NCBI GenBank assembly: GCA_016196925.1
Contig: JACPWS010000044.1
Coordinates: 1 to 49,292, forward strand
Source of the DNA: Burkholderiales bacterium
GTDB taxonomy: Bacteria; Pseudomonadota; Gammaproteobacteria; Burkholderiales; Burkholderiaceae_D
DNA length: 49,292 bases
Direction: 5' to 3'
Each line of letters opens with the position of its first letter. Within the stretch, counting starts at the first letter, position 1. A model generated the notes under the pieces. It was not told the origin of the DNA. It was given only the letters and a program-made list of their open reading frames with translations, and ran no database searches. The position numbers were made by a program, and so were the translations under genes. This document shows, one piece after another, positions 1-49,292 of this stretch.

Positions 1-458
1 GACAGCTCGATCAGGCAACGGTCGTAGGCCGGTTCGCGGCAAACGCTGTTCTTGAATACCCAGTTCTCATTTTCAGCCTTGGCCAGCGCATCGACGTCCA
101 GCACGACTTCCCATTGCGGTTGCGCCTTGCGGTAATCGTCCAGCGTGGTCTTGCGCCATACGCCGCGCGGATGCTCGGCGTCGGTCCAGAAGTTGTACAC
201 GGCATTGCCCATCTTGCGGATGCCGGGAATGCGGTCCTTGGAATCGAGCACCACTTGCAGATCGGCGCGCAGCTTTTGGAAGCCGGCGTCCTGATCGAGT
301 TTGCTGCGCGTCACCTGGTTCCTTGCTTTTACCCAGTCCAGCGCTTTTTCGCCGGTCACGTCTTCCAGCCATTGGAATTTGTCTGCGGTGTTGGCCAGCG
401 CGCCGGCCGTTGCGCTCAGCATCAGCAGGGCGCTGACGATCTTCGTGTGTGGTCTCAT
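1..458 (-). CDS. Prolyl oligopeptidase family serine peptidase (S9A), N-terminal part only
   Basis: Reading leftward from the ATG at 458, about 152 codons run open to the window edge, so the catalytic C-terminal half lies outside. The product begins with a Sec-type signal peptide (MRPHTKIVSALLMLSATAGALA) followed by DKFQWLEDVTGEKALDWVKA. That segment matches the N-terminal signature of the S9A prolyl oligopeptidase family (usual form: P.rWLEd..gee...wv..qN). Members cleave proline-containing oligopeptides; the signal peptide places this one in the periplasm. The catalytic Ser/Asp/His cannot be seen here. The 282 bases upstream separate it from the M14 gene, which is on the same strand. Family call is good; exact substrate unknown. 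Confidence 0.8.
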   Translation of the reverse strand, partial: MRPHTKIVSALLMLSATAGALANTADKFQWLEDVTGEKALDWVKARNQVTRSKLDQDAGFQKLRADLQVVLDSKDRIPGIRKMGNAVYNFWTDAEHPRGVWRKTTLDDYRKAQPQWEVVLDVDALAKAENENWVFKNSVCREPAYDRCLIEL

Positions 459-713
459 GTTTTCCCTATAGGTAAGGTCGTGGTTTGGTATTGGCTGGGC
501 GGTGCTGCAGCGCAGGCTGATGGACCATGCCGTAACAACTTAGTTCAGTGCGCCTGCCGGCGAGCGGATATTCTAAGGCCAGGTCGACCGGCAGAGCGAC
601 GTGAATTGGGGCAAGCTTCGAAACTAAGTTTTGCGTTTTCAGGAAAGCGCCAGCTAGTCTTTGGTAAAGCTTGCTCAAAGGGAAAAACTATCTTTTTTGC
701 ATGCGACGAAGAC

Positions 714-737
714 GGCGGCCGCCGACTGGCGGCCGTC
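714..737 (-). terminator. GC-rich hairpin downstream of the metK-M14 unit
   Basis: Ten-base arms at 714-723 and 728-737, with one G-T wobble, close a four-base loop (gact) four bases past the M14 stop codon. On the minus strand no clean U-tract follows, so it is a probable terminator or 3'-end stabiliser rather than a textbook one. Confidence 0.45.
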
Positions 738-740
738 AGC

Positions 741-1628
741 TCAGGAATTGCGCGCCGTCTTCAGCGGCGCGTTGACGTTGCGGCGTATCCAGCTTTGCAT
801 GTCTTGCCAGATGCGTCGCACTTCGGCTTCGGGCGGCATGAGGCTGGCGTTGGCGAGCTCTATGGTGACCACCGGGATCTCCTTGTGCAAGCCGCTGTAA
901 TTGCCTAGCGAGCCGGGATAGACGCCGACGCGCTGGTAGATCAGGCGGCCGAAGCGGCGCGGCGGGGTGGCCGGGCCGTCGAAATCGAGCACGCCGAAAG
1001 GCGCATGCACCGAGATGATGACGTCCGGCTTGAATTTTTCTATGGTGTCGTGCACCCAGCGGCTTTCCGGCTCCGAGATCGGCGCCTTGCCTGGATAGCG
1101 GCGCGGGTCGCTGCGCGTCGCGCGCGCCCAGTAACGTGGCGCTTCCTGTTGCCAGTTCGGGGTCGGGAAGTTGCGGTTCAGGTCGACGCCGTGCGCATTC
1201 ACGCGGCGCGGCGTGGGTGCCAGCAGGCCGTCCGGATTGACGACCGGCGCGACTTTCCATTCGAATTCGCGCTCGCCCGGCTGTTGCATATATTCCAGCC
1301 ATTTGAAGACGATCGCGGCGGCGCTTTGCTCGTCGCCGTGGATGCCGCCCAGCAGCAAGACCCTGGTCGCATTGGGGTGGCGCGCGTCGGCCGGCAGCTC
1401 GCGCGCCAGCAGCGGGAAGCCGTTCGGCGTATGGATGCCGGTCGGCGTCAGTTGGCTGTTGCGGCACTCGGCGAGTGAAATTTTAGGCAGGCGGGCGACC
1501 AGTGGCGGGCACCAGTCGCTGCCCGGTCTGCCTTTGGCCGCGGCGGCCGGAGCGCTGGCCGCCAGCAGCGCCAGCGAGGTCAGGCTGGTGCGTGCAATGG
1601 TGGTGCGGAGAAAATTACGCCATTGCAT
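741..1628 (-). CDS. M14-family zinc carboxypeptidase, murein peptide amidase (MpaA)-like, exported
   Basis: 295 aa. The M14 metallocarboxypeptidase motifs appear in order: GIHGDEQSA (zinc ligands His and Glu), NPDG, DLNRNFP (substrate-binding Asn-Arg), SVHAPFG (third zinc ligand His) and VTIELAN (catalytic Glu). Spacing and the HGDE form resemble MpaA, which trims meso-diaminopimelate from murein tripeptide, so a role in peptidoglycan peptide recycling is inferred. Unlike cytoplasmic E. coli MpaA, this product starts with a basic region plus a hydrophobic stretch ending in AAAA (MQWRNFLRTTIARTSLTSLA...), suggesting export to the periplasm. The chosen ATG lies 7 bases after the metK stop and gives the signal peptide. 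An upstream extension in the same frame would overlap metK and reads as out-of-frame noise. Probably co-transcribed with metK. Confidence 0.8.
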   Translation of the reverse strand: MQWRNFLRTTIARTSLTSLALLAASAPAAAAKGRPGSDWCPPLVARLPKISLAECRNSQLTPTGIHTPNGFPLLARELPADARHPNATRVLLLGGIHGDEQSAAAIVFKWLEYMQQPGEREFEWKVAPVVNPDGLLAPTPRRVNAHGVDLNRNFPTPNWQQEAPRYWARATRSDPRRYPGKAPISEPESRWVHDTIEKFKPDVIISVHAPFGVLDFDGPATPPRRFGRLIYQRVGVYPGSLGNYSGLHKEIPVVTIELANASLMPPEAEVRRIWQDMQSWIRRNVNAPLKTARNS

Positions 1629-1635
1629 CGCTATT

Positions 1636-2820
1636 TCAAACCAGGCCCGCTGCCGCGCGCAAGAAGTTGGCTTTGTCGGTGCGTTCCCAGGTGAATTCCG
1701 GCTCTTCGCGGCCGAAGTGGCCGTAGGCGGCGGTCTTGGTATAGATGGGGCGCAGCAAGTCCAGCATCTGGATGATGCCTTTCGGACGCAAGTCGAAATG
1801 TTCGCGCACCAGGGCGGCGATTTGCTCATCCGGGATCACGCCCGTGCCTTCGGTGTACACCGTGACGTTCATAGGATGGGCGACGCCTATCGCATACGCG
1901 ACCTGGATCTGGCATTGCTTGGCGAGGCCGGCGGCCACGATATTCTTCGCGACATAACGCGCGGCATAGGCGGCCGAACGGTCGACCTTGGTCGGGTCCT
2001 TGCCGGAGAACGCGCCGCCGCCATGCGGGCAGGCGCCGCCGTAAGTGTCGACGATGATCTTGCGCCCGGTCAGGCCGCAATCGCCTTGCGGGCCGCCGAT
2101 GACGAAGCGGCCGGTAGGGTTGATCAGGAACTTGGTGTCTTTCAGCCATTCGGCCGGCAACACCGGACGGATGATTTCTTCGATCACGGCGTCGATGAAG
2201 GATTGCTTCATCTTGGTCTGCGATTCGCTCTGATCGGGGCTGTGCTGGGTCGACAGCACCACGGTATCGATGCTGTGCGGCTTGCCGTCGACATAGCGCA
2301 TGGTGACCTGGCTCTTGGCGTCGGGGCGCAGGAAAGGCATGCGGCCATCCTTGCGCATCTGCGCCTGGCGTTCGACCAGACGGTGCGCGTAGTAGATAGG
2401 CGCAGGCATCAGTTCCGGCGTTTCATCGCAGGCGTAGCCGAACATCAGGCCCTGGTCGCCGGCGCCGGTGTTCAGGTGATCGTCGGAAGCGTGATCGACG
2501 CCCTGGGCGATATCGTTCGATTGCTTGTCGTAGGCGACCAGCACCGCGCAGCCTTTGTAATCGATGCCGTAGTCGGTATTGTCGTAACCGATGCGCTTGA
2601 TGGTGTCGCGCGCGACCTGGATGTAATCGACGTGGGCATTGGTGGTGATTTCGCCGGCCAGCACGACCAGGCCGGTATTGGTCAGGGTTTCGGCGGCCAC
2701 GCGCGAACGCGGGTCTTGCTCGAAAATCGCATCGAGGATGGCGTCGGAAATCTGATCGGCGACTTTGTCCGGGTGACCCTCGGATACCGATTCGGAAGTG
2801 AAGAGAAAATCATTGGCCAT
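1636..2820 (-). CDS. metK: S-adenosylmethionine synthase
   Basis: 394 aa, full family length. MetK condenses methionine and ATP to S-adenosylmethionine in the cytoplasm, releasing PPi and Pi. Recognisable motifs are [17 protein letters not shown] at the N-terminus (ATP/methionine site), [12 protein letters not shown] (family signature 1) and [19 protein letters not shown] (signature 2, P-loop-like). It is divergent from the acyltransferase pair at 3040, with about 220 bases between, and the M14 gene follows directly. I see no SAM-responsive riboswitch in the 5' region by eye. Confidence 0.97.
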
Positions 2821-3039
2821 CGCAGGCTCCTAAAAAATTGACTGATTCAAACATGCCGCAGTCATATGGAAGTCCTGCGACGCTTTAGCGGAATTTATAG
2901 ACCGCCTCGCAAGTTGTCTGTTAACTCGGCGGTGGCTGCCGATGAATTTCATCCGCGTGCCAATGTGTGATATTTTACGCCTCTTATCCGGCACGTGTCG
3001 AATACCCCTCACTTTTACCCTTGATACTTGAGCAGCATC

Positions 3040-3894
3040 ATGCTTGTCGCCTTATTCCGCCTGTTGTCGATTTTTCCCTTGCCGCTCTTGCATCTGCTCG
3101 GCGCCGCCCTCGGCTGGCTGGTGTATCTGTGCTCGCCTTCTTATCGCCGCCGCCTGCGCGAAAATCTGGCGCGCGCCGGTTTTTCCGCACGGCTGCGGCA
3201 GGCGGTCAGCGAAGCCGGCAAGAATATCCTGGAACTGCCCTTCATCTGGTGCGCAGCTCCGGCGCGCGTGTTGCGCACTGCGCGCGTGGAAAACTGGGCG
3301 CTGGTGCAAGCCACGCTGGAACAGCAGCGCGGCGTGATTTTTCTGACGCCGCACCTCGGTTGCTTCGAAATCGTGGCGCAAAGCATCGCCGCCCACACCC
3401 GTCTGACCGTGCTGTACCGCCCGCCGCGCAAGGCCGCGCTGAAGCCCTTGATCGAGGGAGCGCGCGCGCGCGACAACCTGTTGCTGGCGCCGGCCAATCT
3501 GTCCGGCGTGCGCATGATGGCGAAAGCGCTGAAAAAAGGCGAGGCGATAGGCTTGCTGCCGGATCAGGTGCCGCAAGAAGGCGAGGGCGTGTGGGCGAAT
3601 TTCTTCGGCAAGCCGGCGTACAGCATGACGCTCTCCGCCAAATTGCAGGGCATGACCAAGGCGCCGATTATCCTGACCTTCGCCGAACGGTTGCCGCACG
3701 GACGCGGTTTCGTGGTGCGCTTCGTGCCTTTCGAAGGCGAACTGAGCGGCGACGCCGCCCGGCAAGCGGCCACCATCAACGCCGCCATGGAACAACTGAT
3801 TGCGCTGGCGCCGGCCCAGTATTTCTGGAGCTATAACCGCTACAAGACGCCGGACGGCGTCGGCGGCCCCGCCGCTGAACAGGAGGCGGCATGA
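3040..3894 (+). CDS. LpxL/HtrB-type lysophospholipid (lipid A) acyltransferase, first copy
   Basis: 284 aa from ATG 3040; an in-frame TTG at 3028 would add four residues. This is an inner-membrane late acyltransferase of lipid A synthesis, transferring a secondary acyl chain from acyl-ACP to the lipid A precursor. The N-terminal hydrophobic anchor (LFRLLSIFPLPLLHLLGAAL) is followed by the catalytic HX4E motif as HLGCFE at about residue 107, then LLPDQVPQEGEG and a conserved C-terminal YFWSYNRYK. Its stop overlaps the start of the second copy (ATGA at 3891-3894), so the two are translationally coupled. Which of the pair adds which chain (LpxL or LpxM role) cannot be told from sequence alone. 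Confidence 0.9.
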   Translation: MLVALFRLLSIFPLPLLHLLGAALGWLVYLCSPSYRRRLRENLARAGFSARLRQAVSEAGKNILELPFIWCAAPARVLRTARVENWALVQATLEQQRGVIFLTPHLGCFEIVAQSIAAHTRLTVLYRPPRKAALKPLIEGARARDNLLLAPANLSGVRMMAKALKKGEAIGLLPDQVPQEGEGVWANFFGKPAYSMTLSAKLQGMTKAPIILTFAERLPHGRGFVVRFVPFEGELSGDAARQAATINAAMEQLIALAPAQYFWSYNRYKTPDGVGGPAAEQEAA

Positions 3895-4754
3895 GGCTGG
3901 TGCTGGCCCTGATGTGGCTGCTGCACTGGCTGCCTTTGCCGCTTCTGGGCCGGCTCGGCGAAGGCGTCGGTAGCCTGTTGTTCCTGCTGATACGCAAGCG
4001 CCGCCACATCGCGCTGACCAATCTGTGCCTGTGTCTGCCGCAATTCAGCGAGCAAGAAAGAGAGCAAATCGCGCGTCGCCATTTCCAGCTGTATGCGCGC
4101 AGCGTGCTCGAGCGCGGCATCCTGTGGTGGGCTTCCGAAGCGCGTCTGAAAAAACTGATACAAGTCGAGCCGGCCGTGCCGCTGGCCGCCATCGCGGCCG
4201 GCCCGACTATTCTGATGTGCCCGCATTTCGTCTGCCTCGATGTGGCCGGCGTGGCCGTGATGCTGGAATCCTCGCTGTGTTCGATCTACACCCGGCAGCG
4301 CAGCAAAGTGTTTGACCAAGCCTTGCGCCAAGGGCGTTCGCGCTTCCGTCCCGTCAAGCTGTTTTCGCGGGCCGAAGGCGTGAAACCCATCATCCGCGCC
4401 ATGCGCGAAGGCTTGCCGTTCTTCATGCTGCCGGACATGGATTTCGGTGCGAAAGACGCCGAATTCGTCCCTTTTTTCGGCGTGCCGGCCGCCACCCTGA
4501 CCGCCGTGCCGCGCATCGCCGCCAGCACCGGCGCCAAAGTGATACCGGTGATCGCCACCATGCTGCCGGATTACCAGGGCTGGAAAGTGGCTTTCCACGC
4601 GCCCTGGGACAATTATCCGGGCGAGGACATGGTGGCCGCCACGCGCCACATGAACGCCTATATCGAACAGCAAATCCTGCAAGCGCCGGCCGAATATTTC
4701 TGGGCGCATAAACGCTTCAAGACCCGGCCGCCGGGCGAGGCTGGCGTGTACTGA
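3891..4754 (+). CDS. LpxL/HtrB-type lipid A acyltransferase, second copy
   Basis: 287 aa. Same family as the preceding gene but clearly diverged. It has an N-terminal membrane anchor, a catalytic HX4D as HFVCLD (about residue 111), the downstream FMLPDMDFGAKDAEFVPFFG region typical of LpxL enzymes, and a C-terminal YFWAHKRFKTRPPG. The start ATG overlaps the previous stop by four bases, and its own stop shares a base with the next start (TGATG at 4752-4756), so three ORFs form a tight operon. The two enzymes probably add the two secondary acyl chains to lipid A. Confidence 0.9.
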   Translation: MRLVLALMWLLHWLPLPLLGRLGEGVGSLLFLLIRKRRHIALTNLCLCLPQFSEQEREQIARRHFQLYARSVLERGILWWASEARLKKLIQVEPAVPLAAIAAGPTILMCPHFVCLDVAGVAVMLESSLCSIYTRQRSKVFDQALRQGRSRFRPVKLFSRAEGVKPIIRAMREGLPFFMLPDMDFGAKDAEFVPFFGVPAATLTAVPRIAASTGAKVIPVIATMLPDYQGWKVAFHAPWDNYPGEDMVAATRHMNAYIEQQILQAPAEYFWAHKRFKTRPPGEAGVY

Positions 4755-4972
4755 TGCGCCGCGCTTTAATCGAGAAAATGATCGCCGTCTGCGACAGCAA
4801 AATTGCGCAGAAAGGGCCGCAGGTGGGCTTGTCCTTTTATGCCTTCTTTGCCAACAAGAACGACGATCCCGCGCTGTTGATGGAAGCCGCCACCTGGTGG
4901 ATCATGGCGCAGCGTTTTGATCATTTTGAAAAAGCCGTCAAGATCAAACAAATCCTGGAACAGCTGCGGTGA
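4754..4972 (+). CDS. Small uncharacterised protein coupled to the lipid A acyltransferases
   Basis: 72 aa, no signal peptide and no obvious membrane segment; it looks soluble and helical (MRRALIEKMIAVCDSKIAQK..., ending FEKAVKIKQILEQLR). I do not recognise a family. The evidence that it is real is the TGATG overlap with the upstream stop, codon use like its neighbours, and an uninterrupted frame. Position suggests co-translation with the second acyltransferase; function unknown. Confidence 0.7.
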   Translation: MRRALIEKMIAVCDSKIAQKGPQVGLSFYAFFANKNDDPALLMEAATWWIMAQRFDHFEKAVKIKQILEQLR

Positions 4973-5050
4973 GCCGGCGCTGGCAGGGCGTCGCCGCAAG
5001 ACCGATGCCGGAAGGCGCTGCGCTTTTCCGATGAGCGTTAAAACGGCCGT

Positions 5051-5297
5051 ATTCAGATTTCGTGTTGATGAGAAGTTTTGTGAAGAGCCCAGATCTTATT
5101 AAGGTCATTCCGGCATGGTGTTGGACGGAATCGGTGCAAGGGGTCCTTGCACCTTTGTCCGCATAACGGACATCGCCGCTGTCAAGACAGGCACGTCAAC
5201 GCAACAAACGTCGCTGGATTCCGGCTTAAAGCGCGCCGGAATGACATCTTCAATTTTTATAAACTTTAACGTAACGGCATCAACACGAAATCTGAAT
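5051..5297. repeat. 247-bp inverted-repeat element with 20-bp perfect ends
   Basis: attcagatttcgtgttgatg at 5051-5070 is repeated exactly inverted at 5278-5297. Inside are shorter palindromes: gtgcaagg/ccttgcac around 5142-5160, and a REP-like unit at 5212-5245 (cgctggattccggctt... ending gccggaatgac) with a degraded opposite arm near 5104-5125. The same REP-like unit occurs as a clean pair at 46382-46472. No target duplication is visible at the 20-bp ends. The 428-base gap 4973-5400 holds this element and the motif at 5376; I see no gene in it. Confidence 0.75.
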
Positions 5298-5375
5298 GCA
5301 GCTTTAAAAAACAATATACTCCCCCCTATTTTTGATATTTTCAGCCTGGCGCCCGCGTATTTAAAGGGCTGTGAA

Positions 5376-5395
5376 ATATACTGGGGGGAGTATTA
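5376..5395. promoter_or_regulatory. ATATACT-GGGGGG-AGTATTA palindrome, operator-like
   Basis: Arms ATACT and AGTAT flank six G. A half-site of the same type (atatact followed by six C) lies at 5314-5326, and a closely similar palindrome is at 34449-34469. AT-rich arms around a G-tract are typical of CsoR/RcnR/FrmR-family operators. It sits just downstream of the dsdA stop, with no metal- or formaldehyde-response gene beside it, so it may be a relic or part of a repeat. Function is inference. Confidence 0.35.
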
Positions 5396-5400
5396 TTTTT

Positions 5401-6756
5401 CTACATTTCAGCCTGCAGCAAAGCCCGTCCTTTATCCAGATAGGCCTGCATCTCGGCCGGCGGCACCATGCTGCCGCCGGTGGCCCAGATCAGATGGGTC
5501 GCCTGCGCCAAGCGCTCGGCCGTCAAACCGGCGCGCTCGCGGTAGGCTTGCTGCTCGCTCAGCACGCGCGCGATGCCGGGCGCGCCGGCCAGCGCCGAGG
5601 GTTCCAGCCGCCAGCCTTCGCTTTGTTCCAGCAAGGCCAGCAAGCGGTACAACTCTTCATCGCTGACCGTGTAATAGCCGTCTATCAATCGCTGCATGGC
5701 GCGCCCGACGAAGCCGGACGGGCGGCCCACCGCCAGGCCGTCGGCCGCAGTGATGTTGTCGATGCCAATATCCTGCACCGCCACCGCATCGTGCAAGCCG
5801 GTATACACCCCCAGCAACATGCAGGGCGAGTGGGTCGGTTCGGCGAACACGCAATGCACCGCATCGCCGAACGCCAGCTTCAGCCCGAAAGCCACGCCGC
5901 CCGGCCCGCCACCGACGCCGCACGGCAGATACACCAGCAGCGGATGCTCGGCGTCGACCGTGATGTTTGCGGCTTGCAATTGCTGCTGCAGGCGAGTTGC
6001 CGCCACCGCGTAACCGAGAAACAGGTGGCGCGAATTTTCATCGTCGATGAAATGGCAACGCGGATCGCTCGCCGCCTGCTGCCGCCCCTGTTCCACCGCC
6101 ACGCTGTAATCGGCCGCGTATTCGCGCACCGTCACGCCCTGCGCGCGCAGGCGGTCTTTCTTCCATAGCCGGGCGTCGGCCGACATATGCACGGTGGCCT
6201 GGAAACCGAGTCTGGCCGCCATGATGCCGATAGCCATGCCGAGGTTGCCGGTAGAGCCGACCGCGATCTGGTACTGGCCGAAAAAGTCGCGCAAGGCCGC
6301 GCTGTCCAGCCGCGCATAATCGTCGCCCACTTGCAGCAAGCCGGCGTCCAGCGCCAATTGTTCAGCGTGTTGCAAGACTTCATAAATGCCGCCGCGCGCC
6401 TTGATCGAGCCCGAGATCGGCAGATGGCTGTCGAGCTTCAGCCACAGCGCGCCGCTGTGCGGCAGCGCATAACGCTGCTCCAGCGCCTGCTGGAATTGCG
6501 GCACCGCCGCGATGGGGGATTCGATCAAGCCGTGGCTGGCCGCCGTCTCCGGAAACACGCGCGCCAGATACGGCGCAAAACGCGCCAGTCGCGCGCCGGC
6601 GTCGACCACATCGGCCGCCGTCAAGCCCACGTCCGGCAAGGCTAGTTGCGTAGCGACCACGGCCGGATTGAACCAGCTGATTTCCCTGAGGGCGATCAAA
6701 TCGTCCAGCAGCGGGTAGTCTTGACGCCAGGCGGCGAGGGTTTCTTTGTTGAGCAT
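5401..6756 (-). CDS. dsdA: D-serine dehydratase (D-serine ammonia-lyase)
   Basis: 451 aa, the usual DsdA length. It converts D-serine to pyruvate and ammonia using PLP in the cytoplasm. The PLP lysine lies in [14 protein letters not shown]. Other landmarks are the ligand loop [20 protein letters not shown], the glycine-rich phosphate loop [17 protein letters not shown] and [14 protein letters not shown] at the C-terminus. No dsdC regulator or dsdX transporter adjoins it, so it stands alone. It is divergent from the siderophore operon, with a 760-base gap between their start codons. Confidence 0.95.
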
Positions 6757-7065
6757 GGGGTTTCCTTGAGGCGGGTGCCGGCAACAAGCTGGCCGTCATT
6801 ACGCAATTAAAGCGCACAGTCTGCCGAATAATAATGGGTATTCGCGCAGGATGCGGCGCTTCCTCTGTCGGATACTTTGGCGGAATTGGCAGGACGGGTG
6901 AAACCCGCGCAGTTTTTCGTCGTATGGGCGACGCCGGCGGCAACATCGCTATACAGCCCGGGAGAAAGACAGCCGTCAGAATTGTCGGTTGAGGAAGCCG
7001 GGGAGGCTTACTGCGCTTCCGCAACAGATGCAGCGCCATAAAAATAGCGATTGCCGTAGAAATAA
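6757..7065. other. Gap upstream of dsdA, no gene supported
   Basis: GC-rich DNA between the dsdA start and the siderophore promoter. A plus-strand frame at 6835-7041 is open for about 69 codons but has no start codon or ribosome site, and I do not recognise its translation. It could be gene debris. The dsdA promoter should lie here but no confident -35/-10 pair was picked. Confidence 0.4.
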
Positions 7066-7095
7066 TTGACTCGCCAGCAAAAAAACACTTGTAAA
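7066..7095 (+). promoter_or_regulatory. Probable sigma-70 promoter of the siderophore operon
   Basis: TTGACT at 7066-7071 (one mismatch to TTGACA) is followed after 18 bases by TGTAAA at 7090-7095. The -10 overlaps the left arm of the Fur box, the classic arrangement for iron repression. The -10 is weak, so the call rests partly on the Fur site. Confidence 0.55.
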
Positions 7096-7116
7096 TGATA
7101 GCTATTCTCATTTACA
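7090..7116 (+). promoter_or_regulatory. Fur box upstream of siderophore operon
   Basis: TGTAAATGA at 7090-7098 and TCATTTACA at 7108-7116 are perfect inverted arms around nine bases. The inner 15-mer TGATAGCTATTCTCA (7096-7110) matches the 7-1-7 Fur consensus TGATAATnATTATCA at 11 of 14 defined positions. It overlaps the putative -10, so Fe-Fur binding should block transcription. This fits the siderophore genes downstream. Confidence 0.85.
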
Positions 7117-7232
7117 ATGATTTCACTTTATTAATTTCACATCCCATCAGCGCCAGCCCTCCCGCTTTACGCGTACGCCAGCATCCCTACATGGTCAAGT
7201 GAAACAACATGCGATACATCCTGGAGGGAACC

Positions 7233-7298
7233 ATGTCCATCGTCTTCTCGTATTCGGCCATCTTGATGCTCACTGCCGAACAGCAGCGCCGCTATTGA
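7233..7298 (+). CDS. Possible 21-residue leader ORF in the siderophore operon leader
   Basis: ATG at 7233 is preceded by a strong Shine-Dalgarno (GGAGGG, 7223-7228) and encodes MSIVFSYSAILMLTAEQQRR plus Tyr, then TGA. It lies 117 bases downstream of the Fur box and well ahead of the first synthetase gene. A ribosome site this good on a tiny ORF suggests real translation, either as a leader peptide or as the remnant of a longer gene. No homology recognised. Confidence 0.4.
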   Translation: MSIVFSYSAILMLTAEQQRRY

Positions 7299-7416
7299 TC
7301 TGGCGGACTATCGCAGTTGTATCGATAGCGCCAGCTAGCGCAGTGCATTGCACCTTGCTCTGCTCGCCGGGCGTGCACCCCTCGCTTCCGACGCAACAGT
7401 GACAGTCCGCTGACCG

Positions 7417-7435
7417 CCAGGCGCACCTGGTTTTT
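7417..7435 (+). terminator. Attenuator-like hairpin with T5 in the siderophore leader
   Basis: CCAGG (7417-7421), loop CGCA, CCTGG (7426-7430) then TTTTT: a small intrinsic-terminator shape inside the 400-base leader, 83 bases before the first synthetase start. A ccaggt at 7478-7483 could pair with acctgg and compete. The stem is only five pairs, so strength is uncertain. Confidence 0.4.
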
Positions 7436-7518
7436 ACCATATCGTTTTGCAGCAATGCTGCGATTGCTCAGGCAATGGCCAGGTACGCGCTCGCTCTGAA
7501 TATTTCACTGGAAGAAGC

Positions 7519-9321
7519 ATGACTATCTATAACATCGACCGACAGGCTGGCTATCTGTCGTTTTATCCGGCAGCAGCCGAGCGCACCCTGCGCCAGTTCA
7601 TTGCAGCCTTTTGGTTTGAAGGTGCCTTGCAAGGGCATCTGGAGCGCTATTCCGATGGCAGGGCCAGGTTGCATGTGTCGGGACAGGATGAGCAAGGCCT
7701 GCGCGTCGAATACTGGATAGCCGCAGGCCCTGTACGCAGTTTTGGACGCAGCCGTTTGCATGGGCCGGTGTTCGATACCGGCAGTGCTAAGGCCACGCAC
7801 GATATTGCTGCGGTGGCTGGCAATTTGCTCAGGCAGCAAGCCAGTCAAAACAGCACGCGCTTCATCGAGGAATTACTCCATACCGCAGCCAAGCAGGCTT
7901 GCTCGTTGCAGGCGCAAGCGCTAACGACAAAAAACAATGCCGTGCTGGATCTGCCGTATGCCTGGCAGGAGGCGCAACTGGGCGAGGGGCATTTATATCA
8001 CCCATGCTATCGATCCCGCATGGGTTTTAGCCTGACTGAGCACCAACGCTATGGACCGGAATTTGCCCAGGCTTTCGGCCTGGTGTGGCTGGCGCTGGAT
8101 CGCCAGCTTGGCGCTATCCATGCGAGGCCCGGCAGCGACTATGCGCGCTTTTTACAAGCGGAACTGGGGAATGAAGAGCTGGCTCGCCTGCAAGCGGCGA
8201 TCAAGGCGCTCGGCAAGGATAGCGATGGCTATTATCTCGTGCCGGCCCACCCCTGGCATTGGCAGCACAGCCTGCAAATCCGGTACGCCGACTGGCTGGC
8301 CGATGGCCGCCTGCTCTACCTCGGCGCCGGCGATTGCGCATGGCTGGCACAACAATCGATACGTTCGCTGACTTCGCTCGCCAGCCACGCCAGCCACAAC
8401 CTGAAGCTGCCGCTGGGCATCGCCAACAGCTCGGCCGACCGCATCCTGTCCGACCATCATGTCCACAATGCCCCGCTGATATCGGCATGGCTGGACAGGC
8501 TATGTACTGACGATGCCTTTTTACGGCAGCACTGCCGGCTGGCGATTCTGGCGGAACCCATGGGTATCACCCTGACACCTGCGGCGTCGCGCCAGGACAG
8601 ATACGGTTTGCTGGGGGCGATCTGGCGGCAGTCGCCGACATCGATACTCAGGCAAGGCGAACAGGTGTTTCCCTGCACTGCCTTGACTTCACTCGACGAC
8701 CGGCAGCAATTGAACATCTCGCCCTGGTTACAACAGCATGGTACGCAAGCCTGGGTCGACGCCTTGCTGCAAGCCATGCTGCCGCCGTTTATTCACCTGA
8801 TGCTGGCGCATGGCGTCTTGCTGGAAGCGCATGCGCAAAACACGCTGCTGATTTTAAAAGATGGTTTGCCCAGCGGCGTCGCCATCCGCGATTTGCCCGG
8901 TGGCCTGCACTATATCGCCGGGAAAACCACGCATGAAGCGCAACTGCAGCACTTGCGCCAGGCACCGGCCCACCGCAATGCGGCCAATGCCAGCAACGGT
9001 TTTGCCATGCAAACGACAAGCGAAGCCAGGGATTATCTGCTGGAAGTGCTGTTATTCATCCACCTTTCCGAACTGGCGCACAGGCTGGAGCGGCATCACG
9101 ATTTTGCCGAAAGCCGCTTCTGGCAACTGGCTGCACATGTCGTGCAGCGCTATCAGGCGCGGGTGCCGGAACTGGCAACGCGCCTGGCACAGTTCGATTT
9201 GTTTGCACCGCAAATACAAATGGAAAAGCTGGCCAGCAGGCGGCTGTCGGCCGCGCGGTCGCAAGAATTTCATGCAGTACCCAATCCCCTGCATGAATTT
9301 TTATCGCAACCGGGGGCATGA
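7519..9321 (+). CDS. IucA/IucC-type NRPS-independent siderophore (NIS) synthetase 1
   Basis: 600 aa. NIS synthetases adenylate a carboxylate (usually citrate) with ATP and condense it with an amine or alcohol to build a carboxylate siderophore in the cytoplasm. Family landmarks in order are HPCYRSRMGFSLTEH (nucleotide-binding HP..+.R.G loop), YYLVPAHPWHWQHSL, SIRSLTSLASHASHNLKL (the S-R-T loop and substrate pocket), then LEAHAQNTLL and IRDLPGG in the C-terminal fingers region. ATG 7519 was chosen because the upstream extension in this frame reads as leader DNA; the ribosome site (GGAAGAAG) is modest. First gene of a Fur-controlled operon with an exporter, a second synthetase and a receptor. 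Its stop abuts the MITE-like element. Confidence 0.92.
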   Translation: MTIYNIDRQAGYLSFYPAAAERTLRQFIAAFWFEGALQGHLERYSDGRARLHVSGQDEQGLRVEYWIAAGPVRSFGRSRLHGPVFDTGSAKATHDIAAVAGNLLRQQASQNSTRFIEELLHTAAKQACSLQAQALTTKNNAVLDLPYAWQEAQLGEGHLYHPCYRSRMGFSLTEHQRYGPEFAQAFGLVWLALDRQLGAIHARPGSDYARFLQAELGNEELARLQAAIKALGKDSDGYYLVPAHPWHWQHSLQIRYADWLADGRLLYLGAGDCAWLAQQSIRSLTSLASHASHNLKLPLGIANSSADRILSDHHVHNAPLISAWLDRLCTDDAFLRQHCRLAILAEPMGITLTPAASRQDRYGLLGAIWRQSPTSILRQGEQVFPCTALTSLDDRQQLNISPWLQQHGTQAWVDALLQAMLPPFIHLMLAHGVLLEAHAQNTLLILKDGLPSGVAIRDLPGGLHYIAGKTTHEAQLQHLRQAPAHRNAANASNGFAMQTTSEARDYLLEVLLFIHLSELAHRLERHHDFAESRFWQLAAHVVQRYQARVPELATRLAQFDLFAPQIQMEKLASRRLSAARSQEFHAVPNPLHEFLSQPGA

Positions 9322-9322
9322 T

Positions 9323-9556
9323 CCTAGATTCCTTAGTTGGACAGGTTCGAGTGTGCGCTTTTCCGGCTTTCTGGCAAGGCGCGACGACGACGCAACCTCG
9401 ATGTTGCTAGGAGGAGTAACGCAGGCAGGGAGCCGGAAAAGTGTGCAATCGAACCTGTAGCGCTCTCACCCAAATGGTGAACGACTTGAATGCCGTTATT
9501 TTGAAACATATCAATCACTTATCGAAGCTGAATAGCGGTCAACTGAGGAATCTAGG
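9323..9556. mobile_element. 234-bp MITE-like element with 17-bp terminal inverted repeats and 5-bp target duplication
   Basis: cctagattccttagttg (9323-9339) is repeated inverted at 9540-9556 with one mismatch. The element is flanked on both sides by ATGAT (9318-9322 and 9557-9561), a likely 5-bp target-site duplication. A second, 28-bp imperfect inverted pair lies inside (9341-9368 and 9431-9458: acaggttcga...cttttccggct). No transposase ORF is present. Removing the element plus one ATGAT would join the two genes as ...GCATGATGCG..., an ATGA stop/start overlap. The element therefore inserted exactly at a translationally coupled junction and the duplication regenerated both the stop and the start. 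Confidence 0.8.
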
Positions 9557-10705
9557 ATGATGCGACCAAGCATTTTTATCACGGTGCTGGGGCATTTTGG
9601 TGCGGCCTTTGCTGCGCTGTGCATGCCGCCTTTTTATGCGCACATCCTCAGCCAGAATTTTTCCAGCCAGACGCTGGTCATGGCCGGCTGGTACTTTACC
9701 CTGCCTACGCTGGCAGCCGCCATTGCCAACCCCTTGTGGGGCAAGCTGGCCGACCGCATAGGCATACGCGCTTCGCTGATACGCGCGCATTGGGGTTTGT
9801 GCTTTAGCTTCATTATCACCGGCCTGGCGCGCACCCCCTGGGAATTTGCCTTCGGTCTGACTTTGCAAGGTTTGCTGGGCGGCACCTTTGCGGCATCGAA
9901 TGCATTTCTGGCTTCATTCTTGCCGGGAAAACGTCTGGCGACTTTATTGAGCGTCATGCAAGGCTCGGCGCGCACCGCTCTGTTCGCCGGGCCAGCCGTC
10001 ATCGGTCTGTTCGGCGATGGGCGCAATTTGCTGCATGTCTTTTTTTACCTGGCTGTCTTACCTGGTCTGGCCGGGCTGGTTCTGTATCTGCTTCCGACAA
10101 GGCAAGGCGCGCCTGTTGCGGCCGGCGCCCTGTCCGGCAGCGCATCGCAAAGCATGCCGGCCGGCACGCTGGACCCCGCCAGCCTGTACCGTTTCCAGGC
10201 CTTGTTTACCGTAGGCACGGTATTGACCTACCCATATTTCGTCATAGACCTGGCGCAACGTCTGGCCATATCTGCGGCCTGGGCCGGTGCCTTGTTCGGG
10301 TTGCCGCATGCCCTGTTCTTGCTACTGGCCTGGCCGCTGGGGCGCCATGTGAACTTTTCCAATGCCCTGACTGCGCTGGCGCGTTTTTCTGCGCTGACTT
10401 GTGCCGGTTTGCTGCTGCAGGTGCTGGGTAGCAATTTGCCGGTGCTGATCGTGGGGCGCATTCTCATGGGGGGCGGTATGACCGGCGCCTATCTGGCCAT
10501 CAACACCCTGGCGGCGGCCACCACCCGGCAGGCCAGTGCGGGCCTGCATTTCGGCAAGCTGGAAGGCGCGAATAAATGGGGAGCCGTTCTGGCGGGAATT
10601 TTCGCAAGTGGTCTGGCTACTTCGCTGGGCTATACCGCTCCCATCTGGTTGGGCTGCGCCCTGTTGGCCAGCCTGTTTATTTTGATAGAAAGTAAACGCC
10701 TATGA
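9557..10705 (+). CDS. MFS transporter, probable siderophore exporter
   Basis: 382 aa, about 12 hydrophobic segments. It has the MFS loop 2-3 motif as NPLWGKLADRIGIRASL and a second-half counterpart GRHVNFSNALTA. Its place between two NIS synthetases is typical of exporters for citrate-based siderophores such as staphyloferrin A or rhizoferrin-type systems, so proton-driven export of the siderophore is inferred. The start (ATG ATG at 9557) directly follows the right end of the MITE-like element. That terminal repeat supplies the nearest ribosome-site-like GAGG (9545-9548), eight bases upstream. The stop overlaps the next start by ATGA. Confidence 0.88.
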   Translation: MMRPSIFITVLGHFGAAFAALCMPPFYAHILSQNFSSQTLVMAGWYFTLPTLAAAIANPLWGKLADRIGIRASLIRAHWGLCFSFIITGLARTPWEFAFGLTLQGLLGGTFAASNAFLASFLPGKRLATLLSVMQGSARTALFAGPAVIGLFGDGRNLLHVFFYLAVLPGLAGLVLYLLPTRQGAPVAAGALSGSASQSMPAGTLDPASLYRFQALFTVGTVLTYPYFVIDLAQRLAISAAWAGALFGLPHALFLLLAWPLGRHVNFSNALTALARFSALTCAGLLLQVLGSNLPVLIVGRILMGGGMTGAYLAINTLAAATTRQASAGLHFGKLEGANKWGAVLAGIFASGLATSLGYTAPIWLGCALLASLFILIESKRL

Positions 10706-12636
10706 ACGCTAGCTTACCCAAGTCCGCTTTGAGCCATCATCTGCACAAGGCTCTCCACCAGCTGCCGCTTCTGCATCGGCCACTCGTATCGAATGCATGG
10801 CGGGCCAGGAATGCCCCTGTCGCTGGCGAGATGGAAGACTACGCTCAACTGCAGCATGCACGCGTCCTGCTGAATTGCTATGCGCGTGAAGTCGCCATGC
10901 AGGAACACAGCCTGGCGGTGCGCGCCATCGCCCACATCAGACTGCCGCCTGCGGCCCTGCATCAGTATCGGGGGCAGGTGCTCGACATACAATTGCGACG
11001 CATGCAAAGCCGCTTGTGCGTGGGTGTCCGGCATGTGTCCGTCACCGGCAACTATGACTACACCACGGATATTTATCTGCAAGACCAGCAGCAAACCTGG
11101 TCGGTGGCGGGCTGGCGCGAAATTGCCGATCTCATCATCGCCGACCTGTCGCTGCGGGAAGGCACGCCCTTTAATGCCGACCTGCTACAACAGATAGAGG
11201 CAAGCATTGCCACCATGCAGCATCTGCTCGATGTGCAGAAGGAAAAAGCGGGCGCACACCAGACAGGCACGGCTTTACAGCAATACATACGCAGCGAACA
11301 GCATCTGCTGACGGGCCACCCTTTCCATCCCACGCCCAAAAGCCGTTCGGGTTGGTCGACCGCAGAAGAAAAAAGCTATTCGCCGGAACATGGCGCACAA
11401 CTGCAATTGCGTTATTTCCAACTGCCGCGCAGCTGGATCGTCAGCGACAGCCTGGATGGCGCAGACCTGAGCACACGCTTGCAGCAACTGACGGCGCATG
11501 GCCTGCAGGCGGACGCGGGTCACGTCATCCTGCCTCTGCATCCCTGGCAGGCTGACTGGCTCATGCAGCAAGCGCGCATCAGGGCGGCCGTGGCGGCGGG
11601 CGAGGTGCGCGATCTGGGTTTGAGCGGCAAGCAGTTTTATCCGACCGCGTCGATACGCACTATGCTGGCGGAAGAGGGCAGTGCTTTCTTAAAACTGTCG
11701 CTGAATCTGCGCATCACCAATTGCATACGCAATAATGCGCGACATGAACTGGCCGCAGCACTCGCTGCCAGCCGCTTATACCGGCCCATGAAAGCCGAGA
11801 TGCAAGCGCTGTTCCCGCATTTTCATGTACTCGAAGAGCAGGCGTATCTGAGCGTCAGTTTCCCGGAAGATCGGCAGCACGGTCAGCGACAACACAAGGA
11901 AATCGAAGACGGCTTTGGCCTGGTCTTGCGTGAAGGCCTGGCGCTGCATGTTGCACAAGGCGTCACGCCCTTGATATGCGCATCGCTGTTTGGCAACGGC
12001 CAGACTGGCCGCCTGCAAGCGGCAGCGCTGATAGAACGCTATGCCCACAGGCATGGCCTGCCGCTGAGCCTGGGCATGCGCCTGTGGTTCAGCAGCTATG
12101 CCGAGCTGGCGATTTTTCCGGTGTTTTATCTGCTGTTTGAAAAAGGCATCGCCTTCGAGCCGCACATGCAAAACAGCATCGTCGGCCTGGCGGAAGACGG
12201 CGCACCGGCGCGCTTCATCGTCCGGGATCTGGAACTGACCAGGCTGACACCCAAGGCCCACGAACTGATCGCCACGCTGCAACTGGGTACCCCTACGCGC
12301 CAGGAAATCTGCTGCAGCGATGAAGCCGGCTGGACACGCATAGCATACTGCCTGCTGGTCAACAACATCTGCGAAGTCATCGCCACACTGGCGAATGGCA
12401 ACCATGAACTCTACCTGGACTTATGGGCTTGCCTGCGCCATACCCTGCAAACTTATCTCGCCAGCTTCCCCAACCCCGAGGCGGCGCGCCGCATACAAGG
12501 CCTGCTGTCGGGAGAACCCTTGCCTGTCAAGGGCAATTTATTGGTCCGCTTTTTAAAGCAGGCCGACCGCAAGGCAGCCTACCTGCCGCTGTATCACCCG
12601 CTGGGGGTGGTGAATGCCGCCCGTCCTTTGCTGTAA
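10702..12636 (+). CDS. IucA/IucC-type NIS siderophore synthetase 2
   Basis: 644 aa. It shows the same fold markers as the first synthetase: HPFHPTPKSRSGW (nucleotide loop), VILPLHPWQADWL, FYPTASIRTMLAEEG, KLSLNLRITNCIRNNARHE, then FEPHMQNSIV and VRDLELTRL. The two synthetases are clearly diverged, which fits two successive condensations on one backbone rather than a recent duplication. The ATGA overlap with the exporter at 10702 shows the coupling style the first junction probably also had. No decarboxylase, racemase or ATP-grasp gene accompanies the pair, so the amine backbone (for example putrescine) would have to come from primary metabolism; that is inference. Confidence 0.92.
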   Translation: MNASLPKSALSHHLHKALHQLPLLHRPLVSNAWRARNAPVAGEMEDYAQLQHARVLLNCYAREVAMQEHSLAVRAIAHIRLPPAALHQYRGQVLDIQLRRMQSRLCVGVRHVSVTGNYDYTTDIYLQDQQQTWSVAGWREIADLIIADLSLREGTPFNADLLQQIEASIATMQHLLDVQKEKAGAHQTGTALQQYIRSEQHLLTGHPFHPTPKSRSGWSTAEEKSYSPEHGAQLQLRYFQLPRSWIVSDSLDGADLSTRLQQLTAHGLQADAGHVILPLHPWQADWLMQQARIRAAVAAGEVRDLGLSGKQFYPTASIRTMLAEEGSAFLKLSLNLRITNCIRNNARHELAAALAASRLYRPMKAEMQALFPHFHVLEEQAYLSVSFPEDRQHGQRQHKEIEDGFGLVLREGLALHVAQGVTPLICASLFGNGQTGRLQAAALIERYAHRHGLPLSLGMRLWFSSYAELAIFPVFYLLFEKGIAFEPHMQNSIVGLAEDGAPARFIVRDLELTRLTPKAHELIATLQLGTPTRQEICCSDEAGWTRIAYCLLVNNICEVIATLANGNHELYLDLWACLRHTLQTYLASFPNPEAARRIQGLLSGEPLPVKGNLLVRFLKQADRKAAYLPLYHPLGVVNAARPLL

Positions 12637-12656
12637 TCCGTTTTATAACCACTGAA

Positions 12657-14741
12657 ATGAAGTCACTCTCTATGCAAGCGAAACCTCTGTCACTCATCAT
12701 TGCCGCCCTGTTCTGCCACACCTGCAGCAGCCAGGCAATAGCACAAACGCAAACGCAATCGCCGAACGAGCTGCCGGCCATCGAAGTCAAGGCGCAAGCG
12801 CAAGGTGGCGACACCCTGGTCAGCGGCGCCAGCAAAACCCGCAGCACCTTGCTGGAAATACCGCAATCCATCTCTGTCGTCAACAATGAAGACTTGCGCG
12901 CGCGCGCCGTCAACAGCAGCAAGGATGCGCTGGCTTATACGCCCGGCATCATCGCCGGGCAAGGCGAAGGCCGGCGCGACGAATTTTATATACGCGGCTT
13001 TTACTCCCCTCGCGAAACCCTGCTCGACGGCATGCGCGACGACAGTCTGTATTACCGCGATATCGCCACCACCGACAAGCTCGAAGTCATCAAGGGCGCA
13101 ACGGCTGCCTTGTATGGCCGGGGCGCAGCCGGTGGCCTGATCAACCGCATCACCAAAAAACCGCAGGCCAAACAGGAGAATGAAATCTCGCTGGCGCTGG
13201 GTTCCAACCGCCAGCGCAGGCTCAGCGTCGATGCCGGCGGCGCACTCGGTGCCGATGTGAATGCCCGCCTGATCGCCGCTTATGACGCGGGCGACAGTTA
13301 TCGCGACGTCGTTAATCATAAACGCGAGCTGTTGGCGCCTGCGCTGTCATGGACTATCAGTCCGCAAACCAGTCTGCTGTTGCAGGCGGAAATGCAGCGC
13401 GAAGATCATACGCCGGACCGCGGCATTCCCTCTTTGAACGGTCGCGCCGTGGCCGTCGATGCCGGCACTTTTTACGGCGAAAAATTTGACTACACCAAAA
13501 CCGACAGCGACTTGATCAAAGCCAGGCTGGAACACAAATTTAATCGTCAGCTCAGTCTCGTCAACAATCTGCAATACAGCCAGACCGATCTGGATGGGGT
13601 GAATACGCGTAACCGGCGCGTGAATGCGAACGGAACCGTGTCGCGCCAGATTACCTACTTCCCCATCCAGCAAAAAAATCTGCTGAACCAGACCGAGCTG
13701 ACTTATGCCGTGGGCGATCACCTGTTGCTGACAGGCCTGGAACTATCGCAACAAAAGCGCGATTCTCTGATCCGGCAAACCGGCACGGCTTACCCTGTGG
13801 ATTTATACCATCCCCAGCAATTGCTGACGGCGCCCGACTTTAAGTCCCTGCCGGTGGCCATCAACAGCCATTTCAATGCCGATACCGTGGCACTGTACCT
13901 GCAAGACCAGATCGCCCTGACAGCGAACTGGGACATGCTGCTCGGCGGCCGCTTCGACCAGTTCAAGCAAAAGCAGACCAATCGCCAGAACAACAACGCG
14001 GTCAGCGAACGCACCGATAATCTGTTTTCTCCGCGCATGGGCCTGGTATATAAAATAACGCCGCAGCAGTCGGTATATGTCGCCGTCAGCCGTTCGCATC
14101 AGCCGGCGGGCGGCGACTTGCTCTACACCGGCAGCAAGCCGCTGAGCGAGGTAAAACCATTGAAGACAGACTTGCAGGAAATCGGCCTGAAACAAGACTG
14201 GCTGGATAAGCGCCTGTACACCAGCATCGCCCTGTTCAGGGTAGAACAAAGCAATCAGCTGACCGCCGACCCGAGCGACCCGACAGGTTTGCGCCAGTTG
14301 CAAATCGGCCGCCAGCGCAATCAAGGCCTGGAAGCGGAATTGCAAGGCCAGCTCGCCGGCGGCACGCAAGTTCATGCCAGCTACACCTATAACGATGCCA
14401 AAATCCTTGCCTCCAACGACATACGCATAGGCAACCGCGCAGAAATGACTCCGGCCCACAATGCCAGCTTGTGGTTAAAACAAAGCTTCACCCGCAACTG
14501 GAGCGTCGGTGCCGGCATCATCGCCCACAGCGAGCAATACGCCCTGACCGACAATACGGTACGCCTGCCCGGCTATGCCCGCATCGACCTGTCGGTAGCC
14601 TATCTGCAAGCACGTTATGACATCACGCTGAAACTGAATAATGCCGGCAACACCCGCTATATGGAGTCAGCCAATAACAATGTGCAGATACAGCCGGGCG
14701 CGCCTCTGAACGTCAGCATGGTGCTGAATTCGCGGTTTTGA
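12657..14741 (+). CDS. TonB-dependent siderophore receptor, outer membrane
   Basis: 694 aa. It has a signal peptide (MKSLSMQAKPLSLIIAALFC... to AIAQ) and an N-terminal TonB-box-like ELPAIEVKA. The plug domain contains STLLEIPQSISVVNNEDL, FYIRGFYSPRETLLDGMRDD and VIKGATAALYGRGAAGGLIN (typical of the siderophore-receptor subfamily). A long beta-barrel ends in the C-terminal aromatic residue (VLNSRF) needed for BAM assembly. ATG 12657 lies 20 bases after the second synthetase stop and gives the signal peptide; the longer upstream frame overlaps that gene. Likely imports the ferric form of the siderophore made by this operon. No periplasmic binding protein or ABC importer is nearby. Confidence 0.95.
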   Translation: MKSLSMQAKPLSLIIAALFCHTCSSQAIAQTQTQSPNELPAIEVKAQAQGGDTLVSGASKTRSTLLEIPQSISVVNNEDLRARAVNSSKDALAYTPGIIAGQGEGRRDEFYIRGFYSPRETLLDGMRDDSLYYRDIATTDKLEVIKGATAALYGRGAAGGLINRITKKPQAKQENEISLALGSNRQRRLSVDAGGALGADVNARLIAAYDAGDSYRDVVNHKRELLAPALSWTISPQTSLLLQAEMQREDHTPDRGIPSLNGRAVAVDAGTFYGEKFDYTKTDSDLIKARLEHKFNRQLSLVNNLQYSQTDLDGVNTRNRRVNANGTVSRQITYFPIQQKNLLNQTELTYAVGDHLLLTGLELSQQKRDSLIRQTGTAYPVDLYHPQQLLTAPDFKSLPVAINSHFNADTVALYLQDQIALTANWDMLLGGRFDQFKQKQTNRQNNNAVSERTDNLFSPRMGLVYKITPQQSVYVAVSRSHQPAGGDLLYTGSKPLSEVKPLKTDLQEIGLKQDWLDKRLYTSIALFRVEQSNQLTADPSDPTGLRQLQIGRQRNQGLEAELQGQLAGGTQVHASYTYNDAKILASNDIRIGNRAEMTPAHNASLWLKQSFTRNWSVGAGIIAHSEQYALTDNTVRLPGYARIDLSVAYLQARYDITLKLNNAGNTRYMESANNNVQIQPGAPLNVSMVLNSRF

Positions 14742-14834
14742 GCTGAAGCCGGACGCAGCGGCAAGCGCATCGCTAACGCCGGATCGATCCGGCTTATTGC
14801 GAAGGCGGCTCAGCCGTGCGCATGCCGCCAGCTG

Positions 14835-14922
14835 TGTAGGGCGGATCAGGCACAGCCGTCATCCGCCATGGCCGTCGATCGCGAGTAAGGGGGGCAATGC
14901 GCTGCGCTTATTGCACCCTACA
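14835..14922. repeat. Pair of 'tgtaggg' palindromic intergenic repeats
   Basis: tgtagggcggat at 14835 faces an inverted ccctaca at 14916-14922, with ggcggatcagg...catccgcc and gcaatgcgctgcgcttattgc palindromes between. These belong to the widespread 'GTAGGG...' class of dispersed proteobacterial palindromes. A relative is inserted inside the transporter gene at 44608-44685. A separate perfect 16-bp palindrome (gccggatcgatccggc) lies at 14778-14793, just after the receptor gene. Confidence 0.7.
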
Positions 14923-14950
14923 ATAAAAACAGCTTGCGGCCTTAAAAACA

Positions 14951-14976
14951 AACGGGCGCACTGCAGTGCGCCCGTT
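14951..14976 (-). terminator. 26-bp perfect palindrome, terminator of phhA
   Basis: aacgggcgcactg/cagtgcgcccgtt is a perfect self-complement. On the minus strand it is followed by TTGTTTTTAAG, giving a strong intrinsic terminator 26 bases past the phhA stop. It may also stop rightward readthrough from the receptor gene. Confidence 0.85.
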
Positions 14977-15002
14977 CCGGTATTACTCGCCATCAAGCCA
15001 GC

Positions 15003-15887
15003 CTAGCGCGCCGGCAACAACTCCACTTCACCCGGCAGCAGCGAATTCGCATGCAGAGTTTCCAAGTGTTTGATTTTTTCGTACAGCGGGGTGAAATCGC
15101 CGGCTGTGTCGTCGAACAATTGCTGGTAGCTGTCGATCACGAAATAGGTTTCCTGGTAAGAATCGATCTTGTACAGGGTGCACAGGCAGCGTTCTACGTC
15201 GAGGCGGATGTGGCGTGATTTGCTGCCGGCTTGCAGGCAGTATTCGACTTCGCCGCCGGACGACAGGATGCCGGCGCCGTAGATGCGCAAGCCTTGCGGG
15301 GTGTTGATCAGGCCGAATTCCACGGTGTACCAGTACAGGCGCGCCAGCTGATCGAGACCGCCGAGTTGCATGGCTTTCAGGCCGCCCTGGCCGTAGCGTT
15401 GCATGTAGTCGGCAAACACCGGGTTGAACAGCAGCGGCACGTGGCCGAAGAAGTCGTGGAACACGTCGGGTTCGACGATGTAATTGAATTCTTCCGGTTT
15501 GCGCAGCCAGACCGTGACCGGGAAGCGGCGATTCGCCAGGTGTTCGAAGAAAGTCAGTTCGGGGATCAGGCCGGGTACGGCGACGATAGTCCAACCGGTG
15601 GCCTTGAACAGTTCATCCGAGGTGGTTTCGAATTTAGGGATGCCGTCGGCGATCTGCATAGCATGCAGCGCTTCTATGAATTCGTCGCAGGCGCGGCCCG
15701 GCAGCAATTCCAGTTGGCGCTGGTACAGCTTGCGCCAGAGTTCGTGTTCGGCTTCGGTATACGCGGCCCAGTCTTGCTGTACGACGTAGTGCGCATCGGC
15801 CTTGCTATAGTCGCCGCGCAGGGCGGCGCCGTCCGATTTTTCGGCGACGGTGGCCAGGAAATCTTCGTTGCTAACTGTGGTGTCCAT
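15003..15887 (-). CDS. phhA: Phenylalanine 4-monooxygenase
   Basis: 294 aa, the bacterial single-domain size. It hydroxylates L-Phe to L-Tyr using tetrahydropterin, O2 and non-haem Fe(II). The iron ligands are in DVFHDFFGHVPLL (two His) with the Glu of WYTVEFGLI. Pterin/Phe pocket residues lie around ATGWTIVAVPGLIPELTFFEHL. ATG 15887 (MDTTVSNEDFL) was chosen over an upstream in-frame start at 15914 because the family begins near there. hppD lies 78 bases upstream on the same strand, so the two may form one Phe-Tyr degradation unit. A pterin carbinolamine dehydratase (phhB) is not adjacent. Confidence 0.95.
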   Translation of the reverse strand: MDTTVSNEDFLATVAEKSDGAALRGDYSKADAHYVVQQDWAAYTEAEHELWRKLYQRQLELLPGRACDEFIEALHAMQIADGIPKFETTSDELFKATGWTIVAVPGLIPELTFFEHLANRRFPVTVWLRKPEEFNYIVEPDVFHDFFGHVPLLFNPVFADYMQRYGQGGLKAMQLGGLDQLARLYWYTVEFGLINTPQGLRIYGAGILSSGGEVEYCLQAGSKSRHIRLDVERCLCTLYKIDSYQETYFVIDSYQQLFDDTAGDFTPLYEKIKHLETLHANSLLPGEVELLPAR

Positions 15888-15965
15888 AGTTTCTTTCAGA
15901 AAAAAGGCCGGCATTCCTAGAACGCCAGCCTGTTTCTTTGTCTCCGTTAAGTGTTTTTCCTATGC

Positions 15966-17081
15966 TCAGGCAGTGGTCGTGTCGTCTTTCAGCACACCGC
16001 GGCGTATCTGGTCCAGTTCTATCGATTCGAACAGGGCGCGGAAATTACCTTCGCCGAAACCTTCATCGCCTTTGCGCTGGATGATTTCGAAGAAGATAGG
16101 GCCGATCACGGTGGTGGTGAAAATCTGCAACAGCAATTCGCGCGTATTTTCTGTGCTCTTGCCGTCGATCAGGATGCGCAGCTTGCGCAGCTGTTCCAGG
16201 TTTTCGCCATGGCCGGGCAGGCGGCGGTCGACCAGGTCGTAATAAGTTTCTATCGTGTCCTGGAATACCACGCCGGCGGCTTTCATGTCGGCCACAGTCT
16301 TATACACGTTGTTGGTGCCCATCGCGATATGCTGCACGCCTTCGCCGTGGTACAGATCCAGGTATTCGGCGATCTGGGATTTATCGTCGGACGATTCGTT
16401 GATAGGGATGCGGATCTTGCCGCAAGGCGAAGTCATGGCTTTCGACTTCAGACCGGTATGCTTGCCGGCGATGTCGAAGTAACGGATTTCGCGGAAGTTG
16501 AACAGGGTTTCGTAGAAATCCGCCCATTCCTTCATGCGGCCGCGGTGCACGTTGTGGGTCAGGTGGTCGATGTAAGTCAGGCCGTTGCCGACCGGGTGCG
16601 AATCGACGCCGGGCAGCGCCACGAAATCGGCGTCGTAGATGCTGATATTGCCGATCGCGCCAGGCTGGGCGCCATCCTTGCCGTGCCAGCGGTCGACGAA
16701 ATAAATCAGCGAGTCGCCTATGCCCTTGATGGCAGGGATATTCAATTCCATCGGGCCGGTCTTGTTGTCGAAGCCCCAGGCGCCGAGATCGAGCGCGCGC
16801 TTGTAGGCGGCGTTCGCATCTTGCACGCGGAAGGCAAAGGCGCACACCGAAGGGCCGTGCTTGCGCGCAAATTTCTGTGCGAAGGAATCCGGCTCGGCAT
16901 TGATGATGAAATTCACGTCGCCCTGGCGAAACAGCGTCACATCCTTGGTGCGGTGCTTGGCGATCGCGGTAAAACCCATGCTGACGAATAAATCGCCGAG
17001 GGCTTTAGGATCGGGTGCGGCGTACTCGACGAACTCGAAGCCGTCTGTGCCCATAGGGTTGTCCCAGGTCTGAAATGCCAT
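15966..17081 (-). CDS. hppD: 4-hydroxyphenylpyruvate dioxygenase
   Basis: 371 aa. It converts 4-hydroxyphenylpyruvate to homogentisate with Fe(II) and O2, the second committed step of tyrosine breakdown. Iron ligands are His in LTYIDHLTHNV, His in GVQHIAMGTNNVY and Glu in GPIFFEIIQRKGDEGFGEGNF, the last being the C-terminal HPPD signature. The ATG at 17081 (MAFQTWDNPMGTDG) is preceded by GGAG at a good distance; a TTG four codons upstream overlaps that ribosome site and was rejected. It is divergent from the Lrp/AsnC regulator, with 176 bases between. Homogentisate dioxygenase is not in the window. Confidence 0.96.
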   Translation of the reverse strand: MAFQTWDNPMGTDGFEFVEYAAPDPKALGDLFVSMGFTAIAKHRTKDVTLFRQGDVNFIINAEPDSFAQKFARKHGPSVCAFAFRVQDANAAYKRALDLGAWGFDNKTGPMELNIPAIKGIGDSLIYFVDRWHGKDGAQPGAIGNISIYDADFVALPGVDSHPVGNGLTYIDHLTHNVHRGRMKEWADFYETLFNFREIRYFDIAGKHTGLKSKAMTSPCGKIRIPINESSDDKSQIAEYLDLYHGEGVQHIAMGTNNVYKTVADMKAAGVVFQDTIETYYDLVDRRLPGHGENLEQLRKLRILIDGKSTENTRELLLQIFTTTVIGPIFFEIIQRKGDEGFGEGNFRALFESIELDQIRRGVLKDDTTTA

Positions 17082-17257
17082 CTTAGTCTCCAATTAGGTT
17101 CATCCATCTCTGCCATCACGTCCAGTCTGACGCTGCTTTTGACATAGATCAAGTGATCAGTATAGTCCGCAATTCGCGCCATAAAATTGCAAAAACACCC
17201 AATGATTCGATTATTTGAGCAATAATATTGCTTGTTAATGTTTATTTTTGGCAGATT
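17082..17257. promoter_or_regulatory. Divergent promoter region hppD / Lrp-type regulator
   Basis: 176 bases, AT-rich near the regulator. It contains tgatca near 17153 and gagcaataatattgctt at 17218-17234, which holds the short palindrome gcaataatattgc. Lrp/AsnC proteins commonly bind loose AT-rich palindromes, so this is the natural site for local control of hppD-phhA. No exact operator is claimed. Confidence 0.4.
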
Positions 17258-17764
17258 ATGATGGAAATTTTACTCGATAAAATCGACAGGAAAATCCTGG
17301 CGATCTTGCAGGCGGACGGTCGCCTGACCAATCAGGAAGTGGCCGAGCGCGTCAACCTGTCGCCTTCGCCCTGCCTGCGCCGCATCAAGCGCCTGGAAGA
17401 CAGCGGCGTGATACGCAAGTACGTGGCCTTGCTGGAACCGGCCAAGATAGGCCTCGGTTTGCTGGCCTATGTGAATGTAAGGCTGGAAAAGCACAGCGAT
17501 ACGCCGGGCAAGGGCGGCTCGCGCTCGCCGCGCGACGATTTTGCGGCGTCGGTCGCGCAGTGGCCGGAAATCGTGGCCTGCTATGCGATGACCGGCGAGA
17601 TGGATTACCTGCTGCGGGTGCATGTGGAAGACATGAACCATTTCTCGCGCTTCATGATGGAAACCCTGCTGCGCCATCCGGCCGTGCTCGATGTGAAATC
17701 GAGTTTCGCCCTGCAGCAGATCAAGGAAACCACGGCCTTGCCGGTGCTGGGCGGGGCGGTTTAA
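17258..17764 (+). CDS. Lrp/AsnC-family transcriptional regulator
   Basis: 168 aa. The N-terminal winged helix-turn-helix (LDKIDRKILAILQADGRLTN, then QEVAERVNLSPSPCLRRIKR) is the Lrp/AsnC signature. A C-terminal RAM ligand-binding domain follows (VAQWPEIVACYAMTGEMDYLLRV). A short Gly/Ser/Arg-rich insert (about residues 81-93) precedes it, longer than in Lrp itself. ATG 17258 or 17261 are both possible; TTG 17228 was rejected. Placed divergently from hppD-phhA, it probably senses an aromatic amino acid and controls that pathway (inference from position). Its stop overlaps the convergent GNAT gene by four bases. Confidence 0.92.
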   Translation: MMEILLDKIDRKILAILQADGRLTNQEVAERVNLSPSPCLRRIKRLEDSGVIRKYVALLEPAKIGLGLLAYVNVRLEKHSDTPGKGGSRSPRDDFAASVAQWPEIVACYAMTGEMDYLLRVHVEDMNHFSRFMMETLLRHPAVLDVKSSFALQQIKETTALPVLGGAV

Positions 17765-18441
17765 TCCTGTTTCTTGCCCGGCAGGCTGCCCAGCCATTTG
17801 ACGGCGGCGCGGGTGTTGGCTTTGATGCTGTAATCGATCGCGGCCACCTGTTCCTGTACCGCTTCTTTGAGTACCGTGACCGGGCTGGCCGGCAGCAGTT
17901 TCAGGTAGGCGTCGGCTTCGCCGTATTCGCGGTGGATTTCCATGCCGGCTTTCTTGGCGATGTGGATCATGGTCTGATTCGACGACAGGCAATGCATGTA
18001 GAGCGTATCGACGTCGTCGTTGCGGCAATGGATCGCGCCGCGTTCGAACAGCCTGGAGCCTACACCTTTGCCGCGCGCCGATCTGGAAACCGAGACGCCG
18101 AACTCGGCCACCTTATCCTTGTCGGAGGCATCGTCTTCTTTATTGCGCGGCGCGAAGGCCAGGTGGCCGACGCCGATCAGGCGGAAATGATGGCTGAGCA
18201 CGCCGAACACCTTGTCGCGTGCGAAGTTGATGCCTTCCACGTATTTCTCTATCATCGCGTCCGGCAGATAGGTGCCGAAGCGCAGCAATCTGTCGCTTTC
18301 TTCCAGCGCCAGGAAATGTTTGAGGATGCGGTGCCGGTCTTTTTCCGACAGTTCCTTGACGAACACAGCAGGCTTGGCCGGCTTGCTGCCGGGATCGAGC
18401 TGATGCCTGGGATCCTCGGGAAAAATGTCGGAGACTTTCAT
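17761..18441 (-). CDS. GNAT-family N-acetyltransferase
   Basis: 226 aa from ATG 18441, which has a good AAGGA ribosome site; the longer upstream frame runs into repeat DNA. The acetyl-CoA pyrophosphate loop is SRSARGKGVGSRLFERG (R-x-x-G-x-G type), preceded by beta-4 EFGVSVS and followed by DTLYMHCLSSNQTMIHIAKKAGMEI in shortened GNAT form. Substrate unknown; it could acetylate a small molecule or a protein. Overlaps the Lrp gene tail to tail. Confidence 0.85.
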   Translation of the reverse strand: MKVSDIFPEDPRHQLDPGSKPAKPAVFVKELSEKDRHRILKHFLALEESDRLLRFGTYLPDAMIEKYVEGINFARDKVFGVLSHHFRLIGVGHLAFAPRNKEDDASDKDKVAEFGVSVSRSARGKGVGSRLFERGAIHCRNDDVDTLYMHCLSSNQTMIHIAKKAGMEIHREYGEADAYLKLLPASPVTVLKEAVQEQVAAIDYSIKANTRAAVKWLGSLPGKKQD

Positions 18442-18587
18442 GAGCTGTCCTTGCTGCGAAATGAATTGGTGCGGTGCACAATGCATTGTAGGCGATGCTG
18501 TCCGATTATTCCAGAAAACGCCCGGCACGGTGCATGAGCCGTGCGGTGAGCTTGATCTGGCGCACAGGTTTTGGGTGAAAAGGCGTG

Positions 18588-18750
18588 GTCCACGAAAAAC
18601 ACGAAAAGCACGAAAAAACATTTCTCGTCATTCCCGCGCAGGCGGGAATCCAGTGTCGTAATGACAAACAGTCGCTGGATCCCTGCCTGCGCGGTGATGA
18701 CGGTAAGAATAGATTAGTTTTTTTTCGTGCTTTTCGTGTTTTTCGTGGAC
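18588..18750. repeat. 163-bp composite inverted repeat with an internal REP unit
   Basis: A 31-base arm at 18588-18618 (gtccacgaaaaacacgaaaa...) is repeated inverted at 18720-18750. Between the arms is a REP-like pair: gtcattcccgcgcaggcggg followed by aatccag near 18627-18653, and an opposing arm, cgctggatccctgcctgcgc, near 18673-18692. The whole can fold into one long hairpin. It sits between the GNAT start and the cca stop; no gene lies in this gap. A GC-rich stretch at 18495-18590 upstream of GNAT carries no recognisable feature. Confidence 0.8.
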
Positions 18751-18761
18751 AGATTTTTTTG

Positions 18762-19988
18762 TCAGCCTTTTACATCCTGCACCGCCGCTATCCTGGCTGC
18801 GCGTATCGCCAGCGGAATTTTTTCCGGCTGCTCAGTGTACTTCCGCGCGATGTCGCCGCCTTTGATTTGCAGCGCGGCTTGCAAGGCGCGCTGCAGGAAA
18901 GCGGCCTGCGGGAACTGGATATCGCCCAGGCCGCTGCGGCCGTAGCAATCGCATTCGGCGGCGCGCAGCATGTCGCGCAAGCGCTGCGGCTTGCGGAAGG
19001 CGTCGCAGCGTTCGAACAGGCTGACCAGGGTGGCGGCGCGCATTTCCAGCGCACGGCCTACGTTGCCGTGCTCGCGCGCGGTCATCACGGCCAGATCGCG
19101 GCATTCGCCAGGCACTTTCAGTCTGGCGCAAACGGCTTCCACCAGCTGCACGCCGCGTTGTTCATGACCGTGATGGGCCGGCCATTTATCGGGGAAGGTC
19201 GTGCCCTTGCCCAGATCGTGCAGCAGCGCGGCGAAACGTATAGTCAGCGAGTACCCTTGCCGTGCGGCGTAATCGACGACCAGCATCACATGCGCCCCGG
19301 TGTCGATTTCGGGATGGTGTCTGGCCGGCTGCGGTACTCCCCACAGCGCATCGAGTTCCGGCAACAACCTCTGCAGCGCGCCGCATTCGCGCAGCGCTTC
19401 GAACATGCGCGAAGGGCGCGCTTCCATCAAGCCGCGCGCCAGTTCTTGCCAGACCCGTTCCGGCACCAGCGCATCGACTTCGCCGGCCTCTACCATGCTG
19501 CGCATCAGCGCCGTGGTTTCCGGCGCCACCGTGAAGGCATGCGGTTCCACCGAAAAACGCGCGGCAAAACGCGCCAGGCGCAGGATGCGCACCGGGTCTT
19601 CGGCAAAGGCGTCCGACACATGGCGGAACACGCGCTGTTCTAAATCCTGGCGGCCGCCGAACGGGTCGGTAAGCACGCCGTGTTCATCCTGCGCCATGGC
19701 GTTGATAGTCAGGTCGCGCCGGATTAAATCCTGTTCCAACGTGACGCCAGCGTCGGCATGAAACACGAAACCCTTGTAGCCCGGCGCGGTTTTGCGCTCG
19801 GTGCGCGCCAGTGCATATTCTTCGTGGGTTTTGGGATGCAGGAATACCGGGAAATCCTTGCCTACCGGCTGGTAACCGAGCGCCAGCATCTGCTGCGGGG
19901 TGGCGCCGACCACCACGTGGTCGCGGTCTTGCACAGTCAAGCCGAGCAAGGCATCGCGCACCGCACCGCCGACGACGTAAGTCTTCAT
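18762..19988 (-). CDS. cca: CCA-adding enzyme (multifunctional tRNA nucleotidyltransferase)
   Basis: 408 aa. It adds or repairs the 3'-CCA of tRNA. Class II nucleotidyltransferase motifs: YVVGGAVRDALLGL (motif A glycine loop), TVQDRDHVVVG (the D-x-D metal ligands), and RRDLTINAMAQDE, then EDPVRILRLARFAARF. A C-terminal HD phosphohydrolase domain follows (ALLHDLGKGTTFPDKWPAHHGHE), as in the long proteobacterial form. ATG 19988 gives the standard start MKTYVVGG; upstream codons in frame belong to the GST gene region. It follows GST by 7 bases, in the slt-GST-cca order. Confidence 0.95.
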   Translation of the reverse strand: MKTYVVGGAVRDALLGLTVQDRDHVVVGATPQQMLALGYQPVGKDFPVFLHPKTHEEYALARTERKTAPGYKGFVFHADAGVTLEQDLIRRDLTINAMAQDEHGVLTDPFGGRQDLEQRVFRHVSDAFAEDPVRILRLARFAARFSVEPHAFTVAPETTALMRSMVEAGEVDALVPERVWQELARGLMEARPSRMFEALRECGALQRLLPELDALWGVPQPARHHPEIDTGAHVMLVVDYAARQGYSLTIRFAALLHDLGKGTTFPDKWPAHHGHEQRGVQLVEAVCARLKVPGECRDLAVMTAREHGNVGRALEMRAATLVSLFERCDAFRKPQRLRDMLRAAECDCYGRSGLGDIQFPQAAFLQRALQAALQIKGGDIARKYTEQPEKIPLAIRAARIAAVQDVKG

Positions 19989-19995
19989 TTGTAGC

Positions 19996-20706
19996 TCAGG
20001 TCGAGCGGGCATCGTGGCCCGGCAATTGTTCGGTTTCCGCCAGCGCTTCGCGCACCCAATGGACGACGGCCGGATGGGTGGCGACGCGATCGGCATAGGC
20101 TTGCAAGGCCGGTGCCAGCGACACGGCATAGGTGCGGAAACGCATCGCGACCGGCGCGAAGTAGGCGTCGGCGATCGAGAACGCGCCGAACAGATATTGA
20201 TGGGCGCCGTAACGCGTCAGGCAGTCTTCCCAGATTTCGCAGATGCGGCCGATATCGGCTTGCGCGCCTATGCTGCGGCCTTGGCCGGGCAGCTCGGCGC
20301 GGATATTCATCGGCATGTCGTAGCGCAGCGCCGCAAAGCCGGAATGCATTTCGGCGCAGATGCTGCGCGCCATGGCGCGCGCGGCGACGTCTTCCGGCCA
20401 CAGGTTGAGGATGGAAAATTGCTCGGCCAGGTATTCGCAAATCGCCAGCGAATCCCAGATAGTCATGTGGTCGGCCAGCAAAATCGGTAAACGGCCGGCC
20501 TGCGAATATTCGGCGATCTGGTTGGTGGTCGCCGGTTGGCCAAGCAAGATGCGGATTTCCTCAAACGGGATGCCGAAGGCTTTCATCAACACCCATGGCC
20601 GCATAGACCATGACGAGTAATTTTTATTGCCTATCACCAGCCGCATGCCCGGCTTGTTTTGATGCAGCATGGCGGCCAGGGCCGGTTGTAATTCTGTATC
20701 TTGCAT
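19996..20706 (-). CDS. Glutathione S-transferase family protein
   Basis: 236 aa. The N-terminal thioredoxin fold starts at about residue 21 (MRLVIGNKNYSSWSMRPWVLM), with the cis-Pro/SNAIL-type region as GRLPILLADHMTIWDSLAICEYL (Asp-Ser contacts glutathione). The C-terminal helical domain contains the SIADAYFAPVAMRF core N-capping motif. The first 20 residues are unusual for the fold, so a later start at Met21 is possible. Nine bases separate it from the slt stop and seven from the cca start, so all three are co-transcribed. Substrate unknown. Confidence 0.9.
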   Translation of the reverse strand: MQDTELQPALAAMLHQNKPGMRLVIGNKNYSSWSMRPWVLMKAFGIPFEEIRILLGQPATTNQIAEYSQAGRLPILLADHMTIWDSLAICEYLAEQFSILNLWPEDVAARAMARSICAEMHSGFAALRYDMPMNIRAELPGQGRSIGAQADIGRICEIWEDCLTRYGAHQYLFGAFSIADAYFAPVAMRFRTYAVSLAPALQAYADRVATHPAVVHWVREALAETEQLPGHDARST

Positions 20707-20715
20707 AGTCAGCGC

Positions 20716-22668
20716 TCAGGGTAAGTCGGCGTCGCCGGCGGACATGCCCCTGGGGATCACGATGCCCAGGCGCGTCTTCAGCGATTGCGGTTTTTTCTCG
20801 AACAGGGCGGCGTAGTAAGTGGCGTTCGACAAGACGTTCTTGACATAGCCGCGCGTTTCGGAAAACGGGATGGTTTCGGTGAAGATGGCGCCTTCCACCG
20901 GGTGGCTCAGCTTGGCGCGCCAGGCGCGCGGGCGGCCGGGACCGGCGTTATAGGCAGCCGAGGCCAGCGCCTGCGAGCCGCCGAGATCGCTCAGCACCAT
21001 GTTCAGGTAATTGGTGCCGAGCGCGATATTGGTGTCGATGTCGTTGACCTGATCCGGCACGAAATTGCCGAGGCCGATTTTCTTGGCGACGAAGCGCGCC
21101 GTGGCCGGCATGATCTGCATCAGGCCGGTCGCGCCCACATGCGACCGGGCATTCATGATGAAGCGCGATTCCTGGCGGATCAGGCCGTAGACCCAGGCCA
21201 TGTCGAGGCCGAGCGCCTGGGTGGTCTTGTACATGCTTTCATTGTAGGGGGTAGGGTAGCGCTGGCTGAAATCCATTTCGCCGCGGGTGCGGTCCGAGGT
21301 ATTGACCATGCGGTCGAGCAGATTGTTCTGACGCGCCAGTTCGGCCGCCGCCAGGTGCTGGCGTTCGTTCAGCTTGCGCAATTCCCAGTTCCATTCGCGG
21401 TTGCCCTCCAGCCGCAGATTCATCGCGTAAAACTTGAGCGCTCTTTGCAGGTTGGCATTTTTGGCCACGGGCGCCAGTTCTTCGGGCGTCACCGGTTTCA
21501 CCGTCAGCGGCGCGCCGATTTTCTGGCCCAGTTCTTCCAGCGCCAGTTGGCCATAAAAATGCATTTGCTCGGCGATGCTGGCGAACAGCGCCTGCGCTTC
21601 TTCATTTTTTCCTTCGGCTTTCAGGGCGCGTCCCTGCCAGTATATCCAGACCGCTTCGTTTTTCAGGCTGGCGGGCATGGCGCCGATCGCGTTTTTAACG
21701 AGTTTCCAGTCGCCTTCGCGCAAGGCGCTGCGCGCGCGCCATTGATAAGCTTCGTTCGAGAGCGGCGCATCGCCGGCGCGCAGCCAATAGCCAAGGGCGT
21801 CGCTTTCCAGCTTGAGCGCCGATTGCAAGGCGATCTGGGCCCAGGCCAGTGCGCGCTCGCTGTCGCCGAATTTAGCGCTGTAACGCGAAAGAACGTCGGC
21901 CGCATCTTCGGTATCGCTTTTTGCCAGACGGCCGAGTGCGATCAGATACAACTGGTGCGCGCCCTTGCCGCTGTCCGGCGCTTTCTTGAGTAAGTTTGCC
22001 GGTTTTTCCAGCGCCAGGCTGATGCGTTTTTCGGGTATATCGAGCAGCTTGCCCAGCTTTTGCGCGAGCGGCAGCGCACCGTACTCGCCCGCCATGCGCA
22101 TCTGCGCCCATAAGTCTTGCTGGCTGAACTGGCCATTTTCTGCCAGGTAAGTCACCAGGGCGTAACAGCCCTCGCCATAATCGCGCGGCGCGCCCAGCAA
22201 TTTGTGCGCATCGGCGGCGACTTTTTGCTGTTTGACGGCGCGCGACAGCAAGGCATAGCATTTCAGCTGGGTGTCGTCCGCCACCACAAACTGCGGATAT
22301 TGCTGATCGAACAGTTCCCATTCGCCGCGTCTGCCCAGCATCAGCAGCCAGTCGTTGCGCAGGCGGTCGGCAATTGCGCTGCCTTCGTATTTGCTGAGGA
22401 AAACCTTGATTTCCGTGTTGGATGCCTTGTACAGTCGCGGCCGCAGGCGGTAATAGTCGACATACGAGGGGATTTCATATTGCGTCAGGGCGGCCGCGTG
22501 TTGCTCGGCACCGGCTACATCGTCATGCAGGGCGGCGTCGCGCAGGGCCATGAACCTGTCGTCGTCGTTGATGAAGCTCCGGCTGGCGGCATGGGAGGGA
22601 AAGGTAAGGCTCAAACCTGCTACCATCATGAAGCCCAGGCCAGCCCTTCGCATTTTTGCAAACATCAT
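20716..22668 (-). CDS. slt: Soluble lytic murein transglycosylase (Slt70-like), periplasmic
   Basis: 650 aa. It cleaves MurNAc-GlcNAc bonds in peptidoglycan, forming 1,6-anhydroMurNAc. A signal peptide (GLGFMMVAGLSLTFPSHAA) is followed by a long alpha-helical superhelix of about 430 residues and the C-terminal lysozyme-like SLT domain. Catalytic Glu is in IRQESRFIMNARSHVGATGL, followed by MQIMPATARFVAKK and ASAAYNAGPGRPRAW. ATG 22668 is used; an upstream TTG at 22686 would add six residues. It is divergent from the cyclo-ligase gene, with only 34 bases between the two starts. Confidence 0.94.
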   Translation of the reverse strand: MMFAKMRRAGLGFMMVAGLSLTFPSHAASRSFINDDDRFMALRDAALHDDVAGAEQHAAALTQYEIPSYVDYYRLRPRLYKASNTEIKVFLSKYEGSAIADRLRNDWLLMLGRRGEWELFDQQYPQFVVADDTQLKCYALLSRAVKQQKVAADAHKLLGAPRDYGEGCYALVTYLAENGQFSQQDLWAQMRMAGEYGALPLAQKLGKLLDIPEKRISLALEKPANLLKKAPDSGKGAHQLYLIALGRLAKSDTEDAADVLSRYSAKFGDSERALAWAQIALQSALKLESDALGYWLRAGDAPLSNEAYQWRARSALREGDWKLVKNAIGAMPASLKNEAVWIYWQGRALKAEGKNEEAQALFASIAEQMHFYGQLALEELGQKIGAPLTVKPVTPEELAPVAKNANLQRALKFYAMNLRLEGNREWNWELRKLNERQHLAAAELARQNNLLDRMVNTSDRTRGEMDFSQRYPTPYNESMYKTTQALGLDMAWVYGLIRQESRFIMNARSHVGATGLMQIMPATARFVAKKIGLGNFVPDQVNDIDTNIALGTNYLNMVLSDLGGSQALASAAYNAGPGRPRAWRAKLSHPVEGAIFTETIPFSETRGYVKNVLSNATYYAALFEKKPQSLKTRLGIVIPRGMSAGDADLP

Positions 22669-22702
22669 TCTACCTACCGCTTTCAATTACACTTCTGACA
22701 GT

Positions 22703-23284
22703 ATGACACAGCCCACCCGCAGCGAACACCAGCGCGCACCATATGGGACCCTGCCGCGCAAGGAATTGCGCAAATTATTGCTGCAACAGCGGCGCGCCCT
22801 CGATCCGCAACTACGGCGGGAAATGGATGCGCGGATAGTGCAAAAATTATTGGCATGGTGCCAACAGCATCGTCCGGCAAGCCTGGGGGTGTACTGGCCT
22901 ATCCAGGCCGAACCGGATTTGCACGACTGTTATCAGCAATTGAGCGATGCCGGCATCGCGCTCGCCTTGCCGCTGGTGACGGCCAGAAACGCGGGCTTGA
23001 GCTTCCTGGCCTGGCGCCCGGGAGATGCCGTGACGCTCGATGAATATGGCATTCCTACGCCGGCCCGGCGCGACCGTCCGCTGCAGCCGGTCGCCTTGCT
23101 GGTACCGTGTGTCGGCTTCAATGCCGACCGTTACCGGCTAGGCTACGGCGGCGGCCACTATGACCGCACGCTGGAACAAACTCCGCGTCCCGCGACGCTG
23201 GGGGTGGCTTACCAGACTGCGCGCGTGGACTTCGTGCCGGGCGCGCACGATGTCGCCATGGATGTGATCCTGACCGACGCCTGA
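22703..23284 (+). CDS. 5-formyltetrahydrofolate cyclo-ligase
   Basis: 193 aa. It uses ATP to convert 5-formyl-THF to 5,10-methenyl-THF, recovering folate cofactor. Motifs are LPRKELRKLLLQQRRALD at the N-terminus (nucleotide-binding basic segment) and LVPCVGFNADRYRLGYGGG then HYDRTL (the folate/ATP site signature). ATG 22703 is chosen because the longer upstream frame overlaps the divergent slt coding region. Known in E. coli as ygfA/fau. Confidence 0.93.
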   Translation: MTQPTRSEHQRAPYGTLPRKELRKLLLQQRRALDPQLRREMDARIVQKLLAWCQQHRPASLGVYWPIQAEPDLHDCYQQLSDAGIALALPLVTARNAGLSFLAWRPGDAVTLDEYGIPTPARRDRPLQPVALLVPCVGFNADRYRLGYGGGHYDRTLEQTPRPATLGVAYQTARVDFVPGAHDVAMDVILTDA

Positions 23285-23286
23285 GC

Positions 23287-23335
23287 GCTCGTCTCTATCG
23301 GCCTCCCGGGGGAGTCCGCCACATATAGAGTGAGC
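23287..23335 (+). terminator. Extended hairpin after the cyclo-ligase gene
   Basis: gctc..ctctat (23287-23298) pairs with atagag.gagc (23325-23335). Inside, cggcctcc pairs with ggagtccg around a four-base loop. It begins two bases after the stop codon. No T-run follows, so it may be a Rho-dependent 3' end or a structured RNA. The rest of the 355-base gap to 23640 is AT-rich, probably promoter DNA for the signalling operon; no gene seen. Confidence 0.45.
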
Positions 23336-23646
23336 GGCAAAGACTGCAGTCGCAGGATCTTGTTGTTGCGCTTAAGCCGCTAACCAGTTACCGACACGTA
23401 AAACAAACATTAAAAATTTAGTCTATGATGGTGTTAATGATATTTTTTTGATAGCAAGCGGCGCGCTTGGATAAAGATAAAATTTGTTTCTAAACTTCAA
23501 TGAAATACCGGTTTGTGATTCCTGAAATATGACTAAATAAGATTTACCTGTTATTTGTCCGCCTTGCCAGTCGCTACAGTCTGCTGGCCTTAGTGTCGAT
23601 GCTGGATTTGTGGTTGTCTGAAACGCAGCCTGTGGGGAGCATGAAC

Positions 23647-24669
23647 ATGGATTCTGCAAAACGCAGCAAGGCTTTGCTCATCATCTCAACCCTGCTGTTG
23701 GGTTCGATTCTTGGCTTCTATTGGCAAGCGATAGTGGCATGGGTTGCCTCGCCCTCGCCGCCACATCAAAAACTCACGCTCGCGGTAACCACTTATCCGG
23801 GTTCAGGCTTGGCGTATCTGGCGGCGGCCAGAGGTTATTTTACCGAAGAGGGCCTGGATGTCACCTTGCTGCCGTATACCAGCGGACGCGATGCACTGAA
23901 CGCCACCATAGAGCGGCGAGCCGATCTCGGCACGGTCGCCGACCTCCCTGTCATGTATGCGACGATGAGGGGGCAGCCGGTCTCCATCGTGGCGACGATT
24001 TTTACCGCCGGGCGGGCTTATGGGGTAATTGCCAACCGCGACCGCGAGATTAGTTCCCTGAAAGATATGAAAGGCAAGGTCGTCGGCGTGACTATGCGCA
24101 CCGATGGCCATTTCGTGCTCAGCACCATGCTGGCCCGTCATCGCCTTGCCTTGAACCAGGTTCGTGTCGAGAATGTGCCGCCGGAGGAAATGAAGGCGGC
24201 CTTGCAAAGCGGAAAAGTCGACGCAGTCGCAACCTGGGAACCCTGGCTGAGCGCCGCCAACAATGCCTTAGGGGATAAAGGGGTGGAGTTCCGCACCGAT
24301 GGTGGCTTCGTGCTTGATTATAACCTGGCGGGCAGTACCGAATGGGTTGTGGCCAATCCGGATAAAATTCAACGCCTGCTGCGCGCCTTGTTGCGGGCTA
24401 AACGCTTTTTCGACGAAAAACCGAAAGAGGCGCAAGCGATGATAGTCGGACTCATGAGAATTGATCCCTCCACCTTCGACACCGTCGGGCCGAATTATCG
24501 TTTTGTCGTGCAACTTGACCAAAATTTGCTGATTATGCTGGAGGATCAGGCGAGCTGGGCGATTCAGAATAAGTTCAGCGTGCAAACCGCGATCCCCAAT
24601 TTTTTAAGCGCCATCAACATGGATGCGCTGACCGCTGTCCAACCCGAAGCCGTCAAGATAGTACGTTAG
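23647..24669 (+). CDS. Membrane-tethered solute-binding protein (NMT1/SsuA-like), probable sensor input
   Basis: 340 aa. One N-terminal hydrophobic segment (KALLIISTLLLGSILGFYWQ) without a clear cleavage site is followed by a periplasmic type-II binding-protein domain: LTLAVTTYPGSGLAYLAAARG, YFTEEGLDVTLLPYTSGRDA, ADLGTVADLPVMYATMRG, MKGKVVGVTMRTDGHFV and VDAVATWEPWLSAA. This pattern is NMT1/SsuA, which bind sulfonates, taurine or pyrimidine precursors. The start at 23647 has GGGGAG seven bases upstream; ATG 23641 would leave only one base. No ABC permease or ATPase is near. It is followed after 8 bases by a histidine kinase, so it likely presents a ligand to that kinase rather than feeding a transporter. 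Confidence 0.85.
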   Translation: MDSAKRSKALLIISTLLLGSILGFYWQAIVAWVASPSPPHQKLTLAVTTYPGSGLAYLAAARGYFTEEGLDVTLLPYTSGRDALNATIERRADLGTVADLPVMYATMRGQPVSIVATIFTAGRAYGVIANRDREISSLKDMKGKVVGVTMRTDGHFVLSTMLARHRLALNQVRVENVPPEEMKAALQSGKVDAVATWEPWLSAANNALGDKGVEFRTDGGFVLDYNLAGSTEWVVANPDKIQRLLRALLRAKRFFDEKPKEAQAMIVGLMRIDPSTFDTVGPNYRFVVQLDQNLLIMLEDQASWAIQNKFSVQTAIPNFLSAINMDALTAVQPEAVKIVR

Positions 24670-24677
24670 ACCCTATC

Positions 24678-26201
24678 ATGCAGATCAAAACTCAGCAAAC
24701 TCTGGGCACGCTTGTTTCTCTGGTTGCGATCGGCTTCATCGCGATTACCTTGTTCAATTCGATCCGGCAAATGGATCAGGCGAATATACGTAGCGATTTT
24801 GCGACCGATATTGTCGCAAAGGGTATCAGCGGACTTCGGCTGGTCGCGTTCGAATATATCATTTCGCGGCCTGAACGCGCCAAGCTCCAGTGGCAGCAAA
24901 GGCACGATTCGCTCGCGCGTCATCTGGCCCAGGATGTCTTTGAACAGCCGGAAGAGCAAGCGATAATGCGCGAGCTGCGGCAACAACATCAATACTTGCA
25001 GGAGACCTTTTCCGAGCTGGTGTCGCTGGATAGTCAACGTAACGGCGACGAGCAGGAGCGGACCTTGTCGCGCGAGGTAGAAAAGCGATTGATTACCCAG
25101 ATCATGGTCATGACGCAGAATTCAACTGCCGACGCGACGCGCCTGGCGCGGATCACGGAGTCCCGTCTGCTTGATGCGCAATGGCGTACGACCTGGCTGG
25201 TGGTCTTGCTGGTGGTGTTGATCGGCCTCCTGATCCTGGTGAATTATGCCACTTCCATCACCCAGATACTGGGGCCTATCCGCAAACTGAAGCAGGGCGC
25301 AGATGCCTATTCCAGAGGAGAATTTAGTTTTCGAACCAATGTCACCGTCAATAACGAGCTGGGCGATCTGTCCAGGGCCTTTGACCTGATGGCCGCACGC
25401 CTGACCGAGAGCGTGCTGGCGCTGGAGCATAAGTCTGCATTGCTGCAAGAGACCAACAGAGAGCTGGAGAGCTTTAGTTATTCCGTCTCGCACGATCTGC
25501 GCTCGCCGCTGCGCGGTATAGACGGCTGGGGGCTGGCGCTGTTGGAAGACTATGGCGGACAACTGGATAGTACGGCGCACGAGTACGTCAATCGTATCCG
25601 TTACGAGACGCAGCGCATGGGGCACCTGATCGACGATCTGCTGCAGTTGGCGCAGGTGACGCGCAGTGAAATTAAACGCGAGCTGGTCGATCTGAGCGGG
25701 CTCGCCGACAAGATCGCCTATCAACTCAAGCTGTCGCACGCTGAACGCAAGATAGAGTTTGTCATACAAGCTGGCCTGACCGTCAATGGCGACTTGCGTC
25801 TGCTCGATATCCTGCTGACCAACCTGTTCGATAATGCCTGCAAATTTACCGGTCCACGTTCTACGGCGCGCATCGAATTCTGTTCAGGCATCGCAGAGGA
25901 TCCGGCCACCAAGCTGCGCGTCAGGACTTACTTCGTCCGCGACAACGGCGTCGGATTCGACATGGCGCACGCGCAAAGACTGTTCGGCGCCTTCCAGCGC
26001 TTGCACAGGGCGAGCGAATTCCCAGGCATAGGCATAGGCCTGGCCACCGTACAGCGCATCGTGCACCGTCATGGCGGCAAAATCTGGGCTGATTCCAGCC
26101 CGGATCGGGGCGCCACTTTTTATTTTACCCTTGCCCAAACGGGGCCATTCCCGTCCGGGACATCACTGATCCCCTTAGATGGGGTAAAGGAGGCATCGTG
26201 A
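24678..26201 (+). CDS. Sensor histidine kinase with HAMP domain
   Basis: 507 aa. TM1 (about residues 9-27), a periplasmic helical region of about 140 residues and TM2 (about 171-192, TTWLVVLLVVLIGLLILVNY) lead to a HAMP domain. The DHp helix carries the phospho-His in FSYSVSHDLRSPLRGIDG. The ATPase domain has N-box DILLTNLFDNACKFTG, G1 VRDNGVGFD, F-box and G2 FPGIGIGLATVQRIV. The H-box form SYSVSHDLRSPLR is common in kinases paired with Rcp1/CheY-like single-domain regulators, and one follows directly. Operon with the binding protein upstream; the stop overlaps the response-regulator start. Confidence 0.94.
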   Translation: MQIKTQQTLGTLVSLVAIGFIAITLFNSIRQMDQANIRSDFATDIVAKGISGLRLVAFEYIISRPERAKLQWQQRHDSLARHLAQDVFEQPEEQAIMRELRQQHQYLQETFSELVSLDSQRNGDEQERTLSREVEKRLITQIMVMTQNSTADATRLARITESRLLDAQWRTTWLVVLLVVLIGLLILVNYATSITQILGPIRKLKQGADAYSRGEFSFRTNVTVNNELGDLSRAFDLMAARLTESVLALEHKSALLQETNRELESFSYSVSHDLRSPLRGIDGWGLALLEDYGGQLDSTAHEYVNRIRYETQRMGHLIDDLLQLAQVTRSEIKRELVDLSGLADKIAYQLKLSHAERKIEFVIQAGLTVNGDLRLLDILLTNLFDNACKFTGPRSTARIEFCSGIAEDPATKLRVRTYFVRDNGVGFDMAHAQRLFGAFQRLHRASEFPGIGIGLATVQRIVHRHGGKIWADSSPDRGATFYFTLAQTGPFPSGTSLIPLDGVKEAS

Positions 26202-26638
26202 CTGATAAAGTGATACTGCTGGTCGAAGATAATCCTAGCGACGTCGGATTGACCCAAAGGGCGTTTCAGAAAGCCGCTATCAGCAATAAATTGGTCGTGG
26301 CTGAGGATGGGCAGGAAGCACTGGATTATCTGTACGGTACCGGGGCGCATAGTGGTCGCGACAGTAACGACACCCCGATGTTGATCTTGCTCGATCTTAA
26401 GTTGCCGCGGGTAGACGGGTTGGAGGTGTTGCGCCGGATTCGCGCCGATAATCGTACCCGGCGCATCCCTGTGGTCATTCTCACTTCGTCCGGCGAGGAG
26501 CAAGACCTTGCCTCCGGCTATGATCTGGGCACCAACAGCTACATCCGTAAGCCGGTCGACTTTCATCAGTTTGCGGAGGTGATTAAACAGCTGGGCATGT
26601 ATTGGCTGGTCATCAATGAAGCGCCTCCTAGGCAATGA
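26198..26638 (+). CDS. Single-domain response regulator (Rcp1/CheY-like)
   Basis: 146 aa with a GTG start at 26198 overlapping the kinase stop; AAGGAGG just upstream decides it. The receiver has acidic pair EDN near residue 9, phospho-acceptor Asp in MLILLDLKLPRVDGLEVL, Thr/Ser in VVILTSSGEEQD and Lys in SYIRKPVDFHQF. There is no output domain, so it works by protein contact or as a phospho-relay intermediate between the kinase and the GGDEF-EAL protein. Confidence 0.94.
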   Translation: MTDKVILLVEDNPSDVGLTQRAFQKAAISNKLVVAEDGQEALDYLYGTGAHSGRDSNDTPMLILLDLKLPRVDGLEVLRRIRADNRTRRIPVVILTSSGEEQDLASGYDLGTNSYIRKPVDFHQFAEVIKQLGMYWLVINEAPPRQ

Positions 26639-26645
26639 GGCCCTT

Positions 26646-29075
26646 ATGGATGCGCCACTTTCAGTCTTGATCGTTGAGGATAGTGCCAGCGATGCCGAAC
26701 TGATGCTCAGGCATCTGCGGAAGGCTGGGTTCAAGCCTGTCCATGTGCGCGTCGAAACGGCAGAGCAGATGCGCGACGCGCTGCAGGCGCAAAAATGGGA
26801 TGTCATACTGTGCGATTTTTCGCTGCCGGGTTTCGGCGCCAAGCTGGCACTGCATACTTTGCAGGATACCGGCCTCGATATCCCGTTTATCATCGTCTCC
26901 GGCTCGATCGGCGACGAGACTGCAATTGAATTGGTCAGGACCGGTGCCCAGGATTACTTAATGAAGCGGAACATGGAGCGGCTGGCTCCTGCGGTTGAAC
27001 GCGAATTGCGCGAGGCGCAGCAGCGCAGGGCGCATCGCGCGGCGGAACAGCGCCTGCGTCTGTCCGCCTGCATGTTTGAGAGCGCCGACGAGAGCATCAT
27101 GCTGACCGATGCCGATTGCAATATCGTGGCGGTCAACCCCGCCTTTCAAAAAATTACCGGCTACAGCGAAGCCGAAGTGTTTGGTCAAAACCCCAGCATA
27201 CTTAAAGGCGAGCGACAAGATGCGGTGTTCTACCGGCAGCTGTGGAGCAGCTTAAAGTCGACCGGGCACTGGTCCGGAGAGATTTTGGATCTGCGCAAAA
27301 ATGGCGAGGTTTACCCCGCATGGCTGACCCTCAGCGCCGTCAAAGATGCGCAGGGCGCGCTCACGCATTACGTCGGCGTTTTTAGCGACCGCAGTGCTAT
27401 TTTTGAGGCCAGGGAGCGCGCCGATTTTCTTTGGCAGCATGATGCCCTGACCGGCTTGCCGAACCGCGTGCTGCTGCGCGACAGATTGCAACTGGCGATA
27501 GACGCGGCCAAGCCGGATGGTCGCCAGGTCGCGCTCTTGTTGTTCAACATCGATCGGTTGCAGCATGTCAATGACCGTCTCGGACACGATGCCGGCGACG
27601 GATTCCTCAAGGAGCTGGCCGGCCGGCTGCAAGCGCTATTGGCGCCCGGCGATACCCTGGCGCACTTGGGGAGCGATGAGTTTGCGATGGTATTGACGCA
27701 CTTCACCGATACCGATGAGATTACCCTTATCGCGCAACGCCTGATGGATGCGATTGCACAGCCGCTGCGGATTCAGGATGAGGATGTATCGGTTACCGCC
27801 AGCATGGGCGTCAGCATCTTTCCGGCCGACGGAAATTTGGCTGGCGATCTGATGAAGGGCGCCGATATGGCGCTATCCGAAGTCAAAAGCGAGGGCCGTA
27901 ACGGTGTCCGCTTCCTCACTGCCGACATGAATGAGCGCGCACTGCGCCGGCTGGTGCTGGAAAATCACCTGCGGCACGCCCTCGATCGCGGCGAGCTTCT
28001 ATTGCATTATCAGCCCCAGGTGTCGCTCAGAGACGGCCAGATTTGCGGGGTGGAAGCGTTGATACGCTGGCATAGCCAGGAACTGGGGCTGGTTTCGCCC
28101 GCGATATTCATTCCATTGGCGGAGGAGGCCGGTCTCATTTTGGCAATCGGCGAATGGGTGATGCGCAGCGCCTGCCTGCAAAACAAGGCTTGGCAAGACG
28201 CCGGATTGCCGGCGATATGCGTCGCGGTTAACGTCTCGGCCCATCAGCTTGCGACCGGGGCGCTGGCGGCTATGGTGTGCGAGGTGCTGGAAGAAACAGG
28301 TCTGGATCCGCAATATCTGGAAGTGGAGCTGACCGAGAGCGTGATGATGCGAGACATGGAATCGTCGTTGCGGCAGATTGTACAGCTGCGACAAATGGGC
28401 GTCTCGGTCTCGCTCGATGATTTTGGCACCGGCTATTCTTCGCTCGGCTATCTGAGCCGGTTTACGCTCGATAAACTGAAAATCGACCAGGGTTTCGTGC
28501 GCAACATCACCTCCGACCCGAGAAGCGCGGCTATCGTCAATGCTTCGATCGCACTGGCGCAACGCCTGGGCATCACCGTCATTGTTGAGGGGGTTGAGAC
28601 GGAAGGTCAGCTCGGCTATTTACACAAGGCAGGTTGCGACGAAATTCAAGGCTATCTTTTCAGCCGCCCGATCGCGCCCGAGGAGCTGGCGACGCTGTTG
28701 GTCAAGAACGAAGGCTTGATGGTCGACGGCAGCGCGCTGGAACCGATACAGACGGTTTTGCTGCTCGACGACGAGCGGAATGAGCTGAACGTCCTGGTGC
28801 GCTTGTTGCGTCACGACGGCTATAAAATTCTGGTGGCCCATACTACCGTCGAGGCCTTTGAATTGCTGGCGACGAATACTGTGCAGGTGGTCATCTGCGA
28901 ACAGGGTATGTCCGATCTCAGTAGCACGGAATTTCTCGCGCACGTTAACGAGCGGCATCCGGAAACGATACGCATGGTGCTGTCCGGTTACAGCGACCTG
29001 GCGGACGTCGCAGATGCGGTCAATCGCGGGGCGGCTTACAAATTTCTCAGTCAGCCTTGGGAGCATCCCGGCTAA
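26646..29075 (+). CDS. REC-PAS-GGDEF-EAL-REC cyclic-di-GMP signalling protein
   Basis: 809 aa. Domains: receiver 1 (about 5-120, Asp in WDVILCDFSLPGFGA); PAS (about 140-260); GGDEF (about 270-425); EAL (about 435-685); receiver 2 (about 700-809). The GGDEF signature is degenerate (LAHLGSDEF) and lacks the RxxD inhibitory site, so cyclase activity is doubtful. The EAL domain looks competent: VEALIRW, VNVSAHQL, ELTES, DDFGTGYSSLGYL, KLKIDQGF, VEGVET, DEIQGYLFSRP. Receiver 2 has Glu in place of the phospho-acceptor (VVICEQGMSDLS) and stops right after KFLSQPW, where relatives usually continue with a last helix. Ribosome site GAGG precedes ATG 26646. Probably a phosphodiesterase regulated by the upstream kinase. 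Confidence 0.93.
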   Translation: MDAPLSVLIVEDSASDAELMLRHLRKAGFKPVHVRVETAEQMRDALQAQKWDVILCDFSLPGFGAKLALHTLQDTGLDIPFIIVSGSIGDETAIELVRTGAQDYLMKRNMERLAPAVERELREAQQRRAHRAAEQRLRLSACMFESADESIMLTDADCNIVAVNPAFQKITGYSEAEVFGQNPSILKGERQDAVFYRQLWSSLKSTGHWSGEILDLRKNGEVYPAWLTLSAVKDAQGALTHYVGVFSDRSAIFEARERADFLWQHDALTGLPNRVLLRDRLQLAIDAAKPDGRQVALLLFNIDRLQHVNDRLGHDAGDGFLKELAGRLQALLAPGDTLAHLGSDEFAMVLTHFTDTDEITLIAQRLMDAIAQPLRIQDEDVSVTASMGVSIFPADGNLAGDLMKGADMALSEVKSEGRNGVRFLTADMNERALRRLVLENHLRHALDRGELLLHYQPQVSLRDGQICGVEALIRWHSQELGLVSPAIFIPLAEEAGLILAIGEWVMRSACLQNKAWQDAGLPAICVAVNVSAHQLATGALAAMVCEVLEETGLDPQYLEVELTESVMMRDMESSLRQIVQLRQMGVSVSLDDFGTGYSSLGYLSRFTLDKLKIDQGFVRNITSDPRSAAIVNASIALAQRLGITVIVEGVETEGQLGYLHKAGCDEIQGYLFSRPIAPEELATLLVKNEGLMVDGSALEPIQTVLLLDDERNELNVLVRLLRHDGYKILVAHTTVEAFELLATNTVQVVICEQGMSDLSSTEFLAHVNERHPETIRMVLSGYSDLADVADAVNRGAAYKFLSQPWEHPG

Positions 29076-29175
29076 GCTCAGCGCTGCGGCGGCAAGCGCA
29101 GCATTGAGAAGCTTGAACGGAGCGGGGCCAGGACCTTGCTCAATCTCCGCCCGCTCCGGACGCTTACGGACTGCC

Positions 29176-30912
29176 TTAGTACCCGAGCGCCTTGCCATCC
29201 GGATTGCGCGGATCGGAATAGCCATAAAAGCCGCCGGCATCCATCTGTATGGTCTGGGTGCGTCCCAGGGTGGCCGAGGGCGCCAGCTGCTGCCCTTTTT
29301 GCGCCAGCAGGCGCAGGGTATCGGGGCTGATGCCTTTTTCCACGCGCAGCTGGTCGGGCATCCATTGCTGGTGGATGCGCGGGGTAATGGTCGCTTCCGC
29401 CACGTTCATGCCATGGTCGATCACGTTGACGATGGTTTGCAAGGTGGTGCTGATGATGCGGCTGCCGCCGGGGCTGCCGGTGACCAGGAAGGGTTTGCCG
29501 TCTTTCAGGACTATGGTCGGCGACATCGAGCTCAGCGGTCGCTTGTAGGCGCGGATCGCATTCGCCTCGCCGCCTATCAGGCCGAAGGCGTTCGGCACGC
29601 CGGGCTTGGCGGAAAAATCGTCCATCTCGTTGTTCAGCACGATGCCGGTGCCGCCGGCCACGATGCCGCTGCCGAAATTCATATTCAGGGTATAGGTGGT
29701 GGACACCACGTTGCCGTATTTGTCGGCCACGCTGTAATGCGTAGTCTGGTCGCTTTCATACGCTTGCGGCTGGCCCGGCTTGATCGCGGCCGAAGGCGTG
29801 GCGCGTTCGGGGTCGATTTGCCTGACCAGCTCGGCGGCATAGGCGCGCGCGGTCAGGCCTTGCAGCGGCACCTTACTGAAATCCGGATCGCCCAGATATT
29901 CGGAGCGGTCGGCATACGCCAGCTTCATGATTTCGCTCAGCAGATGCAGGTTCTGCGCGCTGTTGCTGCCGTAGTCGCGCACCGGATAATGTTCCAGCAT
30001 GTTCAGCATCTGGACGATATGCACCCCGCCCGAGCTCGGCGGCGGCATCGACAGCACCTGATAGCCGCGATACGTGCCGCTGACCGGTGTGCGCTCCACG
30101 ACGCGGTAGTTGCTCAGGTCGGCGGCCGTGATCGATCCCTGGTGCCGCGCCATTTCCGCCACGATTTTTTTGCCTATCTCGCCCTGGTAAAACGCGGACT
30201 TTCCCTGGGCCGCGATCAGGCGCAAGGACCTGGCCAGGTCGGTTTGCCGCAGTATTGCGCCGGCCTGCAGCGGCCGGCCGTCTTTGAAAAAGATCGCGCG
30301 CGTCGACGGCCAGCGCTCCATGTGCCCGCGCTCGGCGGCCAGCTTGGCGGCCAGGGTAGGGCTGACTTCGAAGCCTTGTTGCGCCAGCTTGATGGCAGGC
30401 GCGATCACGTCCTTCAGCGGCATGCTGCCGTATTTTTCCAGGGCCAGCGCCAGCCCGGCCACGGTGCCCGGCACGCCTACCGCCAGATGGGTGTATAGCG
30501 AGCGCTCCGGGATGACCTGGCCGGCGGCGTCCAGATACATGTCGCGGCTGGCGGCGGCGGGCGCCATTTCGCGAAAATCCAGCGCTACGTCCTTGCCGCT
30601 TTTGGCATCGTGGATCAGCATGAAACCGCCGCCGCCCAGGTTGCCGGCATTCGGCAACACCACCGCCAGCGCAAAGCCGACCGCAACCCCGGCGTCGACC
30701 GCATTACCGCCGCGCTTGAGGATATCCAGCCCGACCTGCGTCGCCAGCGCTTGCTCGCTCGCCACCATGCCGTGCTGCGCCCTTACCGGGCTGACGATGT
30801 CGTAGCTGGTGTCGTAGCGGACCAGCGGGCTGGCGGTCTGGCCTGTGGCCAGGTTCAGACTCAGGCTGAGCGGCAGTAACAGGGCAAGGAACAGTGTTTT
30901 GGCTTTGGACAT
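29176..30912 (-). CDS. ggt: Gamma-glutamyltransferase, periplasmic
   Basis: 578 aa. It hydrolyses or transpeptidates gamma-glutamyl bonds of glutathione. A signal peptide (KTLFLALLLPLSLSLNLATGQ) leads to the large subunit with MVASEQALATQVGLDILKRG and GNLGGGGFMLIHD. The autoprocessing/nucleophile Thr is in ESDQTTHYSVADKYGNVVS, starting the small subunit, with PLSSMSPTIVLKDGKPFLVTGSPGG-type oxyanion region after it. ATG 30912 (MSKAKTLF) is chosen for the signal peptide; an in-frame start 14 codons upstream was rejected. Convergent with the cyclic-di-GMP gene; about 100 bases between carry no gene. Confidence 0.95.
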   Translation of the reverse strand: MSKAKTLFLALLLPLSLSLNLATGQTASPLVRYDTSYDIVSPVRAQHGMVASEQALATQVGLDILKRGGNAVDAGVAVGFALAVVLPNAGNLGGGGFMLIHDAKSGKDVALDFREMAPAAASRDMYLDAAGQVIPERSLYTHLAVGVPGTVAGLALALEKYGSMPLKDVIAPAIKLAQQGFEVSPTLAAKLAAERGHMERWPSTRAIFFKDGRPLQAGAILRQTDLARSLRLIAAQGKSAFYQGEIGKKIVAEMARHQGSITAADLSNYRVVERTPVSGTYRGYQVLSMPPPSSGGVHIVQMLNMLEHYPVRDYGSNSAQNLHLLSEIMKLAYADRSEYLGDPDFSKVPLQGLTARAYAAELVRQIDPERATPSAAIKPGQPQAYESDQTTHYSVADKYGNVVSTTYTLNMNFGSGIVAGGTGIVLNNEMDDFSAKPGVPNAFGLIGGEANAIRAYKRPLSSMSPTIVLKDGKPFLVTGSPGGSRIISTTLQTIVNVIDHGMNVAEATITPRIHQQWMPDQLRVEKGISPDTLRLLAQKGQQLAPSATLGRTQTIQMDAGGFYGYSDPRNPDGKALGY

Positions 30913-30966
30913 AGGAGCAGCTCCGGTTTGCGGGTGGGATATTGTAAGCTGCACGACGCAAAATAA

Positions 30967-30990
30967 AAAAACCGCCCGAAGGCGGTTTTT
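30967..30990 (-). terminator. Intrinsic terminator of rplY (bidirectional shape)
   Basis: aaaaaccgcc / ggcggttttt with loop CGAA, 26 bases past the rplY stop. On the minus strand it is followed by a T-rich run. Confidence 0.9.
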
Positions 30991-31015
30991 ATCCGGGTGC
31001 GGAAGCGCTTAAAAA

Positions 31016-31606
31016 TTACTTGGCTTCGGACTCGGCAGCAGCCGTTGCGCCGGCTGGCACGATGGCTTGGGCAACAGTGGCGTCGTCACCGTGTACCACC
31101 GCAGTCACGCCATTCGGCAGAACCAGGTTGGAAACGTGGATGGACTGGCCGGCTTCGATCTTGGACAAGTCGACTTCTACGAATTCAGGCAAGTCGGCTG
31201 GCAAGCAAGTAACGTCCAGTTCAACTGCAACGTGGCTGATGACAGCGCTGTTCAGCTTGACGGCTGGGGAAACGTCGGCGTTGACGAAGTGCAGCGGCAC
31301 TTTAACGTGGATTTGCTTGTTAGGGTCTACGCGCTGGAAGTCGGCGTGCAATACCAGTTGCTTGTAAGCGTGGATCTGGAAATCGCGCAGCAATACTTTC
31401 TCTGCCTTGCCGTCTACTTCCATGTCCAGGATGGAGGAGTGGAAAGTTTCTTTTTTCAATGCGTGGTACAGCGCATTGTGGTCCAGCGTGATAGCGACCG
31501 GGGCTTCTGTGCCGCCGTAGATGATGCCAGGAGTCTGGCCGGCATTGCGCAGGCGGCGGCTCGCTCCGGTCCCCTGCTCTTTGCGTGCAAATGCGATTAC
31601 TTTCAT
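31016..31606 (-). CDS. rplY: 50S ribosomal protein L25 (CTC/general stress form)
   Basis: 196 aa, the long two-domain form. The N-terminal 5S-rRNA-binding L25 domain ([20 protein letters not shown], then [12 protein letters not shown]) is followed by the C-terminal beta domain with [20 protein letters not shown] and [20 protein letters not shown]. It ends in an Ala-rich tail. ATG 31606 has GGAG at a good distance; upstream codons in frame are untranslated leader. It lies downstream of prs in the usual betaproteobacterial order, but ggt follows here rather than the expected pth. Confidence 0.96.
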
Positions 31607-31671
31607 GGTGTTGCTCCAAAAAATGCAAAACGGAGTTTTGCGGTGTCGTCGCCCCGCGACCAGGGCGACGT

Positions 31672-31697
31672 AAAAAAGCGCCGTCAAACGACAGCGC
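31672..31697 (-). terminator. Terminator between prs and rplY
   Basis: gcgccgtc (31678-31685) pairs with gacagcgc (31690-31697) with one wobble, followed on the minus strand by TTTTTT. rplY therefore probably has its own promoter in 31607-31671 or depends on partial readthrough. Confidence 0.75.
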
Positions 31698-31709
31698 CGG
31701 GAAAATTAT

Positions 31710-32672
31710 TTAGTCTGTGAACAGCGACATGACCGATTCGCCCTTGGTGATGCGGCGGAAGGTTTCGGCCAGCAGGCTGTCGCACGACAGTTGGCGTATC
31801 TTGCTGCACGCCCTGGCGGCCTCGGACAAAGGTATCGTGTCGGTCACCACCAGCTCATCCAGCGGCGAATTCGAGATGCGCTCTATGGCCGGACCGGACA
31901 AGACCGGATGGGTACAGTAAGCCAATACCTTCTTGGCGCCGCGTTCCTTCAATACTTCGGCCGCCTTGGTCAGGGTGCCGGCGGTATCGACCATGTCATC
32001 CATGATCACGCAATTGCGGCCTTCGACTTCGCCGATGATGTTCATGACTTCAGACACATTGGCCTTAGGACGGCGCTTGTCGATGATGGCCAGGTCGCAA
32101 CCGAGGCGCTTGGCCAGCGCGCGCGCACGCACCACGCCGCCGACGTCGGGCGATACGACCAGCAAGTCGTCGTAATTTTTGGCCACCAGGTCGCCCAGCA
32201 AAATAGGCGAAGCGTAGATGTTGTCGACCGGGATATCGAAGAAGCCCTGAATCTGGTCGGCGTGCAAGTCCATGATCAGCACGCGGCCGACGCCGGCTTC
32301 TTCCAGCATGTTGGCAACGACTTTAGCGGAAATCGCCACACGCGCCGAACGCGGACGGCGGTCCTGGCGCGCGTAGCCAAAGTAAGGGATGGCGGCGGTG
32401 ATGCGGCCGGCGGAAGCGCGTTTCAGCGCATCGACCATCAGCATGATTTCCATCAGGTTGTCGTTGGTCGGCGCGCAAGTCGATTGCAATACGAACACAT
32501 CCTTGCCGCGCACGTTTTCATTGATCTCGACCGCGACTTCGCCGTCGGAAAACTTGGAGACATCGGCCTTGCCGAGCGGGATGCCGAGCTGTTTGGCAAC
32601 GCCGGCAGCCAGCGCCGGATTGGCGTTGCCGGTGAAAACCATCATGTTGTCGTGTGCGCGCGGGTGTGCCAT
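31710..32672 (-). CDS. prs: Ribose-phosphate pyrophosphokinase (PRPP synthase)
   Basis: 320 aa from the ATG at 32672 ([20 protein letters not shown]), which fits the family length; ATG 32717 would add 15 unusual residues. It makes PRPP from ribose-5-phosphate and ATP for nucleotide, His and Trp synthesis. Motifs: [20 protein letters not shown] (ATP flap), [18 protein letters not shown] (signature) and [13 protein letters not shown] (PRPP-binding loop). Strong terminators lie on both sides, so it appears to be its own unit. Confidence 0.96.
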
Positions 32673-32750
32673 GGCGGGACCTATCGGCTGAATTTTGAGA
32701 GTCTGATTGTTTTGCATAGATTTTTTGCAAAATAACCGCTGATAAAACTG

Positions 32751-32783
32751 AAAAAGCCGCCGCACAATCTATGCGGCGGCTTT
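32751..32783 (-). terminator. Strong terminator after tRNA-Gln
   Basis: aaagccgccgca / tgcggcggcttt, a 12-base perfect stem with a seven-base loop. On the minus strand the hairpin is followed by TT after the stem T-run. It lies 8 bases past the tRNA 3' end and just upstream of prs. Confidence 0.9.
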
Positions 32784-32790
32784 AATTTAA

Positions 32791-32867
32791 TGGCAGGGGA
32801 AGAAGGATTCGAACCTTCGCATGCCGGAATCAAAATCCGGTGCCTTAACCAGCTTGGCGATTCCCCT
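32791..32867 (-). tRNA. tRNA-Gln (anticodon TTG)
   Basis: Read on the minus strand it starts AGGGGAATCGCCAAGCTGG and ends TTCCCCTGCCA, 77 nt with encoded CCA. Acceptor stem AGGGGAA/TTCCCCT pairs fully. Anticodon arm CCGGA-TTTTGAT-TCCGG puts TTG at positions 34-36, reading CAA/CAG. The T arm is GAAGG-TTCGAAT-CCTTC. It lies between ispE and prs, the common betaproteobacterial site for this tRNA. Confidence 0.97.
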
Positions 32868-32935
32868 ACACAACCGTTTGTCTGTCGTCCGGAGTGCCGC
32901 TATTTTAGCGGTAAACCGGCAGCAGACCAAATTTT

Positions 32936-33790
32936 TTACGACTGCAACATGTGCGCCAGCGGGTGGCGGCTCAGTGCTCGTGCTTTCCAGGCTGTCCAGC
33001 GATCCGGTACTTGTTGCAGCACCTGATCGGCGCTGGCCTCGTCATCGAAGGCGCAAAAAACACAAGCTCCCGATCCCGTCATCTTCGCGTCTCCGTAAGC
33101 AGAGAGCCAGGTTAGGGCTTCATCTACCGCTGGAAACAGCGTGCAGGCAACTGTTTGCAGATCGTTTTTCCAGTGCGTTTTTGCGTTACTGGAAAAGTCC
33201 GCTATTCTGACTGGCTTCGTGTCCCTTGTCAACTCTTTTGCCGAAAAAATTGCCGGCGTCGCTACCTGCACGCCCGGTTCTATCACCACAAACCAGCATT
33301 CCGGTGTGTCTATCGCCTGCAATTGTTCGCCTACGCCTTCGGCAAACGCATTTTGCCCGAAGATGAAAAACGGCACGTCGGCGCCCAGTTGCAAGCCGAG
33401 CCGCATCAGTTCTGCGCGCTTCAGGTCTGTGCCCCACAACCGGTTCAGCGCGATCAGGGTGGTGGCGGCGTCGGAAGAGCCGCCGCCCAGTCCGCCGCCC
33501 ATAGGCAGCAGCTTATGCAGCGTCAGTTCGGCGCCCAAAGTGCAGCCGGTGTGGCTTTGCAGCAGGCGGGCGGCGCGCACGATCAGGTCGGCCTCGGCCG
33601 GCACGCCGGGGATGTCGTTGCTGCGCACGATAGCGCCGTCTTCGCGCAGCGTGAAGTCCAGGGTGTCGCAGCGGTCTATCAGCTGGAAGGCGGTTTGCAG
33701 CAAGTGGTAGCCGTCGGCGCGGCGGCCGGTCACGTGCAGGAACAGGTTCAGTTTGGCGGGTGCCGGGCATTGCAAGCGTCGGCGGCTCAT
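32936..33790 (-). CDS. ispE: 4-diphosphocytidyl-2-C-methyl-D-erythritol kinase
   Basis: 284 aa from ATG 33790, which overlaps the lolB stop (ATGA); ATG 33802 would add four residues. It phosphorylates CDP-ME in the MEP isoprenoid pathway. This is a GHMP kinase: [20 protein letters not shown] (substrate Lys/Asp region), ATP loop [18 protein letters not shown] and C-terminal motif 3 [13 protein letters not shown]. Co-translated with lolB; the tRNA-Gln follows. Confidence 0.95.
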
Positions 33791-34401
33791 GGCGTTTTCC
33801 ATTGGTCGATGACGATGCGCAGGCTAACCTCGCCGGCTTCGTCGGTGTAACGGTGCAGGTCTATGCGTTTCGGAAAGTCGGGGGGGTCTTGCCAGCTGGC
33901 ATAGCGCAGTTGCCAGCCTTCGCTGTCCAGCGTCTGATCCTGGGCGGCGAGGCGCTGCAGCCGGCCGTCGGTCTGGCGCACATAGCCTTGCAGCCAGTCG
34001 CGCAAGCCGCTGACCGGCAGCGGCCAGCCCAGCGCCTCGGCGGCCAGTTGATTCAGGTCGGCGGCCCAGCGCGGCGACTGGCCCTCTTGCTCGAGGCGCG
34101 CGCCGTGCGCATCCTGGCTGATGCGCGCGATGGTCTGGCCGAGCGGCGAATACAGCGTGAGGACGATGCCGCCGGCGCTTTGTTCCCAGTCGAAGCCGGC
34201 CGGTAGGGTTTGCGGCTTGCCGTTTTGCTGGTAATGCGCGGTGATGCGGCCGCTGATCTGTATCTGTTGCTGGTAAGCGCGGATTGCGCCGGCTTGTGCT
34301 GCCGTGTCATCGCCGCGCGCCGGCAAGCTGCCGCAGGCGCTCTCGAGAAGCGCGCCGGACAAGCTTAAGCAAAGCATGAAAATACGGGGGTATCTGTACA
34401 T
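33787..34401 (-). CDS. lolB: Outer-membrane lipoprotein insertion protein LolB
   Basis: 204 aa. It accepts lipoproteins from LolA and inserts them into the outer membrane. It has a signal peptide, then a Cys at about residue 23 in LLESACGSL. The lipobox is unusual because Glu stands at -3 where a small or aliphatic residue is normal. The mature domain shows LolB features: [54 protein letters not shown] (LolB motif) and C-terminal LRIVIDQWK. It is followed by ispE with an ATGA overlap. A G-tract palindrome lies 48-68 bases upstream of its start. Confidence 0.9.
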
Positions 34402-34448
34402 TATCTGAATTGTCGCTTTATATTCCCAGGCGGCAGCGGTATCGTTTT

Positions 34449-34469
34449 ATATACTAGGGAGGAGTATAT
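34449..34469. promoter_or_regulatory. ATATACT-AGGGAGG-AGTATAT palindrome upstream of lolB
   Basis: Seven-base perfect arms around a purine tract, placed in the 108-base gap between the TPR gene stop and the lolB start. It resembles the motif at 5376-5395 and CsoR/RcnR/FrmR-type operators. A role at a lolB promoter is possible but not shown. Confidence 0.4.
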
Positions 34470-34509
34470 GGCTCCGATCCGGGATCGGGAAGGCGTAGCG
34501 CGGGCGGCC

Positions 34510-36408
34510 TCAGGGCTGGACCTTGAGGCGTTGCAGCGTGCTCTTCAGCATAGGGTTTTCCGGGTCTTTGGCCAGGGCTTCGCGCCAGAATTTGCGGGCA
34601 TTGTCCTTTTGTCCGCGCGCCCACAGCACTTCGCCCAGATGCACCGCGATCTCGGCATCCTGCCGCATCTGATAAGCCTGGCGCAAGGCTTGCTCGGCTT
34701 CTTCAAGCTTGGACAGGCGGAATTTCACCCAGCCCAGACTGTCGAGGATGAATGGGTCTTCCGGCGCCAGTTGCAGCGCTTTTTCTATCAGCGTCAGCGC
34801 TTCTTCCAGACGGATATTGCGGTCGGCCAGCGAGTAGCCGAGCGCATTGTAGGCGTGCTGGCTGTTCGGCGCCAATTCGATCACGCGGCGCAGCGCCTGT
34901 TCCATTTCTGCGATGTTTTGCTGCGATTCGGCCAGCATCGCATAGTCGTACAGCAAATCGGGATTGTCGGGCTGGCTTTGCAGGGCCGCCTGTAATACTT
35001 TGCCGGCTTCCTGCGCTTGCCCGCCGTCGCGCAATAACTGGGCTTCGGTCTGCGCCACTTGCACCTGTTCGTTTTCGCTGGAGGTCTTGACGCCTTTCAG
35101 GAAGGCTCTCGCTTCGTCCAGTTTGCCTTCGCGCGCCAGCAGATTGGCGCGCCGCATCTGGACGTTGAACCAGGCTGGATTGCGACCGTCGTAAGAGTCG
35201 ACCCTGGACAGCCATGCTTGCGCGGCCGGGTAATCCTTGCGTTCTATGGCCAGGCGCGACAGATTGATCAGGGTCGAGGTCGGGTCATGGTCTTCGCCCG
35301 GTTTGGCTTCCAGGGTCTTCAGATAGAGCGTGAAATAGCGTTCGGCTTGCTGCGGCAAGTGTTTTTCCATGGCCAGCACGCCCAGGGTGTACATGGCGCC
35401 GATATCGTCCGGCTTGTCGCGCAATAAGGTTTCGAATTCCTGCCCGGCTTTATCGAGTTGCTTGAGATCGATCAGGATGCTGGCATAAGCCAGGCGGACG
35501 TCGCGGGCGGCCGGGTTTTTTTGCAGGAAATCGGCCAGGGACTTGGCGGCGTCCGGCTGGCGCGAAGCCTGGGCGATGGTCAGGATCGCCAGTTGCGAGT
35601 CGGGGCGCGCCGCCAGCACCGCTTGCGCTTCGGCGATGGAGCGCTTGCTGTCGCCTTTGCTGTAGGCGCCTTGCGCCAGCGCCAGGTGCGCATCGGGAGA
35701 ATTTTTATACGGCGACAGGATTTCTTCGAGCGTATCGAAGGCGGCGTTCTTGTCGCGCGCACGCGCTAACAGGCGCTGCGCCTGCAGCATGAGGACGCCG
35801 TATTGGCGGGCGTCGGCGTGCGCGAGTTTTTCGGCGTAGATATGCTGAATTTCAGCCAGGTTATTGCTCATCACCATGAAGCCGAGGTAATACTGGGTCG
35901 CTTCATTGGAGTTGGGCGCCAGTTCGCGCCAGAGCCGGGTCGCCGCCAGCGCTTCGCCAGCCTGTTTGGCGGCCAGCGCCATTTCAGCGGCACGCTTGGC
36001 CAGACGCGGATCGCGCGTCTGCTGGGCCGCGCTCAGCAAGGTGATGTAAGCGGCTTGCCAATTGCCGCGCTGATAGGCGATTTCCGCCGTGAGAATTTTA
36101 TACAGCAATTCGTCCGATAGCTTTACTTCCGGCAATTTGTCTTCGCCGGGCGCAGGCGCGACAGGGCTGGCGTCCAGCGCTTTCCCTGCCGCCCGCACCG
36201 CTTGCGCGGCATCGCTGGCGTGGCGTCCATCATCCGCGGCGGGCGCGCTTTGCTGGGTCAGGCTGGCGCAGCCGGTCAATATGACGGCGCAAGCCAGCAG
36301 GGCGGCGGGGCGGAGAGCGGCTACAATGGATGCAGAAACGGATGCAGGAATAGTTTTCAAAACGAACCCGGGTGACAGTAGATGCCTGATTTTACGCTGA
36401 AGCAGCAC
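34510..36408 (-). CDS. TPR-repeat lipoprotein, outer-membrane associated
   Basis: 632 aa with a GTG start at 36408; the start is uncertain, and a TTG at 36360 is an alternative. A hydrophobic segment ends in a good lipobox, AVILTGCAS. The remainder is a series of tetratricopeptide repeats, clearest in the C-terminal half: PDLLYDYAMLAESQQNIAEM, SQHAYNALGYSLADRNIRLE, DPFILDSLGWVKFRLSKLEE and AEIAVHLGEVLWARGQKDNA. TPR lipoproteins upstream of lolB are common in betaproteobacteria and are thought to be scaffold proteins of the envelope. No ribosome site stands out at either start. Divergent from mutM. Confidence 0.85.
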   Translation of the reverse strand: MLLQRKIRHLLSPGFVLKTIPASVSASIVAALRPAALLACAVILTGCASLTQQSAPAADDGRHASDAAQAVRAAGKALDASPVAPAPGEDKLPEVKLSDELLYKILTAEIAYQRGNWQAAYITLLSAAQQTRDPRLAKRAAEMALAAKQAGEALAATRLWRELAPNSNEATQYYLGFMVMSNNLAEIQHIYAEKLAHADARQYGVLMLQAQRLLARARDKNAAFDTLEEILSPYKNSPDAHLALAQGAYSKGDSKRSIAEAQAVLAARPDSQLAILTIAQASRQPDAAKSLADFLQKNPAARDVRLAYASILIDLKQLDKAGQEFETLLRDKPDDIGAMYTLGVLAMEKHLPQQAERYFTLYLKTLEAKPGEDHDPTSTLINLSRLAIERKDYPAAQAWLSRVDSYDGRNPAWFNVQMRRANLLAREGKLDEARAFLKGVKTSSENEQVQVAQTEAQLLRDGGQAQEAGKVLQAALQSQPDNPDLLYDYAMLAESQQNIAEMEQALRRVIELAPNSQHAYNALGYSLADRNIRLEEALTLIEKALQLAPEDPFILDSLGWVKFRLSKLEEAEQALRQAYQMRQDAEIAVHLGEVLWARGQKDNARKFWREALAKDPENPMLKSTLQRLKVQP

Positions 36409-36469
36409 CTGTGTGGAGTGTCAGCGCTAACTACACTGTGTCAATTTGTAATAGTAAAAGTTCCCCGTC

Positions 36470-37291
36470 ATGCCAGAATTACCTGAAGTCGAAGTTACCC
36501 GGCGCGGCCTCGCGCCCCATCTGAGCGGCCGCCAAGTGCAGGACGTGATACTGCGGCGCGCGGGCTTGCGCTGGCCTTTTCCCGCCAACTTGCCGGCATT
36601 GCTGCGCGGCCGCACCATCTTGTCGGCCGGCCGGCGCGGCAAATACCTGTTGCTGAATTTTGTCCACGGTACGCTGCTGATCCATCTCGGCATGTCCGGC
36701 CATTTGCGCGTGCTGCCGAAAGAAACGCCGGCCGGCAAGCACGACCATATCGACATCGTCATCGGCAGTCAGGTCTTGCGCATGACCGATCCGCGCCGCT
36801 TCGGCGCGGTACTCTGGCACGATGGCGCCGACGGCGATATCGCTCAGCATCTGCTGTTGCGCCAGCTCGGCGTGGAGCCGCTGGAAGATCAATTCAGCGC
36901 GGAATTGCTGTATAGGCAGACGCGCCAGCGCAGCGCCGCCATCAAGCAAGTCTTGCTGGCCGGCGATATCGTGGTCGGGGTCGGCAATATTTACGCTTCC
37001 GAAAGCCTGTTCAAGGCGCGCATCAACCCGAAGACGCCGGCCAGGCGCATAGGGATGGCGCGCTACGTCTTGCTGGCCGCCGCCATCCGCGAGACGCTGA
37101 CGGCGGCGATAGAGCAGGGCGGCAGCACGCTGAAAGATTTCATCGGCGTGGATGGGCAAAGCGGCTATTTCCAGCAAAATTATTTCGTGTACGATCGCGA
37201 GGGCCAGGCTTGCCGCGTCTGCGGGCAGGCGATACGGCAGATACGGCAGGGGCAGCGCAGCAGCTTTTATTGCGTACATTGCCAGAAATAA
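36470..37291 (+). CDS. mutM: Formamidopyrimidine-DNA glycosylase
   Basis: 273 aa. It removes 8-oxoguanine and Fapy lesions from DNA and nicks the strand by beta,delta-elimination. The start MPELPEVEVTRRGL supplies the catalytic Pro2 and Glu3. GRRGKYLLL holds the catalytic Lys, VGVGNIYASESLFKARI is the helix-two-turn-helix, and CRVCGQ...YCVHCQ is the C-terminal zinc finger. It is the first gene of a run with the dynamin-like GTPase and mutY; both glycosylases act in the 8-oxoG pathway. Confidence 0.97.
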   Translation: MPELPEVEVTRRGLAPHLSGRQVQDVILRRAGLRWPFPANLPALLRGRTILSAGRRGKYLLLNFVHGTLLIHLGMSGHLRVLPKETPAGKHDHIDIVIGSQVLRMTDPRRFGAVLWHDGADGDIAQHLLLRQLGVEPLEDQFSAELLYRQTRQRSAAIKQVLLAGDIVVGVGNIYASESLFKARINPKTPARRIGMARYVLLAAAIRETLTAAIEQGGSTLKDFIGVDGQSGYFQQNYFVYDREGQACRVCGQAIRQIRQGQRSSFYCVHCQK

Positions 37292-37386
37292 TTCCGCATT
37301 GAAATGTTGGCAAAAGCACGCCGAGAACGTATTTTTCCGAAGCTTCCATATATACTTGAACGATTAATGCAATCACCGAGGGGAAC

Positions 37387-39324
37387 ATGAGCAATCTGGT
37401 TCAGAAATTCCAGGAGTACAGCGACTGGCGCAAAGGGGTGGTCACCGCGCTGGAGCAGTATCGCGCATGGATACATGGATCGGATATGGCCGATGCCGCC
37501 AGCGAACAGCGGCTGGCGCGTCTGATGGAGCGCCTGGTGGACGACAAGCTGTCGATCGCCTTCGTGGCGGAATTTTCGCGCGGCAAGTCGGAATTGATCA
37601 ATGCGATTTTTTTCGCCGATTACGGCCAGCGCATCCTGCCTTCGTCGGCCGGCCGCACCACCATGTGTCCGACCGAATTGCTGTACGACGAAACCATCCC
37701 CCCCTGCATACGCCTGTTGCCGATAGAGACCCGCGCCGAAGCGCTATCGACCAGCGATTACAAGGGCCAGAGCCATGTCTGGACCGTCTTGCCGCTGAAT
37801 ATACAATCCGGCGACGGCATGCTGGAAGCGTTCAAGCAAGTCGGACTGACCAAGAAAGTCACGGTAGAGCTGGCGAAATCGTATGGCTTGTTCGATGAAG
37901 ATGATCCCGATGCGCCGCTGGAAATCGACGAAAACGGCTTGGTGGAAATTTCGCAGTGGCGCCATGCGATCGTGAATTTCCCGCATCCGCTGCTGAAAGA
38001 GGGCTTGATCATCGTCGATACGCCGGGCTTGAATGCGATCGGCACCGAGCCGGAACTGACGCTGAATCTGATCCCGAATGCGCATGCGGTGCTGTTCATC
38101 CTGGCCGCCGACACCGGCGTCACCAAGAGCGACATCGAAGTCTGGCGCAGTCACATAGGCGCCGGGCCGGGCCGCATGGTGGTGTTGAACAAGATAGACA
38201 GCATGTGGGACGAATTGCGTACGCCGGAAGAAATCGAAACCCAGATCCGCCATCAGATCAGCACCGTGGCGCATACCCTGGCGCTGGACGAAAAGCAGAT
38301 ATTCCCGGTGTCGGCGCAAAAAGGCCTGGTCGCGAAAATCCACAAGGATGCGCCGCTGCTGGCCAGAAGCCGTCTGCCTGCGCTGGAATACGCGCTATCG
38401 AAAGAACTGATCCCGGCCAAGCAAGACATCATCCGCGCCCAGCTCAGTGCCGAAATCAATGAAGTCACCGGCGCCCAGCAAGCCGTGATCTCTGCGCGCA
38501 GCCGCAGCGTGGTCGAGCAGATGCTGGAACTGAAGAGCTTGCGCGGCAAGAACATGAATGTGATAGAGCACATGATGAAGCGCATCGACGCCGAGAAAAA
38601 GGAATTCGATGCCAGCCTGATCCGCATGCAGGGCACGCGCGCCGTATTCACGCGCCTGGCCACCGAGGTCTACACCAGCCTCGGCATGGATATCTTACGC
38701 GAAGAAATCAATAAGTCGAGGGAGGCCATGGCGCACAGTAAGTTTTCTGTCGGCATGCGCGATGCCGTGCGGCAGTTTTTCGCGCAGATCAAACTGAACC
38801 TGCAGATATCGAATAAAAAGACCGACGAAATTTCTGAAATGATGACGGTCATGTACCGCAAATTTTCCACCGAACATGGCCTGGCGCTGTCTGTGCCCAT
38901 GCCGTTTTCGCTAGACAAATATATGAAGGAAGTGGAAGCGATAGAAGCGGTGTATCAAAAACAGTTCAGCACCGCGACCTTGCTGACCACGCCGCAAGCC
39001 GTGCTGATGCATAAGTTTTTCGATTCGGTGGCGGCGCGCGTCAAGCAAAGTTTCTTGCAGGCGAACCGCGATGTCGAAGCCTGGCAAAAAGTCGTGATGG
39101 CGCCGCTCGAAGCGCAAATCCGTGAACACAAGGGTCAGCTGAAAAGCCGCATGCAATCGATACAGCGCATCCACGTCGCCACCGATAGCCTGGAAGATAA
39201 GATCAATTCTTTCGATGCGATGCAAGCCGAAGTCGACGCCCAGAAAGCGACCCTGAGCGAACTGGAAAGCAACTTGAAAAACGCCCTGGCTGCGCAACTG
39301 AACACACTCAAGGTCGCGGCCTGA
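37387..39324 (+). CDS. Dynamin-like GTPase between mutM and mutY
   Basis: 645 aa. The N-terminal GTPase domain has a P-loop in AEFSRGKSELINAIF (about residues 61-75), switch Thr in SAGRTTMCPTELLY, G3 IVDTPGLNAIG and G4 VVLNKIDSMWDE. The C-terminal 300 residues are long amphipathic helices with coiled-coil character (LEAQIREHKGQLKSRMQSIQ, VDAQKATLSELESNLKNAL), as in bacterial dynamin-like proteins. No transmembrane segment is evident. Start has a strong GAGGGG site; mutY begins 6 bases after the stop. Bacterial dynamins remodel membranes, but why one sits between two DNA-repair glycosylases is unknown. Confidence 0.9.
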   Translation: MSNLVQKFQEYSDWRKGVVTALEQYRAWIHGSDMADAASEQRLARLMERLVDDKLSIAFVAEFSRGKSELINAIFFADYGQRILPSSAGRTTMCPTELLYDETIPPCIRLLPIETRAEALSTSDYKGQSHVWTVLPLNIQSGDGMLEAFKQVGLTKKVTVELAKSYGLFDEDDPDAPLEIDENGLVEISQWRHAIVNFPHPLLKEGLIIVDTPGLNAIGTEPELTLNLIPNAHAVLFILAADTGVTKSDIEVWRSHIGAGPGRMVVLNKIDSMWDELRTPEEIETQIRHQISTVAHTLALDEKQIFPVSAQKGLVAKIHKDAPLLARSRLPALEYALSKELIPAKQDIIRAQLSAEINEVTGAQQAVISARSRSVVEQMLELKSLRGKNMNVIEHMMKRIDAEKKEFDASLIRMQGTRAVFTRLATEVYTSLGMDILREEINKSREAMAHSKFSVGMRDAVRQFFAQIKLNLQISNKKTDEISEMMTVMYRKFSTEHGLALSVPMPFSLDKYMKEVEAIEAVYQKQFSTATLLTTPQAVLMHKFFDSVAARVKQSFLQANRDVEAWQKVVMAPLEAQIREHKGQLKSRMQSIQRIHVATDSLEDKINSFDAMQAEVDAQKATLSELESNLKNALAAQLNTLKVAA

Positions 39325-39330
39325 TATCGC

Positions 39331-40491
39331 ATGAAAAGAAGTATTCCTGCGGCTGCGGCCGCAACTGTCCTTAATTCCGCTTATCTCGATCCTGAATTTT
39401 CCGCCGCTGTGGTGCACTGGCAAAAGCAACACGGTCGCCACGCCCTGCCCTGGCAGCAATCGCGCGACGCTTATCGCGTCTGGTTGTCCGAGATCATGCT
39501 GCAACAGACCCAGGTGACGGCGGTCATCCCTTATTACCTGCGCTTCCTGGACAGTTTTCCGACGGTGTTTGCGCTGGCGGCCGCGCCCGCGGAACAGGTG
39601 ATGGCGCACTGGAGCGGCCTCGGCTATTACACGCGTGCGCGCAATCTGCATCTGTGCGCCAAACAAGTGGTGGATCGCTACGCCGGCACATTTCCGGCCG
39701 ATCCCGCCTTGCTCGGGCAATTGCCCGGCATAGGGCGTTCGACGGCAGCCGCCATCTCGGCTTTCTCTTACGGCACGGTGGCGGCGATTTTAGATGGCAA
39801 CGTCAAGCGCGTATTTGCCCGCGTGTTCGGCATAGACGGTTACCCCGGCAGCAAGACTGTGGAAGACGCCATGTGGCGGCGCGCGCAAGCCTTGTTGCCG
39901 GCGCGCGATATCGCATCGTATACCCAGGGCTTGATGGATCTCGGCGCCACGCTGTGCACGCGCAGCCGCCCGGCTTGCCCGCGCTGTCCGCTGCAGACGC
40001 GTTGCGTTGCCTTGGCCGAAGACCGCACAGCCGAACTGCCGATGCGCAAGCCGAAGAAAGTGCTGAGAGAAAAGCAGGCCGTCATGCTGGTGCTGCTGCA
40101 CGAAGACCTGGTCTTGCTCGAACAAAGGCCGGACAGCGGCATCTGGGGCGGATTGCTGTCCCTGCCCGAACTCGACGGCATGCGCGACCTGGCGGGCGCG
40201 CATGCGGCGCACGTGACGGCGGCCTTGCCTCAGATCAGGCAACTGGCAGAACAATTCGGCGTGGTCGGCGAGATTGCCGTCTTGCCGGAATTTTCCCACG
40301 TGTTCACCCATTTCAAACTGCATATCCGGCCGGTGCAAATCAAGCTGGCGCAACGCCGCTCCATGGTCGCCGAAGCGCGGCATAGCTGGTGCGATCTGCA
40401 GCAATTGCATCAGGCGGCCTTGCCGGCGCCGGTGAAGAGCTTGTTGACCGACCTCGCTGATGCCCGCCCGGCGGCGTTTCATCGCGCTTAA
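39331..40491 (+). CDS. mutY: A/G-specific adenine glycosylase
   Basis: 386 aa. It excises adenine mispaired with 8-oxoG or G. Catalytic Glu is in WLSEIMLQQTQVTAVIPYY. The helix-hairpin-helix/GPD is LPGIGRSTAAAISAFSYG, with catalytic Asp in ILDGNVKRVFARVF. The 4Fe-4S loop is CTRSRPACPRCPLQTRC (C-x6-C-x2-C-x5-C). A C-terminal NUDIX-like 8-oxoG recognition domain begins around REKQAVMLVLLHEDLVLLEQ. Translationally close to the dynamin-like gene. Confidence 0.97.
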   Translation: MKRSIPAAAAATVLNSAYLDPEFSAAVVHWQKQHGRHALPWQQSRDAYRVWLSEIMLQQTQVTAVIPYYLRFLDSFPTVFALAAAPAEQVMAHWSGLGYYTRARNLHLCAKQVVDRYAGTFPADPALLGQLPGIGRSTAAAISAFSYGTVAAILDGNVKRVFARVFGIDGYPGSKTVEDAMWRRAQALLPARDIASYTQGLMDLGATLCTRSRPACPRCPLQTRCVALAEDRTAELPMRKPKKVLREKQAVMLVLLHEDLVLLEQRPDSGIWGGLLSLPELDGMRDLAGAHAAHVTAALPQIRQLAEQFGVVGEIAVLPEFSHVFTHFKLHIRPVQIKLAQRRSMVAEARHSWCDLQQLHQAALPAPVKSLLTDLADARPAAFHRA

Positions 40492-40588
40492 ACCGGTTTC
40501 GTCGCTTTTGTTTCCTGACGCAGGAAAGCCGCTTTACACTGCGCGTATTGCAGTCTTTCCAAAAGATAAATTTTTTCAGGAGATCATT

Positions 40589-42025
40589 TTGCCGAAACAC
40601 ATTTTGCTACGTTTGTTATGCCTGCTGCCGGCGGCCTTGCCCGCCTTGGCGCAGGCAGCGACCACCTCTTGCCGCATACCGGATTTTCCTCAGGAAGTAC
40701 GCTGCGGGCGGATACAGCGGCCGCTGAACCCGGCGCAGCCGGATGGGAAGAAAATCGATATCCATTATGTGGTGTTGCCTTCGCAAGATCGCAACAAGTT
40801 GCAGGACGCCGTGTTCTTGCTGGCCGGCGGCCCCGGCCAGAGCGCGATCAAGGTTGCCGGCTGGGGGCAGACCGCCCTGAGCCGCCTGAACCGCAGGCGC
40901 GACCTGGTGTTTGTCGATCAGCGCGGCACCGGGCGCAGCGCGCCCTTGCAATGTCCCGGACTGGAAAATTCCGCTGAAGTGCTGACGCAGGAACAGAACG
41001 ATAAATTGAGCGCGGCCTGCCTGCAGGATTTGCAGCGTCTGCCGTATGGCGATCTGCGCTATTTCACGACCAGTATCTCGGTGCAGGATCTGGAAGCGGT
41101 GCGCCTGCAAGAGGGCTACGGCAAGATCAATCTGGTCGGCGCCTCTTACGGAACGCGCGCCGGCCTGGAATATCTGCGCCAGTATCCGCAAGCCGTGCGG
41201 CGTCTGGTGCTGGATGGCGTGGTGCCGCCGTCCATGCGTTTGCCGGCGGCCGACGCGCAAAAAGCGCTGCTAGCCTTGTTCGCCGATTGCGCCAGCCAGC
41301 CCGCCTGCAACAAGCTTTATCCCGATCTGGCGCGACGCTGGAAGTCCTTGCAAGCCGGCCTGCCGCGCAAGATCGAACTGCTCCATCCGCGCCTGGGTCA
41401 GCCTTTAAAACTGGAGATGACGCGCGACATCTTGCTCGGCCTGGTGCATAAGACCCTGTACGTGCCGGCCAATGTGGCGGCGCTGCCGTATGCGCTGACC
41501 CAGGCCGGGCAAGGCAATTACGCCGCGCTGCTGACGCTGAGCGGCGCCACAGTCTTGCCGGGGCCGGCCGGCATCGCTTATGGCATGCACTTCTCGGTCT
41601 GGTGCGCCGAAGCCTATGCGCGTCCCGATAGCGGCCAGCACAAGGACGAATTCGAAAGCATGATGAGCGATATGTATGCGCGGACTTGCAGGCAATGGCC
41701 GCGGGGCGAAGTGCCCGCCGCGTTCTTCGACATCCCGCGCAGCGCCTCGCCGGTATTGTTGCTGAGCGGTGGCATAGACCCGGTCACGCCGACCCGCCAC
41801 GGCGCGGCGGTGGCGCAAGCGCTGGGGCCGCAGGCGCGCCACATCAGCGTAGAGAACGCCGGGCACGGCTTGCTGATGCACGGTTGCGTCAGGGATGTGG
41901 TGTACCGCTACCTGAATGCCAAGGAAGACAGTGAGGCGCAAAAAGTGGATGCCGCCTGCGTGCGCCAGATCCCGCGCCCTCTGGCCTGGCAAGCCTATGT
42001 CGCCGGAAAGGAAGGCCAGCCATGA
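40589..42025 (+). CDS. Secreted alpha/beta hydrolase (S33, TAP-like tripeptidyl aminopeptidase family)
   Basis: 478 aa with a TTG start at 40589, decided by AGGAG six bases upstream and the signal peptide it creates (PKHILLRLLCLLPAALPALAQA). The catalytic triad is visible: nucleophile Ser in LVGASYGTRAGLEYL, Asp in LLLSGGIDPVTPTRHG (TAP-like C-terminal domain) and His in ENAGHGLLMHGCV. The oxyanion strand is FLLAGGPGQSAI, and VDQRGTGRSAPLQCPG is the family hallmark. It probably cleaves N-terminal residues or small esters in the periplasm; substrate unknown. Its stop overlaps the ABC ATPase start by ATGA, so the three genes form one operon. Confidence 0.9.
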   Translation: MPKHILLRLLCLLPAALPALAQAATTSCRIPDFPQEVRCGRIQRPLNPAQPDGKKIDIHYVVLPSQDRNKLQDAVFLLAGGPGQSAIKVAGWGQTALSRLNRRRDLVFVDQRGTGRSAPLQCPGLENSAEVLTQEQNDKLSAACLQDLQRLPYGDLRYFTTSISVQDLEAVRLQEGYGKINLVGASYGTRAGLEYLRQYPQAVRRLVLDGVVPPSMRLPAADAQKALLALFADCASQPACNKLYPDLARRWKSLQAGLPRKIELLHPRLGQPLKLEMTRDILLGLVHKTLYVPANVAALPYALTQAGQGNYAALLTLSGATVLPGPAGIAYGMHFSVWCAEAYARPDSGQHKDEFESMMSDMYARTCRQWPRGEVPAAFFDIPRSASPVLLLSGGIDPVTPTRHGAAVAQALGPQARHISVENAGHGLLMHGCVRDVVYRYLNAKEDSEAQKVDAACVRQIPRPLAWQAYVAGKEGQP

Positions 42026-42855
42026 TTATCGTGAACGATCTGCATAAAGAATTTAAACGCCAGGGCAAGTCCGCCGCGCGCGGCTGGGCCGGCGTGGGCG
42101 AGCTGCTGGGCCTGGCGCGCAGGCGGCACGAGACGGTGAAGGCCGTGGACGGGGTCAGCTTTTGCGCCGGAGACGCCAGCATCACCGGTTTGCTCGGCGC
42201 GAACGGCGCCGGCAAGACCACCAGCCTGCGCATGGTGGCGGCGCTGTTGCAAGCCGATAGCGGCCAGATCATGGTGGATGGCGTGGCGGTGCAGGCCGGC
42301 ACCGCCGCGACGCAGTCGCGCATGGGCGTGCTTTCCGATGCGCGCGGCCTGTATCCGCGCCTGACCGCCAGGGAAAATATCCAGTATTACGGCCTCTTGC
42401 ATGGCATGGCGCCTGGTCTGGTCGAGCAACGCACGGCGCAACTCGCGTACTGGCTGGAAATGGAAGCCTTGCTGGACCGGCGCACCGAGGGTTTCAGTCA
42501 GGGCGAGCGCATGAAGACGGCGCTCGCCAGGGCGCTGGTGCACGATCCGAAAAACATCATCCTGGACGAGCCTACCAACGGCCTGGACGTGGTGGCGACC
42601 CGCGCCCTGCGCGAGTTCCTGCGCTGGCTGCGTTCGCCGGAAGGGGGCGGGACATGCATCATTTTTTACACCCACATCATGCAAGAAGTCGAGCGCTTAT
42701 GCGATCAGGTCGTAATCGTCGCGCAAGGGCGCACGGTGGCGAGCGGCAGCGTCGAGCAGTTATTGCAGCAAGCCGGCGAGGCGAATTTCGAAGATGCGTT
42801 CGTCCGGCTGGCGTTTTTGCATCCCGAGACTACTATCCAGAGGACTAAATCATGA
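42022..42855 (+). CDS. natA: ABC transporter ATP-binding protein, NatA type
   Basis: 277 aa. Walker A GLLGANGAGKTTSLRMVAAL, signature FSQGERMKTALARALVHD, Walker B NIILDEPTNGLDVVATRAL, and the switch His in FYTHIMQEVERLCDQV. The sequence resembles the ATPase of NatAB-type Na+ (or drug) exporters. Overlaps the permease start by four bases (ATGA at 42852). Export substrate is inferred from family only. Confidence 0.88.
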   Translation: MIIVNDLHKEFKRQGKSAARGWAGVGELLGLARRRHETVKAVDGVSFCAGDASITGLLGANGAGKTTSLRMVAALLQADSGQIMVDGVAVQAGTAATQSRMGVLSDARGLYPRLTARENIQYYGLLHGMAPGLVEQRTAQLAYWLEMEALLDRRTEGFSQGERMKTALARALVHDPKNIILDEPTNGLDVVATRALREFLRWLRSPEGGGTCIIFYTHIMQEVERLCDQVVIVAQGRTVASGSVEQLLQQAGEANFEDAFVRLAFLHPETTIQRTKS

Positions 42856-44015
42856 ATGCGATGTTTTCTATCTTGTGCAAGGAGATCAAGGACGCCTTGC
42901 GCGACCGGCGCACCTTGCTGGTCGCCTTGTTCGGCTCGCTGCTCGGCGTACCGCTGATGTTGCTGATCTTTTCGGTGGTGTTGTCGCAGGTGGAGTCGCA
43001 GGAAGAAAAGCGCACCGTGCTGGCAGTCGGCATCGAGCATGCGGCCGGCCTGGAAAATTTCATCCTGCGCCAGGGCTACCAGATCAGGAAAGCGCCCGCC
43101 GATTACGAAGCCAAGTCGCAAAGCAAGGAACTCGATCAGCCGGTGCTGCTGGTCCCGCCGGATTTCGACGCCAGGCTGGCCGCCGGCGAGAAAGCGAACC
43201 TCGAGATCGCCTACGACACCTCGAACCGTCCGGCCGAATTTGGCTTGCGCCCGCTGAAACGCTTGTTGGAAACCTATGTGCAAGAGTCGGTCTTGATGAA
43301 CCTGAGCATGCGCGGCATTGCGCCCGAGTTGCTGCAACTGGTGGAAATCAGGGAGCGGCATTTGCAAAAACCGGAGGAGCGCAAGGCGACCGTGACCACC
43401 ATGCTGCCGATGATGGTCTTGATGGCGATCGTGCTGGGCGGCATGTATGCGGCGATCGACACCACAGCCGGCGAGCGCGAGCGCGGTTCGCTCGAGCCGC
43501 TGATGATGAACCCGGTCTCTGGCTGGCAACTGACGGTAGGAAAATGGGGGGCGGTGGCAGTGGTCGGCATGAGCGTGGTGGTGTTGACCGTCTTCAGTTT
43601 TTTTCCTTCGCAATGGCTGATACGCAATGAAATCCTGCGCGCCGAATTTCAGTTCGGCCTCAAGGATGCGGTCGGTTTCCTGCTCGTGCTATTGCCGCTG
43701 GCGGCCGCCATGGCGGCGCTGCAGGTGGCGGTGGCGCTCGATTGCAAGGGCTACAAGGAAGCGCAGGTGCGCAACCAGATGGTGACGATGTTCATCCCTT
43801 TCGTCTCGTTCGCACCGATCATATTTCCCGGCCGCGAACCGGCGTGGTTTCAATGGGTGCCGGTGCTGGCGCAAAATCAGATGATGAATCAGGTGTTGAA
43901 AGGCGAATCGCTGAGTCCGCTGGCCGTCGCGATCGCCTGCCTGGTGTGCGTGCTGATGACCGTGGGCTGCCTGGCCTATGTCGGACAAAAGATGCGCCGC
44001 GTGGTGATGGTCTGA
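42852..44015 (+). CDS. natB: ABC transporter permease, NatB type
   Basis: 387 aa. One N-terminal TM (TLLVALFGSLLGVPLMLLIF) is followed by a large extracytoplasmic domain of about 170 residues and a block of about five TMs in the second half, the ABC-2/NatB layout. GERERGSLEPLMMNPVSGWQ is the conserved coupling segment found in NatB and related ABC-2 permeases. Partner of the ATPase immediately upstream and probably functionally linked to the secreted hydrolase. The 100 bases after it hold no gene. Confidence 0.88.
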   Translation: MNAMFSILCKEIKDALRDRRTLLVALFGSLLGVPLMLLIFSVVLSQVESQEEKRTVLAVGIEHAAGLENFILRQGYQIRKAPADYEAKSQSKELDQPVLLVPPDFDARLAAGEKANLEIAYDTSNRPAEFGLRPLKRLLETYVQESVLMNLSMRGIAPELLQLVEIRERHLQKPEERKATVTTMLPMMVLMAIVLGGMYAAIDTTAGERERGSLEPLMMNPVSGWQLTVGKWGAVAVVGMSVVVLTVFSFFPSQWLIRNEILRAEFQFGLKDAVGFLLVLLPLAAAMAALQVAVALDCKGYKEAQVRNQMVTMFIPFVSFAPIIFPGREPAWFQWVPVLAQNQMMNQVLKGESLSPLAVAIACLVCVLMTVGCLAYVGQKMRRVVMV

Positions 44016-44115
44016 AGTTAAGCAAAACGTAGAGGGCACTAAATGTTGCGGTTAAATTTGGAAAATTGCCGCGAGGTTTAGTTGCTCTGCGTAAGATCGG
44101 TCGCTAATCCGAAGG

Positions 44116-46335
44116 TCAGGCCTGCTTCTTCAGTTCCTGCTGCTGCAACACATCCTGAGCTATCGCCCCCTGCTGCAATACCACCACCCGCTGCGCCATC
44201 GCTATCGTTTCCGGCCGGTGCGCCACGATGATACGGGTCAGCGGAATTTGCTGAATCGCACGATTCACCGCCTGCTCATTCCACACGTCGAGGTGGCTGG
44301 TGGCCTCATCCAATACCAGCAATTTCGGGTTCTTGTACAAGGCGCGCGCCAGCAAGATGCGCTGCTTCTGTCCGCCCGAGAGGCCGGTGCCGATATCGCC
44401 GACCAGGGTGTGATACGCCATCGGCATGGCGGCGATTTCCTGATGGATAGACGCCAGCTGCGCGCAAGCCATGATCTGCTGCTGATCCGGGGCCGGGTCG
44501 AAGAAGGCGATGTTGTCGGCGATCGAGCCGGCGAACAGGCTATCGTCCTGCATGACCGTGCCCAGCAGTTGCCGATAATTCGCCATGCCCAATTGCTGCA
44601 GCGGTATCGCGGTTTGAGCTCGTAGGGTGGGCACAGATTCACCGTGCCCACGCGTGACCGTCGAATCACCAGCGATCCCAGTCTCCCCGCCAATCAAAAT
44701 CTCGCCCTCGGTCGGCTCCAGCAGACCGAGCAAGAGTTTCATCAAGGTAGTCTTGCCGCAACCGGAAGGCCCGGTCACCGCGATGCATTGCCCGGCCGGT
44801 ATCGTCAGGTTCAAATCTTGCAAGACATACGGCTCGCTATCGGCGTAACGGAACGACAGATTGCGGATTTCTATGGCAGGGTTGATCTCGTCGGCGGCGA
44901 TCTCGACCTCTTGCGCTTCTGGCTCAGCCTCGGCCAACACGATGTCGGCCACCCGCTCGCCGTGCAGGCGCAACATGCGCAGCTCGAACAGCTTATCGAC
45001 CAGACTCGCCATGCGCTGGCTGAACTGATCCTTGTAACTGATGAAGGCAAACAGCATCCCGACCGAGAAACGGTTATCCAGCACGGCCAGCGCCGCCAGC
45101 CAGATCACGATCACACGCTCGGCGCCGAACAGCAAGGCATTCGCGGTCTGATACGACACCGCCAATTTGGCGATGCGCAGCTCCGCATTGAATTGATCGG
45201 CCAGCGCATTCATCCAGCCGGCGCGCCGCTCTTCGTTGCGGCCGAACAGGCGCACGCTCTGCGCCCCGCGCACCGATTCCATGAAATGCGTCTGCTGCTT
45301 AGCCGCATGGATAATCTGCTCGGCCGTCGCTTCGCGCAAAGCCTTGAAAATGGTCCAGCGCAAGACCACATACAAGGCCACCGCCACACAGGCCAGCGCC
45401 GCCAGTTGCACGCTGTACAGCAACATCATGATCAGTGTGCCGATGACCAGCACACCGTCGATTACGCCTTCCACAAACTGGGTAGTCAGGCTGCGCTGCA
45501 TGGTCTGGATAGAACCGAAACGCGAGACGATATCGCCGGTATGGCGTTTCTCGAAGTAAGGCAAGGGCAGTTTCAGCAAATGCGCAAAGGCATTTCCCAG
45601 CCACTGGAAATTCAGCTTGGTCGCCAGCACCGTAGTAACCCAGGAACGCAGCGCGCCTATGCTGGTTTGCAACACCACCAATAACAGGAAACCACAACCG
45701 AGCACCGTGATCAAGTCGCGGTCGGCCGCCAGCAAGGCTTCGTCCACCACCCATTGCATGTAAAACGGCGCCACCAGCGCGCAGGCTTGCAAGGCCAGGC
45801 CCAGCAGCAACAATTGCACCAGATTGCGTTTGAGACCGACCACCCGTCCCATCAGCGACAGCAGAGAGAATTGCCGGACTTCCTGCTTGCGCTCGAATTG
45901 CGCGGTCGGCGTGAGTTCCAGCGCCACCCCACTGAAATGCCTGGCGATTTCGGACAGCGCCAAACGCCGTTCGCCCACTGCCGGATCGTGGATCACCGCA
46001 TGGCTGGTGCTTACCGCTTTCAGCACCACAAAGTGATTCATATCCCAATGCAAGACACACGGCAGTTTCAGCTCGGGCAGATGCTGCATGTCGAGCTTCA
46101 GCGGCCGGGTTTGCAAGTGCAGCCCCTGCGCCATCGCCATCAGGCTCTTCAGGGTAGAGCCTTTCAGCGACACCGAGTAACGCCGCCGCATGCTGGCGAT
46201 GTCGATACGATGACCCCAGTAGCTGGCGATCATGCACAAGGACGCCAGCCCGCATTCGGCGGCTTCGGTTTGCAACAGCACCGGCAAGTGTTTGCTGCGC
46301 CAGAAAGACAGGTGGGGGAGGGTGAGTAAGTTCAT
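44116..46335 (-). CDS. Peptidase-containing ABC transporter (C39 leader peptidase, PCAT/CvaB-RaxB type)
   Basis: 739 aa. An N-terminal C39 peptidase has Gln22, Cys28 (LLQTEAAECGLASLCMIASY), His101 (HWDMNHFVVLK) and Asp117 (HDPAVGERRL). It removes double-glycine leaders during export. Six TMs occupy about 165-450. The ATPase has Walker A GPSGCGKTTLMKLLLGLLEP, signature GLSGGQKQRILLARAL, Walker B LLVLDEATSHLD and switch His in IIVAHRPETI. Residues 551-576 are an in-frame insertion of repeat DNA after GEILIGG and before IPLQQLGMANYRQ, where relatives have no extra loop. ATG 46335 lacks a clear ribosome site, and an upstream extension would be repeat DNA. It follows the HlyD-type gene; the likely cargo is the double-glycine peptide at 47928. 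Confidence 0.93.
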   Translation of the reverse strand: MNLLTLPHLSFWRSKHLPVLLQTEAAECGLASLCMIASYWGHRIDIASMRRRYSVSLKGSTLKSLMAMAQGLHLQTRPLKLDMQHLPELKLPCVLHWDMNHFVVLKAVSTSHAVIHDPAVGERRLALSEIARHFSGVALELTPTAQFERKQEVRQFSLLSLMGRVVGLKRNLVQLLLLGLALQACALVAPFYMQWVVDEALLAADRDLITVLGCGFLLLVVLQTSIGALRSWVTTVLATKLNFQWLGNAFAHLLKLPLPYFEKRHTGDIVSRFGSIQTMQRSLTTQFVEGVIDGVLVIGTLIMMLLYSVQLAALACVAVALYVVLRWTIFKALREATAEQIIHAAKQQTHFMESVRGAQSVRLFGRNEERRAGWMNALADQFNAELRIAKLAVSYQTANALLFGAERVIVIWLAALAVLDNRFSVGMLFAFISYKDQFSQRMASLVDKLFELRMLRLHGERVADIVLAEAEPEAQEVEIAADEINPAIEIRNLSFRYADSEPYVLQDLNLTIPAGQCIAVTGPSGCGKTTLMKLLLGLLEPTEGEILIGGETGIAGDSTVTRGHGESVPTLRAQTAIPLQQLGMANYRQLLGTVMQDDSLFAGSIADNIAFFDPAPDQQQIMACAQLASIHQEIAAMPMAYHTLVGDIGTGLSGGQKQRILLARALYKNPKLLVLDEATSHLDVWNEQAVNRAIQQIPLTRIIVAHRPETIAMAQRVVVLQQGAIAQDVLQQQELKKQA
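44608..44685. repeat. In-frame 78-nt palindromic repeat inside the transporter ATPase domain
   Basis: The core cgtagggtgggcac...gtgcccacgcgtgac has eight-base arms (44627-44634 and 44644-44651). Its 'gtaggg' head resembles the intergenic units at 14835-14922. It encodes 26 residues (ETGIAGDSTV...LRAQTA) that interrupt an otherwise normal ATPase without shifting the frame. No clear target duplication seen. Confidence 0.75.
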
Positions 46336-46381
46336 GGAAAAAGCTGAGATGATCTTGAAAAAAACCGAAAACTTAAATACC

Positions 46382-46472
46382 GTCGTTCCGGCATGCTTTA
46401 AGCCGGAACCCAGCGTCTTTGCTCGCTCAACGAAAGCCGCTGGATTCCGGCTAAAGGCACGCCGGAATGACG
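46382..46472. repeat. REP-like inverted pair between the transporter and adaptor genes
   Basis: gtcgttccggcatgctttaa... ending cccagcg at 46382-46415 faces cgctggattccggctaaagg... ending ggaatgacg at 46438-46472. The same unit occurs in the element at 5212-5245, and a related one at 18627-18692. It may act as a stem-loop between the two co-directional genes. Confidence 0.85.
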
Positions 46473-46498
46473 TCGCTATGAATGGTCGTACGCAGCTA

Positions 46499-47809
46499 TT
46501 AGCCCCGCCCCGCAATGCTATACAAAGGCTCCAGCACCCATTCGATCAGCTTGCGCTGTTCCAGCACGATGCTGGCGTCGACCAGCATGCCCGATTTCAA
46601 AGGCAGGGCCTGACCATAGGCAAGCACGGTTTGCTGCCCCAGTTTCAGGCGGATACGGTACAGCGGTTCGGAGCCGGCCCCGGCCGGCAGCGCCGCCCCC
46701 GGCAAGGCCAGCTCTTCCGGCCGCAGCGAGGTGTGCGCCACTTCGGTCACGGTTGCACTGTATTGGCCGAATTTCTGATACGGATAAGCCTGGTAACGCA
46801 GCCAGACCGTCATGCCCGGTTGCACGAAGCCGGCCGAACGCGAAGGCGCATAGATTTCCGCCGCCAGCTCGGCCCCGGCCGGCAAGATTGCGGCCAGCGC
46901 CTGATTGGCCGCCACGCTTTGCCCGACTTCGGCTGTGAGCGCCGTGACCACCCCCGCTTGCGGCGCGCGCACCACGATCTCGCGCCTGGCCTCGCTCTCG
47001 GTCAGGTCTTGCTCCAGCGCCGCCACGTTGCGCTGCAAGGCCGCCGTATCGCGTTGCGCCTGCAAGGCCAGCTCGCGTACATCGGCTTGCGTCGCCGCCA
47101 GTTCGCGCCGGTTGGACGATTGCAGGCGCTGCAAATCCGCCAGCCGCCCGCGCTGATCGAGCAGTTCGGCTTGCTTGTCTTGCAACTGGGCCGCCGACAA
47201 ATAATTGGTGGCTTGCAAGTCGCTATAACGCTTATAGGCTTGTTCGGCGATGCTCACGCGCTGCTGTTGCAAACTAATCTGGTCGTCCAGCTTGTGCAGC
47301 CCGCCCTCCATCTCGCCGGCCTTTTGCTGCAACGCTGACAGGCGCAGGCGCGCCTGTGCGCTGGATTGTTGCAGCTCACCGCGGTAACTATCGCGCCGGC
47401 TTTGCACCAGATCGGAAATGGTCCGGTTCGCTTCGCCGCCGCCACTGTTGCGCTCGCTGGCCAGCACAAACAAGACTTGCCCCGCCTTAACCGCTGCGCC
47501 TTCCCGCACCCGCTTCTCGGCTATCACCCCGGCTTGCATCGGCAGCACGCGGATCACCCCGGAAGTCGGTAACAGCACGCCCTGGCATTGCGCCTTGCGC
47601 GTGGTCGAGAACAGGAAGAAGAAGGCGACGATGGCGGCCACCAAGCCAACAAACAAAGCGGTCAGCCAGCGCTGGCTGGCGGCCGTGGTCAGCAGCACGG
47701 TGCCGTATTGGCGCGTGCTCAAGTGTTCGATTGCTTGGCGGCGGAACAGCGGGCGAACCGTCGCCGGAGGTGCGACTGTGGTCGATTGAGGGGAATCAGG
47801 AGCTTGCAA
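46499..47809 (-). CDS. HlyD-family periplasmic adaptor of a peptide exporter (CvaA-like)
   Basis: 436 aa with a TTG start at 47809; no ATG is available, an upstream TTG at 47887 is the alternative, and ribosome sites are weak. A cytoplasmic N-terminus of about 50 residues leads to one TM (WLTALFVGLVAAIVAFFFLF). Then come a lipoyl half-motif (GVIRVLPMQAGVIAEKRVRE), a long coiled-coil hairpin (about 140-290) and the second half (IVVRAPQAGVVTALTAEVGQ). This is the membrane-fusion partner of a C39 ABC transporter, bridging to an outer-membrane TolC-like channel, which is not in the window. Order adaptor then transporter, divergent from the peptide gene. Confidence 0.9.
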   Translation of the reverse strand: MQAPDSPQSTTVAPPATVRPLFRRQAIEHLSTRQYGTVLLTTAASQRWLTALFVGLVAAIVAFFFLFSTTRKAQCQGVLLPTSGVIRVLPMQAGVIAEKRVREGAAVKAGQVLFVLASERNSGGGEANRTISDLVQSRRDSYRGELQQSSAQARLRLSALQQKAGEMEGGLHKLDDQISLQQQRVSIAEQAYKRYSDLQATNYLSAAQLQDKQAELLDQRGRLADLQRLQSSNRRELAATQADVRELALQAQRDTAALQRNVAALEQDLTESEARREIVVRAPQAGVVTALTAEVGQSVAANQALAAILPAGAELAAEIYAPSRSAGFVQPGMTVWLRYQAYPYQKFGQYSATVTEVAHTSLRPEELALPGAALPAGAGSEPLYRIRLKLGQQTVLAYGQALPLKSGMLVDASIVLEQRKLIEWVLEPLYSIAGRG

Positions 47810-47837
47810 GATAATCTTTTCTTTTAAAAAATATATC

Positions 47838-47868
47838 TTGACATCAACCGTTTTTTTTTTGCAATACT
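47838..47868 (+). promoter_or_regulatory. Probable promoter of the double-glycine peptide gene
   Basis: TTGACA (47838-47843) is followed after 19 bases, including a run of ten T, by AATACT (47863-47868). The -35 is perfect; the spacing is long. It lies in the AT-rich divergent region between the adaptor and the peptide genes. Confidence 0.45.
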
Positions 47869-47927
47869 TTTGTTGTCGCAGCGCCAATGTTGCGGCGAAT
47901 TTTTTACTTTTCTTTTATGGAGTTGTT

Positions 47928-48053
47928 ATGCAAGAATTGAATATGATGGAAGTTGAGCAAGTTGGTGGCGGTATCGCTGATTTAGCTGCTTTTGCACTCT
48001 TTTGGATCGTTGCTTATGCTGGTCAAGAAATGGGTTGGTGGGAAATAGGTTAA
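47928..48053 (+). CDS. Double-glycine leader peptide, candidate microcin or signal peptide
   Basis: 41 aa from ATG 47928, with GGAG at 47919-47922. The leader MQELNMMEVEQVGG fits the C39-cleaved class (acidic, Leu/Met/Val at the -12/-7/-4/-3 positions, ending Gly-Gly). The predicted core of 27 residues begins GIADLAAFALFWIVAYAG and ends with a Trp-Trp pair. It is hydrophobic with three acidic and no basic residues, so it is not a typical cationic bacteriocin. An upstream in-frame extension to 47838 would overlap the promoter and is rejected. Divergent from the C39 transporter/adaptor pair, which is its likely exporter. No modification enzyme is nearby, so the core is probably unmodified. Confidence 0.85.
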   Translation: MQELNMMEVEQVGGGIADLAAFALFWIVAYAGQEMGWWEIG

Positions 48054-48059
48054 TATAAA

Positions 48060-48087
48060 AGTTGCTCTGGTTGTGACTAGAGCAACT
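48060..48087. terminator. Hairpin just after the peptide gene
   Basis: agttgctct (48060-48068) pairs perfectly with agagcaact (48079-48087) around a ten-base loop, 7 bases after the stop. The rightward flank is A-rich rather than T-rich, so it is a weak terminator or an mRNA-end stabiliser that could favour peptide over downstream expression. Confidence 0.5.
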
Positions 48088-48159
48088 ATAAAATACAGTG
48101 ACAAAATTATAAATTTAATGCCGCCTAATAGCGGTAATCTACAAAAAATGAATGCTTAA

Positions 48160-48921
48160 ATGCAAGTTAAAAGCCTAATAGTAATAAAGATTTGTTCGAT
48201 TTTTCTCACATCTTCGCTAACTTCGTTTGTATTTGCCCAGAACATCGATAACTTGCAACATTTAGATGCACAAGACTCCACGGTTATCGTTACAGCTACA
48301 CGAGATCCTCAATGGATATCTTATCGTGATGCGTATAAAGCGATGGAAATATTCAATGATTATCAGAAGCCTAAAAATTATCTAAAACCGCGTTTTGTTT
48401 TATGGCCCAAAAATACCAATGAGTCGAATGAAGAATTGCGATTACAAATAATTGGTAAAACAACAAATCAAGAGGTCAGGCTGGAAAATTTGTGGGGAAC
48501 TATTCCTATGAATAAATCAGCATATGATGAGGGTGCTGATTTCAGATTAAATCGTAGGGCAGGGAGCTATCGTTTCGCTAGAGTAATGACAATCGCGGAT
48601 AACCCGGAGGGCGTTTACGCCGAGGCAGAATTAAGAGTAGCTTGCAATCAAGTACTTGATTTTTTCAGAGACAAATTATTTGAAAGAATTCGGTTCATAG
48701 GAAAGAAATGTTCTGGTATTAAATTTTTGTATTCACAAAAAATTGATGAGCCGGTCTTGAATTTGAGAGAGAAAAATCAAAACTTGAGTCGTATAAAAGA
48801 ACAAGAAATTGACTCTGAAAAGGGAAGAAAAATCATCATCTACCGATTTTCAGACTCACATAAGGGAGCTGACATTATTACGACTACATTACCAGTTGCC
48901 ATAGCTGCTTTAATTGAATGA
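48160..48921 (+). CDS. Secreted protein of unknown function next to the double-glycine peptide
   Basis: 253 aa. A clear Sec signal peptide (MQVKSLIVIKICSIFLTSSL, then TSFVFA|QN) precedes a mature protein of about 225 residues rich in Lys/Glu/Arg, with no TM. The start of the mature part reads DSTVIVTATRDPQWISYRDA, and two Cys (near residues 161 and 183) could form a disulfide. I do not recognise a family. Base composition is much richer in AT than the rest of the window, like the peptide gene beside it, so the two may have arrived together. It could be an immunity or accessory factor for the peptide, or unrelated. No good ribosome site precedes ATG 48160; possibly read through from the peptide promoter. 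Confidence 0.7.
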   Translation: MQVKSLIVIKICSIFLTSSLTSFVFAQNIDNLQHLDAQDSTVIVTATRDPQWISYRDAYKAMEIFNDYQKPKNYLKPRFVLWPKNTNESNEELRLQIIGKTTNQEVRLENLWGTIPMNKSAYDEGADFRLNRRAGSYRFARVMTIADNPEGVYAEAELRVACNQVLDFFRDKLFERIRFIGKKCSGIKFLYSQKIDEPVLNLREKNQNLSRIKEQEIDSEKGRKIIIYRFSDSHKGADIITTTLPVAIAALIE

Positions 48922-48924
48922 AAT

Positions 48925-48996
48925 TGGTATTGCCATGCCTATTGCCTGATGGATAATCACTATCATCTCTTGATGAAGCATGGGGTCAGGCCTTGA
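48925..48996 (+). pseudogene. Fragment of a REP-associated Y1 transposase (HUH motif)
   Basis: The translation WYCHAYCLMDNHYHLLM matches the catalytic core of RAYT/IS200-like Y1 transposases, where H-x-H (here HYH) binds the metal. It then breaks off into repeat DNA and a stop (TGA 48994-48996). No start or N-terminus precedes it. This core normally lies about 60 residues after the MARPLRIEF-type start, which here is found downstream at 49078, so the pieces are out of order. Confidence 0.8.
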
Positions 48997-49014
48997 AGCA
49001 TGGGGTCAGGCCTT
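48975..49014 (+). repeat. Tandem 20-bp repeat, two copies
   Basis: gaagcatggggtcaggcctt is repeated back to back (48975-48994 and 48995-49014), then followed by acatttgacatt. The 'tggggtcaggcctt' core is related to the 'atggggtc' units at 49230-49288 and flanks RAYT debris on both sides. Confidence 0.9.
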
Positions 49015-49077
49015 ACATTTGACATTATCCGATAACCATCCTACACGCAGCTTTACCTGAATAGGTGGGGGATAGTA

Positions 49078-49292
49078 ATGGCAAGGCCTTTACGCATTGA
49101 ATTTGCCGGTGCGCTGTACCATGTCACTGCTCGCGGCAACGCGCAAGCCAATATTTATGATGATGACGATGATCGCCAGCCCGTAGAGCGCAATGAGCTT
49201 CATCTATTGCGCCGCATGGAATGCATCACGCAAATGGGGTCCGCAAATGGGGTCAGTTCTAATCCGCAAATGGGGTCCAAATGGGGTCGGTC
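49078..49292 (+). pseudogene. N-terminus of a RAYT (Y1) transposase degenerating into repeats, runs off the window
   Basis: MARPLRIEFAGALYHVTARG is the classic RAYT start, with the first conserved His/Thr-Arg-Gly segment. It continues NAQANIYDDDDDRQ, then leaves the family pattern (PVERNELHLLRRMECITQMG) and reads into 'aaatggggtc' repeats. The expected WxCHAYCLMxNHYHLL core is missing here and lies upstream at 48925. The frame is still open at the window end, so what follows is unknown. Most likely a truncated, non-functional copy. Confidence 0.75.
49230..49288 (+). repeat. Four copies of a 12-bp 'gcaaatggggtc' unit
   Basis: Copies at 49230-49241, 49243-49254, 49266-49277 and a variant (ccaaatggggtc) at about 49277-49288. 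They are typical of degenerate DNA around REP-associated transposases. Confidence 0.85.

Follow-up and report, generated by a model that had tools for sequence, protein, structure and literature searches.

The locus studied here combines an ABC transporter carrying a C39 peptidase domain, an HlyD-type adaptor, a divergently encoded 41-aa peptide with a double-glycine leader, and a secreted protein of 253 aa (P253). On balance, we consider it probable that this locus specifies a small unmodified bacteriocin-like peptide exported by a C39/HlyD/TolC route, P253 being a candidate for its immunity protein in the periplasm. The window, that is, the whole stretch of 49,292 nucleotides analyzed, is one entire contig of an Undibacterium-like genome that is 94% complete; the contig ends at position 49292, so that 3' of P253 only one cut-off ORF can be read. 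The earlier observation of an exporter accompanied by a double-glycine peptide and a secreted neighbor was upheld, including several of its particulars: (i) the catalytic residues of the C39 transporter (Cys28, His101, and Asp117) are intact, (ii) the adaptor is of the HlyD family, with Pfam HlyD_3 scoring over its cut-off, and (iii) the divergent ORF at 47928-48053 on the plus strand has a double-glycine leader and a ribosome site, GGAG preceding the ATG.

The transporter (PCAT, 739 aa, 44116..46335, minus strand) matches Pfam Peptidase_C39, ABC_membrane, and ABC_tran, all far over the cut-offs, and is homologous to ComA, to which it was aligned, and to PCAT1. The three catalytic residues are identical in an alignment with six orthologs, and the Walker A, LSGGQ, Walker B, and H-loop motifs are present. 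The nucleotide-binding domain carries an in-frame insertion of about 26 aa (44608..44685, minus strand), which makes the protein 26 residues longer than four orthologs and 22 residues longer than two others at this place. This insertion is made of a REP-like palindrome (core 44625-44653) with 7 copies in the genome, compared with 0 for the reversed-pattern control. The insertion could impair transport; since it is in frame and stems from a genome-repeated palindrome, function of the transporter is likely, not assured. The adaptor (about 436 aa, 46499..~47809, minus strand) has an uncertain TTG start in an ORF open to 47887, and its match to NCBIfam type_I_hlyD falls below the cut-off; its orthologs adjoin C39 genes in seven same-genus loci (55.5-63.1% identity). 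Elsewhere in the genome, 14 stretches belong to the OEP (TolC-type) family, any one of which is a putative partner channel.

The peptide precursor (MQELNMMEVEQVGGG followed by IADLAAFALFWIVAYAGQEMGWWEIG; 47928..48053, plus strand) is documented by family alignments, a profile match, and pattern simulation. Its leader is of the type MQELN..EV..V.GG. The core had been described as 27 residues long, a value corrected here to 26: in the family alignment V-S-G-G is aligned to V12-G13-G14-G15, and thus the leader comprises 15 aa with the double glycine at residues 14-15 (47928..47972, plus strand) and the core comprises 26 aa (47973..48050, plus strand). The acidic hydrophobic core has a mass of 2.93 kDa and a calculated pI of 4.05, and lies within one predicted helix, long enough to cross a membrane, that spans precursor residues 15 to 35. 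A single-sequence search identified a peptide of U. jejuense as the closest relative; 12 of the 15 leader codons are identical between the two and 2 are synonymous. The VGGG leader end is also seen in the peptides of L169 and L170. The strict leader pattern matched once in the window and never in 60 same-size first-order Markov windows, whereas a looser pattern gave two matches against a simulated mean of 0.82. We conclude that the 41-aa peptide gene is genuine. Comparison with Pfam, NCBIfam, and PADLOC yielded only two NCBIfam matches, TIGR03949 and NF011343, both under their cut-offs. A second leader-type cargo in this 94% complete genome was rejected, the next profile match having an E-value of 0.128.

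Upstream of the peptide gene, a promoter-like element shared with relatives (TTGACA, a T-rich 19-nt spacer, and AATACT in TTTGCAATACT; 47838..47868, plus strand) precedes a hairpin (47873..47898, plus strand) with a T-rich stretch behind it, located at the putative 5' end of the peptide transcript or close to it. A consensus promoter scan allowing spacers of 16-18 nt did not pick this element with its 19-nt spacer. Both parts are common to five leader-type loci. A search with the model of this region (R1), which recovers its five training loci by construction, did not find the element before the peptides of G003, G005, G012, and G037, and among the candidates scored in 98 genomes (at most 49 per genome, strict filters) gave no further convincing copy. 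Pairing in the hairpin is retained with altered bases in relatives; 83.6% of cells pair when the misregistered row G026_L036 is included, and 18, 37, 7, 33, and 8 of 500 shuffles reach the five measures. A slide of -3 columns, the register of G026_L036, gives equally many both-side changes (4 pairs, 5 cells) with fewer paired cells (67.3%). Given these shuffle counts and the equal number of changes in the shifted register, covariation in the hairpin is suggestive, not decisive. Despite its terminator-like form (2 such matches in the stretch scanned vs 1.2 in shuffles), we rejected the view that the hairpin is a proven attenuator; provided that the promoter-like element has been read correctly, the transcript would begin with this hairpin, and thus a stabilizing role is equally likely. 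Folding of the intergenic stretch predicted another hairpin, of 12 bp, right after the peptide stop codon (48060..48087, plus strand). The Rfam search of 47780-48180 gave two matches, both far under the gathering score.

The proposal that the peptide is the cargo of the C39/HlyD pair, for which co-occurrence in relatives had been named as a check, gained support and is now considered likely. A leader-type peptide was found at E <= 1e-3 in 9 of 43 same-genus genomes, by a profile built from peptides of eight of these nine; the eight had been detected by single-sequence search (best E-values of 2.4e-4 to 0.06 outside the window), and since the profile was trained on its own finds, the count represents leader likeness judged twice, not independent data. 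The peptide occurs in 7 of 8 genomes with a close C39 ortholog and in 2 of 35 without one (Fisher p 8.5e-6; 3.6e-5 without the window genome; 1.2e-4 with the borderline G012 peptide uncounted), p values that are a guide only, given the kinship of the genomes and the choice of both cut-offs with the lists already in view. Four genomes (the window genome, G002, G009, and G037) have the peptide gene on the side of hlyD that is divergent, at a distance of 1.46-1.69 kb (1.6 kb in the window) from where the close C39 gene was matched; the other five of the nine genomes with a peptide have no close C39 gene beside it. One genome, G028, has a close C39 gene with no leader-type peptide found. Among the leader-type peptides the leader is conserved and the cores are hypervariable. 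G037 carries several such peptides, neighbored by a CPBP (Rce1-like) protein and a DUF3267 protein; an S9-type membrane-anchored protein is encoded downstream of the peptide in three or four other loci. The suggestion of a new microcin-like or signaling family has to be modified in that the peptide does not stand alone, its leader being common to a set with different cores, and in that it lacks microcin size. A literature search by title and abstract start, in which few subscription journals were covered, gave no such peptide in Undibacterium or Oxalobacteraceae among the matches listed.

P253 (48160..48921, plus strand) has a Sec-type signal peptide recognizable by eye, matches nothing in Pfam or NCBIfam at E <= 10, and gave no PADLOC result. 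Its structural model is beta-rich (pLDDT 81.8) and has no match in PDB or BFVD at E <= 0.001 by Foldseek; a search of P253 in plasmids gave no match. Homologs were nevertheless detected in 53 of 196 genomes at E <= 0.01, and W52, S54, Y55, R56, C162, and C184 are invariant in 25 aligned rows, window included. Of 30 loci of the P253 family, 25 show a MipA-type motif beside the gene and 13 a response-regulator motif; the MipA-type motif is absent from the stretches of the window, U. jejuense, L047, L050, and L074. Judged by its sequence, P253 is a diverged offshoot of a presumably periplasmic family that mostly adjoins MipA; its clade is split from 22 other tree rows with support of 100/100 and a long-branch warning. 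Thus, the description of P253 as an unknown secreted protein holds for the signal peptide and the missing domain matches, but has to be amended by its homology to a largely MipA-associated family. Likewise, the statement that no recognized immunity gene is present stands as far as names go, there being no database match, while P253 itself is now a candidate, a gene of its clade following the closest peptide relative in U. jejuense.

By its leader and by the nearby C39 transporter with Cys, His, and Asp, the locus represents a variant of an established type, in which a double-glycine peptide is paired with a C39 transporter, and cleavage and export are predicted. With the class II microcins (microcin V with CvaB/CvaA/TolC) it shares the leader, the C39 residues, an HlyD-type fusion protein, TolC-type channels in the genome, an adjoining candidate immunity gene, and an anionic hydrophobic core. 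According to the available sections of PMC9746304 and PMC10233263, however, class II microcins have mature masses of about 5-10 kDa, precursors of 75-120 aa, and inner-membrane immunity proteins of 51-216 aa. The class II microcin label was therefore rejected on size, the 41-aa precursor having a core below the published range (26 aa, 2.9 kDa). Nor is a canonical membrane immunity protein apparent, the adjoining P253 having 253 aa, a signal peptide, and a beta-rich model. The host is Undibacterium, not an enteric, and any activity of the window peptide is a prediction. The McbABCI locus of Moraxella catarrhalis, another non-enteric Gram-negative, similarly unites a fusion protein, a C39-type ABC transporter, a short double-glycine peptide, and an immunity factor; as described in the available part of PMC2761928, it differs in its 101-aa precursor, 74-aa immunity factor, and overlapping genes of one operon, whereas the window peptide is divergent from the exporter and has its own 5' element. 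The Nap peptides of Neisseria gonorrhoeae are also short double-glycine peptides with a C39 peptidase (16-36 aa predicted mature), but are cationic, paired with a FapF-like channel, and assigned a role in autolysis in the accessible text of PMC11798529. The window leader and core start align weakly with the class IIb family TIGR03949 (lactobin A/cerein 7B; 14.6 bits, not reaching the curated cut-off of 21.5). The same leader type occurs beside C39/HlyD in the clusters of G037 (Undibacterium group) and Chitinimonas sp. BJB300, which differ from the window in having several peptides per locus; the G037 cluster has the CPBP and DUF3267 genes where the window has P253.

The favored reading can be put as a pathway. 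The precursor would be transcribed from its own promoter-like element, and the neighboring transporter would cleave it after Gly15 with its C39 domain; the ABC domain, together with the HlyD adaptor and a TolC-type channel from another place in the genome, would then move the 26-aa helix outside the cell, where it may insert into or bind an envelope target of close relatives and act as a toxin, presumably killing them. P253, read downstream past the RNA hairpin, would go to the periplasm and guard the producer, either by capturing the peptide or by keeping its target out of reach. By analogy, a conserved leader with a changing core and a changing downstream gene would be the pattern expected of a bacteriocin and its antidote. 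Counted against this reading, P253 is larger than and differently placed from class II microcin immunity proteins as given in the available parts of PMC9746304 and PMC10233263. Further points against it are the insertion in the nucleotide-binding domain, the missing fold match of P253, the pairing of P253 and peptide in a single species besides the window, the five peptides that have no close C39 gene beside them, the C39 gene of G028 with no peptide found, and the four peptides before which the 5' element was not found. A quite unlikely alternative retains the peptide as exported cargo and takes P253 for a bystander kept by chance: the P253 family is common without the peptide, 28 of 30 loci having no convincing leader-type peptide within flanks of up to 1.5 kb (a loose pattern picked short ORFs in nine other loci, none by eye with a convincing double-glycine leader), and the third gene of the P253 clade, in G026, has no leader-type ORF within the 16 kb read. 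However, the peptides of the window and U. jejuense each precede a gene of this separate clade in different genomic surroundings, a pairing seen beyond the window in that one species, where no C39 match was found within the 20 kb read.

The regulatory flavor of the P253 neighborhoods, with their MipA-type and response-regulator motifs, together with the short acidic core and the absence of a canonical immunity gene, would suit a quorum-type signal, the exported 26-mer reporting cell density or kin and P253 serving as a periplasmic binding protein that feeds an envelope regulatory pathway. We regard this as unlikely: no regulator or kinase was found in the stretches read beside the peptides, the neighbors alternate among unrelated proteins, peptidase-type included, and antagonism fits better with cores that are hypervariable within one genus and present in several versions in G037. 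Action on the producer itself by envelope stress, autolysis, or membrane insertion, with P253 moderating, appears very unlikely; the transmembrane length of the helix agrees with it, as does the account in the accessible text of PMC11798529 that Nap peptides promote autolysis and did not kill competitors, but the Nap peptides differ in charge and channel, and here a C39/HlyD export pair adjoins and co-occurs with leader-type peptides.

Beyond the bacteriocin reading of this locus, a wider and doubtful extension is that Undibacterium and its kin possess movable toxin-antidote cassettes, in which the leader and, in several loci, the promoter and 5' hairpin stay constant while cores and antidotes are swapped, the antidotes acting outside the cytoplasm by new routes (P253 recruited from a MipA neighborhood; membrane-anchored S9 serine peptidases destroying the peptide). 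Short double-glycine peptides of non-enteric Gram-negatives are little explored; a published microcin pipeline retains immunity candidates of up to 250 aa, as stated in the available part of PMC9746304, a limit by which P253 with its 253 aa is narrowly missed. The leader and the 5' element are usable as a search key for more cassettes. If the proposed reading is true, very small peptides can be grouped by one leader type, which in five loci is joined by one 5' element, and their P253-type, S9-type, CPBP, and DUF3267 neighbors are candidates for extracytoplasmic self-protection.

The window corresponds to the entire 49,292-base contig C95 of a 3.54-Mb genome (94% complete, 107 contigs), and the positions assigned in the preliminary description to the C39 transporter (44116-46335, minus strand), the HlyD adaptor (46499 to about 47809, minus strand), the divergent 41-aa peptide ORF (47928-48053, plus strand), and the secreted 253-aa protein P253 (48160-48921, plus strand) were borne out. 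A strict leader pattern matched the window once and none of 60 simulated windows, and a loose pattern matched it twice, compared to 0.82 matches expected from simulated windows. The double glycine occupies residues 14-15 of the precursor in an alignment of 16 peptides; thus, the leader is 15 aa long and the core, IADLAAFALFWIVAYAGQEMGWWEIG (computed 2.93 kDa, pI 4.05), is 26 aa long, instead of the 27 residues proposed previously. The AlphaFold2 model of the precursor (16-row alignment; pTM 0.43, mean pLDDT 77.7) contains a helix at residues 6-13, a glycine break, and a helix at residues 15-35. Compared with Undibacterium jejuense KACC 12607 (G022), the window has two synonymous substitutions and one amino-acid substitution in codons 1-15, and every one of codons 16-20 is different.

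The C39 domain of the transporter is alignable to ComA and matches entries of the PCAT1 type. Cys28, His101, and Asp117 are conserved without exception across the window and six aligned orthologues, in agreement with the earlier claim that these residues are intact. The NBD is 22-26 residues longer than in the orthologues, and the in-frame insertion (44608-44685) is a REP-like palindrome, GGGTGGGCAC...GTGCCCACGC, present in seven copies genome-wide; since the reading frame is intact, the gene is probably still in use. A long imperfect palindrome of the REP type, TTCCGGCATGC...GCCGGAATGACG, was seen by eye between the C39 and hlyD genes (46370-46490). The contig terminates within an ORF (48960-49292) that has no Pfam match and that we take to resemble a REP-associated tyrosine transposase; this stretch contains AAATGGGGTC four times versus 0.06 expected. 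A second C39 transporter of the same genome (locus L124, G000:C17, 1099-3277) is encoded by two overlapping frames, with no HlyD match within the 12 kb read. Elsewhere in the window (5401-14741), Pfam matches identify a PLP-dependent enzyme, two IucA/IucC proteins, an MFS transporter, and a TonB-dependent receptor, presumably of the siderophore-synthesis type.

The leader profile built from the 16 peptides was searched against 196 related genomes (G000 is the window's genome; G000-G042 belong to the same genus). At E <= 0.5, 42 of the 196 genomes were matched; many weak matches are sited within long frames and thus are probably due to chance. At E <= 1e-3, the matches listed include 9 of the 43 same-genus genomes (G000, G002, G003, G005, G009, G012, G022, G026, and G037); eight of the nine had themselves contributed rows to the profile, after their peptides were first detected by single-sequence search. 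Close C39 orthologues (76-85% over the first 308 aa, next best 59%; 72.8-82.6% in another comparison) were found in eight same-genus genomes: G000, G002, G003, G005, G009, G012, G028, and G037. The preliminary description had proposed looking in relatives for co-occurrence of the small ORF with C39, and such co-occurrence was found: seven of the eight close-C39 genomes hold a leader-type peptide. The Fisher p value of 8.5e-6 (3.6e-5 without the window genome; 1.2e-4 when the G012 peptide, match E 4.9e-4, is left out) serves only as a guide, because related genomes were compared, under cut-offs fixed after the lists had been seen.

In four of these seven, G000, G002, G009, and G037, the peptide and the matched C39 stretch are 1.46-1.69 kb apart, with hlyD between them. 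The distance is 46.9 kb in Undibacterium squillarum KCTC 23917 (G003) and 58.5 kb in G005, where the C39 frame is split, and the two genes are on separate contigs in G012. The peptide-containing genomes G022 and G026 have C39 genes only 47-59% identical to that of the window. In G028 (70% complete), no leader-type ORF was present in the 13 kb read; next to its C39/HlyD pair, a divergent TonB-dependent receptor gene (L105:1345-3549) stands where other loci have the peptide. When a genome-contig collection was scanned with a strict pattern, using five of the peptides as queries, 24 matches and four confirmed loci were obtained, the latter in two Undibacterium records, an Oxalobacteraceae MAG, and Chitinimonas sp. 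BJB300. Three further loci (L110, L111, and L112 of G004, G026, and G034; about 6200-7900 and 11700-12100) contain arrays of ORFs 24-35 aa long, whose leaders resemble MR.L...E.L.VAGG and whose tiny cores, PEVDVESGGG, are closely similar. The arrays surround a C39/HlyD pair in which the C39 protein shares about 58% identity with that of the window; most array ORFs failed a simple ribosome-site test.

In the window, G022, G026, G009, and G002, the region ahead of the peptide carries the motif TTTT(T/A)GCAATACT and then, in order, a hairpin, a run rich in T, a ribosome site, and the ATG codon. The motif has TTGACA upstream of it in three of these loci (the window, G009, and G002); in the window the spacer after TTGACA is 19 nt long, more than the promoter scan allows. 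Exact TTTTTGCAATACTNTGNNTG occurred three times in 60 genomes, each time immediately upstream of a leader-type peptide, and the reversed-pattern control gave no occurrences; among nine further places with one mismatch, a leader-type peptide follows only that of the window. In the 11-pair hairpin helix, 83.6% of 55 cells are paired, with both-side changes at four pairs; the observed pairing measures were reached by 7 to 37 of 500 shuffles, and one of the five rows, G026, has a different pairing register. A covariance model (98 genomes, strict filters, at most 49 candidates scored per genome) recovered the five training loci at E <= 5e-8, by construction; the best E beyond them was 0.19, and the two best extras inspected lacked a GG peptide. 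The model found no element upstream of the G003, G005, G012, and G037 peptides, so the constant 5' module of predicted promoter, hairpin, and leader is a feature of five loci and is not shared by every one.

Downstream of the peptide, the window encodes P253 and U. jejuense a 38%-identical protein. P253 relatives were found in 53 of 196 genomes (E <= 0.01); a MipA-type motif is present in 25 of the 30 family loci read, and Pfam MipA was confirmed in all four proteins tested. The P253-type proteins of the window, U. jejuense, and G026 group in one clade, apart from 22 others, with 100/100 support, although the placement of the window protein is less sure than this support suggests, since the tree program flags long branches. 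In two of the 30 loci, those of the window and U. jejuense, a convincing leader-type peptide adjoins the gene; none was found in the 16 kb read around the G026 gene. The P253 model is beta-rich with several helices (mean pLDDT 81.8, low at residues 18-50), and Foldseek returned no match at E <= 0.001 in PDB and BFVD.

Other peptides have other partners. In G009, G026, and G003, the downstream gene encodes a protein of 675-698 aa that, as judged by eye, carries a hydrophobic anchor at its N terminus; the G009 protein has a Pfam S9 peptidase domain and is matched by the other two, that of G003 across the S9 part only. Three of the best five S9-type matches (query included, E <= 2.6e-33) stand behind an intact leader-type peptide; in G051 the preceding peptide is interrupted by a stop, and in G034 no preceding leader-type peptide was seen. 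All five retain the serine, aspartate, and histidine of the triad (alignment, by eye). Weaker S9-domain matches are common (64 of 118 genomes at E <= 0.001). Three leader-type peptides (L036:9673-9837, L037:3422-3616, and L038:9936-10106), each followed by an S9-type gene, have GG, about 12-16 hydrophobic residues up to [LI][ST]GC, which we take to be lipobox-like, and a hydrophilic tail; this fusion of a GG leader to a lipoprotein-like motif is odd, and a single literature search returned no paper on it. In G037, CPBP/Rce1-like and DUF3267 proteins neighbour several leader-type peptides; CPBP (Abi) proteins can serve as bacteriocin immunity proteins. The G002 peptide is followed by a hydrophobic protein assigned to no family.

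Beyond the genes and their conservation, we infer the following as the most likely pathway. The precursor would be expressed from its own 5' module, its leader helix would dock on the C39 domain, and cleavage would follow Gly15. The peptide would then leave the cell through a channel of the ABC-HlyD-TolC type; 14 stretches with an OEP domain are encoded elsewhere in the genome. The acidic hydrophobic helix would act on the envelope of kin, and P253 would protect the producer from within the periplasm. A constant leader with a variable core and neighbour is the expected look of an arms-race peptide with cognate immunity.

Of the five components that the consulted part of PMC9746304 lists for a microcin locus, the precursor, C39 transporter, and fusion protein are present here and TolC-type channels are in the genome, whereas the fifth, an immunity gene, is represented by a candidate alone. 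The 2.93-kDa core fails the size of about 5-10 kDa that the consulted part of PMC10233263 gives for class II microcins, and therefore the locus is not filed under that class. It belongs to the broader kind of double-glycine peptides with a C39 exporter, for which the nearest non-enteric cases found in the consulted portions of the literature are McbC of Moraxella and the Nap peptides of Neisseria. Within this known kind the locus is a real and new variant, and its main worth lies in the shared 5' module and the unusual neighbours.
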